A stretch of 44,786 nucleotides of DNA from a bacterium (lineage in GTDB: Bacteria; Elusimicrobiota; Elusimicrobia; Elusimicrobiales; UBA9959). Of this stretch, positions 1 to 44,786 are shown piece by piece (within the stretch, counting starts at the first letter, position 1; the number at the start of each line of letters is the position of its first letter). The stretch is taken from contig JAJYJH010000015.1 of the NCBI GenBank assembly GCA_021789695.1, positions 1-44,786 of the forward strand. The letters are read 5' to 3'. Below the pieces are notes generated by a model. The model worked only from the letters and a program-made list of their open reading frames with translations, searched no databases and was not told the DNA's origin. The position numbers and the translations under genes are program-made.

Positions 1-33
1 CGAGCGAGCGGAGCGAAGGCGCGCAGTGCCGAG

Positions 34-55
34 CCCGCGAGCGGCTTCTCGCGGG
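34..55. repeat. Perfect 8-bp hairpin near window start
   Basis: CCCGCGAG at 34-41 pairs perfectly with CTCGCGGG at 48-55 around a 6-nt loop. There is no T-run beside it. It lies outside the left arm of the long inverted repeat. Its function is unknown. The surrounding 1-60 bases are low-complexity GC-rich DNA in which I see no gene. Confidence 0.5.
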
Positions 56-84
56 TAAGATCAGCAATACAGTGTTTTCAGGAT

Positions 85-125
85 CGGATGAACTGTACGA
101 TGTAGGCGGAGCAAAAGTTCATCCG
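85..125. repeat. 10-bp inverted repeat at the left arm boundary
   Basis: CGGATGAACT at 85-94 and AGTTCATCCG at 116-125 are perfect inverted repeats separated by 21 bp. They straddle position 120, where homology to the right arm ends. A dyad of this size at a junction is what a serine recombinase crossover site could look like, but no matching dyad is present at the right boundary. Confidence 0.4.
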
Positions 126-292
126 AAAGTAATAATGAATACGGCCTTATTCGGGCGGCTCCGTGGGTCCCCGCTCTGCGGTTTTTCCGGTTTCTGCATT
201 TTTTGTTTTCCTCAAAAAAATAATAATTAAATGGCGCAAAAAATTCTGCATTTCGGAGTTTTTTGCCGGAGATTTTGCAGTTCCTGAACACC
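120..292 (-). repeat. Left arm of 173-bp inverted repeat
   Basis: The reverse complement of 120-292 matches 2057-2229 with only two adjacent mismatches (the complement of 278-279 against AT at 2070-2071). Homology ends abruptly on both sides. The arms enclose the small HTH gene and the large serine recombinase, so recombination between them would invert about 1.8 kb. The arm contains the recombinase C-terminal codons and the start of miaB. Confidence 0.9.
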
Positions 293-294
293 GC

Positions 295-392
295 GCCGGG
301 GGGCGCACCTTGGTTTATTAAAAACCCGCCCAGGCTCGCTATTCGCTCGCCCTGGCGGGCTTTTCTGTTAATGTGCGGTCGCGCCCCCCGGC
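295..392. repeat. 12-bp inverted repeat enclosing a terminator
   Basis: GCCGGGGGGCGC at 295-306 is the exact reverse complement of 381-392. The pair brackets the hairpin at 321-364, so the whole intergenic stretch could form a two-level cruciform or RNA stem just upstream of the HTH gene promoter. Confidence 0.5.
321..364. terminator. Bidirectional intrinsic terminator-like hairpin
   Basis: An A-run, a stem CCCGCC(C)AGG pairing with CCTGGCGGG with one bulged C, and a closing TTTT make a plausible terminator in either direction. It would insulate the recombinase operon promoter from transcription entering from the left. Confidence 0.6.
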
Positions 393-394
393 GG

Positions 395-423
395 TCTTCA
401 ACAAGTGTAAAGTTTTGTATAAT
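395..423 (+). promoter_or_regulatory. Promoter of the HTH/recombinase operon
   Basis: A perfect TATAAT at 418-423 lies 6 nt before the ATG at 430. The -35 position (395-400, TCTTCA) is weak. This spacing puts the expected transcription start at or next to the start codon, so the mRNA is probably leaderless. Confidence 0.55.
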
Positions 424-429
424 TTACCT

Positions 430-603
430 ATGAAGCGCTACAACATGGTTGAAGCCGCCAAACTGCTGCGCGTAACGCGCCAGACCCTCTACAACTGGAT
501 AAACCGCGGCTGGATAAAGCCCGGGCGCGATTACAGGAACTATCCGGTCTTCACAGAGGCGGACATGCGCAAGATAAAGAACTGGAAGGAAACCATAAGG
601 TAG
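430..603 (+). CDS. Small HTH_17/MerR-like DNA-binding protein paired with the recombinase
   Basis: This 57-residue protein is essentially one winged-helix/MerR-type reading head: YNMVEAAKLLRVTRQTLYNW is the helix-turn-helix, followed by a basic wing around GWIKPGRDY. Such proteins act as excisionases, recombination directionality factors or repressors next to recombinases. The stop is 2 bp before the recombinase ATG, so the two are almost certainly co-transcribed and perhaps coupled. I chose ATG 430 rather than the in-frame ATG at 373 because TATAAT lies at 418-423 and the family fold starts here. Which role it has (repressor or accessory recombination factor) cannot be told from sequence. 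It is not fused to the recombinase as in IS607 transposases. Confidence 0.75.
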   Translation: MKRYNMVEAAKLLRVTRQTLYNWINRGWIKPGRDYRNYPVFTEADMRKIKNWKETIR

Positions 604-605
604 CC

Positions 606-2237
606 ATGAAAACAGCCCTATACTTGAGAGTCTCGACGGAAGACCAGGCCAGGGAAGGCTATTCCCTCGAAGTGCAAAGGGAAACCCTTGAGGCTTTCGC
701 CAAGCGCGAAGGCCTTGAGGTTTACAAAGTCTACTCAGACAACGGCATTAGCGGTTATTCGTCCGACCGGCCCGCGCTTGCCGCACTTATGGCTGACGCC
801 AAAGGCGGCAAGTTCGGGCTTGTACTGGTATCCAAGCTGGACCGGTTCAGCCGCAACCTGAAAGACCTCTTACACCTGGTGGACACTTTATCCGGCTACA
901 ATGTCGGCTTCAAGTCGGCGGGGGAACCCTTTGATACCACAACCTCGGCCGGCAAACTGATGTTTCAGCAGCTTGGCAGTTTCGCGGAGTTCGAGCGCAA
1001 CCGCATAGCGGAGCGCGTATTCCCCGGCATGGTCAAAGGCGTTCAGCAGGGCAACTGGCAGGGCTCGCGCTACGCGCCCTACGGTTACGCCTACAACAAG
1101 CAGGCCAAGCTGCTGGAGGTGGTGGAAAGCGAGGCCGAGGTTGTGCGGCGCATCTTCGCCATGTACAACGAGGGGCAAAGCACCTGGGCTATAGCCGCCA
1201 CACTGGCCCGCGAAGGGTTCAAGAACCGCAAGGGCAACTATTTCGGCTCAAAGGTCTTGGGGGATATCCTCAAAAACCAGATATACATCGGCAAGCTGGT
1301 CTGGAACGCCCATCACTACGACAAGACCAAAAAGACGCCCAAGGGCTACAAGTCCGTTAAGAACGCGCCGGACAAGATCATAGTGGCGCAGGGCAGACAT
1401 AAGCCGATACTCAGCGAGGAGGTTTTTGCGCAAGCGCAAAAACTCCGCGCTGAAAAAGGGTGTCGCCACTACACAGTCCGGAAAGACAAGTATCTCCTGT
1501 CCGGGGTGCTCTATTGCGAGAAGTGCCACCGCAAGTATATTGGCGTTTCCAGCATATCCAACCACCGCACCAAGGCCACCAAGAAATGGTATCGTTGTTC
1601 CTCGCGCAACAACGGCTTTACCGCTTGCGGCAACCCCAACGCGCAAGAAGGGGAACTGAAATCACAGGTAGCGGAACTGATAGATACGCTGCTCCACAAC
1701 CCCAAACTAGGGAGCCGATGGGTGAGCATGACTTCGCAGGCTCCCAAGCCCACGGAAAACGAAAAGAAGGCCACAAAAGAGGTAAAAGAGAAACTTACGG
1801 TTAATCTCGCCAAGCAGGGCAAATTGACCGACGCGTTCATAGAAGGCCTGCTGTCCAAGGAAGTTTTTGAGGAGAAAAACCGCCCCCTGATGGAAGAGGG
1901 CGAAGAGTTGAAAAAGCTCGCCGCTTATTACGAGTTACGCGAGATAGACCGCGAGAAACTCGCGGACTATCTCGCGGTGGCCCGGAGCTACGTCTCCGAC
2001 GTAGCACCGGGGCAGAAACAGCTTAGTCCCAGCGAGCGTAAACGTCTGCTCAACCTGGTGTTCAGGAACATCAAAATCTCCGGCAAAAAACTCCGAAATG
2101 CAGAATTTTTTGCGCCATTTAATTATTATTTTTTTGAGGAAAACAAAAAATGCAGAAACCGGAAAAACCGCAGAGCGGGGACCCACGGAGCCGCCCGAAT
2201 AAGGCCGTATTCATTATTACTTTCGGATGCCAGATGA
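606..2237 (+). CDS. Large serine site-specific recombinase
   Basis: The 543-residue protein has the three domains of large serine recombinases. The N-terminal resolvase domain (about 3-150) has nucleophile Ser10 in LRVSTEDQ and the DRFSRN motif at 79-84. A recombinase domain (about 155-260) begins at APYGY. A zinc ribbon has Cys304, 307, 331 and 341. A charged helical segment (about 355-490) fits the coiled coil that governs synapsis. These enzymes cut both strands at two att sites and integrate, excise or invert DNA without high-energy cofactors. All catalytic landmarks are present, so it is probably active. The last about 60 codons lie inside the right arm of the inverted repeat, and the final 29 codons overlap miaB in another frame. 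Whether it drives an integrative element or an inversion switch is open; no cargo genes are present. Confidence 0.93.
   Translation: MKTALYLRVSTEDQAREGYSLEVQRETLEAFAKREGLEVYKVYSDNGISGYSSDRPALAALMADAKGGKFGLVLVSKLDRFSRNLKDLLHLVDTLSGYNVGFKSAGEPFDTTTSAGKLMFQQLGSFAEFERNRIAERVFPGMVKGVQQGNWQGSRYAPYGYAYNKQAKLLEVVESEAEVVRRIFAMYNEGQSTWAIAATLAREGFKNRKGNYFGSKVLGDILKNQIYIGKLVWNAHHYDKTKKTPKGYKSVKNAPDKIIVAQGRHKPILSEEVFAQAQKLRAEKGCRHYTVRKDKYLLSGVLYCEKCHRKYIGVSSISNHRTKATKKWYRCSSRNNGFTACGNPNAQEGELKSQVAELIDTLLHNPKLGSRWVSMTSQAPKPTENEKKATKEVKEKLTVNLAKQGKLTDAFIEGLLSKEVFEEKNRPLMEEGEELKKLAAYYELREIDREKLADYLAVARSYVSDVAPGQKQLSPSERKRLLNLVFRNIKISGKKLRNAEFFAPFNYYFFEENKKCRNRKNRRAGTHGAARIRPYSLLLSDAR
2057..2229 (+). repeat. 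Right arm of 173-bp inverted repeat
   Basis: This is the partner of 120-292 in inverted orientation. It starts within the recombinase C-terminal codons, runs through the miaB ribosome-binding site (GAGG near 2136) and ATG 2150, and ends inside codon 27 of miaB, the codon for the first Fe-S cysteine. Confidence 0.9.
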
Positions 2238-3445
2238 ACGAGGCGGATTCGGAGAATATCGCCGCGACTTTCAGGCGGCGCGGGTACTCCGTCACCGATG
2301 ACATAAAGAAGGCTGACGCGGTGGTGGTGAACACCTGCACGGTGCGGCAGCGCGCCGAGGACAAAGCCATCTCGCAGATAGGCCGCCTGCGCCTCTGGAA
2401 AGAAAATAAGCCTGAGGGAAAACTCTTCGTGGTGGGCTGCGCTGCGCAGAAACTGGGCACCAAGTACCTGAAGAGCCGTTTCCCGTTCATTAACGAGGTA
2501 GTGGGCGCGCGGGCGATAGAACATTTCGAGGACGCGCTGGAGGCGCAGTACGGGCCGGCGGAGGCCGCCATAGAGGCTTCGCACAGGAACCTGTTCCGCT
2601 CGCCCCAGACCGCCTACGTCACCATCATGCGGGGCTGTTCGCTTAAATGCTCTTATTGCATAGTGCCGGCCGTGCGCGGCCCTGCCTCGTTCATCCCAGC
2701 CACGGAAATTCTGGAGGACGCTCGCGCGAAGCTGGCCGCAGGAGCGAAGGAATTGGTGCTGCTGGGGCAGACGGTCAACTCCTGGCGGAGGGACGGCGCC
2801 ACGTTCTCCGAACTCCTAAGGGAAGTCCTTCGCCTGCCCGGCCTCGGGCGGCTGCGCTTCATGAGCCCGCATCCGCTCTATTTCGACGAGGACTTCACCG
2901 CGCTGCTCGCCCGCGAAAAGAAGCTGGCCCGCCATCTACACCTTCCGGTACAGAGCGGATCGGACCGGATTCTGAAGGCTATGCGGCGTGGCTACTCCCG
3001 CGCGCAGTACCTGGACCTACTAGCCCGCCTGCGCGCCGCCGCTCCGGACCTGGCCGTCTCCACGGACTTCATCGTGGGCTACCCGGGTGAGACAGAGGCG
3101 GACTCCCGCGACACGCTCTCCCTCGTTAAAGAGGGCCGTTTCTCGCTGGCCTACTGCTTCAAGTATTCGCCGCGCACGGACAAGCCAGGGATGAAGGCCT
3201 CCATCGGCGAAGCGGAAATGGAAGCCAGGCTGGAGAAACTGCTGGCCGCGGTCAGGGAGAATTCCCGCGTTGTTTTGAACGAAAGAATTGGTAAAATAGA
3301 GAAAGTTCTTTTCGAGACCGAAACATATGGCCGCGCTTCCGGCAATTTCGCCGTGCGGGTGAAGGCGGGGGGTATCCCCGGAAAGATCTCAGCCGTGTTG
3401 GTGGACGGGGCCGAAAAAAATACTCTTAACGGGAAACTGATATGA
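2150..3445 (+). CDS. miaB: tRNA-2-methylthio-N6-dimethylallyladenosine synthase MiaB
   Basis: This radical-SAM methylthiotransferase converts i6A37 to ms2i6A37 in tRNAs that read UNN codons. The N-terminal UPF0004 domain shows cluster ligands Cys27 (FGCQMNEAD), Cys63 (NTCTVR) and Cys97 (GCAAQ). The radical SAM cluster is C163-x3-C167-x2-C170, followed by a TIM-barrel with HLPVQSGS and STDFIVGYPGET, and a divergent C-terminal TRAM region. At 431 residues it has family length. Residues 1-17 (rich in Lys, Pro, Arg) precede the usual family start and lie in the inverted repeat, so the N-terminus may have been altered by the recombinase element. The end overlaps the PilZ gene by 4 nt. miaA, supplying the i6A substrate, lies two genes downstream. 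A related MtaB-like specificity is possible but less likely given FGCQMNEAD. Confidence 0.88.
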   Translation: MQKPEKPQSGDPRSRPNKAVFIITFGCQMNEADSENIAATFRRRGYSVTDDIKKADAVVVNTCTVRQRAEDKAISQIGRLRLWKENKPEGKLFVVGCAAQKLGTKYLKSRFPFINEVVGARAIEHFEDALEAQYGPAEAAIEASHRNLFRSPQTAYVTIMRGCSLKCSYCIVPAVRGPASFIPATEILEDARAKLAAGAKELVLLGQTVNSWRRDGATFSELLREVLRLPGLGRLRFMSPHPLYFDEDFTALLAREKKLARHLHLPVQSGSDRILKAMRRGYSRAQYLDLLARLRAAAPDLAVSTDFIVGYPGETEADSRDTLSLVKEGRFSLAYCFKYSPRTDKPGMKASIGEAEMEARLEKLLAAVRENSRVVLNERIGKIEKVLFETETYGRASGNFAVRVKAGGIPGKISAVLVDGAEKNTLNGKLI

Positions 3446-3924
3446 CCAAAAAAAACAGCAAGGTACTCCAGGAAAGGCGCAGGCACGTGCGGCTGCCCAT
3501 ACTGCACGGCATACTGGAACCCGTGGAGATAGAGTTCTTTACTAACGGCGCCGACGGCAAGCCCTTGCCGCAGCCGGCCATACTTTCGGATCTCTCCGCC
3601 GGAGGCATGCGCCTGATAACCTTCATGGAGCCCCCGCATACCAAGGAACTCAACATCGTTCTGAAGCTCAACGGGCTCAGGGAGATGCCGGTGACCGGCA
3701 GGATCTCCTGGGTTAAGGACAAGGGCGGCGTCTTCATGAGCGGGATATCCTTTACCGAAATAAGCCCTGACTACAAGAAGCGCATCAACGACATGGCCGA
3801 GGACTACTCCGACTGCGACACGCGCCTGGCGCTGAAACTGCCGGAGGTCTGCGTGGAGACCTGCCGCGCCAGCGGTCTCTGCAACAAGCCCCAGAAGGAC
3901 GAACCGCTGTTTAAGAAGAAGTGA
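3442..3924 (+). CDS. PilZ-domain protein with a cysteine-rich tail
   Basis: This 160-residue soluble protein has a PilZ fold, the c-di-GMP receptor domain. The arginine motif is ERRRHVR near residue 11, and the second half-site DLSAGGM is near residue 50; both elements needed for nucleotide binding are intact. After the PilZ barrel (about 10-115) the last 45 residues carry four cysteines in a CD...CVETCRASGLC arrangement, which could bind a metal or a cluster; this is unusual for a single-domain PilZ protein. ATGA overlaps the miaB stop, so it is translated from the same mRNA. The role is unknown; PilT and a pilin elsewhere in the window make pilus control a reasonable guess only. Confidence 0.82.
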   Translation: MTKKNSKVLQERRRHVRLPILHGILEPVEIEFFTNGADGKPLPQPAILSDLSAGGMRLITFMEPPHTKELNIVLKLNGLREMPVTGRISWVKDKGGVFMSGISFTEISPDYKKRINDMAEDYSDCDTRLALKLPEVCVETCRASGLCNKPQKDEPLFKKK

Positions 3925-3944
3925 CCGGCCCGAAGCCGAAGCGC

Positions 3945-3983
3945 AGCCGGTAAAGGCCGGGGGGGAACCCTGCTTTACCGGCT
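3945..3983 (+). promoter_or_regulatory. Hairpin in the miaA 5' region
   Basis: AGCCGGTAAAG (3945-3955) pairs perfectly with CTTTACCGGCT (3973-3983) around a 17-nt G/C-rich loop. It ends 9 nt before the miaA ATG, has no T-run, and there is no Shine-Dalgarno sequence between it and the start. It could be a processing site or could affect miaA initiation. Confidence 0.5.
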
Positions 3984-3992
3984 GCTTCATAA

Positions 3993-4955
3993 ATGTCCTT
4001 TCAGCCTCTCAAACCTATAACCCTGATGGGGGCCAACGCCTCCGGCAAGACAGAGATAGCCCTGGAACTGGCCCGCGTACTTGGCGGGGAGATAATCTCC
4101 GCCGATTCCAAGCAGGTCTACAAGCGCCTTGAGGCCGGCACCGCCAAGCCCCGCGGCGCCTGGGCCGACACTCCGGCGGGCCGCTTCTACCTGGTCGAGG
4201 GGATTCCCTACCACCTGGTGGACACGCTGGACCCTCGGGCCTCCTACGACGCCGGGGCTTTCGTAAAGGAGGCCAAAAGGCTGGTGACGGAAATCTGGAA
4301 GCGCGGCAAGGTCCCGATAATGGCCGGCGGCACCGGTATGTACATACAGGCCTACTGGAACGGGCTCGACGAACTTCCTCCGGCCGACCCGGCCTTGCGC
4401 GCTCGCCTGGCCGGGCTGGCCGACACGCGCGGCCGCGAGGCGCTGCACGCCGAACTCGCCGAGATAGACCCGGAGGCCGCCCTGCGCATACCCCCCGGCA
4501 ATATACAGCGGGTCATACGCGCCATAGAGATAAGCCGGGCCTCCGGACGGCCGGCCTCACAGCTCTGGTCCGGCAGGTTCTTCAACTCTTTGCCCGCCCA
4601 CGAGGGGAAGTTCGTCTTCCTCAGGTGGAGCAAGGAGTTGCTTGCCGAGCGCGTGAAGCGCCGCACCTCGTCGCGCTTCGACGAGTGGGCAGAGGAGACG
4701 CGCGCGCTGCTAGGAGACGGCTACGCCGAGGACTGCCCCGGGCTGAAGACCCTGGGCTATCCTCAGATGCTGGACTACCTGGCCGGACGCCTTTCCAGGG
4801 CCGACGCTGTACATCAGATAGTCGTCTCTTCCATGGCCTACGCCAAGCGCCAGAACACCTGGTTCGGCCGCTACCACAACGCGCTCAGCATAGAGCTTGA
4901 TAAGCCGGAAAACTACGCCCCGGCGGCGCTGGCGGCGAGGATAATAGAGGCATGA
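3993..4955 (+). CDS. miaA: tRNA dimethylallyltransferase MiaA
   Basis: MiaA transfers a dimethylallyl group from DMAPP to N6 of A37, the first step of the modification that MiaB completes. The P-loop GANASGKT is at residues 13-20. It is followed by the family signature SADSKQVYKRLEAGTAKP, the middle motif GGTGMYIQA, and near the end RRTSSRFDEW and RQNTWF. The length of 320 residues is normal. It ends in ATGA overlapping hflX, the conserved miaA-hflX pairing; hfq, often between them in Proteobacteria, is absent. ATG 3993 is preceded by a strong hairpin and no clear ribosome-binding site. Confidence 0.95.
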   Translation: MSFQPLKPITLMGANASGKTEIALELARVLGGEIISADSKQVYKRLEAGTAKPRGAWADTPAGRFYLVEGIPYHLVDTLDPRASYDAGAFVKEAKRLVTEIWKRGKVPIMAGGTGMYIQAYWNGLDELPPADPALRARLAGLADTRGREALHAELAEIDPEAALRIPPGNIQRVIRAIEISRASGRPASQLWSGRFFNSLPAHEGKFVFLRWSKELLAERVKRRTSSRFDEWAEETRALLGDGYAEDCPGLKTLGYPQMLDYLAGRLSRADAVHQIVVSSMAYAKRQNTWFGRYHNALSIELDKPENYAPAALAARIIEA

Positions 4956-6208
4956 AGGCCATACTGGTAGCAGCCGAGTTAAAGCGCGGCAGGCCAGCGC
5001 CTGGTGGCGGAGCCTCGCTCGACGAGCTGTGGCGCCTGGCCGAAACGGCTGGCCTGGAGCCTGTCACTAAACTGACCGTCCGCCTGCAGAGCTGGAACCC
5101 GGCCACGCTGATAGGCAGCGGGAAAGTGGAGGAGCTTAGGGCGCTGGTGAAGGAAACCGGCGCTGGCGCCGTCCTCTTCGACGAGGAACTGGGCCCCGCC
5201 CAGCAGAGGAACCTGGAGCGCGCGCTGGGGGCAGAGGTGGCCGACAGGCCGCGGCTTATCATAGAAATATTCGCCCTGAGGGCCCGCACACGCGAGGGCA
5301 AGCTGCAGGCGCGTCTGGCCGGTTTTAACTACGCCCTGTCGCGCGTGGCTGGCAAGGGCGGCAGCATGGACCAGCAGCACGGCATGATAGGCGGCCGCGG
5401 CGCCGGCGAGAAGCAGATTGAGTACGAGCGCCGCGCGCTGCGCGACAAGATAGCGGAGCTGGAGCGCGAGATAGACTCCATAAAACGCGAGCGCCAGACC
5501 CAGCGCGGCAAGCGCGACTCCGTGCCGATGCCGCAAGTCTCGATAGTGGGCTACACCAACGCCGGCAAGAGCACGCTGCTCAACCGCCTGACAGGTGGCC
5601 GCCACGGCATCTACGCGGACAATAAACTCTTCGCCACACTGGACCCCACTACCAAGCGCGTGCGCCTGCCGGCCGGCGGCTGGGCGCTGTTCACCGATAC
5701 CGTCGGCTTTATCCAGAAGCTGCCGCACGACCTGATAGCCGCCTTCCGCGCCACTCTCGAGGAAATCCGCTACAGCGACCTGATACTCCACGTGCACGAC
5801 GTCTCTTCTTCCGAGGCCAAGGCCCAGCACGAGGCCGTGAAGGCCACGCTGGAGGAACTGGGGGTAAAGGGCGTTCCCGTCATAAACGTTTTTAACAAGT
5901 CCGACGCCATCGGGCACCCGGCCGTCTCGGCCTGGGCCCCGGAGAGGCTGCGCCCGGTCTTCCTCTCAGCGCTGACAGGCGCGGGAGTGGACGCGCTGCT
6001 GTCCGCCTGCGAAAGGGCCCTGGCCCTGCGCTGGGGGGAATATGAACTGACTGTGCCGCAGGGCGCAAGGGGGATAGTGCGGGAGATCTACTCCTCCTGC
6101 CTGGTGAAGGCCGCAGAATACGGACAGGAAGGGGTGCTGCTCAGGTTCAAAGCCACCCCGGAGAACTACGCCCGCCTGTTGAAAAAACTCTCCGCCCCGG
6201 ATCGTTAA
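4952..6208 (+). CDS. hflX: GTPase HflX
   Basis: HflX is a ribosome-associated GTPase that splits stalled 70S ribosomes under stress. The N-terminal nucleotide-binding subdomain (about 1-110) leads to the linker GGRGAGEKQIEYERR near residue 147 and a helical coiled segment. The G domain has G1 GYTNAGKST (200-208), G3 DTVGF (249-253) and G4 NKSD (315-318), and a C-terminal cap follows. All GTPase motifs are intact and the length of 418 residues is typical. The start overlaps the miaA stop by 4 nt, so the two are translationally coupled. Confidence 0.95.
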   Translation: MKAILVAAELKRGRPAPGGGASLDELWRLAETAGLEPVTKLTVRLQSWNPATLIGSGKVEELRALVKETGAGAVLFDEELGPAQQRNLERALGAEVADRPRLIIEIFALRARTREGKLQARLAGFNYALSRVAGKGGSMDQQHGMIGGRGAGEKQIEYERRALRDKIAELEREIDSIKRERQTQRGKRDSVPMPQVSIVGYTNAGKSTLLNRLTGGRHGIYADNKLFATLDPTTKRVRLPAGGWALFTDTVGFIQKLPHDLIAAFRATLEEIRYSDLILHVHDVSSSEAKAQHEAVKATLEELGVKGVPVINVFNKSDAIGHPAVSAWAPERLRPVFLSALTGAGVDALLSACERALALRWGEYELTVPQGARGIVREIYSSCLVKAAEYGQEGVLLRFKATPENYARLLKKLSAPDR

Positions 6209-6237
6209 AACGCCTCCGCCATTGACGCGCTTTTTTA

Positions 6238-6243
6238 TATAAT
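6238..6243 (+). promoter_or_regulatory. -10 element of the plsY operon
   Basis: TATAAT at 6238-6243 lies 8 nt before ATG 6252. TTGACG at 6222-6227 is too close (10 bp) to serve as its -35. The expected transcript start is at about 6250, giving a nearly leaderless plsY mRNA. Confidence 0.5.
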
Positions 6244-6251
6244 TTAGCGTG

Positions 6252-6914
6252 ATGCTTCATCTAAAGATCGCCATACTCTTTGTCACCAGCTACCTGCTTG
6301 GAGGCATCCCCACGGGCTACATAGTCGGCCGGCTGCACGGCATGGACATACGCAAGCACGGCTCCGGCAATCCAGGCACGGCAAACGTCTACCGCACCCT
6401 GGGCAAGGTTCCCGGCCTGATAACCTTCGCGATAGATTTCCTAAAAGGTTTCGCCCCGGCTTTAGTGGCCGTGCACTACTTCTTTATCCCCGGCTCCACG
6501 GATTTCAGCAAGGGACACTGGTGGCTGCCGGTCACGGCCGGGGCGCTGGCAATAGCAGGCCACATCTGGACCGTCTTCCTGCGCTTCCGCGGAGGGAAAG
6601 GCGTGGCAACGGCTGCCGGGGTTTTCATGGCCCTGCTGCCGGTCCCCACGGCCGGCGCCTTCGTGGTCTTCGCCATAGCCGTGGCCCTGACCGGCCACAT
6701 CTCGGTCGGTTCCATGTCGGCCTCGGTGGCGCTGCCGATACTCTGCTTCCTGCTGGCCAGGGACTACCAACGCCCCTTCACTCTGCTGGCCCTGTCCGTC
6801 TGCGCCCTTATCTTTTATACCCATATCGCCAACATACGCCGTATCCTGAAAGGCTCCGAGCTTTCCTTCAAACACGGGGAGGAAGACCTGGAAAAAGGCG
6901 GGAAGAAAAAATAA
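6252..6914 (+). CDS. plsY: Acyl-phosphate:glycerol-3-phosphate acyltransferase PlsY
   Basis: PlsY makes lysophosphatidic acid from acyl-phosphate and glycerol-3-phosphate, the first step of phospholipid synthesis, in the inner membrane. The sequence has about five to seven hydrophobic segments and the three family motifs: GGIPTGYIVGR, HGSGNPGTANVYR and FRGGKGVATAAG. A GTG at 6249 is also possible as start; I prefer ATG 6252. There is no Shine-Dalgarno sequence, and TATAAT lies 8 nt upstream. The stop overlaps the next ATG by one base (TAATG), beginning a chain of overlapping genes through the MerR gene at 8086. The later acyltransferase PlsC is at 24887-25516. Confidence 0.95.
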   Translation: MLHLKIAILFVTSYLLGGIPTGYIVGRLHGMDIRKHGSGNPGTANVYRTLGKVPGLITFAIDFLKGFAPALVAVHYFFIPGSTDFSKGHWWLPVTAGALAIAGHIWTVFLRFRGGKGVATAAGVFMALLPVPTAGAFVVFAIAVALTGHISVGSMSASVALPILCFLLARDYQRPFTLLALSVCALIFYTHIANIRRILKGSELSFKHGEEDLEKGGKKK

Positions 6915-7501
6915 TGAAGCGAGAACAGGCGCCCCGCGGAACGGTAGAGGTCCGCATCTACTCCATAGCCACCAGCCTCACCGAATCCATTATTTTCTTG
7001 GACGAGATTGAAGGCACCCGCATACTGCCCATCTGGATCGGCCCGATGGAGGCGCAAGCCATAGCCATACGGCTGTCGGGCTACCCGTCCCCAAGGCCGA
7101 TGACGCACGACCTGCTTTTTTCGCTCATCAAGACGCTGGGACTTACGCTCAAGAAGGTGGTAATAGACGACATCGTCCAGAACACCTATTACGCCAGTCT
7201 GCACATAGCCGCCCCGGACGGCAGCGGCCTGCGCACGGTGGACGCGCGGCCCTCCGACGCGGTTGCTCTTGCGGTGCGCTTCGGCTGTCCGATCTACATA
7301 AACGAGAAGGTCTTCGCTCGGACCCAGGTGCTCAGCAAGCCTATCACTGAGGACGAGGTGAGCAGGTTCAAGCACGACCTGAAGAACCTGAAGCCCAACG
7401 ACATCATCGGCCAGCTGCTGGACGGCGGTCCCCAGAGCGGGCGGGAGGGCCAGGAACACGGCGAGGATGAAGAGGGGGAAGAGGAAAATGAACAGACTTG
7501 A
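6914..7501 (+). CDS. Bifunctional nuclease (DUF151) family protein
   Basis: This 195-residue protein matches the DUF151/BFN family known from Thermotoga and plants. Landmarks are the N-terminal VEVRIYSIATS, then LPIWIGPMEAQAIA, the helix with TRP-like PMTHDLLFSLI, and VDARPSDAVALAVR. Nuclease activity is reported for some members, but the cellular role in bacteria is unsettled. The last about 25 residues are almost all Glu, Gly, Asp and Gln, an acidic disordered tail after the fold. It begins one base inside the plsY stop, and its 3' end overlaps the HU gene by 14 bp, so it belongs to one operon with both. Confidence 0.85.
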   Translation: MKREQAPRGTVEVRIYSIATSLTESIIFLDEIEGTRILPIWIGPMEAQAIAIRLSGYPSPRPMTHDLLFSLIKTLGLTLKKVVIDDIVQNTYYASLHIAAPDGSGLRTVDARPSDAVALAVRFGCPIYINEKVFARTQVLSKPITEDEVSRFKHDLKNLKPNDIIGQLLDGGPQSGREGQEHGEDEEGEEENEQT

Positions 7502-7754
7502 CCTTATACGCGAGTTGACCAGGCATTTGACTACGGAGAAGGACGCCAAGTTAGCCGTCTGCAAGACTTTTGAGATTATGGGCGAGGCCCTGCGCGATAA
7601 CCGCAAAGTGGTCATCTCCAACTTCGGGACCTTCAAGGTAAAGGAGCGCTTGCCGCGGCAGATGAGGAACCCGAAGACCAACCAGCGCGTAATGGTGGGG
7701 CCGCGCAAGAGCATACGCTTCAAGCCCTCCAAGAAGCTCACCATCGGGCTCTGA
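7488..7754 (+). CDS. HU/IHF-family DNA-bending protein
   Basis: This 88-residue nucleoid protein has the family hallmarks: MNRLDLIRELTR start, the ISNFGTFKVKER beta turn, and the DNA-binding arm with RNPKTNQRV followed by GPRKSIRFKPSKKL. It binds the minor groove as a dimer and bends DNA. I chose ATG 7488 over the upstream in-frame ATG 7467 because it gives the canonical N-terminus and follows GAGG. The gene starts inside the DUF151 gene and ends one base into the MerR gene, the HU/IHF-then-MerR pairing seen in many bacteria. Confidence 0.92.
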   Translation: MNRLDLIRELTRHLTTEKDAKLAVCKTFEIMGEALRDNRKVVISNFGTFKVKERLPRQMRNPKTNQRVMVGPRKSIRFKPSKKLTIGL

Positions 7755-8086
7755 TGGCCGAGAAGAGTTACTACACCATGCGGGAGGTCGCGCGCGCGGC
7801 CCAGCTCCCGGAATATACCATTCGCTACTGGGAGACCAAGTTCCGCCTGCTAAGGCCGCTGCGCCTCTCCAGCGGACACCGGCGCTACACGCGGGCCGAT
7901 ATAGACACGTTGCTGGAAGTGAAAGACCTGGTCTTTGTGAAGGGCTATTCACTGGACGGGGCGCGCAAAGCGCTGACCGCGAAACGCAGAAAGAAGAAGA
8001 TTCCTTCGCTGCCCGGCAACCCGGGCCGCGGCGCCCTGCTGGAGGAGATAAGGAAGGACCTGCGGCGCCTGATAGACGAACTTTGA
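7754..8086 (+). CDS. MerR-family transcriptional regulator
   Basis: At 110 residues this has an N-terminal MerR winged helix (YTMREVARAAQLPEYTIRYWE, then the wing with SSGHRRYTRADID) and a short C-terminal helix, but no cysteine-based metal site. It resembles the small MerR-like proteins found directly after ihfA/hup genes rather than mercury or redox sensors. The ATG overlaps the HU stop (TGATG), so it is the last gene of the plsY-DUF151-HU operon. The target is unknown. Confidence 0.85.
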   Translation: MAEKSYYTMREVARAAQLPEYTIRYWETKFRLLRPLRLSSGHRRYTRADIDTLLEVKDLVFVKGYSLDGARKALTAKRRKKKIPSLPGNPGRGALLEEIRKDLRRLIDEL

Positions 8087-8110
8087 GTCGGTTCGCCGGC
8101 CTTTCGTTTT

Positions 8111-8140
8111 TTGATTTATCCGCCGGGACTTTAGTATCAT
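8111..8140 (+). promoter_or_regulatory. Promoter of tRNA-Pro(GGG)
   Basis: TTGATT at 8111-8116 and TATCAT at 8135-8140 are separated by 18 bp, about 30 nt before the tRNA. Confidence 0.5.
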
Positions 8141-8169
8141 ATACGGGCCGCAGGTGCGGCTTTCCCCAC

Positions 8170-8241
8170 CGGGGCGTGGCTCAATGGTAGAGCGCTCGCT
8201 TGGGGTGCGAGAGGTTCCGGGTTCAATTCCCGGCGCCCCGA
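8170..8241 (+). tRNA. tRNA-Pro(GGG)
   Basis: The 72-nt cloverleaf is complete. The acceptor stem is CGGGGCG/CGCCCCG, the D stem GCTC/GAGC, and the anticodon stem CTCGC/GCGAG with loop TTGGGGT gives anticodon GGG. The T stem is CCGGG/CCCGG with loop TTCAATT. The 3' CCA is not encoded. Confidence 0.95.
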
Positions 8242-8264
8242 TGAGGAAGGCCGGACGGCCGCCC

Positions 8265-8305
8265 AAAAAGAAGAAGCCGGTCTTTCAAACCGGCTTCTTC
8301 TTTTT
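8265..8305. terminator. Bidirectional terminator between tRNA-Pro and the chaperone gene
   Basis: A perfect 17-bp stem (8265-8281 with 8289-8305) ends in A-run and T-run on either side, around the 7-nt loop CTTTCAA. It serves the convergent tRNA and metal-chaperone transcripts. Confidence 0.9.
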
Positions 8306-8321
8306 ATCGGATGGGCGGGAC

Positions 8322-8525
8322 TCAGGAAGTTTTGTAGCCCGCCTTCTCCACCGCAGTTCTCAGCTGCCCCGCGGAAACCTTCCCCTCTTCGAACTCCACG
8401 ACAGCCTCGGCCTTCTCAAGGCTGACGCTCACCGCAGAGACCCCCGGCACGCGCCTGAGGGCGTTCTCGACGCTGGCGCGGCAACCCCCGCAGCTCATGC
8501 CCGTCACCTTCATGGTCATCTTCAT
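8322..8525 (-). CDS. CopZ-like heavy-metal-associated (HMA) chaperone
   Basis: This 67-residue protein is a single ferredoxin-like HMA domain with the metal site MSCGGC at about residues 10-15 and the C-terminal AVEKAGY. Such proteins carry Cu(I) or other soft metals to ATPases or regulators; no P-type ATPase is in the window. AAGGAGG at 8530-8536 sets the start; ATG 8525 (4-nt spacing) and ATG 8519 (10-nt spacing) are both possible. TATAAT at 8545-8550 on this strand is its likely -10. It is divergent from perR and shares the operator region, so PerR may control it as well. Confidence 0.85.
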   Translation of the reverse strand: MKMTMKVTGMSCGGCRASVENALRRVPGVSAVSVSLEKAEAVVEFEEGKVSAGQLRTAVEKAGYKTS

Positions 8526-8560
8526 AACGCCTCCTTCCTTAAATATTATAGCATAGCGAT

Positions 8561-8598
8561 CGTTATCTCTTGACAATAATCATTATAAACTGATAACG
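8561..8598. promoter_or_regulatory. PerR/Fur-type operator in the divergent promoter region
   Basis: CAATAATCATTATAA at 8574-8588 matches the PerR box TTATAATNATTATAA at 12 of 14 defined positions. It is nested in a wider dyad, CGTTATC (8561-8567) with GATAACG (8592-8598). The box covers the -35 position of the perR promoter (-10 TATAAT at 8609-8614) and abuts that of the divergent chaperone, so binding should repress perR-peroxiredoxin and possibly both directions. Confidence 0.7.
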
Positions 8599-8623
8599 TA
8601 TATTTTGATATAATAATTCTAAT

Positions 8624-9079
8624 ATGAGAACAACAACAGCACCGTCCGCCGGCTTCCGCCTGACGCCGCAGCGCGCCGAGATACTGCGCCTGCTGGAAGG
8701 CAACACCTCCCATCCGTCCGCGGAGGAGATCTACCGCCGGGTTCACCGCAAATTCCCGGGCATGTCGTTCGCCACCGTCTACAACACGCTGCAGTCGCTG
8801 CTCGGACGGGGGGAGCTGCTGGAAATAAGAATAGATCCAAAGCGCTCCCGTTTCGATCCGTTCACGCCCCAGCACGCCCACCTGATGTGCGTGAAGTGCG
8901 GGGCTATAGCCGACGTCCGGACTCCGGCCGAATTGAAGCCGCTCGGCAAGCCGGCCGGTTTTAAGGTCCTCAGTTGCAACGTGGAATTTTACGGAGTCTG
9001 CCCGGCCTGCGCCGGGAAGACGGCTACCAAGGAGGCTGCAAAATGGCAAAAGAGAACTCAGAAGAGAACAAGGAAATAG
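8624..9079 (+). CDS. perR: Fur-family regulator, PerR type
   Basis: This 151-residue protein has the Fur-family winged helix (FRLTPQRAEIL near residue 11 and FATVYNTLQ near 49). Its structural zinc site is C89-x2-C92 and C126-x2-C129. The regulatory site has His84 and His86, Asp78 and Asp97; an Asp where Fur has Glu is what distinguishes peroxide-sensing PerR, in which Fe(II) promotes oxidation of the site histidines. A PerR box upstream and a peroxiredoxin directly downstream support this. TATAAT lies 9 nt before the ATG, so the message has almost no leader. The 3' end overlaps the peroxiredoxin start by 37 nt, and the last about 20 residues are a basic tail read in that overlap. Confidence 0.85.
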   Translation: MRTTTAPSAGFRLTPQRAEILRLLEGNTSHPSAEEIYRRVHRKFPGMSFATVYNTLQSLLGRGELLEIRIDPKRSRFDPFTPQHAHLMCVKCGAIADVRTPAELKPLGKPAGFKVLSCNVEFYGVCPACAGKTATKEAAKWQKRTQKRTRK

Positions 9080-9666
9080 TTACCGTCGGCCGCAAAGTCC
9101 CGGCCTTTGAGCTGGAGACCTTCGAGCCGGCCGCCAGCAAGTTCGGGGTTTTCCGCCTTGAGGATGCCCTCCGCGCCGGCAAGTGGACGCTGCTGGTCTT
9201 CTACCCGGCGGACTTCACCTTCGTCTGCCCGACCGAGCTGGCCGACCTGGCCGACAAGCACGCCGAGCTGGAGAAGCTGGGAGCGGAGGTCCTCTCGGTC
9301 AGCACCGACACCAAGTTCACGCACATGGGGTGGAAGGAGCAGGAGAAGTTGCTTAAGGACGTGAAATACCGCATGGCCTCGGACGCGCGTGGACGCCTGG
9401 CTCAGGCTCTGGGCGCCTACGACCCGGTCACCGGCCTGTCCTACCGCGGCACCTTTGTCATCGGCCCGGACGGCGTCCTGGCGGGCTCCGAGATAAACCT
9501 CAACAACGTCGGGCGCAACATGGAGGAGCTGGTGCGCAAGATGAAAGCCTTCGTCTACACTTACAAGAATCCGGCCGAAGTCTGCCCCGCGAAATGGAAA
9601 CCAGGCGAGAAGACGCTCACCCCGTCGGAAAAACTGGTGGGCAGGGTGGCCGAGCAGTTGAAATAG
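9043..9666 (+). CDS. Typical 2-Cys peroxiredoxin (AhpC/Prx1 type)
   Basis: This 207-residue thiol peroxidase reduces H2O2 and organic peroxides. The peroxidatic Cys62 is in FTFVCPTE and the resolving Cys181 in EVCPAKW, the dimer arrangement of typical 2-Cys enzymes. The conserved Thr and Arg of the active site (PADFTFVCPTE and later SYRGTFVI) are present. Start 9043 is fixed by GGAGG at 9030-9034 and the canonical VPAFEL beginning. It overlaps perR, forming a regulator-enzyme operon. No AhpF is nearby, so the reductant is probably a thioredoxin or NADH system elsewhere. Confidence 0.93.
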   Translation: MAKENSEENKEIVTVGRKVPAFELETFEPAASKFGVFRLEDALRAGKWTLLVFYPADFTFVCPTELADLADKHAELEKLGAEVLSVSTDTKFTHMGWKEQEKLLKDVKYRMASDARGRLAQALGAYDPVTGLSYRGTFVIGPDGVLAGSEINLNNVGRNMEELVRKMKAFVYTYKNPAEVCPAKWKPGEKTLTPSEKLVGRVAEQLK

Positions 9667-9720
9667 AGCGCCCAGGAAAGCTTTTGCCCTTCGGGGCGAA
9701 AACAGCAGCGACAGAGAGAC

Positions 9721-9753
9721 AACGCCCCCGCGTCTTCGGATCGCGGGGGCGTT
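9721..9753. terminator. Strong GC hairpin after the peroxiredoxin gene
   Basis: AACGCCCCCGCG (9721-9732) and CGCGGGGGCGTT (9742-9753) form a perfect 12-bp stem with loop TCTTCGGAT. There is no T-run, so it may be a weak or factor-assisted terminator, or an mRNA end protector. It occupies the -35 region of the next gene, whose TATAAT is at 9767-9772. Confidence 0.55.
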
Positions 9754-9778
9754 CGCGCGCCTTTGGTATAATCTTGGG

Positions 9779-10927
9779 ATGGAGACGGCGGGGCTCACGT
9801 ATCCTTTACGGGTGGCGCTGATTTACGGCACAAGCCCGTCCGGGCATTACGCAGCCGCGCAGGCGGTGGCCGAGTTCCTGCCGCCGCGCATCATAGAGCC
9901 GGTGATGGTAAATCTCTCCGAGATTTATCCCGACTTTGGCCCGTTCGTCGCGCGCACCTACCTGCAGGTGCTCGGCCGTACGCCGGCGCTATGGGACTAC
10001 GTTTACGACAACGACTTCGTCGCCCTGGCGGCCAGCGCCTTCCGCGAGGCCATATTCCCGTTTTCTTCCCGGAAGCTAGCCGACGCGCTGCTCGGACTCG
10101 ACGTGCGCGCGGCCATCTCCACGCAGGCCTTCTCTTCGCTGCTCATAACCAAGAACCGCCGCCTGGCGCGCCTGCCGCTCTTCTCCGTCCTCACCGACTT
10201 TTGCGCGCACACCTACTGGCCGCCCAAGGGCGTCAGCGCCTATTTCGCTCCGGAGCGCTCCGCCGCCGCGACGCTCAAGGAAAAAGGAGCGCCGGCGGAC
10301 AAGGTCTTTGTCACCGGCATCCCGGTGCGCAAGGAGTTCGCCGCCTCGCAGCCGGACAAGGCCGCCGCGCGCCGCCTGCTCGGGCTGGCACCGCATCTAT
10401 TCACGGTGCTCATCACCGGGGGCAGCCGCGGCCTCGGCGACCTGGAAAGCGCCGCCCTGGCGCTTAAACCGCTCTTCGGCAGGGTGCAGGTGGCCGTTAT
10501 GTGCGGCAGCAACCGCCGCCTCTGCCGCCAGGCCGAGAAAGCCCACGGCTCGCGCCGGCGGCTGCGCTTCCTGGATTTCACGGACTCGCCCTCCGCGCTC
10601 TACAACGCGGCGGACCTTGTGGTGGGCAAGCCGGGCGGCGTGACGCTGGCCGAGTGCATGGCGATGTCGAAGCCGTTCATCATCTTTTCGCCGCTGCCCG
10701 GTCAGGAAGACCGCAACACCGGCTATCTGCTGCGGCACAGGCTGGCCGAGACGGCCGCTTCCCCGGCGGACCTGGAGCCGCTCGTGCGCAGGTACCTGGA
10801 CTCGCCGGGCGCGCTGGCGCAGGCCGGCCGGGCGATGGGCGAGCACGGGCGGCCGCACGCGGCCCGCGACGTGGCGGCGCGGGTGATAGAGCTGCTGACT
10901 GGCGACGGGAAGCCGCTCGCGGCCTGA
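9779..10927 (+). CDS. MGDG synthase/UgtP-like glycosyltransferase (GT28 fold)
   Basis: This 382-residue enzyme resembles diacylglycerol glycosyltransferases of the MGDG synthase/UgtP type. The N-terminal Rossmann domain starts with YGTSPSGHYAAAQAV, the family's glycine/histidine loop. The C-terminal GT-B domain has ITGGSRG, then the donor-binding VVGKPGGVTLAECMA and PLPGQEDRN. It would move a hexose from UDP-sugar to a lipid acceptor at the cytoplasmic face of the membrane. MurG is related but lacks the N-terminal motif seen here. TATAAT (9767-9772) lies 6 nt before the ATG with no ribosome-binding site, implying a leaderless message. It appears monocistronic. The sugar and acceptor cannot be read from the sequence. 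Confidence 0.82.
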   Translation: METAGLTYPLRVALIYGTSPSGHYAAAQAVAEFLPPRIIEPVMVNLSEIYPDFGPFVARTYLQVLGRTPALWDYVYDNDFVALAASAFREAIFPFSSRKLADALLGLDVRAAISTQAFSSLLITKNRRLARLPLFSVLTDFCAHTYWPPKGVSAYFAPERSAAATLKEKGAPADKVFVTGIPVRKEFAASQPDKAAARRLLGLAPHLFTVLITGGSRGLGDLESAALALKPLFGRVQVAVMCGSNRRLCRQAEKAHGSRRRLRFLDFTDSPSALYNAADLVVGKPGGVTLAECMAMSKPFIIFSPLPGQEDRNTGYLLRHRLAETAASPADLEPLVRRYLDSPGALAQAGRAMGEHGRPHAARDVAARVIELLTGDGKPLAA

Positions 10928-10967
10928 GCGGCCAGTTTTGATGTAGTCACGGGGCCGCGGTATTTGC

Positions 10968-10973
10968 TATTAT
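10968..10973 (+). promoter_or_regulatory. Probable -10 of tRNA-Pro(CGG)
   Basis: TATTAT at 10968-10973 lies 37 nt upstream of the tRNA; I see no good -35. Confidence 0.35.
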
Positions 10974-11010
10974 ATTCCTCGTTGTAAAAATGCAGTCTTA
11001 CCGATTTGAT

Positions 11011-11084
11011 CGGGGCGTGGCTCAGCTGGCTAGAGCGCTCGGTTCGGGACCGAGAGATCGTGGGTTCAAATCCCACCGCCCCGA
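11011..11084 (+). tRNA. tRNA-Pro(CGG)
   Basis: The 74-nt cloverleaf has acceptor CGGGGCG/CGCCCCG (the same stem as the other tRNA-Pro), anticodon stem CTCGG/CCGAG with loop TTCGGGA giving anticodon CGG, and T stem GTGGG/CCCAC with loop TTCAAAT. CCA is not encoded. Confidence 0.95.
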
Positions 11085-11127
11085 TCCTTCATTTTATATA
11101 CGCGGGAGTAACGCCGATGATGTTGCC

Positions 11128-11156
11128 TTGTCAATAGCCGCGGGTTTTAGTATTAT
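11128..11156 (+). promoter_or_regulatory. Promoter of acylphosphatase-sigma-apt operon
   Basis: TTGTCA (11128-11133) and TATTAT (11151-11156) are 17 bp apart, a good sigma-70 type promoter. The start codon is 23 nt beyond the -10. Confidence 0.65.
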
Positions 11157-11179
11157 TTAAAGCGGTCCGGCAGAAAGAT

Positions 11180-11458
11180 ATGCGTCTGAGCTTCAGAGTA
11201 AAAGGCAGGGTGCAAGGCATAGGTTACCGCTGGTTCGTAAAAGAGACGGCGGAGAAGCACCGCGTCTCCGGCTGGGTGCGCAACGCCCTAGACGGCTCCG
11301 TGGAAGGGGAGGCGCAAGGCGCCATACCGGAGCTAGACGGCTTCCTGAGGGACTTGAAGAGCGGCAACCCGTTCGCCGCCGTAGCGGAGACTGAAACGCA
11401 GGAGATGCTGGACCAGGAAGACGACAGCGAAAGCTTTCACATAAAACCCACCGCCTGA
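11180..11458 (+). CDS. acyP: Acylphosphatase
   Basis: This 92-residue enzyme hydrolyses acyl phosphates such as carbamoyl- or acetyl-phosphate. The phosphate loop GRVQGIGYR has catalytic Arg17, and Asn35 in GWVRNALDGSVEG is the second catalytic residue. The fold and length are standard, and a short acidic stretch precedes the C-terminus. It follows a good promoter at 11128-11156 and lies 9 bp before the sigma factor, so the two are probably co-transcribed. The pairing has no obvious functional reason. Confidence 0.93.
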   Translation: MRLSFRVKGRVQGIGYRWFVKETAEKHRVSGWVRNALDGSVEGEAQGAIPELDGFLRDLKSGNPFAAVAETETQEMLDQEDDSESFHIKPTA

Positions 11459-11467
11459 GAGGGGAAC

Positions 11468-12541
11468 ATGCCAGAAGAAAAAGACAACGAAGAGCTCGAA
11501 AAAGAGGAAGCGGCGCCCAAAGCCGAGAAGGAGCCTGGCGAAGAAACGCCCAAGCCCAAAGAAAAGCTCAGCGACATCAACATCGATTCCACAAACCAGT
11601 ACATAAGGAAGATCAGCCAGATCGACCACAAGATCTCGCGTGAGGAGTCGCACGATCTGTGGAAGCGCGTCAAGCGCGGCGATCGCCGCGCTAAAGAGCG
11701 CATTATGGAACTGAACCTCAAGCTCGTGATCCCGATAGCCAAACGTTTCCTCTACCAGGGCGCGGACCTGATGGACCTCGTAGAAGAGGGCAACCTCGGC
11801 CTGCTGCACGCCATCGATAAGTTCGACCCGAAGAAGGGCTACCGCTTCTCGACCTACGCGTCGTACTGGATAGAGCAGTACGTGCGCCGTTCCGTAGAGG
11901 AGAATTCCAAGACGATCCGCATCCCGCCGCACGCGTGGACCGCGCTGCGCAAGTGGCTCAAGCAGTGGGACAACATGCACGGCAAGCTGGGCCGCGACCC
12001 GACGATGGCGGAGATGGCCAAGCACATGCACTGGAACGCCAACCAGGTGCGCACCGCGCTGAACGCCAGCGAGATCGTGACCGGCCTCTCCTCGATAGAG
12101 ACGCCCCTCTCTTCGAGCGAAGGCATGGACGACACCGTCGGCGACACGCTGAAGGACGCCGACTCCTCTACCCCGGACAACTTGATCTCCATACTGCGCC
12201 TGCACGACGAGCTGAAGGACGCCCTAGTCGAGATAGGCGAACGCGAGCGGATGATAGTGGAGTACCGCTACGGCCTCACCGGCCAGACCCCGATGACGCT
12301 CAACGACATCGGCAAGAAACTGGGGCTCTCGCGCGAGCGCGTGCGCCAGATAGAGGAGCGGGCCCTGCTGCGCCTGCGCCGCGTGGCCGCGAAGATGGGC
12401 CTGATAGAGCTTGGCAAGCGGCCGGACCACACCAACCTGCAGCCAGGCTGGCACCAGCCCAAGGCCAGGACCGACATCCTCGGGGACTCAATCCCGACAA
12501 AACCTTACGAACCGCGCAAGAAGAACGGGAAGAAATTATGA
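11468..12541 (+). CDS. RNA polymerase sigma-70 family factor (group 2-like)
   Basis: The 357-residue factor has region 1.2 (QYIRKISQIDHKISREES), region 2 with NLKLVIPIAKRF, DLVEEGNLGLLHAIDKFDP and the -10-reading GYRFSTYASYWIEQYVRRSV, region 3 and region 4 with LGLSRERVRQIEERAL. The first about 35 residues are a Lys/Glu-rich acidic extension; the large region 1.1 and non-conserved region of primary sigma factors are missing. In region 2.4, WIEQYV replaces the usual WWIRQAI, which suggests altered -10 recognition. I read it as a group 2, RpoS-like stress or growth-phase factor; it could also be the main factor of a divergent lineage. It ends in ATGA overlapping apt. Confidence 0.88.
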   Translation: MPEEKDNEELEKEEAAPKAEKEPGEETPKPKEKLSDINIDSTNQYIRKISQIDHKISREESHDLWKRVKRGDRRAKERIMELNLKLVIPIAKRFLYQGADLMDLVEEGNLGLLHAIDKFDPKKGYRFSTYASYWIEQYVRRSVEENSKTIRIPPHAWTALRKWLKQWDNMHGKLGRDPTMAEMAKHMHWNANQVRTALNASEIVTGLSSIETPLSSSEGMDDTVGDTLKDADSSTPDNLISILRLHDELKDALVEIGERERMIVEYRYGLTGQTPMTLNDIGKKLGLSRERVRQIEERALLRLRRVAAKMGLIELGKRPDHTNLQPGWHQPKARTDILGDSIPTKPYEPRKKNGKKL

Positions 12542-13086
12542 ATACCACGACACGGCATTCCGCCGAACTGGCGGCCAGGCTAAAGGCCATAATCCGCGAC
12601 GTCCCGGATTTTCCGAAGAAGGGGATAGTCTTCAAGGACATAACGCCCCTGCTGGCAGACCACGCGGCCTTCTCCGGGCTGGTGAAGGACTTCGCCGGCG
12701 CCTTCAGCGGCGCGGGCATCACCAAGGTGCTGGGCATAGAGGCGCGCGGCTTCCTGCTGGCGGCCCCGATAGCCCTGGAGCTGGGCGCCGGCATAGTGCC
12801 GGTGCGCAAGAAGGGCAAGCTGCCCTACAAGACCGTCTCGGCCTCGTACGCGCTGGAATACGGCACCGACACGCTGGAGATGCACGCCGACTCGGTAAAG
12901 CCGGGAGAAAAGGTACTGGTGGTGGACGATGTGCTGGCCACCGGCGGCACGGCCGCCGCAGTCTGCGAACTGGTGGAGAAGCTGGGAGGCAAGGTCGCCG
13001 GGATAGCCATGCTTATAGAGCTGGAGTTCCTGAGGGGCCGCGACAAACTCGCTGGCCGCGACGTCTATTCTTTGATAAAATATTAG
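12538..13086 (+). CDS. apt: Adenine phosphoribosyltransferase
   Basis: Apt makes AMP from adenine and PRPP in purine salvage. The N-terminal DVPDFPKKGIVFKDITPLL, GIEARGFLLAAPIA and the PRPP motif VLVVDDVLATGGT (127-139) are all intact. At 182 residues it is close to the usual length. It starts within the sigma factor stop codon (ATGA), so it is translationally coupled to it. tRNA-Arg begins only 9 bp after its stop. Confidence 0.95.
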   Translation: MNTTTRHSAELAARLKAIIRDVPDFPKKGIVFKDITPLLADHAAFSGLVKDFAGAFSGAGITKVLGIEARGFLLAAPIALELGAGIVPVRKKGKLPYKTVSASYALEYGTDTLEMHADSVKPGEKVLVVDDVLATGGTAAAVCELVEKLGGKVAGIAMLIELEFLRGRDKLAGRDVYSLIKY

Positions 13087-13095
13087 CCTGTTTAC

Positions 13096-13167
13096 GCCCT
13101 CTTAGTTCAACGGATAGAACGGGAGTTTCCTAAACTCTAAATAGAGGTTCGATTCCTCTAGAGGGCA
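13096..13167 (+). tRNA. tRNA-Arg(CCT)
   Basis: The 72-nt cloverleaf has acceptor GCCCTCT/AGAGGGC, D stem GTTC/GAAC, anticodon loop TTCCTAA giving CCT, and T stem AGAGG/CCTCT with loop TTCGATT. CCA is not encoded. It starts 9 bp after apt with no room for its own promoter except within apt, so it is probably cut out of the operon transcript. Confidence 0.93.
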
Positions 13168-13194
13168 GTTAGTTTCAAAGGAGCCACACAAAAT

Positions 13195-13872
13195 ATGCCA
13201 GACTCAACATGGATAGCCGGCGGCAAGATGGAGCATGCCGGCCCCTCAAGATACGACCTGGCCACAGATTGGATAAAGAAGAACAGGGAGACCTTCATAG
13301 GCTCGGTGGTCATACTGGTGGCCGCCGTAGTCTTCTCCGTCTACTTCTTCGTCCATTACCGCGCCCTGCGCGACGACGCCTGGAAAGACCTTTTTATAGC
13401 CCAGCAGATAGGCTACGGCGGCAACATCGACGCCGCCCAGAAGCAGTTGGAGACCATAGAGACCTCCTTCGGCAGCACCAGCGCCGCGCCCTACGCCGTC
13501 CTGACCTCTGGCGACATCCTCTACGCCCAGGGGAAATACAAGGACGCCGAGGCACAGTATTCCAAGCTCCTCAACGACAAACTGCTGGGCCCCTTCGCTT
13601 CCTACAACGTGGGGAAATGCAGGGAGGCCGCCGGCGACCTTTCCGGGGCCCAGGCGCAGTATTCCGATTTTCTCTCCCGCTACCCGGAGCATTACCTGGC
13701 CCCTGAGGTAAGCGTCTCTTTGGCCGACATAGAGGAGCTTTCCGGCGCCAAGGACCTGGCAGAGCAGACCTGGGAGAAGATCTCCCTGCTCTACCCAGAT
13801 ACCTCCTGGGCCATGGAAGCAAAAGCCAAGCTTGCCCCGCCCCCCGTTTCCAGGCCCGCAGGCAAAAAATAG
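13195..13872 (+). CDS. Single-pass membrane protein with TPR repeats
   Basis: This 225-residue protein has a short cytoplasmic N-terminus, one membrane helix (about 37-55, SVVILVAAVVFSVYFFVHY) and an outer-facing domain of about three to four tetratricopeptide repeats (for example YAVLTSGDILYAQGKYKDAEAQYSKLL). It ends in a Pro/Lys-rich tail. The arrangement resembles YfgM, the SecYEG-associated periplasmic chaperone, but equally fits other TPR anchor proteins. AAGGAG lies 10 nt before the ATG. It follows tRNA-Arg directly and is closed by the terminator at 13891-13919. Confidence 0.8.
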   Translation: MPDSTWIAGGKMEHAGPSRYDLATDWIKKNRETFIGSVVILVAAVVFSVYFFVHYRALRDDAWKDLFIAQQIGYGGNIDAAQKQLETIETSFGSTSAAPYAVLTSGDILYAQGKYKDAEAQYSKLLNDKLLGPFASYNVGKCREAAGDLSGAQAQYSDFLSRYPEHYLAPEVSVSLADIEELSGAKDLAEQTWEKISLLYPDTSWAMEAKAKLAPPPVSRPAGKK

Positions 13873-13890
13873 CACGGCCACAAATGACAT

Positions 13891-13919
13891 AAAAAAGCCC
13901 GGTCCGCCGGGCTTTTTTT
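13891..13919. terminator. Intrinsic terminator
   Basis: AAAAAAGCCCGG, loop TCCG, CCGGGCTTTTTTT: a strong, bidirectional rho-independent terminator ending the apt-tRNA-TPR unit. Confidence 0.93.
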
Positions 13920-13956
13920 CTCCTTGCGTGCCCGCGGGCCTTTCACGCCGCATCAC

Positions 13957-14017
13957 TGACATATAATTGATAATTTTGTCATATGATTTGACATGACACG
14001 GGTATTATTTGCATAAT
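13957..14017 (+). promoter_or_regulatory. Porin promoter with TGACATAT/TGTCAT box
   Basis: TTGACA (13988-13993) and CATAAT (14012-14017), 18 bp apart, form a strong promoter. Just upstream and overlapping the -35 are TGACATATA (13957-13965) and the dyad TGTCAT (13977-13982) with ATGACA (13993-13998). The string CATATGATTTGACAT (13980-13994) recurs with a one-base deletion at 17115-17128, suggesting a common regulator. Confidence 0.6.
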
Positions 14018-14023
14018 GACTAT

Positions 14024-14241
14024 GCTCTGTAAGGAGACCCCGGCAAGGGGTCCGCAGCCCCCGGGGAAAGAGGGGGGAAGCGGAGCGCCGATTTCAGGCG
14101 TTTCTCCTGCAAAGGCCGTAGGCCCCAGCCAGGGGCAGGCACTGACCGCGGTAAAACGCGGGAAGAGCGCAGTAACCCCGCCGCAAGGCGGGGAGAAAGC
14201 CCCGGGAACGGGCTTACGACAGTAAAACAGGAGGAGTGTAG
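14024..14241 (+). ncRNA. Structured 5' leader of the porin gene, seven consecutive hairpins
   Basis: Between the predicted transcription start and the porin start are seven hairpins, all but one with stems of 5 bp or more. They are 14036-14052 (loop GGCAA), 14051-14084 (two-tier C/G stem), 14082-14107 (GGAG+CGCC), 14122-14136, 14146-14161 (loop GTAAAA), 14176-14193 (7-bp stem with GCAA tetraloop) and 14197-14215. The first two and the second and third share 2-3 bases at their edges, so they may alternate. AGGAGGAG follows at 14229-14236. The leader does not match the consensus of any riboswitch I know (B12, glycine, c-di-GMP, TPP, ZTP, Moco were considered). It could be a riboswitch, a protein-binding leader or an mRNA stabiliser. 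An open frame across it (14016-14225) is low-complexity and unconvincing. Confidence 0.55.
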
Positions 14242-15546
14242 ATGAAAAACTCGATAGGTATACTTGCGGTGCTCGCGTTCACGGCTTCGGCCGCCAACGC
14301 GCAGCTTCTCAAGAACTTCAAGTACGACGGTCAGATAGAGGTTAACGCGTACAGCAACAGCAACGCGGACTTCAACAAGAACAACTCGGACAAGAAGTCT
14401 TTCGTTGATTCCAGGCTGATGCTGAACGCCGGCTTCGACCTGAACGAGGACGTCAACGCCGTAGTGTCCGCCGTCAAGAACGACAGGCAGTACGGCCAGG
14501 CTTCACAGGACGCCAACACCATTCAGAGCAACCTGTTCTTCGAGCAGGCCTACCTGAACCTGAAGGGCGTGTTCGGCATAGACCACAAAGTCGGCCGCCA
14601 GTACTACGGCAACGCCGGCGACATGGTCATCTACTACGGCCCCAAGATGTGGCCCTACACCGGCTTAACCGCCACCTCCAACCCCATGTCCGTCAACGCG
14701 ATTGACGGCTGGACCGGCTGGTATAAGTTCAACGGTCTGAACCGCGACTGGGACGTGAACGCCATCATCGCTAAGCAGACACAGAACACCACCGCCGCCA
14801 ACGCAGGCATCAACGACATCAACGTGACCGGCGTAAACGTGAAGACCAAGGTGGAATGGTTCAACCTGAACGCCTACTACTACCAGAAGGTCGCCAAAAC
14901 CGATGCTGTAAAAAGTACCACCACCCAGAACGCGGACTACCTGGGCCTGGCCGGCATCAGGGCCAACTGGGAGTGCAAGTACGTCAAGAACCTCAACCTG
15001 GGCCTCGAGTACGACCAGAACATAGGTAAGGACACCAACTATCCCGCCATTGGCTACAAGCACCAGGGCTATGCCTTCAAGGCCAACGCCAACTACTCCA
15101 TGGACCTGGCGGGCAAACTGGGCTTCGCCGGAGAGTACGCGCTCCAGTCCGGCGACGAGACCAACAACAGCGCCGACAAGGCCTTCAAGGGCATCAACGG
15201 CGACTACCGTCCCGGCATAATCTACGGCGGCGGCTTCATGACCTCCGCCGCGCTCAACGCCGGCTCCGGTCTGAACACCTACAACCTGGGCGCCAACTGG
15301 ACCCCGTCCAAGCTTGAGAAGCTGAACGTCGCGGTGACCTACTACGACTTCTCAGCCAACAAGCAGGCCGGCCTGACCAACAAGAAGCACATCGGCAACG
15401 AGGGCGACCTCGTGGCCACCTGGACCCACTCCGAGAAGGTGGACGTGAAGGGCTACTACGCGATGTTCTCTCCCGAGAAGAAGAACCTCGCGGGCTCGCA
15501 CGACGCCGAGACCATGCTCGGCGCGGCGCTCAACGTGAAGTTCTGA
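14242..15546 (+). CDS. Outer-membrane beta-barrel porin
   Basis: This 434-residue protein has a signal peptide (about 1-20, ending ANA) followed by alternating aromatic strands throughout and a terminal Phe (LNVKF), the mark of BamA-inserted barrels. It is rich in Asn, Tyr and Lys and has a predicted barrel of about 16-18 strands, resembling the alginate-export/OprO-like porins of uncharacterised phyla. The substrate is unknown. It has the best ribosome-binding site in the window (AGGAGGAG), a strong promoter and an unusual structured leader, all signs of high, controlled expression; it may be a major outer-membrane protein. The terminator at 15578-15611 makes it monocistronic. Confidence 0.82.
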   Translation: MKNSIGILAVLAFTASAANAQLLKNFKYDGQIEVNAYSNSNADFNKNNSDKKSFVDSRLMLNAGFDLNEDVNAVVSAVKNDRQYGQASQDANTIQSNLFFEQAYLNLKGVFGIDHKVGRQYYGNAGDMVIYYGPKMWPYTGLTATSNPMSVNAIDGWTGWYKFNGLNRDWDVNAIIAKQTQNTTAANAGINDINVTGVNVKTKVEWFNLNAYYYQKVAKTDAVKSTTTQNADYLGLAGIRANWECKYVKNLNLGLEYDQNIGKDTNYPAIGYKHQGYAFKANANYSMDLAGKLGFAGEYALQSGDETNNSADKAFKGINGDYRPGIIYGGGFMTSAALNAGSGLNTYNLGANWTPSKLEKLNVAVTYYDFSANKQAGLTNKKHIGNEGDLVATWTHSEKVDVKGYYAMFSPEKKNLAGSHDAETMLGAALNVKF

Positions 15547-15577
15547 TAACCCGACGGTAACCTGAAGGTTATTGGAG

Positions 15578-15611
15578 AAAAACCCCGGGGCCTGAAAACC
15601 CCGGGGTTTTT
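15578..15611. terminator. Intrinsic terminator of the porin gene
   Basis: AAAAACCCCGGGG, loop CCTGAAAA, CCCCGGGGTTTTT: a strong stem with A-run and T-run. Confidence 0.9.
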
Positions 15612-15655
15612 ATTTCCCCGGCGGACGCCTGGCAAAAAACCGGCGATCTTTTTGT

Positions 15656-15661
15656 TATAAT
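15656..15661 (+). promoter_or_regulatory. -10 of second barrel gene
   Basis: TATAAT lies 8 nt before ATG 15670 with no Shine-Dalgarno sequence between, predicting a leaderless or near-leaderless message. Confidence 0.5.
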
Positions 15662-15669
15662 TTAAGTCC

Positions 15670-16983
15670 ATGGGACGAGTCCGCCAGAAGACAAGCCTCG
15701 CGCTTTCCGCCGCCGCGCTGTTAGCGCTGTCCGGCGCCGCCTCCGCCACCAGGCTGGACCTCCTCTCCAACGTGGAGCTGAAGGCCGCCAACTACCAGCG
15801 CCTGATCTACGGCTCCGGTTCCGACTCCCAGCCGCTCTTCTCCGAGGACGCCACGCTGGGCTTTGTGATCAAGGGCATACGCCTTGAAAAGACGCAGGAT
15901 TCCACGATGGACGTCGGGATAGTCCTGCAGAGCGTCGGCCAGGGCACCTCCACCGGCACGATCGCCACCCCGCAGTTTAAGGACGCGGCGGCCCTGTTGC
16001 CGTCTACCGACGGCACCCCGTACATCCGCAACGCCTACGTAAGGGTCTATCATTTCCTGAAGCCCGGCATCACGGCCACTTTCGGCAGGCAGGACTTCAC
16101 GCTGGGCCAGGGAATAACCCTTTCAGGAGACGACCTGGGCCTTCCCGGCGGTCTCCTGGAAGCGGAGAACGTACTGGGCAAGATGAAGGCCGACCTGTTC
16201 GTTTTCAGGCCGTTCAAGATAGACCACTACTACACCATTACCGGAGGCGCGGCCTATTACCCGACCGGGGAAGGACTCTGGGAGCTCTACCATTTCTGGC
16301 AGAACGACAAAGCAGCGGCGCAGGACCTGAACTTCGACACGCTTTCCCGCACCAAGAAATTCACCGGCGTCCGCTATTTCCTCACCCGCAGCAATCTGAG
16401 TTTCGACGGGGAGGCCGTCATAGAGCGCGGCACCTCGAAAAGGAACAGAGGCGGAACCGGCAACTACAAGGGCAACGCCTTTATGCTCAAAGGCTCCTGG
16501 ACTCAGGACATCGCCTTTTTCGGGGAATCGCGCCTTCGCCTGGCCTACGGCCGCTCCTCAGGCGGCACCAGCTGGAACGCCACGGACAAGGCCTTCTTTC
16601 CCGACTTCGGCTCCAGGTACAGCGGGCTGGAGCGCTCCGGCTACGGGGCCATAGCGGGAGCCAGTCTCTACGACATAATAAAGACTTCTTCCACTCTCAA
16701 CGGCCTCCCATACGGCGTCTCGGGCCTGAACATCATAGACATTGGAGCCGACCTGCCCTACAAGAAGCTGATCTTCTCCGCCGACCTTTACAAGTTCAGA
16801 GCTTCAGAGAACAACAATAACGGCTCCCTGCAGATAGCCAGCGAGTTAGATCTCAAGGCCGCCTATCCCATGGGCGACAACCTGCGCCTTACCATGGTGT
16901 ATGCAGTGCTTACCCCGCTGGGCCTCTACAATAACGCTCCGCCCTCCAAGTTAGTCTACGGGGCGGTTTCAGCCAAATTCTGA
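15670..16983 (+). CDS. Outer-membrane beta-barrel protein
   Basis: This 437-residue protein has a signal peptide (about 1-27, ALSGAASA) and a long barrel ending in VSAKF. Motifs such as RNAYVRVYHFLKPGITATFGRQDFTLGQGI, followed by acidic loops, resemble the alginate-export-like barrel family (DUF-type porins with a GRQ turn). It follows the porin at 14242 but has its own -10 and lacks the structured leader, so it is regulated separately. Despite the similar size and location the two barrels share no obvious sequence, so they are not a recent duplication. The cargo is unknown. Confidence 0.8.
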   Translation: MGRVRQKTSLALSAAALLALSGAASATRLDLLSNVELKAANYQRLIYGSGSDSQPLFSEDATLGFVIKGIRLEKTQDSTMDVGIVLQSVGQGTSTGTIATPQFKDAAALLPSTDGTPYIRNAYVRVYHFLKPGITATFGRQDFTLGQGITLSGDDLGLPGGLLEAENVLGKMKADLFVFRPFKIDHYYTITGGAAYYPTGEGLWELYHFWQNDKAAAQDLNFDTLSRTKKFTGVRYFLTRSNLSFDGEAVIERGTSKRNRGGTGNYKGNAFMLKGSWTQDIAFFGESRLRLAYGRSSGGTSWNATDKAFFPDFGSRYSGLERSGYGAIAGASLYDIIKTSSTLNGLPYGVSGLNIIDIGADLPYKKLIFSADLYKFRASENNNNGSLQIASELDLKAAYPMGDNLRLTMVYAVLTPLGLYNNAPPSKLVYGAVSAKF

Positions 16984-17100
16984 CGCAATCCCCGCTACCG
17001 GCCGATTACATCCGGCCCCCTTCCTCCGCGCTTAGTGGGACCCCAAAAAAGGTGGGGAGAGAAATCCCCCCGCCCATACGGGCCCGAGCCCTACAGGTTA

Positions 17101-17168
17101 TTAACATTCGCTGGCATATGATTGACATATGTTTGCCATATATTGACATATAAATACCCATATGTTAA
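17101..17168. promoter_or_regulatory. Repeated CATATG/TTGACATA operator-like region
   Basis: Two 21-bp direct repeats lie side by side (GCATATGATTGACATATGTT, then GCCATATATTGACATATA), enclosed by TTAACAT (17101-17107) and ATGTTAA (17162-17168). TTGACA occurs at 17122-17127 and 17143-17148, but neither has a convincing -10 at 17 bp. The arrangement looks like an operator array in front of a DNA-binding protein gene, suggesting autoregulation. Confidence 0.55.
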
Positions 17169-17197
17169 ACTACCGGCATACAGGAGACGACAACCCC

Positions 17198-17686
17198 ATG
17201 AACTACAGACTCAGACTAAAACACCCGTCGGGAGCGGAATTCGAAGCCGAAGGCCCCGCCGAGTTCATATTAAGCGAAAAAGAGAGGTTCATGGGCAGTC
17301 TGGAACAGCGCCCGGCGCCAGCCAAACCCTCAGCCGCAACCGCGGAAACGGACCGCAAAGCCCCAGATTGGCCCTTACTGGCCGAAGAAAAGAACGGCTT
17401 ACTGATCCTTAGACATAAGCACCCGGAGCTAAAAGCGGCCCAAGCCGCCCTGATAATACTGGCCGCCGACAGGCAGCTGAACGAGACCGCCGCCGTAGGA
17501 GCGCTGACCCTTTCAAAGGCCGTAAAAGCCTCGGGCTATACCCCGGAAAGGCTGGACCGCCTGTTATCAAAAGCCGTAAAAGAAGGCCTAGTAAAAGCTT
17601 CCGGGACTAAGCGCAACAGGTGCTACCAGATTACGGCAAAAGGCCTGGAAAGAGCCTGGATAGAAGCCAGGAACCTGCCGGCCTGA
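17198..17686 (+). CDS. Winged-helix DNA-binding protein, unknown role
   Basis: This 162-residue protein starts with a small beta-rich segment (NYRLRLKHPSGAEFEAEGPAEFI, about 1-35), then a Pro/Ala linker. A C-terminal helical domain has a winged-helix look: ALTLSKAVKASGYTPERLDRLLSKAVKEGLVKASGTKRNRCYQITAKGLERAW, with recognition helix and wing. I do not recognise a named family. ATG 17198 is preceded by GGAG 11 nt upstream; an ATG at 17162 would add 12 residues and lies within the operator-like repeat. The repeats upstream, the palindrome downstream, and the shared box at the porin promoter suggest it controls itself and the porin. That is inference. Confidence 0.68.
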   Translation: MNYRLRLKHPSGAEFEAEGPAEFILSEKERFMGSLEQRPAPAKPSAATAETDRKAPDWPLLAEEKNGLLILRHKHPELKAAQAALIILAADRQLNETAAVGALTLSKAVKASGYTPERLDRLLSKAVKEGLVKASGTKRNRCYQITAKGLERAWIEARNLPA

Positions 17687-18510
17687 GGGCTCAAAGCGGC
17701 CAAAAAGGCCGCACTTCAACGCCTTAAACATAACTTACGATAAGATATATTATGTTAACATATCTTTCCACCTCCGCACGTCCGTTATAACTCTAATTAA
17801 TATTAAATAAATCAAAATAGTGTTTATTTTATAAAGGTTATTTCTTAAATATTAACACCATTTATTGTTTTTTATTATTAGCAGCAAAAACTTCTATAGG
17901 CATCCAATACGGCCTACATCTAAAAGTATAGTTTTTGTAAATTTTTAAAAATTGCAGTTTTAGAAACTGCCAAAATTTTGGAGATCTGGTTTGCTCCCGA
18001 AACACCATATAAGCGAAAGCCTAATTCGGGGTGTAATTCCAAAAATTTGCCAACTTTTTGGGGGATATTAAAACCGGGGGAGGATCTGGAGCACTCAACA
18101 CCCCCCCCACTACGGTTCCGTAACCCACACACAATCCGCCGCGTTTACAGCGCACCGCGAACTATCCAGATCTTTGAACAGATTCCATATTTAGTTCAAA
18201 ATACCATGAAAGGCGCGGAGGAACGCAGCAACAGATAGCTGCGAACAAACCGCGAAGAACGCCGCTGCCGGAGAATACTATGAGCGGCCTTAACAGGGCG
18301 GGGAAGGAGGAATAGGAATAAAAACGACAGGAGTGTGCGGAAATGGGAGCGTGTATAAAAAAGCCGCCGGAGCGCGCGCCACTCCTTATTATGGTGGGGC
18401 GAACGCGCAAAGGAGCCGGAATTAGGCCGGCAAATTCACTTAAAACGTTATCCCGCAGGGGAAGGGGGACAAAAACGAGCCGCTAAAGGAATCCCCCCCT
18501 ATTTTCACAA
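17687..18510. other. 824-bp AT-rich gene-free stretch
   Basis: From about 17740 to 18060 the composition becomes strongly AT-rich, unlike the rest of the window, then returns to GC-rich. It contains the 12-bp palindrome TATGTTAACATA (17751-17762) and the hairpin GCAGTTT-TAG-AAACTGC (17954-17970) within A/T-rich flanks. I see no DnaA-box cluster, tRNA or convincing gene. A 70-codon minus-strand frame (17920-18132) ends in an HTH-looking segment but has no start signals. It may be the remnant of a transferred element or a regulatory region. Confidence 0.6.
17751..17762. promoter_or_regulatory. Perfect 12-bp palindrome TATGTTAACATA
   Basis: It lies 65 bp after the winged-helix gene. The half-site TATGTTAA also occurs at 17161-17168, at the upstream edge of that gene, so the same protein may bind on both sides. 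Confidence 0.45.
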
Positions 18511-18771
18511 CTACTTGCCGTTATAGGTCAGGATTATAGCCGGAATTATCAGGAGATAGCCGGACAAGAGCAGGGCGGGAGACACGACAGCCCAGAGATT
18601 GCTCCCGGCCGAATCGGCCTTGTGCAAAATAGCGTAGCCGGAAACTATAAGAATGAAGGATAAAAGCCAGAGAAAATAGAGTTTTCCCCCGCCCCGGACT
18701 TCCTCCGGAGCCTTTTCCGGGGAAGACTTTGGGCCAGGAGGCGAGGAATTTCTCTTCTTTTTTCTCGACAT
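18511..18771 (-). CDS. Small two-helix membrane protein
   Basis: This 86-residue protein has a basic, Pro/Ser-rich cytoplasmic N-terminus (about 1-28) and two membrane helices (about 31-50, LYFLWLLSFILIVSGYAIL; and about 61-83, VVSPALLLSGYLLIIPAIIL). It has no recognisable active-site motif and I do not know its function. It begins 46 bp after the HEAT-repeat gene in the same direction and is the last gene of the long minus-strand run; the gene-free AT-rich stretch lies beyond it. Confidence 0.65.
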   Translation of the reverse strand: MSRKKKRNSSPPGPKSSPEKAPEEVRGGGKLYFLWLLSFILIVSGYAILHKADSAGSNLWAVVSPALLLSGYLLIIPAIILTYNGK

Positions 18772-18817
18772 GACTGGCTGGAAGGACCGGCCAGCGGTCA
18801 GCGCCGCCGCCTTACCG

Positions 18818-19807
18818 TTACTTCTGAGAGTTAAGCCTGGCGTTCAGGCGCTGTCTGGAAAGGTCCACCAGGCTTTTGGCGGCCGGGTCCTGTTCCTCGT
18901 CATAAATGTTGTTCAGGAACTGAAGGCTCCGGGCGTCGCCGGCCTGCGCGATGACGTCAAGAGCCTTGGTCCTAAGGCTCATATCGGGGGACTTCACGAA
19001 CTCGTAGGCGGTGGAAACCCCGTCCGGCAGGCCCATCTTTGAAAGAGAAAGAGCGGACTCCATCCGCACCGAAGACGGCTCGGAGGCGGCCAGGAGCTTT
19101 ACCAGGCCAGGAGCGACCGAAGGATCCCCGATGTCGCCCAGCGCCTTTATTGCCTCGATCCTGACGTACTGATCCTTGTCGTCGAGATATCTGGAAACAG
19201 CCGCGGCCTCGTCCTTGGCGCCAAGCTGGCCAAGCGCGGCTATGGCGCCGCGCCGGAGAGTGATGTCTCTGGAGGAAAGCATTCCGGCTATCTCCTTCTC
19301 GGCCGGAGAGTATTTAAGCATCCCCAGCGCGTGCAACGCGGCGTAGCGCACAGGCATACTATTGTCCTTGAGCGCCGAGCGCAGGGCCGGGCCGGTCTTC
19401 GGATCCAGAATATACGCGAGGGAAATGGCGGCCTGCTGGCGGACCGAGGGGTCCTGGTCGTTCAGCAGCATCTGAGAGAGCTTGTCCGCCGCCGGGCGCC
19501 AAGTCATAAGGCCCAGCGCGTCCTCGGCGGCCTGCCGCACGCGCGCGGAGGGGTCGCCAAGGGCCGCTATAAGGCCCGGCGCCCCCTTGGCGTCGCGCAG
19601 TTGGCCCAGCGTCTCCGCAGCCACGCGCCGCTCGTCGTCCGTGCCCGACTTCAGTTTGGCCAGGGCGTCGTCGACCGGGCCTGGGACCGCCTGCGCCGCC
19701 TGCGCCGCGGGACCGGCCGCGGCGGCCGAGGATACGTTCTGAGCGGAAACCACTGCCGGCAGGAACGTCAAAGTTATAAGAAGTTGCGTGAGTTTAGCGT
19801 TATTCAT
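18818..19807 (-). CDS. Exported HEAT-repeat protein
   Basis: This 329-residue protein has a signal peptide (about 1-22, VVSA) and an Ala/Pro-rich linker. The rest is about eight HEAT-like repeats of roughly 31 residues, each with the pattern VRxxAxxALGxLGD, for example ARVRQAAEDALGLM, YVRIEAIKALGDIGD and SVRMESALSLSKMG. Such solenoids bind other proteins; here it would lie in the periplasm. AAAGGGAGC serves as ribosome-binding site. The 69-bp gap before it is the largest in this run, so an extra promoter is possible. Confidence 0.82.
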   Translation of the reverse strand: MNNAKLTQLLITLTFLPAVVSAQNVSSAAAAGPAAQAAQAVPGPVDDALAKLKSGTDDERRVAAETLGQLRDAKGAPGLIAALGDPSARVRQAAEDALGLMTWRPAADKLSQMLLNDQDPSVRQQAAISLAYILDPKTGPALRSALKDNSMPVRYAALHALGMLKYSPAEKEIAGMLSSRDITLRRGAIAALGQLGAKDEAAAVSRYLDDKDQYVRIEAIKALGDIGDPSVAPGLVKLLAASEPSSVRMESALSLSKMGLPDGVSTAYEFVKSPDMSLRTKALDVIAQAGDARSLQFLNNIYDEEQDPAAKSLVDLSRQRLNARLNSQK

Positions 19808-19876
19808 AAATGCCGCTCCCTTTCCCTGAATTCTAGCATAAAAACGGCGCCAGTTTGCCGGAGTTGACGGGACGTT

Positions 19877-22708
19877 TCAGAACATCGGCCCCAGATAAAA
19901 ATAGAAGATCTTCCCTCCGTCGGAGGTGCGAACGGCGCAGTCCAGACTGAGCACCATCTGAAAATTCTGAAGCAGGAAGGTGTGCAGGTCTACACCGGCC
20001 CCGACCGAGGCGTCTACCCTGGATATGCCGAACGCGCGAAGATCTCCCGCTCCGTTCCAGCCATAGGCGGAATCCACGAAAAGTTTGCCGTAGAGGGCCT
20101 TGAAATAAAAATCCGGGAACATATACCACATATAGTAGTTTATATCCTTAATCAGGGGGACCCGCAACTCGGCGTTGTCCATGAAAACCCCGGACCTTTC
20201 GTAAAGCGATGAGGAGCTGGGGAACCCCCGCAAGCCGCCCAGTCCGCCGAAATTGAAGACGCGCCTGTCGCGCCCGGTACTGCGCCCGGCGGTGAAGCGG
20301 TTGACGAAAGCGGACCACTTCGACAGCGGGAAGTACTTCAGGTACTGCAGAGTGTAGACGTCGTAGCGCAGGTTCCCCCCGGCTACGTCGTGAGCTGTCT
20401 GCCAGGAAAGCTCGGTCCTGGAACCGCGAACAGCGCTCAGGTAAAGCCCGTCGACAGTATCCCGGACATAGGAGGTCTTGAGCGCCCTTGTCCGCAGCGC
20501 GTCGGTGTAGCCGAGGTCCCTGTAAATATCCTTCTCGTCCTTGCTGATCAGATAGGCCTCCACCCTGTTGTAGCGGTCGAAAGGCCAGGCTGTGCCGACG
20601 GCGTTCTCATAGTAGCGCCTGTTGTAGTCCAGGCCGTTGTCGTCGGTGAGACCATCGTAGGTGAACACGCTGCTCTGAAGCAGCAGCGGCATTCTCCAGC
20701 GCGTGTAGGCGTAGCTGACCTGGGCGTCAAGGTAGTTATTCCAGGAATTGTAGCTCAGGTAGAGGGCCAGGTTATGGCGCCCGAGCATATCGGAGGCCTG
20801 CCAGTAGTTCATCCAGAAAAGTCCGCCGGGAGAGGAGAAGAGCAGGGCCGGATAGAAGAGATCCGTGGAGGCCTTGAAGCGGTACGGGCGGAAGGAGCCC
20901 GTGGATGGCGTCACCCCGAAGCCGCCGCCGGGCGCGGGCAGGGGCTGTTCCTCGTAGAGAAGGTCTGCCGGGTCCGCCGCGTAGATATCCATGCCGCCGG
21001 CGTTGAAAGCCGAAAAATAGAGCCGGCGGCCGTGCACCGACGGAGTGAACATGCCTCCCATTGTCCGGGTCAGCCGGTAAATCTCCCCTGAATTTTTCCG
21101 CAGATAGAGTTCGAAGTCGTAGTCCTTATCGGAAACGAAGTAAACGCCGGAACCGTCGGCGGCGAACACCGGGTCGTAGACGTTGTTCTCCCCGAAGCGC
21201 ACGACCCGGGGTTTACCGCCGGGCCGCAGCAGGCAGAGAGCCCGCACCGGGGCGCTGGAGCCGTCCACTTCGCAGGAATAGGCCAGCGTGGAACCGTCAG
21301 GGGACCAGGAAGGGGAGTCTTTGTCCTGCTGGCCTTCGGTGAGGCGGCGCGCCTCGGACGCATGGAGCTCGCCGCCGCGGAGCAGCCTGTCCATGGGAAG
21401 GCTGTAGAGATCGTTGAACGACCTGCTCATCCCCACCACCGTAAGCGTCTTCCCATCCGGCGTGAAGGCGGGCTGCCGTATCTCGTCTAGCCCTTCAACA
21501 CCGGCCCGGACCACTTTCCCGGTGTCGGGTTCGTAGAGAAAAACGTACTCCCGGTGGTTCTTCTGGCCTGTGAAGGCGATATATTTCCCGTCCGGAGACC
21601 AGGCCAGGCTGCGCAGCGGTTTGGTGAAGCGTCCGTAAGGGATGTTCTCCGCGCCGGCCGAAAGATAGGTCAGCTTGGTCTCCCGGCCGGTAGACAGGTC
21701 ACGCACGCGCACCTCCGGGGTCTGGGAGTCGCGCGTGGAGATATAGGCCACCTTGCGGCCGTCCGGAGAAACGGCCGGGCTCACGTTAAACTCGGGTATG
21801 CCGCCAGAGCCGTAAGTGAGGCGCCGGCCGTAGTACCATGGTTCCTGCAGGCGGTCGTCCTTCTGCTCGGCCAGATACTTGAATTCCAGGTATTCCCGGA
21901 AATTCCTGTCAAAGGTCCGCAGGTTGGAGCCAATTAGAGGCTCCAGCACGGAATCAGCGTCGTAGCGGCTGCGGTAGAGCTCCAGCATTTGGCGCGGCTT
22001 GTCCCTGCCGTACTGGCCGGCAAGGAAGCGGATGGCCTGCGCGCCGGTCTTGTAGGCCAGCGTGGTCTGGTGCGGCTTCAGGTGGCCGAACTGCGCCAGG
22101 CGCTCCAACGGGATCAACTTCCCGTTGAGTACGGCGTCGCGCACGTAGAGCTTCTCGACGGCGTAATCGCTCATGCCTGTCTCGTACTCGGCCATGCCTT
22201 CCATCATCCAGAGAGGATAGATATAGGTCTTGAGGATGCGCGCGCTCTTCCAGAAGCCGTCGATCAGGATGCTGAACTGTTCCTCGTGCCCGAACTCGTG
22301 ATCGATCACGTCCTGCAGCCACCATTTGGAACCGTCCGACCAGACCATGAACCTGTCCTTGAAAGGCTCGGTCAGCCCGCCCACCCCGTCGGAGACGTCG
22401 GCTATCGTGTTCTGTTCCATGTCATCGAGACTGGCGAACAGGAAAAAATCTATGCGTTTGGAAAGAGAGGGATTGAGGTCGGAGGACTCGCGCTTATAGG
22501 CGGCCTCCAGCACTCCGGAGACGTAAGGCAGCCAGGCGGCCTCCGACGGATAATAGTGCACGTCGAAATGCGGAGTGGAATAGATACGCCACTTCAGGTC
22601 CTTGATTATGACACGGTTCTGATCCTGCGCTTTCGCCGGAAGAGAGGCGGCGCAGAACAAGAGGAAGGCCGCGGCCGCAGAGTAGGCGGATCTGTTAAGC
22701 ATCGGCAT
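19877..22708 (-). CDS. MA-family peptidase, TolB-type propeller and BamA-like barrel fusion
   Basis: This 943-residue protein has three parts. After a signal peptide (about 1-27) comes a peptidase MA-type zinc protease domain with HEFGH at 137-141 and the third ligand in MMEGMAEYE (Glu170). Residues about 320-600 hold five or six TolB/PD40 propeller blades with the WSPDG hallmark. From about 620 the chain is a beta-barrel whose late section GGLGGLRGFPSSSSLYE and ELRVPLIKD matches the bacterial surface antigen (BamA/Omp85 C-terminal) family, ending in GPMF. The catalytic residues look complete. It would be anchored in the outer membrane by its barrel with protease and propeller attached. ATG 22702 is an alternative start. 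It lies 19 bp after the TPR gene. Confidence 0.85.
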   Translation of the reverse strand: MPMLNRSAYSAAAAFLLFCAASLPAKAQDQNRVIIKDLKWRIYSTPHFDVHYYPSEAAWLPYVSGVLEAAYKRESSDLNPSLSKRIDFFLFASLDDMEQNTIADVSDGVGGLTEPFKDRFMVWSDGSKWWLQDVIDHEFGHEEQFSILIDGFWKSARILKTYIYPLWMMEGMAEYETGMSDYAVEKLYVRDAVLNGKLIPLERLAQFGHLKPHQTTLAYKTGAQAIRFLAGQYGRDKPRQMLELYRSRYDADSVLEPLIGSNLRTFDRNFREYLEFKYLAEQKDDRLQEPWYYGRRLTYGSGGIPEFNVSPAVSPDGRKVAYISTRDSQTPEVRVRDLSTGRETKLTYLSAGAENIPYGRFTKPLRSLAWSPDGKYIAFTGQKNHREYVFLYEPDTGKVVRAGVEGLDEIRQPAFTPDGKTLTVVGMSRSFNDLYSLPMDRLLRGGELHASEARRLTEGQQDKDSPSWSPDGSTLAYSCEVDGSSAPVRALCLLRPGGKPRVVRFGENNVYDPVFAADGSGVYFVSDKDYDFELYLRKNSGEIYRLTRTMGGMFTPSVHGRRLYFSAFNAGGMDIYAADPADLLYEEQPLPAPGGGFGVTPSTGSFRPYRFKASTDLFYPALLFSSPGGLFWMNYWQASDMLGRHNLALYLSYNSWNNYLDAQVSYAYTRWRMPLLLQSSVFTYDGLTDDNGLDYNRRYYENAVGTAWPFDRYNRVEAYLISKDEKDIYRDLGYTDALRTRALKTSYVRDTVDGLYLSAVRGSRTELSWQTAHDVAGGNLRYDVYTLQYLKYFPLSKWSAFVNRFTAGRSTGRDRRVFNFGGLGGLRGFPSSSSLYERSGVFMDNAELRVPLIKDINYYMWYMFPDFYFKALYGKLFVDSAYGWNGAGDLRAFGISRVDASVGAGVDLHTFLLQNFQMVLSLDCAVRTSDGGKIFYFYLGPMF

Positions 22709-22727
22709 ATGGCCAGCCGCGAAGAGA

Positions 22728-23696
22728 TCACTTCCCTCCGGAAGGCCGGCCCTGCTTGCCGGCCCGGCGGGCCTTGGCCGCAAGCTTCTTTTCGGCCACG
22801 GCCAGCATCCGGCGGGCCTCCTCGCGGGCGGGGTCCAGCTGCAGCAGAAGTTGCAGGTAACGCGAAGCGGCCGCGTAGTCGTTCGCGCGGACGGCCGCGG
22901 TCCCGGTCATCCAGAAGAGCTCCTGCCTGTCGGCGAAGGCCCCGTAGGGGTCCGAGGCCTCCGCGGCCTTTTCCAGCAGGGGAAGGGCGCCGGCGTAATC
23001 TTTTGCCCCGTATTTTATGGTGCCTTCTGCGTAATCGGCGAGGAAGGCCCCGGGGCCGCCTGCGGAGCGCAGTTCTGAGAGCGGGCCGGAATAATCCTGC
23101 CCGGCTTTCCAGCGCGACAAGGTCAGGTTCTCCAGCAGCACGGGGTCCGTGGAACCGCGGCGGCGTATCTCAGCGAACTCTTGCGCGGCCTCCGGATACT
23201 TTCCGGAGGAATAATAGAGTTTAGCGAGCAGCATCCTGGCCTCTCGGTCCCGCGGGTAATTGTTCAGGAACTTGCGGTAATTATGCTCGGCGAAGTCGTA
23301 AAGGCCGACACCCTGATACATAACTCCGAGGTAATAGAAGGCTCGGGCGTCGGTCAACCCCAGGGACTCGGCTTTCTCCAGGTCGGCTATCGCCTCCGGA
23401 TAACGGGCCGGGCCCAGTTGGAATTTGAGGCACCCGGATTCGTCAAGGGCCTTCAGGTCGTCCGGGGTGGACCGCAGTTCCCCGGAGAGTTCCTTGAGCC
23501 TGGCTTCGGCCCGTCCGGCAGCGGCGGGATCCACGGCGGAGCGCGGGAACGCCGGTGAACCGTCGCGGCCCGGGGAGACAAAAAGGTAGAGCGCCCCCAG
23601 CACGATGACCAGCAACATGCCGAGAGGCGCCCCGTAAACGCGCAGTAATTTGTTAAGAGCGTCCTTTATATTTTCTGGACGCTCCTCATAACTCAC
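22728..23696 (-). CDS. Membrane-anchored TPR protein
   Basis: This 322-residue protein has a cytoplasmic N-terminus, one membrane helix (about 22-40, PLGMLLVIVLGALYLF) and roughly six tetratricopeptide repeats outside, for example ARAFYYLGVMYQGVGLYDFAEHNYRKFL and ARMLLAKLYYSSGKYPEAAQEF. It ends in a Lys/Arg-rich tail. I chose GTG 23696 over the upstream ATG because GGAGG lies 6 nt before it and it overlaps the rpsA stop by 11 nt. The neighbours (outer-membrane protease/barrel, exported HEAT protein) suggest an envelope assembly role, which is inference. Confidence 0.82.
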   Translation of the reverse strand: MSYEERPENIKDALNKLLRVYGAPLGMLLVIVLGALYLFVSPGRDGSPAFPRSAVDPAAAGRAEARLKELSGELRSTPDDLKALDESGCLKFQLGPARYPEAIADLEKAESLGLTDARAFYYLGVMYQGVGLYDFAEHNYRKFLNNYPRDREARMLLAKLYYSSGKYPEAAQEFAEIRRRGSTDPVLLENLTLSRWKAGQDYSGPLSELRSAGGPGAFLADYAEGTIKYGAKDYAGALPLLEKAAEASDPYGAFADRQELFWMTGTAAVRANDYAAASRYLQLLLQLDPAREEARRMLAVAEKKLAAKARRAGKQGRPSGGK

Positions 23697-24882
23697 CTTC
23701 GTCCTCCGAGTTCTCCAGCAGGATCTGTCCAAGCGTCAGCGACGGAGAACCCTTTAAGTACTGCTGCATGCGGCGGCGGTCCTCCGCCTCTTCGGCCCGC
23801 CGGACCGAAAGCGTAAGACGGAAAGTGGAATTGCTGACTCCTATCACCAGGGCCGACAGTTCCTGTCCTTCCTTCGGAGCTCCCTCGGCGCCGTACTCTT
23901 CGGCCGGGATTAAGCCTTCAGCGTGTTCGCCCAGCTTGACCACGGCCCCCTCGGCTCCCACAGCTACGATCTTGCCCTTGACGCGCGAGCGGTAGGCGAA
24001 ACGCCTCTTGAGCATGTCCACCGGGTTCGGCATGAGCTGCTTCATCCCGAAAAGCATTTTTTCTCCGTCGCGGTCCACGGAGAGGATCTTGCACTTCACG
24101 CGCTGGCCGCGCTTGTATGTTTTAAGCGCCTCCAGCGGGTTGCGCCAGGCCACGTCCTCAAGGCGCACGGTGCCCTCTATGCCCTGAAAACGGACCAGCA
24201 ACGAGTCGTCCGTGACCTTGGAGACCACGCCGCGCACGACGCGGCCGGGGGCCGCTTCGGCCAGCACCTCGGTGCGGCGCTGCTTCTCGTCCTCCTCAAG
24301 CACCTGGCGGCGGGAAACGACCACCTTTCGGTCCTTCTCGTTGAAATCGGTTATATAGAACCGAATCTTGGCGTTTGCCGGCAGATAATGCCGGTGTGCT
24401 CCGCCCAGCTCGGAAAGCGAGAGCGGCATGAACGCGCGCATCCCGGAGATGTCGACTATATAGCCGCCCTTGACGATCTCTACCACCTTGCCCTTGACGC
24501 GTTCCTTGGCCTCGAAAAGCGTCTTCGAAGTCTCCCAGGCGGCCTTCTCCCGCGCGCGGCGGTGAGAGAGGATCGTATAACGGCCTTCGCCGCCCTTCTT
24601 CTCCAGCACGGCCTGCACCTCGTCTCCGGGCTGCGGTGTCTTTTCGTCCTGAAAATCCGCCAGCGGGATGGCGCCTTCCTTCTTCTCTCCGATGTCCACC
24701 AGCACCATATCGGCGGTCACCTGCACCACGCGTACCGAGACCACGCCGCGCGTCTGGATTTTTTCCGCCGTCTGCTCTTCGGACTTGAGCAGGTCGGCCA
24801 TAGAGAGTTCCTCTTCTGGGACCCCCGCCGGCTCGGCCTTCGGATTCTGGTCTTCGCCTTCCATACTCTGGTTGATTTCCAT
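23686..24882 (-). CDS. rpsA: S1-domain protein, ribosomal protein S1-like
   Basis: This 398-residue protein has an acidic N-terminal segment and four S1 RNA-binding domains (about 45-112, 127-195, 212-280 and 297-362). Typical S1 turns are seen in GKVVEIVKGGYIVDISGMRAFMP and GKIVAVGAEGAVVKLGEHAEGLIP. It binds mRNA at the 30S subunit and aids translation initiation. Four domains instead of the six of E. coli S1 is common outside Proteobacteria. It sits 4 bp after plsC and after cmk, the widely conserved cmk-plsC-rpsA order, which supports the assignment. The near-leaderless genes in this window would be less dependent on it. Confidence 0.88.
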   Translation of the reverse strand: MEINQSMEGEDQNPKAEPAGVPEEELSMADLLKSEEQTAEKIQTRGVVSVRVVQVTADMVLVDIGEKKEGAIPLADFQDEKTPQPGDEVQAVLEKKGGEGRYTILSHRRAREKAAWETSKTLFEAKERVKGKVVEIVKGGYIVDISGMRAFMPLSLSELGGAHRHYLPANAKIRFYITDFNEKDRKVVVSRRQVLEEDEKQRRTEVLAEAAPGRVVRGVVSKVTDDSLLVRFQGIEGTVRLEDVAWRNPLEALKTYKRGQRVKCKILSVDRDGEKMLFGMKQLMPNPVDMLKRRFAYRSRVKGKIVAVGAEGAVVKLGEHAEGLIPAEEYGAEGAPKEGQELSALVIGVSNSTFRLTLSVRRAEEAEDRRRMQQYLKGSPSLTLGQILLENSEDEGEL

Positions 24883-24886
24883 GTTA

Positions 24887-25516
24887 CTACGGCTCCTCTG
24901 TTATAGAAAAGATGTCGGACATCACGGTTTCCGAAAATCGGACGTAAGCAGCCTTCAGGTTCCCGTCGGCCGGCGGCTCGAAACGCCTCAGGGGACCGTA
25001 TTTAAGTGTTATTTTACCTAATTTTAAGAAGTTTTCGCTGTTGAAAATTCGGACCGCCATCACCGGCGCGCCGGACTTATGGGCCATCAGCGCTACGCCC
25101 GGCTTGGGCTTGAGTTTTCGGCCCTTGGCGCGAGTGCCTTCCGGGAAGATGATAAGACAGCCGTCGTACTTTAACGAGGTCATGCAGCCGCGGAACGCCC
25201 CCAGGTCCCCGCCTTCCCGACCGCGGTCCACCGGGATGGCGCCCCACCGGTTCATGGCCCAACCGAGGGCCGGGATGGAGAAAAGCTCTTTCTTGGCTAT
25301 AATGCCCGGCAGGCGCACCAGCGCCGTGAAGGCGAGCAGGACGGGTGGGTCGACATTGGAAAGATGGTTGCAGGCTATTATGACAGGGCCGGAGGTCGGG
25401 ATGTTCTCCAGGCCAGAGACGCGAATCGAGTTGAAAACCCGGAAGAAAATGCGCAGCAGGGAATAGCCGAGCCTAAGGGCGGGAGGACGGTTCTTATGCG
25501 GCAGGGCCGGCGGCAT
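24887..25516 (-). CDS. plsC: 1-acyl-sn-glycerol-3-phosphate acyltransferase PlsC
   Basis: PlsC acylates lysophosphatidic acid to phosphatidic acid, the step after PlsY. The catalytic HX4D is in CNHLSNVDPP near residue 50, and the glycerol-phosphate binding motif is FPEGTRAKG near residue 125. An N-terminal hydrophobic, amphipathic segment (about 15-30) anchors it to the membrane. At 209 residues the length is normal. It is packed 3 bp after cmk and 4 bp before rpsA. Confidence 0.93.
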   Translation of the reverse strand: MPPALPHKNRPPALRLGYSLLRIFFRVFNSIRVSGLENIPTSGPVIIACNHLSNVDPPVLLAFTALVRLPGIIAKKELFSIPALGWAMNRWGAIPVDRGREGGDLGAFRGCMTSLKYDGCLIIFPEGTRAKGRKLKPKPGVALMAHKSGAPVMAVRIFNSENFLKLGKITLKYGPLRRFEPPADGNLKAAYVRFSETVMSDIFSITEEP

Positions 25517-25519
25517 TAG

Positions 25520-26206
25520 TCAGGCTCCGCCGCTGGTGCGCCCGTAAAGGGCCAGGATCTCGTCCACGACCTTTTCCCTCGGCATGGCCGTGGAATCCAG
25601 ATAGTGAGCGTCGTCCGCCTTTCTGAGCGGGTTAACCGCGCGGCCGGAATCCTGCGCATCGCGCTTGATTATAAAATCCAGTATCTCGCCGTAATCCGCG
25701 GGCCGGCCCAGTTCTTTTAGCTGCCCGACGCGCCGCCTGGCCCGGGCTTCGGCTGAAGCGTCCAGATAGACCTTCAGTTCCGCGTCCGGGAAAACGTTGG
25801 TGCCTATATCGCGGCCCTCCATCACGACGCCGCCGCCGAGGCCGGTCTGCCGCTGCATCTCCTTCATGAAGAGGCGCACGCCCGGCAGTTTCGCTATCGC
25901 GGAGGAGGCCCTGCTGACCCGTTCCTCGGAAAGCTCCAGGTCCAGTACGCGCCCGTCCAGCGAGACGTCAGCCTCCGGGCCCTTGCCCTTTGGGAATCCC
26001 CAGGAAAGCGAGCGGGCCAGTTTTTCCAGTCCCGAGTCGTCCTCCAGGCCGCGCCCCAGTTCCAACGCCTTCCACGCGAGGGCGCGGTACATCTTGCCGG
26101 TGCTGATAAAACGGTAGCCGAGGCGCTGCGCGACCAGTTTACCGACGGTGGACTTCCCCACCCCGGCCGGGCCGTCTATGGCTATCACAATTCCGTTCTC
26201 GCGCAT
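25520..26206 (-). CDS. cmk: Cytidylate kinase
   Basis: Cmk phosphorylates CMP and dCMP to the diphosphates. The P-loop GPAGVGKST is at residues 12-20, followed by RFISTGKMYRALAWKAL, the conserved MEGRDIGTNVFPDAELKVYLDAS and RRDxxD-like KRDAQDSGRAVNPL. At 228 residues it is standard. It lies 4 bp after a deoxynucleoside kinase, so two consecutive steps of pyrimidine salvage (nucleoside to NMP to NDP) are encoded together. Confidence 0.95.
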   Translation of the reverse strand: MRENGIVIAIDGPAGVGKSTVGKLVAQRLGYRFISTGKMYRALAWKALELGRGLEDDSGLEKLARSLSWGFPKGKGPEADVSLDGRVLDLELSEERVSRASSAIAKLPGVRLFMKEMQRQTGLGGGVVMEGRDIGTNVFPDAELKVYLDASAEARARRRVGQLKELGRPADYGEILDFIIKRDAQDSGRAVNPLRKADDAHYLDSTAMPREKVVDEILALYGRTSGGA

Positions 26207-26210
26207 GGGT

Positions 26211-26930
26211 TCAGGCCGTCACCGAGGTCTTCTTGGGCAGATTCGCCTCGTTGTCGAGGCCGAGCTTCCTGAGCGGACGCACCCATTTGGTGAACGCCGA
26301 CGGTTTCAGAGAATACTCGTGCACGAGCCGCGCGACCTCGCTGATGGGCTGATAATTTTCCCAGTTCAGGCGAAGGATGCGCACGCCGGCGTCCTCCATC
26401 TCCTCGATGAACTCGTAGTAGTTCTCCTGCAGGCTCTTGAGATAAAGCGGGTCAATAGCCTTCTCCATGTTGCGCCCGCGCGCCCTGATGCGCGCTATCG
26501 AGGTCTCGACGCGGCAGTCGAGGAAGATCATCAGCTGCGGGAACACCAGTTCGCGCAGGACCATATTGTCAAAGAGATCCAGGTAGGTGTTGTAGTCCAT
26601 GTCCGAGATAATTTTGTCTGGATGGTGGTTAAGCATCCGCGCGAAGATCGTATCTTCCCAGATCGTGCGGTCCTGCACGACGCCGCGGATCTTGCCGAGA
26701 CTGATACGGCTGACGAACTCGCGGTGCTGGCGGAAGCGGTGGTTCAGCAGCCAGACCTGCATGATCGTGCCGTACTGCTTCATGTCTTTGTAGAAGTGCT
26801 CGAGGTACGGATTGCCGCCGACCTCTTCGAGCACGGGCTCGAAATTGAGGGCCTTGGCCAGTTCCATCGTCAGCGTGGACTTGCCCACGCCTATGATACC
26901 CGCTATCCCTATGTAGCCTTCTGCGAACAT
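26211..26930 (-). CDS. Deoxynucleoside kinase (dAK/dCK/dGK family)
   Basis: This 239-residue enzyme has the P-loop GIIGVGKST (11-19), the acidic substrate-binding EEVGGNPYLEHFY, the DRT motif in VVQDRTIWEDTIF, and the LID arginines in ARIRARGRNME. It phosphorylates deoxyribonucleosides at the 5' position. The exact base preference (dA, dC or dG) cannot be read. The fit with cmk immediately downstream (4 bp) points to salvage of deoxycytidine among others. It follows pilT by 33 bp. Confidence 0.88.
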   Translation of the reverse strand: MFAEGYIGIAGIIGVGKSTLTMELAKALNFEPVLEEVGGNPYLEHFYKDMKQYGTIMQVWLLNHRFRQHREFVSRISLGKIRGVVQDRTIWEDTIFARMLNHHPDKIISDMDYNTYLDLFDNMVLRELVFPQLMIFLDCRVETSIARIRARGRNMEKAIDPLYLKSLQENYYEFIEEMEDAGVRILRLNWENYQPISEVARLVHEYSLKPSAFTKWVRPLRKLGLDNEANLPKKTSVTA

Positions 26931-26963
26931 GTCGTCCTCCGGGAAGTTAGATAGAGCACGCCG

Positions 26964-28052
26964 TCAATGCCGGGTCGGGACGTCCTGCTCTATGCCCTTC
27001 ACGGCCAGTAGCACGTCGTCGGGATTAGAGGCGGCCTGCAGGATATCCTCGAGCTTGGCCATGCCTTCCTTGTGCATCTTAACCAGAGACTGGTTAAAGG
27101 TCTGCATGCCGTAGAACCCGCCCTTGGCTATCGCCTGCGATACGGAATCCAGGTTATTGTCCGCTATCATCTTCTTGATGTGCGGCGTATTGGTCATTAT
27201 CTCTACGGCGGGCAGTCGCCCGCCCTTTGTGCAGGACAGCAGACGCTGCGAGACGATGCCGCGCAAACTCTCGGAGAGCTGCATGCGGACCTGAGCCTGC
27301 TGATGGGGCGGGAAGAGGTCGATGATGCGGGAGATGGTCTGCACCGCGTTCATCGTGTGCAGCGTGGCGAAGACCAGGTGGCCGGTCTCGGCGGCCGTTA
27401 TAGCGGCCTGCGTAGTCTCCAGATCGCGCATCTCTCCGACGAGGATCACGTCTGGGTCCTGGCGCATGGCGGCGCGCAGGGCGTCCACGAAGGTGGTGGT
27501 ATCGGAGCCCAGTTCGCGCTGGCTGATGATGCACTTCTTTTCGGTGAACGAAAACTCTATCGGGTCCTCTATGGTGATGATGTGGGCGTCCCAGTTCTGG
27601 TTCAGGTATTCCACCATCGCCGCCAGCGTGGAGGTCTTGCCGGAGCCGGTGATGCCGGTCACCAGCACGAGCCCGCGCTCGTTCTGAAGCATCTTCATTA
27701 TCGAATCCACCGGCAGCCTCAGTTCCTCGAAGGTCGGGATCTTGAGCGGGATATGGCGTATCGCCACGCCCACCTTGCCCTTGTGCAGGAAAACGTTGAA
27801 GCGGAACCGGCCCAGTTCCCCCCCGTCGTGTGAAAAATCGGCCTCGTGTTTCTCCTCGAAGATGCGCTTCAGGCGGTCGGACATCAGCGGGAAGATCATA
27901 TTCTCGACTTCCTGCTGCGTCATGCGCGAGGAATTTATCGGCGTAATGCGCCCGTTGATACGGAGGAAAACCGGCGAGTCGCCGCGGATATGCGTATCCG
28001 AGGCCTTGTTCTGCACCATCACTTTCAGGAGTAGGTTTAAATCTATCGGCAT
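26964..28052 (-). CDS. pilT: Type IV pilus retraction ATPase PilT
   Basis: This 362-residue hexameric ATPase powers pilus retraction and twitching. It has the N-terminal domain of the family, AIRHIPLK near residue 97, Walker A GITGSGKTS (133-141), the Asp box, Walker B VILVGEMRD (about 202-210) and the His box TLHT near 230. The C-terminal region after 330 lacks a clean AIRNLIRE motif, the hallmark of classical PilT, so a PilU-like or divergent PilT is possible. It lies between ftsZ and a nucleotide kinase, away from other pilus genes; a pilin is encoded at 31629-32084. Confidence 0.9.
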   Translation of the reverse strand: MPIDLNLLLKVMVQNKASDTHIRGDSPVFLRINGRITPINSSRMTQQEVENMIFPLMSDRLKRIFEEKHEADFSHDGGELGRFRFNVFLHKGKVGVAIRHIPLKIPTFEELRLPVDSIMKMLQNERGLVLVTGITGSGKTSTLAAMVEYLNQNWDAHIITIEDPIEFSFTEKKCIISQRELGSDTTTFVDALRAAMRQDPDVILVGEMRDLETTQAAITAAETGHLVFATLHTMNAVQTISRIIDLFPPHQQAQVRMQLSESLRGIVSQRLLSCTKGGRLPAVEIMTNTPHIKKMIADNNLDSVSQAIAKGGFYGMQTFNQSLVKMHKEGMAKLEDILQAASNPDDVLLAVKGIEQDVPTRH

Positions 28053-28074
28053 AAGTATCCCCCGGCCGCGCGAC

Positions 28075-29220
28075 TCAGTCCAACCGCCTTTTGCCGCGGC
28101 GCATATAGGCGGGCTTGTCCAGGTCCTCCTGCGAAGAAGGAGCCGACTCGAAAGCCGGTTGCCCGCCCTCCAGCCGGCGGCGCGGCTGCCCGGTGCGGTC
28201 CAGGTCCTTGCGGCGGCGCAACTCGCTGGCGATATCGTGGCGTTTCGGGGTGAAGCCGGTGGCGATCACGGTGATCTTAAGGTCGTCGCCCATCGTGTCG
28301 TCGAACACCTGGCCGTATTTTATCATCGCCTCAGTACTTGCGTTCTTGCTGATGTACTCCATTGCCTCGTCGACCTCCACCATGCGGATGTCGCGCGAAG
28401 CCGTGAAATTGACCAGGATACCTTTGGCGCCGTCTATGACCGCGCTTTCGAGCATCGGGGAGTGGATGGCCTGTTTGGCGGCCTCTATATGGCGCGCGTC
28501 GCCGGCCGCTCGGCCCATTCCTATAAGCGCTTCTCTGGACTTGGTCATGATGCGGCGAACGTCCATAAAATCCACGTTGATCGCCCCGGAGCTGGTTATC
28601 ACGTCGGAAATGCCCTGTATGGCCTGGCGTAGCACATCGTCGGCCATGCGGTAGGCTTCCTCGGAACTGGTGTCGCGGTCCACCTCGGAAAGAATGTGCT
28701 GGTTCGGAATTACCAGCAGGCAGTCCGCGTGCTTGCGGATCTCGTTTATGCCGGCCTGCGCCTGGTCGGCGCGAGTCTTGCCCTCGAAGTTGAAAGGCCG
28801 CGTGACCACGCCGATGACCAGCGCGTTCGGATTGGCCTCCTTAGCCGTCCTGGCCAGTATCGGGGCGGCCCCGGTACCGGTGCCGCCGCCCATGCCGGCG
28901 GTTATGAAAATAAGGTCAGCGTCGGAAACCGCCTCACGGAGCAGTTCCACGGATTCCTCCGCCGCCGACGCGCCCTTACCGGGATCCCCGCCGACACCCA
29001 ATCCCTTGGTCAGGCCCTCTCCTATCTGGATGCGGTTCGGCGCTTTGCTGCGGCGCAGGTCCTGGGCGTCGGTGTTGATGGCCACAAACTCCACCATGCG
29101 GATCTCCGCTTCCACCATGCGGTTGACGGCATTGCCGCCGCCCCCGCCCACGCCAATGACCTTTATCACGGCTTCCCGGTTGTGGAAGTCGTTATCGTAG
29201 CGTATCCTGTTTTCGGCCAT
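28075..29220 (-). CDS. ftsZ: Cell division GTPase FtsZ
   Basis: FtsZ polymerises into the division ring. The tubulin signature GGGTGTG is at residues 111-117, preceded by GVGGGGGNAVNRM and followed by FNFEGKTRADQA and the T7-loop region DFMDVRRIM. The 382-residue chain ends in a short linker and LDKPAYMRRGKRR, which fits the conserved C-terminal peptide (D-x-PA-[FY]-x-R) that binds FtsA. ATG 29220 gives the usual family start; ATG 29244 is possible. Neither has a strong ribosome-binding site. It follows ftsA by 27 bp. Confidence 0.97.
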   Translation of the reverse strand: MAENRIRYDNDFHNREAVIKVIGVGGGGGNAVNRMVEAEIRMVEFVAINTDAQDLRRSKAPNRIQIGEGLTKGLGVGGDPGKGASAAEESVELLREAVSDADLIFITAGMGGGTGTGAAPILARTAKEANPNALVIGVVTRPFNFEGKTRADQAQAGINEIRKHADCLLVIPNQHILSEVDRDTSSEEAYRMADDVLRQAIQGISDVITSSGAINVDFMDVRRIMTKSREALIGMGRAAGDARHIEAAKQAIHSPMLESAVIDGAKGILVNFTASRDIRMVEVDEAMEYISKNASTEAMIKYGQVFDDTMGDDLKITVIATGFTPKRHDIASELRRRKDLDRTGQPRRRLEGGQPAFESAPSSQEDLDKPAYMRRGKRRLD

Positions 29221-29246
29221 AGTAAGGGACTTAGGACCCGGCATTC

Positions 29247-30479
29247 TCAGAATAGGTCCTTGAGCCAGCGCCAGAATTTCTTTTCCATCGCCCCCCCCCG
29301 CGCCGGAGCCGACACGTCGGCCGTCCAGTTCTTGAGGTAGGGATAGCAAACCAGCGCAAGCGCGCCGATGTAGGACTGCGTCATGTACTCCTCGGGGCAC
29401 TGCAGCAGCTCCTGCGCCGGCAGGCCGAGACGGGACTGGTTGAGGTCCAGCATCACTTCGGCGGCTTCCGGCATGCCGCGCAGCAGGGCCGCGCCTCCGG
29501 TAAGTATCGCGCCGCCCGGCAGGTCCGGATAGCTCGAGGCCTGCACAGCCTGGCTCACCTTTTCGAATATTTCCTCCGCGCGAGGCTGAATGAAGTCCAG
29601 CAGCTCGCGCGGCTTCACTTCTTTCTTCGTGCGGCCGTCGAGCTTGGTAATCACTATCGGTTTGTCCTCCTCGATGATTTTAGAGAGGACCGCGCCGTAT
29701 TTCTCCTTGATCTCCTGCGCTGACTCGATCTTGGTGCCAAGGCCGTAGGCGATATCGCGGGTGATGCTGTCCCCGCCGATGGAGATCTCGCGCGAGAAAT
29801 GGATGCCCCCCTCGGAGTAGATGGCTATGGAGGTGGTCTGGCCGCCGGCATCCATCAGGATGCAGCCGAGTTCCTTCTCCTCCTCCGAGACGACCAGCTC
29901 TCCGACGGCGAGCAAAGTGTAAATCGGGGCCACTACGCGGAAGCCGCCCTTTGAGACCGACTTGACCAGATTGTTGATGGCCGGGCTGGAAGCGGTGATG
30001 ATGTGCACCCCCACCTCTAACAGCGCGCCCTCCATGCCTATCGGGTTCGGCACGCCGCGCTGGCGGTCCAGCGAGAAGCCCTGCGGTATCACGTGCAGGA
30101 TTTCCCTGTCCGGGGAAAGCTGAAAGGCTTTCGCCGTCTCGATGACGTTGGCGACGTCCTCGCTGGTGATCTCCTTGTCCGTGCGGGCGATGTTATAAGC
30201 ACCCTTGCTGTCGAAAGCCTGGATGTGCGCGCCGCGCACTCCCATGTAGACCTCGCCGACCACCTCGTTCGCCTTGCCTTCGGCCGCGTCCATCACGCGT
30301 TCCACGGCGCTGGCGGCTTCCTCTATGTTTACCACGACGCCGCCTTTCAGACCGCGGCATGGCACCGACGCTCCGGCCAGCACCTTCAGCTTGTTGTGCT
30401 CGTCGTCCCGTTCGGCTATTATACAGGTGACTTTTCCCGAGCCCATGTCCAGCCCGGCGATGATCTCGGATTTTCCCAT
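29247..30479 (-). CDS. ftsA: Cell division protein FtsA
   Basis: FtsA is the actin-like protein that ties FtsZ to the membrane. The phosphate-1 motif AGLDMGSGKVTCIIAE is at the start, with DAGGQTTSIAIY and GGAILTGGAAL later. The 1C subdomain lies between about 85 and 160, and the C-terminus ends in an amphipathic membrane-targeting helix with KKFWRWLKDLF. At 410 residues the length is typical. It lies between ftsQ and ftsZ in the conserved order. Confidence 0.96.
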   Translation of the reverse strand: MGKSEIIAGLDMGSGKVTCIIAERDDEHNKLKVLAGASVPCRGLKGGVVVNIEEAASAVERVMDAAEGKANEVVGEVYMGVRGAHIQAFDSKGAYNIARTDKEITSEDVANVIETAKAFQLSPDREILHVIPQGFSLDRQRGVPNPIGMEGALLEVGVHIITASSPAINNLVKSVSKGGFRVVAPIYTLLAVGELVVSEEEKELGCILMDAGGQTTSIAIYSEGGIHFSREISIGGDSITRDIAYGLGTKIESAQEIKEKYGAVLSKIIEEDKPIVITKLDGRTKKEVKPRELLDFIQPRAEEIFEKVSQAVQASSYPDLPGGAILTGGAALLRGMPEAAEVMLDLNQSRLGLPAQELLQCPEEYMTQSYIGALALVCYPYLKNWTADVSAPARGGAMEKKFWRWLKDLF

Positions 30480-30540
30480 ATGATGCTCCCGACAGAAACC
30501 GATCTTTTCCCCGGCAGGCTGCCGGACCCAGCGTTCTTTT

Positions 30541-31347
30541 TCAGGAATTCCCGTCTTTCTTCAGTGCGGAAACGAAGATCTTTCCCTCGCCGAAACTGCG
30601 CAGGTCGGCGCGCAGCGGACCGGCCGTCTTCGAAAGGGCGTCCTTCATGACTTCATTCAATCTTAATATTTTCAGGCGGTTGAATTCAAATCCGCCCCAC
30701 AAGACCTCCGTGCCGTCGGCCAGCCTGAAGCTGCAGTCCCAGGAACGCCCGTCGCAGGAAAGGGAAACCGGGCTGGAATAAAAAAGCCCGGCCATTGGGC
30801 GCATCTGCGCCACGAAGGCAGCCAGGGACGGCGCGGAAGCAGGCGCGTTCCGAAGTTCCACCGCGAACGGCGCCTCTCCTCCGGGAGAGAGACTTTCGGG
30901 CATCAGCCTGCCGCTGGCCCCGAGGTATACCGTGGTCCCGTCGGAGAGTACGGAGGAAATGACCTCCTCGGGGCGGGCATCCACTGAGACCTTACCCGTA
31001 AGGAAATTCCTGAAAACCCTGACGGAGGACAGGCCGGGATGAAGCCGCTTTATCTCGCCAGCCATGGCGGCGGCCGCGTTGGAAGTGAATGGTTTACCAA
31101 GGTCCGCGTCGGCCAGCGTCTTTATTCCGGAATAGACCTGCGGGGAAGCGCAGGCGATAGAAAAGGCGCGCGGAGTGAAAGAAAAGAGCCGCGCCTCCAG
31201 AAGACGTCCGGAATGCCTGGCCGCAGCGGCCAGGCCCCACGCCGAAAAGGCCAGCCCCAGCGCGGCCCCGGCGGCTATTCCGCCACGCCGCAACAGGCTA
31301 TTGCGCACTTTGCCTCGCACCCGGACTTTATATCTGCGCTTTCGCAT
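30541..31347 (-). CDS. ftsQ: Cell division protein FtsQ/DivIB
   Basis: This 268-residue bitopic protein has a very basic cytoplasmic N-terminus (first 20 residues mostly Arg/Lys), a membrane helix (about 22-42) and an outer-facing domain with a POTRA-like segment (about 65-140, ending VSVDARPEEVISSV) and a beta domain. FtsQ recruits FtsB/FtsL in the divisome. Sequence conservation is low, as usual for the family, and position before ftsAZ carries much of the evidence. It is the first gene of the minus-strand run; its -10 (TATAAT) is 8 nt before the ATG. The murein genes that often precede it are absent. Confidence 0.85.
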   Translation of the reverse strand: MRKRRYKVRVRGKVRNSLLRRGGIAAGAALGLAFSAWGLAAAARHSGRLLEARLFSFTPRAFSIACASPQVYSGIKTLADADLGKPFTSNAAAAMAGEIKRLHPGLSSVRVFRNFLTGKVSVDARPEEVISSVLSDGTTVYLGASGRLMPESLSPGGEAPFAVELRNAPASAPSLAAFVAQMRPMAGLFYSSPVSLSCDGRSWDCSFRLADGTEVLWGGFEFNRLKILRLNEVMKDALSKTAGPLRADLRSFGEGKIFVSALKKDGNS

Positions 31348-31355
31348 ACCCGGAC

Positions 31356-31384
31356 ATTATATTTTAAAATCGCGTCATTTTAAA
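31356..31384 (-). promoter_or_regulatory. Promoter of the ftsQ operon
   Basis: On the minus strand TATAAT occupies 31361-31356, with TTTAAA as -35 at 31384-31379, 17 bp apart. Only 8 nt separate the -10 from the ftsQ ATG, and there is no Shine-Dalgarno sequence, so ftsQ is probably leaderless. The tRNA-Lys promoter lies back to back. Confidence 0.55.
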
Positions 31385-31408
31385 ACTCGCCGGCGGCCGC
31401 CTTTTTGC

Positions 31409-31414
31409 TATAAT
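31409..31414 (+). promoter_or_regulatory. -10 of tRNA-Lys
   Basis: TATAAT at 31409-31414 is 20 nt upstream of the tRNA; the -35 is weak. Confidence 0.45.
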
Positions 31415-31434
31415 TACAAAACGGTCTGACACAA

Positions 31435-31506
31435 GCGCCCGTAGCTCAGTGGTAGAGCATCCGCCTTTTAAGCGGGTGGCCGCGCGTTCGAATCGCGCCG
31501 GGCGCA
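31435..31506 (+). tRNA. tRNA-Lys(TTT)
   Basis: The 72-nt cloverleaf has acceptor GCGCCCG/CGGGCGC, D stem GCTC/GAGC, anticodon loop CTTTTAA giving TTT, and T stem GCGCG/CGCGC with loop TTCGAAT. CCA is not encoded. Confidence 0.95.
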
Positions 31507-31569
31507 CACACTTCCCCGCCTTTCCCTCCGCACCGCGTTCTAGCGAATGTTTTTTTTCTTTTTCTATGC

Positions 31570-31575
31570 TATACT
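31570..31575 (+). promoter_or_regulatory. Possible -10 of the pilin gene
   Basis: TATACT at 31570-31575 would give a leader of about 45 nt containing AAGGAGA (31610-31616). No clear -35; a -12/-24 (sigma-54) element was not found. Confidence 0.4.
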
Positions 31576-31628
31576 CTAAGTGAACAGCGCAGACGGGGTA
31601 AAATTCTCGAAGGAGACTGACGACAATT

Positions 31629-32084
31629 ATGAACAGGATTAGCAGAAAGGGCTTCACGCTGATAGAGTTACTCGTGGTCGTGCTCATCATCGGTATCTTG
31701 GCCTCCATAGCCATACCGCAGTACATGAAAATCGTGGAGAAGAGCCGTTATTCCGAGGCTACGACCATGTTCTCTGAAATCGCCTCCGCCGAAGAGCGCG
31801 CGATGGCGAGGAACGGCACCTATACGACCAGCTACGACCAGCTCGACGTCACGCTCAAGGACGCCACCGGTAACAGTTGCGCCGGGGCTGGCGCCTGCCA
31901 GTTCAAGTACTACAAGATTCAGGTAACCTCCGCCGACAGCAGCCAGTTCACTATTGTCGCCACCAGGACCGGCACCGCCCCCGCCAGGTATGCGGCCGGC
32001 TATACGGCCACCTACGCAGGCGGCGCGGGCGGCAGCAAGGTTACGCTCTCCGACGCCAACGCAGCCAACGACTTCCAGCAGTAA
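31629..32084 (+). CDS. Type IV pilin (PilE/PilA-like)
   Basis: The prepilin has a 8-residue leader ending KG, then FTLIELLVVVLIIGILASIAIPQY; cleavage and methylation of Phe9 and the conserved Glu13 are expected. The 151-residue chain continues the N-terminal helix (YSEATTMFSEIASAEERAMARNGTYTTSYDQL) and has a Cys pair (NSCAGAGAC) only 5 residues apart instead of the usual C-terminal disulfide loop. The rest is Thr/Ala/Gly-rich. It is monocistronic, with AAGGAGA upstream and a terminator at 32102-32133. The PilT at 26964-28052 would retract the fibre it forms. Confidence 0.92.
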   Translation: MNRISRKGFTLIELLVVVLIIGILASIAIPQYMKIVEKSRYSEATTMFSEIASAEERAMARNGTYTTSYDQLDVTLKDATGNSCAGAGACQFKYYKIQVTSADSSQFTIVATRTGTAPARYAAGYTATYAGGAGGSKVTLSDANAANDFQQ

Positions 32085-32101
32085 GGATTGGAAGCCGGAA
32101 C

Positions 32102-32133
32102 AAAAAAACCCCGCCTCGATGCGGGGTTTTTTT
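32102..32133. terminator. Intrinsic terminator after the pilin gene
   Basis: AAAAAAACCCCGC, loop CTCGAT, GCGGGGTTTTTTT: strong and bidirectional, separating the pilin from the convergent receiver gene. Confidence 0.93.
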
Positions 32134-32151
32134 AATGCCGTACCGGGACGG

Positions 32152-33345
32152 CTACTGTTTCACCAACTCCCCGCTGCCAGCCTCAAAGATTATCCCGAGC
32201 CCGTCCCTGGCAAACCAGATGCGCCCGTCGCGCCAGGCGAAGGCAGATAGCGGGTATCCCGGCCTGGGAGTTCTCAGCCTGTAGACCCCGTCCAGCGTAA
32301 GGCTGTCGTCCAGCCTGTGCCTGTAAATCTTCCCAGTGGAGGAGACGAGGGTCCAGAGATATTTTCCGCTTTTGAAGACCTGGTCCGGCTTCTCCGGAAG
32401 TTTAAAGGAGGCTGCTGGGGTAAGATCCGGGTCGGGATGGCGCAATATGACGTTCCCATCGCCGTCGCAGGTCCAGAGGAACTCACCGTCGTAAAAAAGA
32501 GCGCTGACATTGGCAGGGGCCGGATAACTCCTGATGAGCGGAAGCCCGGGGGCAAGACGGCGCGCCTCTATGACCTTCTTCCAGGAATCGGCCACGTAGA
32601 GCGTGTCCCCTACGGCTGCAAGCCCGCTTATGTGGGTCTTCTCCAGCGGGAAAGTCTGTACCAGCTCCAGGCCCTCGCGCGAAAGGGAATACTGATATAC
32701 CGACTGCGCCAGCCAGTCCCCGGCCAGCAGCTTTCCGTCGGACCAGACCATGGCGGAGACGTTGGCGGCCGTGCCCGGATATTCGCGATAGTAGGAAGCC
32801 CCCCCCCCGGAAACCAGCCTGTAGCCCCCAAACCCCGCCAGCAGCACGGCTACTCCCCAGGCCAGAGCCCGCAGCGGTCTGAGGCTGTTGACAGGACCGG
32901 CCCCAGCGGGCCTGGCCTCGGGTACTGCCGCCGGAGCGGGCTGAGGCTCCTCCCTGCGCGCCTGCGGCATGGGGTGCCGGACGGACGGGCCAGGCACAAA
33001 GCGCCTTACAGTCTCCACCAGCTGCGCGTTCTCGAAAGGTTTCTGAAGATATTCGCTGGCGCCGAGCTTCATCACGTCCACTGCGGACTGGATATGCCCG
33101 TAGCCGGTTATCATAACGACCGGCACGGTATCGTCTATCTTTTTCAGGGCGGAGAGAACCTCCATGCCGTCCATGCCTGGCAGGCGCATGTCCAGCAGGA
33201 CCAGGTCGGGGCGGCCCTCCTTCGCGAGCGCGATAGCGGCAGGGCCGTCGCCCGCTTCCGTAATCTCGTAACCGCGCAGCTTCAGGACGTTTCGCACGGC
33301 CAAGCGCATATCCGGTTCGTCGTCGACTATAAGTATTCTCGCCAT
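32152..33345 (-). CDS. Receiver domain joined by a membrane helix to a beta-propeller
   Basis: Residues 1-120 of this 397-residue protein are a complete response-regulator receiver: acidic pair Asp8/Asp9, phospho-acceptor Asp52 in LLDMRLPGMDG, Thr80 and Lys102 in LQKPF. A Pro/Ala/Arg-rich linker (about 120-155) leads to one membrane helix (about 158-176, WGVAVLLAGFGGYRLV). The remaining 215 residues are a repetitive beta structure with about five blades of the NHL/YVTN type, such as VSAMVWSDGKLLAGDWLAQSVYQY and VSALFYDGEFLWTCDGDGNVI. There is no DNA-binding or enzymatic output domain. With the receiver in the cytoplasm, the propeller faces the periplasm, an unusual topology for a receiver protein. 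It starts 9 bp after the histidine kinase and is its likely partner. Confidence 0.85.
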   Translation of the reverse strand: MARILIVDDEPDMRLAVRNVLKLRGYEITEAGDGPAAIALAKEGRPDLVLLDMRLPGMDGMEVLSALKKIDDTVPVVMITGYGHIQSAVDVMKLGASEYLQKPFENAQLVETVRRFVPGPSVRHPMPQARREEPQPAPAAVPEARPAGAGPVNSLRPLRALAWGVAVLLAGFGGYRLVSGGGASYYREYPGTAANVSAMVWSDGKLLAGDWLAQSVYQYSLSREGLELVQTFPLEKTHISGLAAVGDTLYVADSWKKVIEARRLAPGLPLIRSYPAPANVSALFYDGEFLWTCDGDGNVILRHPDPDLTPAASFKLPEKPDQVFKSGKYLWTLVSSTGKIYRHRLDDSLTLDGVYRLRTPRPGYPLSAFAWRDGRIWFARDGLGIIFEAGSGELVKQ

Positions 33346-33354
33346 AGTTCCTCG

Positions 33355-36300
33355 TCAGAAAATTTCAGGCAGCTCCATCACGGCCCGCGTACCCTTCCCG
33401 GCTTCGCTGTGAAGTTCCAGGGAGCCGCCATGAGCCCTCGCGACGTTGCGCGCAAGGGTCAGGCCCAGGCCCATCTTGCCGGGGCGCGTCGTGAAGAAAG
33501 GATGGAATACGGAGGCTAGGTTCTTCCTCTCGATGCCTTCCCCTTTGTCCGCTATCTCCAGGCGCTGCTTGCCGCCTCCGGAAGAGATGGAAATAGAAAT
33601 CTCGCCACCGACCGGTTTGGACTCGGCGGCGTTCAGCAGCAGCTGTTCAGCGGCGGCCGCGAAACGCACGCGGTCTATGCTTATCGGCTTAAGTTTCTCT
33701 CCGCCTTTTACCTTCACCCGGACGTTTTCCATGCGGCCAGAAGCCCGCAGTCCATCGAGCACCTCGGACACCACCACGGAAAGACGCTCGGGAGAACGCT
33801 GCGGGATGACGGGCCTGGAGAAGTTCATTATAAGATCTATCTTCTTCTGGAGGTTCACGATATTGCGCACTATCACGTCCAAGGATTCGCGCGCCCCGTC
33901 CGATTCCGGGGCCTCGGCGCAGAATTCAGCGTGACTGCGGATTATGCTGATAGAATTGGCCACCTGGTGCGCCACCCCGGCCACCAACTCCTCGAAGTCC
34001 GGGAGATAGCCGGGCGAACCGGCGCTCTGCCCGCGGGCCTTCAGTTCCTCGAAATCCCTCTCCAGCCGCCTCATACGCGACGTTACGTCGAAAAGCATCT
34101 TCTCTTTTATCGACAACTTCTCTTCGGCTTCCCTCAGCATCGCGCGGTACGGCCTGGACTTAAGTTCCTCCCGCAGTTCCTTCTCCCGGCCCTGGAGTTC
34201 GGCCTTCTCCGCCCGGGTATGCTCCAGTTCGGCGCGCAATTTGACCAGCCGGCTCTCTTTTTCCGCAAGCAGGCGCTCCGCCTCCGAAGCCTTCGCCTTC
34301 TGCGCCTTGGCTGTGGATTTATTGCGCATCAGGGAAAGCAGGCCCTGTTTCTCTTTTTTCAGGGCCTCCGTCTCCCGCTTCAGTTCCTCCTCCGCGGCGC
34401 CCAAGCGGGAAATAATCTCGTCGCGGGAGGAGATGTCCGTCTGGGCTTTTCTAAGTTGTTCGTTTTCCGCGTGTATCTCGCGCGAATATTTTTCCGTAAG
34501 CTCGGCGCGGCTGCGCCTTAGCAGCGCGCATTCTCCATCAAGGGAAAAAAGCGCCTCCCTGGCCTCGCCCAGTTCGAACTCTTTCTTCTTCAGCATGATC
34601 TCCGCGTTATGCATCTTCTCCGAAAGTTCCGCGTAACGCGCACGTTCCGCCTCCGCCTCTCCGGCGGCGTAGGACTCTTTCTCCTCCAACTTCCGGCGCA
34701 GCTCTTCGGCGTCCCTGGCCGCCAACGACGCTGCGGAGATGGCCTCCTGCAACTCGAAATCTTTTCTTTTCAGTTCCGTCTCGGCCGCCCGGAGCTGTGC
34801 CATCAACCCCGTCTCGACGCCCAATTTCTCCCCAGCCTGCGCCGCGGAGGCGGCCTGCGCCGCCTTCATAGCCTCGCGCAGAGAGTCAGATTCGGCCTTA
34901 ATACCGGCTTTCTCTCCGGAAAGCGTTTCGTTGGCGAGGACCAGGTCGTCGTACCTGCGCAACAGCTCCGTGTACTTGGCGGACTGCTCCTCCAGCGCGG
35001 CCATAAGGCCCGCGGCCTCACCGTCCCTGGCTTTCGACTCCTGAGCCGCCAAGGAGGAAGCCGCCGTTTCCGCCTTTATCGCGGCCGACCTGAACTTGTC
35101 GCGTTCCGCTTCCAACGACTTCATTCGTCCCTGCGCTATCTCTATCTCGTTCTCAGAGTTCCTGAGCTTGGAGGAGACGTTGTTCAACTGTGCAGAGGCG
35201 AACTTCCATTTCTCCTCGGCGTCGCCAAGTTCCCGGGAAAGGCTCTCCTCCCTGGCCCGCAGCGCGGCGTTCTCCTCCTCTTTGGCCCGCAAATCGGCCC
35301 TGACGGCGCTGAACTCGGCCTGCACGGCGCGGTACTTCTCCATGTGCTCCAAGGCTGCGCGGGACAGGGCGCCCTCCAGTTCCTCCACGCGCGCGGCCAT
35401 GGCGGCGGCGGTCTCCCGCGCACGGGCGGCGCTCTCGTGCGCGCTGCCGTTCTTTAATTGAGTAAACTCCTTCGTCAGTTCCTTGAGTTTGAGATTGGCA
35501 TCTTTAAGCTGGGCTTCCTTCTCCGACAACGCGACGTTGGTCTCGGCAAGCAACTTGGCGTTCGCGGCGGCCTCGGACAAGGCGTCCTCCAGCCTGGCTC
35601 CGGCGGCGGCCAGCTTACGCTCTATCTCCTCGGTGCGTCTGGTCTGCTCGCGCAGCTCTTTCTTGACCAGCTCAAGTTTAAGCAGGAAGCCTTCCTCGGA
35701 GCGGGAATTTTCCTGGGCGGCCAGTTCCAGTTTCTTTTCAAGGCTCTCGCTCAAACGCGCCGCCTTCTGCAACTGGGTTTCCCGGTCCTTGACGCTGGAG
35801 CGTTCCAGCGCCAGGTCCGTCCTCAACTCCTCTATGGAGCGCGCCAGCCTGTCGATCTCCTCCTGCTTCGCCTTAACGGCGGCATGCCCGGCCAATATCT
35901 GCTGTTCCTTCTCCGCGGTCCTGGCCTTTTCAACCTCAAGCATCTTTTCCCGCGCGGCCAGCTGGTTCAGCAGCTCTCCGCGCTCCGCGGCGAGGGCGTC
36001 GGCCCTCCCGCTCTCTGCGCGCTGGTCGGCTCGGGCCTGCTCTATGGCGGCCGCCAGCTCGGCGGCCTTCTCTTCGGCCTCCGCGCGGACTTCTTTCAGC
36101 TGCGCATTTTTCTCTGCCAGCGAGGCCTTGGCCTTATCTATAAGTTCTTCCGCAGCCTGAAGGCGCCTGGACAAGTCGTCGCGATCCAGCGCGGCAGCAG
36201 CGTGCGCGGAACTTTCCTTGGCCAACCCGGTCCTGGCCGCCTGCAGCGCTGCGTTGAACCCGGCGGCGTCCTCCTTGGCGGCTGCGCGGGCCTCTTTGAG

Positions 36301-36579
36301 CAGTTTCTCCTTTTCCACCGCCGAGGCCTTGGCGTCCTCCAGCTTTTCGGAGAGTGCCTGCAGCCGGACAGAGGCCGATTCCCGCTCCGAGGTGAGCGCG
36401 GCCCTCGTTTCGTCCAAAACCCTGGCTGCTGAGGCGCGATAGGACGCGAGTTCTTCCTCCAGCGCCTTCACCCGCGCCGTCAGCGACTCCTCGCGACCAC
36501 GCAGGTCGGATAGGAACCCGTCCAGCTCGGAATTGAGGCCTTCCAGGTCGCTCAAATGGCTGCTTATCTGTTCTTCCAT
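33355..36579 (-). CDS. Soluble histidine kinase with an 850-residue coiled-coil N-terminus
   Basis: The 1074-residue protein is almost entirely charged heptad repeats (Ala, Glu, Lys, Arg, Leu) up to about residue 850, with no membrane segment, PAS or GAF domain. The last about 210 residues are a histidine kinase. The H box is FEELVAGVAHQVANSISIIRSHAEF with His871, the N box EQLLLNAAES, G1 IADKGEGI, the F box FHPFFTT, and G2 GKMGLGLTLARNVARAHGG. The residue after the phospho-His is Gln, not the usual Glu. The coiled coil is the only possible input region, so it probably senses by scaffold binding or filament state. It overlaps the coiled-coil gene upstream by 16 nt and is 9 bp from the receiver gene. 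Confidence 0.88.
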   Translation of the reverse strand: MEEQISSHLSDLEGLNSELDGFLSDLRGREESLTARVKALEEELASYRASAARVLDETRAALTSERESASVRLQALSEKLEDAKASAVEKEKLLKEARAAAKEDAAGFNAALQAARTGLAKESSAHAAAALDRDDLSRRLQAAEELIDKAKASLAEKNAQLKEVRAEAEEKAAELAAAIEQARADQRAESGRADALAAERGELLNQLAAREKMLEVEKARTAEKEQQILAGHAAVKAKQEEIDRLARSIEELRTDLALERSSVKDRETQLQKAARLSESLEKKLELAAQENSRSEEGFLLKLELVKKELREQTRRTEEIERKLAAAGARLEDALSEAAANAKLLAETNVALSEKEAQLKDANLKLKELTKEFTQLKNGSAHESAARARETAAAMAARVEELEGALSRAALEHMEKYRAVQAEFSAVRADLRAKEEENAALRAREESLSRELGDAEEKWKFASAQLNNVSSKLRNSENEIEIAQGRMKSLEAERDKFRSAAIKAETAASSLAAQESKARDGEAAGLMAALEEQSAKYTELLRRYDDLVLANETLSGEKAGIKAESDSLREAMKAAQAASAAQAGEKLGVETGLMAQLRAAETELKRKDFELQEAISAASLAARDAEELRRKLEEKESYAAGEAEAERARYAELSEKMHNAEIMLKKKEFELGEAREALFSLDGECALLRRSRAELTEKYSREIHAENEQLRKAQTDISSRDEIISRLGAAEEELKRETEALKKEKQGLLSLMRNKSTAKAQKAKASEAERLLAEKESRLVKLRAELEHTRAEKAELQGREKELREELKSRPYRAMLREAEEKLSIKEKMLFDVTSRMRRLERDFEELKARGQSAGSPGYLPDFEELVAGVAHQVANSISIIRSHAEFCAEAPESDGARESLDVIVRNIVNLQKKIDLIMNFSRPVIPQRSPERLSVVVSEVLDGLRASGRMENVRVKVKGGEKLKPISIDRVRFAAAAEQLLLNAAESKPVGGEISISISSGGGKQRLEIADKGEGIERKNLASVFHPFFTTRPGKMGLGLTLARNVARAHGGSLELHSEAGKGTRAVMELPEIF

Positions 36580-39500
36580 AACCGGAGCTTGTCCTTCAGC
36601 TGCTCGACCAGTTTCTGGGTCTTAAGGAATTCCTCCTGTTTCTCGCGCAGGGCCGAATGCGCGGTTTCCGCCAGAAGTTCGCTCTCCGCGCGTTTGCCCC
36701 GCTCTTCTTCGAAGGCGTGCTTAAGGCGCTCTACGGCGTATTTGAGAGCTTCCACTTCCGAAGTCCTTTTGCCGGCCTCCTCCGTTTTCTCGTTCAGGGC
36801 CGATCGCGCGGTGGAGGCAGACAGTTCCGCTTCCGCGCGTTTTCGGCTCTCATCCTCGAGCGAGATCCTGAGCCTGTCCAGGGACTGGCGGAGGGTGTCG
36901 TACTCGCTCTTGCGCGCGGCCATATGGTCCAACTTCTCCTGCAAGGCGGCATTGGCGTTCTGCGCCAGTGCTTCGGCGTCCTCGCGCTTTTTGCGCTCCT
37001 CCACGAAAGCGGACTTGAGCCGCTCTATGCCGTTCTTCAGGGCCTCGATATCCGCCTTGCGAGCCTCGGTCTCGGAATTTTTCTCGCGGAGCGCGGTCTG
37101 CAATGAAAGATAGGCGGATTCGGATTCGGAACGGCGTTTCTTCTCCTCCTCCAGCGCGGCCCCCAGCTGCACCAGGCGGTCCTTCACGTCGCCAAGTTCC
37201 GACTTGGCACTTTCGGCCTCGGAATCCTTACCGTTCAAGGCGGACCGGAAGGAGGCCGCTTCCGCTTCCGCCTCGGAACGGGATTTGCGTTCACCCGCCA
37301 GGGCCTCGCCGAGCTGCTTCAGCCTGACCTTGAGGTTCTCGGCGTCCGACCTGCCTGCCTCCGCCTCCGTTGTCTTCCCGCTCAGCGCGGACTGGGCGGA
37401 AAGCAGGGCGGCCTCGGTCTCTGACCTGCGCCGCCGCTCCTCTTCGAAAGCGGACTTCATACGCTCCATGGAGGCCCTCAAATTCTCGGCCTCTCCCCGG
37501 TTCTCGAGAGCCTCGCCGGCGCTGGAGGCCAGCTCCTTCTTAAGCGAGATGAGTTCTTCCTTCAGCGCCTTCTCCCGCTCGGCGAAGGCGCGAAGCTGCT
37601 CGTCGAGTTCGCCGCGTATGGTCTGCATGGAACCGGCCGTTTCGGCCTGCCTGGCGCGCTCTTCGTCGAGGGCGGCTTTCAGCCGTTCCGCCCCGTTGCG
37701 CGCCTCGTCCAGCTGCACCTTGTGCTTCTCCAGCAGCACGTCCTTGGCGTTGGCCATATCGCGCAGCGAGGAAATCTCGGCCAGCAGAGCCTTCTCCTTC
37801 TGCGTGTACTCGTGAGCGCGGCGCTCCCCGGCGGCGTGCATTTCGCGCCGTTCGTTCTCCACCTGTTTGGCGGCGGAGGATTTGAGTTCCGCGGCCTCCT
37901 GCTCGCGGCGCAGGTTCTCGGCGCGCAGCAGTTCCAAGTCGCGTTTAAGGGATTCTATCTGCTTGTCCCTGGCCGACTTCTGTTCTTCGACTCCACGCAG
38001 TTTGAGCAGCGCGTCGTTGTAGCGGCGCTCAGCGTCCTTAACCTCCGACTCGAAGGCCTCCTTTAGGTCGTCGTGCTCGGTGCGGAGTTCTTTATACAAC
38101 TTTTCGCGGTCGGAAAGTCTGGCGGAGAGGGAGGCTATCTGGTCCCCGGCCTGTTTTTTCTCCTGGGCCAGCTCGGCCTGCATGGCCAGCAGCTGCGCCT
38201 GGCGCTCCTCAGCGGTCCGTTTGAGGTCTTCCATCCTGGAGAGCGACTCAGAAAGGTTGTTACGTATGTCCGCGAGGGTCTTCCGGTAAGAATCTTCCCG
38301 TTCCTGGCGGAGCCTCACGGCCGCTTCCAACTCGGCGTTTTTGCGTTCTATTATCTCGCCGTAGCGCTCCGCCTCCTTGCGCAGCGCGGAATCCAGCCTT
38401 GTGCCGGCCGCGGCCTCTTCGTCGGCCAGGCGCTGAGCCATGGCCGCTAATTTATCCTCCAGCGTCCGCCTTTCGGCGGCATGGGACGCGGACAGAGAAT
38501 CCAGTTCCGCGGTATGGGCGGACGCGACAGACTCCCTTTCCGCCGCGGCCTTGGCCAGGCTCTCCTTGACCCGGAGCAACTCCGCGTCGCGGACTGAAAG
38601 CTCTTCGTCCATCGCCTTCTCTTTCTCGGCGTAGAGGCGCTGCAGGCGCTCGCGCTCCATCAACAGCAGTTCCTCTTTCTCTATGCGCACCGCCTCCATC
38701 GTGGCGGTCTGCTCTGCTATCTTGTCGTCGCGCAGCTTTATCGTGGCGGACAGGCGCGCGGCACGGTCTTCAAGTTCCGCGAGGCCCCTTGCCTTCTCCT
38801 GTGCCACCGCGGCCTTCAGCTCCTCGGCGGCCTGTTGGCGCTGCAGGCGCGCCTCGTCCGCGGCTTTTTGCAGCGCCAGGCGCTGGGAGGTTATTTCGTC
38901 CTCCTTGCGGGCCAGTTCGCCCTTGAACTCCGCGGCACGGTTGTCAAGTTCGTCGGAGAACTTCTGTTTCTCCGCAGCCAGACGCTTCTCCGCGTGAGCG
39001 GCCGCTTCGGAAAGCTTCTGTTCCAGTTCCGCCCGCATTGCGGCCTTCAAAGCGTCCCTGTCGACGGAGGCTTTCTGAGCCTGCGTCTCCAGCTGCCGGC
39101 GCAACTCGGCCTGCGCCTCCTTGGCGGCGGCCTTTTCCTTGGAAATATCCTCCAGGTCGCGCCGCAGGTGGGAGATCTCCTCCACCTTCAGGCGCAGACT
39201 GTCCTCGTAGATGCGGCCGGCGCTCTCCAGTTCCGCGCGCAGCGAGGCGGAGTTCTTCTCCAGCTCGACCTTCAGGCGCACGTCGTACTCCGATTGCAAC
39301 TGCTTCTCGCGGAAAGCGAACTCTTCCTGGCGGACGCTGTACTGAGTCTGCATCTGCTCCGCCTTGTGGGCCAGTGTCTCCCGCTCGGCCTGCAGGTTCT
39401 TGATCGTCTCCTCGAAAGTGCGCAGGTTGCGCTGCAGGTATTCTATCTCGTCCTGCCTCTTGCCCAGGTCTTCGCGGTATCCGCGCTCGGTCTCCTGCAG

Positions 39501-40541
39501 CTTCTCGGCAAAACGGTTGCGCTCGTGCTCCACGGCTATCTTGAGTCGCTTCGGGATCTCCGCCTCCATCTCGCGGAAACGGCCGCGTTCTGTCTCCAGG
39601 GCGTCGGCGGCCTTGGACAGACGGCTCTCGTAATCGGCCTGCAGGTTCTTTTTCTCCGTCTCCAGCGTACGGATGACGCTCTCCAGGCTTCCTATGGCGT
39701 CCTTGTAGCGGACCAAATCGTCGTCGCGGCGCTTCACGGCCTCCGGGAACTCCCTGAGCTGCTTTTCCAGCAGCGAGAGCTTTACCTTGTAATCGTCTAT
39801 CTCCTGGTTCTTCTCAAGGAGTTTCTTCTCTATCTCCAGTTCCTTCTGCTTGAGAGTACGGTCGCGCTCCTCGGTCTCCTTCTGCCAGCTGTCCTTGGCC
39901 CATTTAAGAACCGCTTCCTGCTTCTTCAGTTCGTCCCCGACGGTACGTTCGCGCCTTTCAAGTTCCTCCACCTTGTTCCGGTAAGTCTCATCCAGTAGGG
40001 TTTTATGCTCCGCGGCCTCGTCGGCCATCCGTTTCTTCTCTTCTTCCAGCCTGGCGCCGTAGACACGCTCAAATTCCTGCTGCTTGGCCAGCTGCTCCTG
40101 GCGCAACTGCCACAATTCCCCTTCCACCTGCGCCCAACGCGAACGCAGTTCCTCGGCCTTTTTCTGGTAATCGCTTTCAAGCCGCGCCTCCTTCTGCTTG
40201 AACACTTCCTCGCTCTTGGAGATCTTGTCCTCCAGTTCCTTTTCGCGATCGGTCAGGCGCTCTAGGCGGGATTTGAACTGATATTCCAGCGAGGACTGGC
40301 GCGACTTCAGCTCCTCTTCGTGAACGCGGGAGGAGCGCTCCAGCTCCGCGTTCTTCGTCTTGAGCTGGCTCTCCAGGAAGGCGACCTGGCTGGACTTTTC
40401 CTGCAGGTTCTGGCGGGTCTTCAAGTCCTCCTCGTGCAATCCGCGGATCTTGTCCAGCGCCCAACGCAGGGCCAGACGAGCCGTTTCCACGTCGGTTATC
40501 GCGGACTCGTTGAGTGAGGACTCGTCAAAATTCTCTTTCAT
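36564..40541 (-). CDS. Giant coiled-coil protein with 49-residue repeats
   Basis: This 1325-residue protein is a continuous coiled coil apart from about 35 residues at the start (DVETARLALRWALDKIRGLHEE). It has no signal peptide or membrane helix and hardly any Pro or Cys. Residues 1002-1295 consist of six consecutive units of exactly 49 residues (seven heptads), followed by a partial seventh of 30 residues that ends the protein. A typical unit reads SALxxKxxEA, then ALKxxxERLKxAFEEERxKRxExE. It resembles bacterial scaffolds or intermediate-filament-like proteins (crescentin, FilP, AglZ) in architecture only. It overlaps the coiled-coil kinase gene, so the two are made together. Confidence 0.85.
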   Translation of the reverse strand: MKENFDESSLNESAITDVETARLALRWALDKIRGLHEEDLKTRQNLQEKSSQVAFLESQLKTKNAELERSSRVHEEELKSRQSSLEYQFKSRLERLTDREKELEDKISKSEEVFKQKEARLESDYQKKAEELRSRWAQVEGELWQLRQEQLAKQQEFERVYGARLEEEKKRMADEAAEHKTLLDETYRNKVEELERRERTVGDELKKQEAVLKWAKDSWQKETEERDRTLKQKELEIEKKLLEKNQEIDDYKVKLSLLEKQLREFPEAVKRRDDDLVRYKDAIGSLESVIRTLETEKKNLQADYESRLSKAADALETERGRFREMEAEIPKRLKIAVEHERNRFAEKLQETERGYREDLGKRQDEIEYLQRNLRTFEETIKNLQAERETLAHKAEQMQTQYSVRQEEFAFREKQLQSEYDVRLKVELEKNSASLRAELESAGRIYEDSLRLKVEEISHLRRDLEDISKEKAAAKEAQAELRRQLETQAQKASVDRDALKAAMRAELEQKLSEAAAHAEKRLAAEKQKFSDELDNRAAEFKGELARKEDEITSQRLALQKAADEARLQRQQAAEELKAAVAQEKARGLAELEDRAARLSATIKLRDDKIAEQTATMEAVRIEKEELLLMERERLQRLYAEKEKAMDEELSVRDAELLRVKESLAKAAAERESVASAHTAELDSLSASHAAERRTLEDKLAAMAQRLADEEAAAGTRLDSALRKEAERYGEIIERKNAELEAAVRLRQEREDSYRKTLADIRNNLSESLSRMEDLKRTAEERQAQLLAMQAELAQEKKQAGDQIASLSARLSDREKLYKELRTEHDDLKEAFESEVKDAERRYNDALLKLRGVEEQKSARDKQIESLKRDLELLRAENLRREQEAAELKSSAAKQVENERREMHAAGERRAHEYTQKEKALLAEISSLRDMANAKDVLLEKHKVQLDEARNGAERLKAALDEERARQAETAGSMQTIRGELDEQLRAFAEREKALKEELISLKKELASSAGEALENRGEAENLRASMERMKSAFEEERRRRSETEAALLSAQSALSGKTTEAEAGRSDAENLKVRLKQLGEALAGERKSRSEAEAEAASFRSALNGKDSEAESAKSELGDVKDRLVQLGAALEEEKKRRSESESAYLSLQTALREKNSETEARKADIEALKNGIERLKSAFVEERKKREDAEALAQNANAALQEKLDHMAARKSEYDTLRQSLDRLRISLEDESRKRAEAELSASTARSALNEKTEEAGKRTSEVEALKYAVERLKHAFEEERGKRAESELLAETAHSALREKQEEFLKTQKLVEQLKDKLRLWKNR
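36657..37538 (-). repeat. Six in-frame 147-bp repeats in the coiled-coil gene
   Basis: The six 49-codon units (residues 1002-1050, 1051-1099, 1100-1148, 1149-1197, 1198-1246, 1247-1295) align without a gap at protein level. The DNA copies have diverged considerably, so the repeat is old and kept by selection rather than recently expanded. A further 30-codon partial unit follows to the stop. Confidence 0.85.
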
Positions 40542-40592
40542 AAATGATGCACCATATGAAGTTGCGTTCCCGGAATTTGTCCCGCCTCCCCG

Positions 40593-42047
40593 CTAGGGCA
40601 GCGTGAGCACCTGTCCCGGCTTCACCTCTCCGCCACGGCCGACGGCGCCCGCGTTGGCACGGTAGATATCCGGCCAGCGATCCGCGTCCCCGTACACCGA
40701 GACGGCTATGCTCTCGAGCGTGTCCCCCTCTTTCACCACGTAGCGCGCCGGGCGGGAAGGGGCGGACTGTGGCTTGGGCCTGGAGACAGGCGCTGGTTTG
40801 CGGGAGTTCTTAGCCTTGAGAGCTTCCATCTCCGCACGAGATTTCTCGAGCTCCAGCCTAAGTGCTTGTATCTGGCGTAGCATCTCCGCCTGGGCCTGGA
40901 CCTCAGCCGCTGAAGGCTGTGGCGCCGAAGCGGCCTCTACCGGCTGAGGGACCGGGGCGGGCTGCGGGGCTAGTTGCGCGGCCGGCTGGGGAACAGACCT
41001 GCTGGCGAGTTCGTCCAGTCTCTGCTGCAGCTCCTGGATCTGGAGCTCCTGCCGCGCGGCCTTGTCCTGCACCAGCCTGAGTTCTTCCGTCCCTTCCGTG
41101 GTCGCCGCGGCCGCGGGCGGGGCGCCGAAGCGGAAAGAGAAAGCCAGGCGGTGCGAGCCTATCGTGCCCGCAATACCGCTTATGGGCAGGCTGAAAGCGT
41201 AGTCGAAGGAAGCCATGCCGAAATGCGCGCCGAGCCCCAGCGTGACGTTGCGGCGCGAATCGTTCCCCGACGAGAAACCAAGGCGCAGCGCATAGTTGCT
41301 CTGAAAAGAATACTCCGCGCCGGCGGCGAAGTTGTAGTCGGAACCGGCAAAGGCGGCGTCCAGGTCTAGCAGGCTAGAGCGGACCAGGTAGGAAACCCCA
41401 GCGTGCACTTCCACCGGGAGCCGGTCGGAGGAACCCAACCCCATGTCGGGCTTGTTGAAATTTTTAAGGGCCAGGCCCAGCGCGTAGTTCGGCCGGGGGC
41501 GATAGAAAAGTCCCAGATCAGCTCCCAAGGCGCTCTTTGAATACCCGTTGCTGAGAAAAAGAGGGTCCACCGCGGTATAGGCGTCAGAAGTGTAGGCGCG
41601 GCGCAGGTACTTCAACGACAGGCCAGCGCCTATGCCGTGATATACCGTGGTAGCGTAACTGAGGGAATAAGAACTTTCGGAATAGGCGCCGGTAAGGTTC
41701 GTATTGTTCCAGCTGAAAGCAGCAGGCCCGCGCAGATAGGGCTGCACCGGCACCGCCAGGCCAAAATAGCCCTGGCCTATGTTGGAGTCGTCGCTGAGGC
41801 CCGAATAGAGGCGGCCGTAAACGGCAGTCAGCTCCGGGGCGGAAAGCTCCACCAGGGCCGCCGGGTTGGCGCAAGCCGACTCGGCCCCGCCGGCCACGGC
41901 GGTGAAAGCTCCGGACATCGCGGCGGCGCGCGCCCCGCAGGAATCCGATAAAAAAGCGGCATCAGCCTTCATAGATAACGCGGCAATAAGACATACCAAA
42001 GCGAGACCTTTTGCCACAGTTACAAGTTTAACTTTCGGCTGTTTCAT
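40593..42047 (-). CDS. PorV-like outer-membrane barrel with C-terminal LysM domain
   Basis: This 484-residue protein has a signal peptide (about 1-30, ending ADA), then a beta-barrel starting with the PorV/UPF0164 hallmark GARAAAMSGAFTAVAGGAESACANPAAL. Strands run to about residue 335. A short Glu/Gln coiled-coil (EELRLVQDKAARQELQIQELQQRLDEL) and a Pro/Gln linker follow. Residues about 435-484 are a LysM domain (YVVKEGDTLESIAVSVYGD...VKPGQVLTLP) that binds peptidoglycan glycan. This links outer membrane to cell wall. PorV proteins act in the type IX secretion system, but no other such component is here, so I do not infer that system. The ATG at 42047 follows a weak AGGT. Confidence 0.82.
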   Translation of the reverse strand: MKQPKVKLVTVAKGLALVCLIAALSMKADAAFLSDSCGARAAAMSGAFTAVAGGAESACANPAALVELSAPELTAVYGRLYSGLSDDSNIGQGYFGLAVPVQPYLRGPAAFSWNNTNLTGAYSESSYSLSYATTVYHGIGAGLSLKYLRRAYTSDAYTAVDPLFLSNGYSKSALGADLGLFYRPRPNYALGLALKNFNKPDMGLGSSDRLPVEVHAGVSYLVRSSLLDLDAAFAGSDYNFAAGAEYSFQSNYALRLGFSSGNDSRRNVTLGLGAHFGMASFDYAFSLPISGIAGTIGSHRLAFSFRFGAPPAAAATTEGTEELRLVQDKAARQELQIQELQQRLDELASRSVPQPAAQLAPQPAPVPQPVEAASAPQPSAAEVQAQAEMLRQIQALRLELEKSRAEMEALKAKNSRKPAPVSRPKPQSAPSRPARYVVKEGDTLESIAVSVYGDADRWPDIYRANAGAVGRGGEVKPGQVLTLP

Positions 42048-42124
42048 AAATATTACCTGAATGTGACGCCCGCAAGGCGGACGGTCGCATAACTTTCCGT
42101 ACCGCCCGCCGCCGCTGCCACGTA

Positions 42125-43669
42125 TTACCGGGCCAGCACCATCGTGCCGTTGTAATACTTTCCGCCGGCCTTGAACTGGTAAATATAGATGCCGGCCTGC
42201 GCCTTGTCCCCGTTGGACCGGCGGCCATCCCACGACAACGAGGCCTCGGTATTGTACGTACCAGCCTTAAGGCTGGCGATCTGCGCGCCGGAGAGGTCGT
42301 AAACCTTTGCGTCCGTTATGGCAAGCCCCTCCGGGTTCTCGTAAAGGATATTGAACTCGTCCCAGACCCCGTCGCCGTTAGGCGTGAAGATCTTCTTCGG
42401 GACGGTCTGGGTTATGCGGAAACTCTGCGCCCGCAGAACCTGCTTGACCTTGAACAGGCCGGTCTGGCGCGTGATCACGGAGATTGTGCCGTTAGACGGA
42501 TCTACGGTGCCTCCCAGCTTCACGTCCTCCACGCCGTTGTAGTAATAGACGGAGTAATCGTAGGCGCTGTAGGCAACCGACGGGATGAAGCCGCTGACGG
42601 TAAACGCGCCGGTCTTAGAGAGCGGCAGGATAAGCGTCGCGTCATTGTCGAGCGTCCTGGTTGCCGCCTCCTTGTTGGCGGCGTCACGCAGAAAGAACTT
42701 GTAAGCCACCAGGGTGGGACCGCTCTCGTAGGCGGGCTGGTCTTCCAACGCCGGAGTAAGGCCGGCAGAAGTAAGCGCCTGCTGTGCGTAGGGCGGCATA
42801 TCCACCACCGCCCGCTGGTCGTCCGCTACCGTGCGTGTGAGCTGCTCAGAGTTGCTCAGCCAGATGGAGGCGTCGCTGAGCACGCCGTTGCCGTCCAGCG
42901 TCTTCACGAAGTACCACTGCGACGGCAGAACGGAGACGGGGTAGGACAGAGTGTCTGAGGAAAGCACTATAGGGGAAGAGACCGCTCCGTTAAGGGCGGT
43001 GCTGGAGAAGATCTCATAGTTGGCGACCGTGGCCGGGTTGCCGCTCACGTCCGAGGTGACCGGCAGCCAGGAGATTGTGAAATATCCGTTGGAGCTGACT
43101 CCGGTTACGATGGGAGCCAGCGGTAGTACCGGGTTGATGGCAAAGGAGGAGTTAGCCGACAGACGGCCGTACATATTCGAGCTGTCGCGCACCCGGATTG
43201 CCACGTAATAAGTCTTGCCGGATTGCAGTCCTCCGTAGATACGCTGGTCCACCGAGCCGGGACTCAGGGCCGAGACAGTAAGCGAGGAATCCACGGTCGA
43301 ATAGTTGGAGTAGGTGATCGGGTAGGTGGCTATCTTTATCTCCACGTAGCTCGCCTGACCGGCCAGGCCGTCTGAACCAACGCTGGTCCACTGCAGAAGT
43401 GCGCTGTTGGAGAGACTTGGAGTAGCCGCAAGATCGTAGACGACGCCAGGGCTGTGGCTGGTGGCGGAATGGCCACCACGCACACCATAAGTCGTGGAGG
43501 TCATCGGCGGCCCGGAAACCTCGCCCACGGTGGACTCCAGCGTCTTCCCCACGCTGGCAGAAACCGCCAGCCCCGAGGTGAAGGCATGAGTCTCCACGGA
43601 GACGGCACCCCACGCGCCCGACGCGCCCAGCATCAGCGCCAGTGTCATACCCGCGCTTTTATATCTCAT
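42125..43669 (-). CDS. Secreted protein with fibronectin-like domains and FlgD-like tail
   Basis: This 514-residue protein has a signal peptide (about 1-22, GASGAWG). Two fibronectin type III-like regions follow (around 75-165 and 170-270, for example SVDQRIYGGLQSGKTYYVAIRVRD and NYEIFSSTALN), then a beta-rich segment. The C-terminus (about 425-514) has PKKIFTPNGDGVWDEFNI, AKVYDLSGAQIASL and SWDGRRSNGDKAQAGIYIYQF, a FlgD Ig-like domain close to the gliding-associated C-terminal sorting domains. Such tails occur on many exported proteins. GGAAGG precedes ATG 43669. It lies 100 bp after the adhesin gene and 77 bp before the PorV-like gene. Confidence 0.8.
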   Translation of the reverse strand: MRYKSAGMTLALMLGASGAWGAVSVETHAFTSGLAVSASVGKTLESTVGEVSGPPMTSTTYGVRGGHSATSHSPGVVYDLAATPSLSNSALLQWTSVGSDGLAGQASYVEIKIATYPITYSNYSTVDSSLTVSALSPGSVDQRIYGGLQSGKTYYVAIRVRDSSNMYGRLSANSSFAINPVLPLAPIVTGVSSNGYFTISWLPVTSDVSGNPATVANYEIFSSTALNGAVSSPIVLSSDTLSYPVSVLPSQWYFVKTLDGNGVLSDASIWLSNSEQLTRTVADDQRAVVDMPPYAQQALTSAGLTPALEDQPAYESGPTLVAYKFFLRDAANKEAATRTLDNDATLILPLSKTGAFTVSGFIPSVAYSAYDYSVYYYNGVEDVKLGGTVDPSNGTISVITRQTGLFKVKQVLRAQSFRITQTVPKKIFTPNGDGVWDEFNILYENPEGLAITDAKVYDLSGAQIASLKAGTYNTEASLSWDGRRSNGDKAQAGIYIYQFKAGGKYYNGTMVLAR

Positions 43670-43769
43670 AAAAAGCCTTCCAGCTTTCCCGATTGTCTTG
43701 GCCAGGTAGCAGCTTCTGCCACAGATACAGCTCTGCCATACAACGTTCAACAATTACTGTCGCGCCATA

Positions 43770-44786
43770 TTACTGACATGGAGTAGCCGGACTCGACGAT
43801 TCAACAATGGCGAACGTAGCGGTACCGGTACTGACACACAGCGCGTTCAAGTTTGAATTATAGTAGAGATCACCGACATCTGCCGGATGGACCGTCAGTA
43901 AATTAGAGGTACTGAGGACCGGGACATGGAAGCGGGATGTGGTCGCATTAGCCACGACTAGCTTCGCAGCGGTCACCGTGTCAGCGACATCCACAATTCC
44001 AGCATTGACCTTTATGCCGGAGCTCGTCTCGATACTGTACTGCGACCCGCTAGCCGTAAACGTCCCGCTGGAGGCAGTGACGGCATTAGTGAACGTTGCA
44101 TCGTTGGCCAACATGCTGCCGCTAGTCGTTATCGATGACTGGCTGACTATGTTTGCACTGGCACCGCTCATCGTCAGTGAACCGGTTATCGTGTTCGCCG
44201 CGTTCGTGTATACGCCGTTCGTGACGCTGCCCGCCTTCCCGGTGGTGTTCAGCGCGTACGTGCCCGTCGCACTCGACTGGATAATACCGGTCAGGTTGGA
44301 TCCGTCCCCGTAGAAACTCCCAGTCGTAGTTATAGATGACCCACTGATTATATTGGCGCCGGCACCGCTCATCGTCAGCGAACCGGTTATCGTGTTCGCC
44401 GCGTTCGTGTATACGCCGTTCGTGACGCTGCCCGCGTTCCCGGTGGTGTTCAGCGCGTACGTGCCCGTCGCACTCGACTGAATAATACCGGTCAGGTTGG
44501 ATCCGTCCCCGTAAAAACTCCCAGTCGTAGTTATCGATGACCCGCTGATTATATCGGCGCTGGCACCGCTCATCGTCAGCGCGCCCGTCATCGTGTCACC
44601 CGCCTTCAACACCTTGCTGCTGTCCGTCGCAGTCACGTTGGTAAGACCCGAGCCGTTGCCAAAGAACGTGCCGCTCGTAGTTATAGATGACCCACTGATT
44701 ATATTGGCGCCGGCACCGCTCATCGTCAGCGAACCGGTTATCGTGTTCGCCGCGTTCGTGTATACGCCGTTCGTGACGCTGCCCGC
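43770..44786 (-). CDS. Repetitive adhesin or fibre protein (5' end outside the window)
   Basis: The frame is open to the window edge, so only the C-terminal 338 residues are seen. They are nearly all Gly, Ser, Thr, Asn and Ala, in two repeat types: a 67-residue unit (GSFYGDGSNLTGI, TYALNTTG, GVYTNAANTITGSLTMSGA) and a 50-residue unit with LKAGDTMTGALTMSGAS. The latter is a phrase common in phage tail fibres and trimeric adhesins. After the repeats comes a stalk-like stretch and a conserved end with VGDLYYNSNLNALCVSTGTATFAIVES and a final Cys. I expect a secreted or surface fibrous protein. Phage origin is unlikely because no phage genes are near. Confidence 0.75.
   Translation of the reverse strand, partial: AGSVTNGVYTNAANTITGSLTMSGAGANIISGSSITTSGTFFGNGSGLTNVTATDSSKVLKAGDTMTGALTMSGASADIISGSSITTTGSFYGDGSNLTGIIQSSATGTYALNTTGNAGSVTNGVYTNAANTITGSLTMSGAGANIISGSSITTTGSFYGDGSNLTGIIQSSATGTYALNTTGKAGSVTNGVYTNAANTITGSLTMSGASANIVSQSSITTSGSMLANDATFTNAVTASSGTFTASGSQYSIETSSGIKVNAGIVDVADTVTAAKLVVANATTSRFHVPVLSTSNLLTVHPADVGDLYYNSNLNALCVSTGTATFAIVESSSPATPCQ
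44150..44786 (-). repeat. Near-identical 201-bp and 150-bp tandem repeats
   Basis: The string beginning GTGTATACGCCGTTCGTGAC starts at 44206, 44407 and 44758. The first interval is 201 bp; the second is 351 bp, which is 201 plus an inserted 150-bp unit. Copies differ at only a few positions, so they are recent or homogenised and could vary in number between strains. The array continues past the window end. Confidence 0.85.

Follow-up and report, generated by a model that had tools for sequence, protein, structure and literature searches.

A coiled-coil protein, a histidine kinase and a receiver-propeller protein inside a surface-protein operon of Elusimicrobiota suggest a chain from the cell interior to surface display

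In M. xanthus FrzS and AglZ, a receiver-type domain and a coiled coil are joined in one cytoplasmic protein. PorX carries an effector domain in the cytoplasm and acts on expression. The receiver of FrzS lacks the phospho-accepting aspartate (PMC1974792). LapD provides an example of inside-out signalling (PMC3032553), while in the type IX secretion system (T9SS) of Bacteroidota PorE, a protein with TPR, propeller and cell-wall binding parts, forms a complex with PorP and type B cargo (PMC9143113).

Here we describe a locus from the little-studied phylum Elusimicrobiota in a window of 44,786 nucleotides, the whole stretch of DNA that was analysed. Three genes follow each other on the minus strand in the order SC, HK, RP: SC and HK overlap by 16 nt, and 9 nt separate HK from RP. 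The same-strand genes upstream belong to the same run, and the operon starts further upstream than SC, at a repeat adhesin, a CHU_C protein and a PorV-like barrel. These three upstream genes were overlooked in a preliminary description of the sequence, and they change how SC, HK and RP are interpreted. The features are as follows.

43770..44786, minus: repeat-rich adhesin-like protein, running past the window end (ORF, L041)
42125..43669, minus: secreted protein with a C-terminal CHU_C (T9SS sorting-type) domain (Pfam)
40593..42047, minus: PorV-like outer-membrane barrel with a periplasmic coil and a C-terminal LysM domain (PorV_fam profile, structural search)
36564..40541, minus: SC, 1325-aa coiled-coil protein, predicted cytoplasmic (ORF, periodicity, profile)
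40437-40493, minus: conserved N-terminal motif of SC (profile)
36609-37490, minus: six repeats of 49 residues (7 heptads) near the C-terminus of SC (protein repeats)
33355..36579, minus: HK, coiled-coil histidine kinase, 1074 aa (ORF, Pfam, periodicity)
34030-36579, minus: coil of HK, aa 1-850 (periodicity)
within 33355..36579, minus: HisKA (aa 864-922) and HATPase_c (aa 969-1072) of HK (Pfam)
33967-33969, minus: phospho-acceptor His871 of HK (H-box motif)
32152..33345, minus: RP, receiver-TM-propeller protein, 397 aa (ORF, Pfam, AlphaFold2)
32992..33345, minus: receiver domain of RP (Pfam, motif columns)
33190-33192, minus: phospho-Asp52 of RP (receiver motif)
32806..32877, minus: predicted transmembrane (TM) helix of RP, aa 157-180 (AlphaFold2, TM score)
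32155..32793, minus: predicted five-bladed propeller of RP, aa 185-397, glutaminyl-cyclase fold (AlphaFold2, fold search)
31629-32084, plus: type IV pilin-like gene that faces RP in convergent orientation and is its neighbour in many family members

Compared with a sister species (L104), SC, HK and RP are 92.5-93.7% identical with zero indels, and dN/dS is 0.08-0.10, i.e. there is strong purifying selection. From this it follows that the three genes are in use. The 16-nt overlap between SC and HK is kept in nearly all relatives where both genes could be read. A scan for promoters and terminators gave a result near chance.

The coiled coil in SC and HK is real. In SC, 35 of 58 84-residue segments are dominated by heptads or hendecads, against a mean of 11.7 and a maximum of 28 in shuffled sequences; in the HK coil it is 20 of 36 (shuffled 7.3, maximum 18). 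The longest proline-free stretch is 995 residues in SC and 809 in HK. In Pfam, SC has a single weak coiled-coil match, under the curated cut-off. TRF found zero DNA tandem repeats beneath the 49-aa protein repeats of SC, and a 67-residue period is seen in the coils of HK. The kinase core of HK matches HATPase_c (4.6e-19) and HisKA (4.1e-5; 24 bits, slightly below the cut-off of 26.9), and its H box with the phospho-acceptor His as well as its N, G1, F and G2 boxes are all present.

RP is predicted to consist of a receiver, one TM helix and a propeller beyond the inner membrane. In the AlphaFold2 model (pLDDT 83.6) the receiver covers residues 1-118, a disordered linker 121-155, the helix 157-180 and the five-bladed propeller 185-397. 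The receiver matches Response_reg (3.1e-33), has D8, D9, D52, T80 and K102 all intact and gives a fold match with Z 23.5; further, it matches the PorX model NF052313 (1.7e-17, receiver region only). The TM helix scores 1.55 in the window, just below the cut-off of 1.6, and nearly all orthologues pass at the equivalent place. The genes, sizes, order and spacing given in the preliminary description are reproduced by the window ORFs (40541-36564, 36579-33355 and 33345-32152), and the domain make-up by Pfam, coil periodicity above shuffles and the model of RP.

The propeller resembles glutaminyl cyclases in fold (Z about 24.8 over 209 residues, 17-19% identity), so it might be an inner-membrane glutaminyl cyclase that modifies exported proteins and is regulated by phosphorylation. 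The low identity and zero matches to the glutaminyl-cyclase Pfam family in RP led us to reject this enzyme identity for the propeller. Inspection by eye also found no Gln after the places where the signals of the exported neighbours are likely to be cleaved, and we regard a cyclase as hardly credible.

A search for TM-propellers gave matches in 85 of 248 genomes of the phylum. The loci sampled within the phylum, mostly from metagenome assemblies, were picked partly from the best matches and are mutually related, so the following figures are counts and not probabilities. Of 41 loci with an intact receiver-propeller, 39 have HK directly upstream (<=200 bp), and SC is detected upstream in 18 of these 41. 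Of the 29 receiver loci where PorV was found or that offer at least 9.4 kb of room, 23 have a PorV-like gene upstream. Among 40 propellers whose receiver scores weakly, is degenerate or is missing, 24 have a PorV-like gene <=200 bp upstream, against a background of 1 in 20 random stretches holding such a gene. The gap from HK to RP is mostly 5-19 bp, and one of the two exceptions to the pairing is an artefact of the ORF start. The proposal of a common pathway had been made to depend on the genes being neighbours in related genomes, and these counts do not contradict it.

In the family of the window the run CHU_C, PorV-like, SC, HK, RP recurs. At class level HK comes in two forms, both still immediately before RP: a bare core of 217-287 aa and a giant of 1636-2599 aa. 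That a bare kinase has the same partner in distant relatives indicates that the coiled coil is accessory. The pairing of a PorV-like gene with a TM-propeller is repeated phylum-wide, where the cytoplasmic module is a receiver, a degenerate receiver, a TPR or a coiled coil. The same genome contains two further paralogous PorV-like and TM-propeller loci (L039 4196-6655 and L040 1875-9624), and there the module is a degenerate receiver or a coiled coil. Upstream of the giant-kinase loci at class level no PorV-like gene was found in L061 and L066, and in L064 only a partial match; LysM proteins are encoded just downstream in L066 and L067.

A scan of the collection with a six-row propeller alignment, its reach bounded by its two peptide patterns, returned only loci labelled Elusimicrobia, Elusimicrobiota, Elusimicrobiales or unnamed bacteria. 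The VIA-align list consists mostly of receiver domains, so the absence of other propeller families from it is no evidence.

Three of the giant kinases (L061, L066, L067) are single-frame histidine kinases of 2434-2599 aa (in L066 at 6207-14006), with more than 2,000 coiled-coil-rich residues before the kinase core. Additional kinases are also encoded upstream of the giants in L061, L064 and L066. Near the locus described here, a PAS-type kinase and an NtrC-like regulator are found just past the window (L041 2492-5009), upstream of the adhesin.

HK has no other sensor domain and the receiver of RP has no cytoplasmic output, from which we infer that the signal runs from the inside out. In the opposite case the propeller would sense an outer-membrane or surface protein and, via the TM helix and the receiver, set the kinase or phosphatase state of HK towards another regulator. 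Such a regulator could be provided by the PAS kinase/NtrC-like pair or by one of more than 60 other receiver-domain matches in the genome. However, RP is the HK-adjacent receiver nearly everywhere, no second regulator is conserved, and it would be unusual for a receiver to serve as a sensor relay; we judge outside-in signalling distinctly unlikely.

The link between the coils, the kinase and the propeller is also seen in gene fusions. A profile of the SC N-terminus was built from SC proteins only and compared with 254 coiled-coil decoys, the best of which scored 12.5 bits. The motif starts the kinases of 2434-2599 aa (24-27 bits) and also coil-TM-propeller fusions (26 and 18 bits). Together with the gene pairing, and with receiver decay upon loss of the kinase His, these SC-HK and SC-TM-propeller fusions favour the idea, already put forward in the preliminary description, of a single pathway that takes its input from cytoplasmic coiled coils and sends its output through the inner membrane to a periplasmic propeller.

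The decay is best seen in L050, where the kinase H box has lost both His and Asn; of the invariant sites, 11 of 65 are altered in the receiver and 0 of 40 in the propeller. In L051 the kinase His is changed to Asn, with one receiver position altered and none in the propeller, and in L053 all parts have decayed. These genomes were selected after their motifs had been seen, so the co-decay is to be read as an observation from a small number of cases, L050 being the clear one. Among the complete genus-level genes read, theirs are the kinases with the shortest coils. Where a TPR takes the place of the receiver, Arg stands at the kinase His position in L077 and in L078 (second locus); L080 could not be read at that column. 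The changes in kinase motifs or receiver in L050, L051 and L053 show that some lineages can do without phosphotransfer.

It could be argued from this that SC, HK and RP are a purely structural tether joining the coils to an outer-membrane anchor, in which the kinase and receiver folds serve mainly for docking and phosphorylation is minor. In several lineages a TPR or coiled coil takes the place of the receiver and the kinase His is lost, the conserved sites of the L050 propeller are unchanged amid receiver decay, and some propellers are fused directly to coils. On the other hand, the His, the N/G boxes and D8, D9, D52, T80 and K102 are intact in nearly all family members, which implies selection for the chemistry. 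We therefore place a purely structural role on the unlikely side. Since the role of the propeller can outlast phosphorylation, at least part of the link is structural, and the phosphorelay would tune it.

What the propeller may act on is suggested by the upstream genes. The PorV-like protein matches PorV_fam (3.6e-20) with 72.8 bits, under the curated cut-off of 90, and the top fold matches of its barrel, for which the model is of moderate quality, are the PorV chains 6h3i_F and 8gl6_F of the type 9 translocon. The CHU_C domain of its neighbour passes the Pfam cut-off. The genome has seven CHU_C matches, several of them with a PorV_fam match no more than about 1 kb away on the same contig, a proximity that resembles the layout of type B cargo with PorP-like partners in Bacteroidota (PMC9143113).

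The genome also encodes a Sov/SprA homologue (C63:8057-10216), which matches a SprA-like query from Elusimicrobiota with E 1.7e-283 and is missed by Pfam alone; relatives score above the cut-off for SprA_N. Sov/SprA homologues occur in 209 of 248 genomes of the phylum, including lineages that lack the propeller. As gut lineages retain Sov without it, RP is no core T9SS part, and we rejected it as such. The GldM_1st profile matched 0 of 31 genomes of relatives, so secretion may bypass the known T9SS motor; the GldL profile matched 0 of 13, with zero matches in the control genomes too. Full-text searches of the literature available to us on T9SS in Elusimicrobia returned nothing relevant.

A role in cell polarity, shape or pilus control had been suggested earlier, in which the coils would form a scaffold at the pole for type IV pili or for division. 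A pilin gene does adjoin RP and ftsQ/A/Z lie nearby, with the synteny kept in many genomes of the same family. However, the pilin is on the opposite strand and convergent with RP, ftsQAZ are not part of the run, and neither is found beside class-level relatives, while the genes that move with the propeller are the PorV-like and CHU_C ones. The suggestion is therefore very unlikely to hold.

Taken together, the data suggest that SC, HK and RP form a conserved unit inside a surface-protein operon, a chain by which the cell interior acts on display. In our preferred reading, to which we give a probability of roughly 0.55, the unit is a trans-envelope, phosphorylation-tuned link between cytoplasmic coiled coils and a PorV-anchored surface protein. 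The half in the cytoplasm and inner membrane would be made up of SC, HK and RP; the PorV-like/LysM barrel together with the CHU_C protein would supply the half in the outer membrane and at the surface.

In such a link, SC and the HK coil would build long cytoplasmic assemblies; these would set the position of the kinase and might also sense the state of assembly. HK would autophosphorylate at His871 and pass the phosphate to Asp52 of RP, as the motifs, gene pairing and co-decay suggest. Phosphorylation of RP could then alter its dimerisation or spacing, and the change would be relayed via the single TM helix to the propeller. The propeller in turn may touch the PorV-like barrel at its periplasmic coil/LysM part, or else the cargo of the barrel, a step to which the recurrent gene pairing points, and would thereby control anchoring, loading or release of the CHU_C protein exported by Sov/SprA.

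A stronger version, which we regard as possible and advance tentatively, is a phosphate-driven inside-out switch. Here coiled-coil kinases (in relatives up to about 2,600 residues, potentially with more than 300 nm of coil) would act on a membrane-anchored propeller that engages a PorV-like, wall-bound anchor and so controls T9SS-type display, in a phylum apparently without the known T9SS motor. If true, the output of a two-component system would be a periplasmic act on surface-protein anchoring instead of gene expression, type IX-type surface display would be tied to cytoplasmic coiled-coil architecture, and there would be a first mechanistic entry into surface building by free-living Elusimicrobiota. 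Intact receiver, decayed receiver, TPR and coil also make a natural series in which to study what a structural link gains from phosphorylation.

Compared with the known systems, the likeness to FrzS and AglZ is architectural, a receiver-type domain and a long coiled coil within one pathway. The earlier comparison reaches no further than that: receiver and coil are on separate proteins in the window, the phospho-Asp is kept, and FrzS and AglZ have no TM propeller, so we rejected membership of their family. PorX/PorY share with this locus two-component signalling tied to T9SS-type genes, as well as the receiver match, while RP differs by its TM helix and periplasmic propeller.

In its proposed workings the system resembles LapD and PorE-PorP, though by our analysis it is a member of neither family. 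As in LapD, a cytoplasmic signal would pass through a TM protein to a periplasmic output governing surface adhesion; in LapD the input is c-di-GMP and the output periplasmic proteolysis, whereas here receiver phosphorylation is the proposed input and the propeller the output, and Pfam finds no HAMP-GGDEF-EAL domain in RP or HK. With PorE-PorP the locus shares a sorting-domain surface protein, a probable FadL-family barrel, a peptidoglycan-binding domain and a periplasmic propeller, with genes often adjacent. PorE, however, is a lipoprotein of the outer membrane that carries TPR, propeller and OmpA-like domains, and its complex has no kinase. Here the wall-binding LysM is on the barrel and the propeller on an inner-membrane receiver protein; RP has only receiver, TM helix and propeller, and PorE membership was rejected for that reason. 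If the stronger version holds, the locus would be a phosphate-driven counterpart of LapD.
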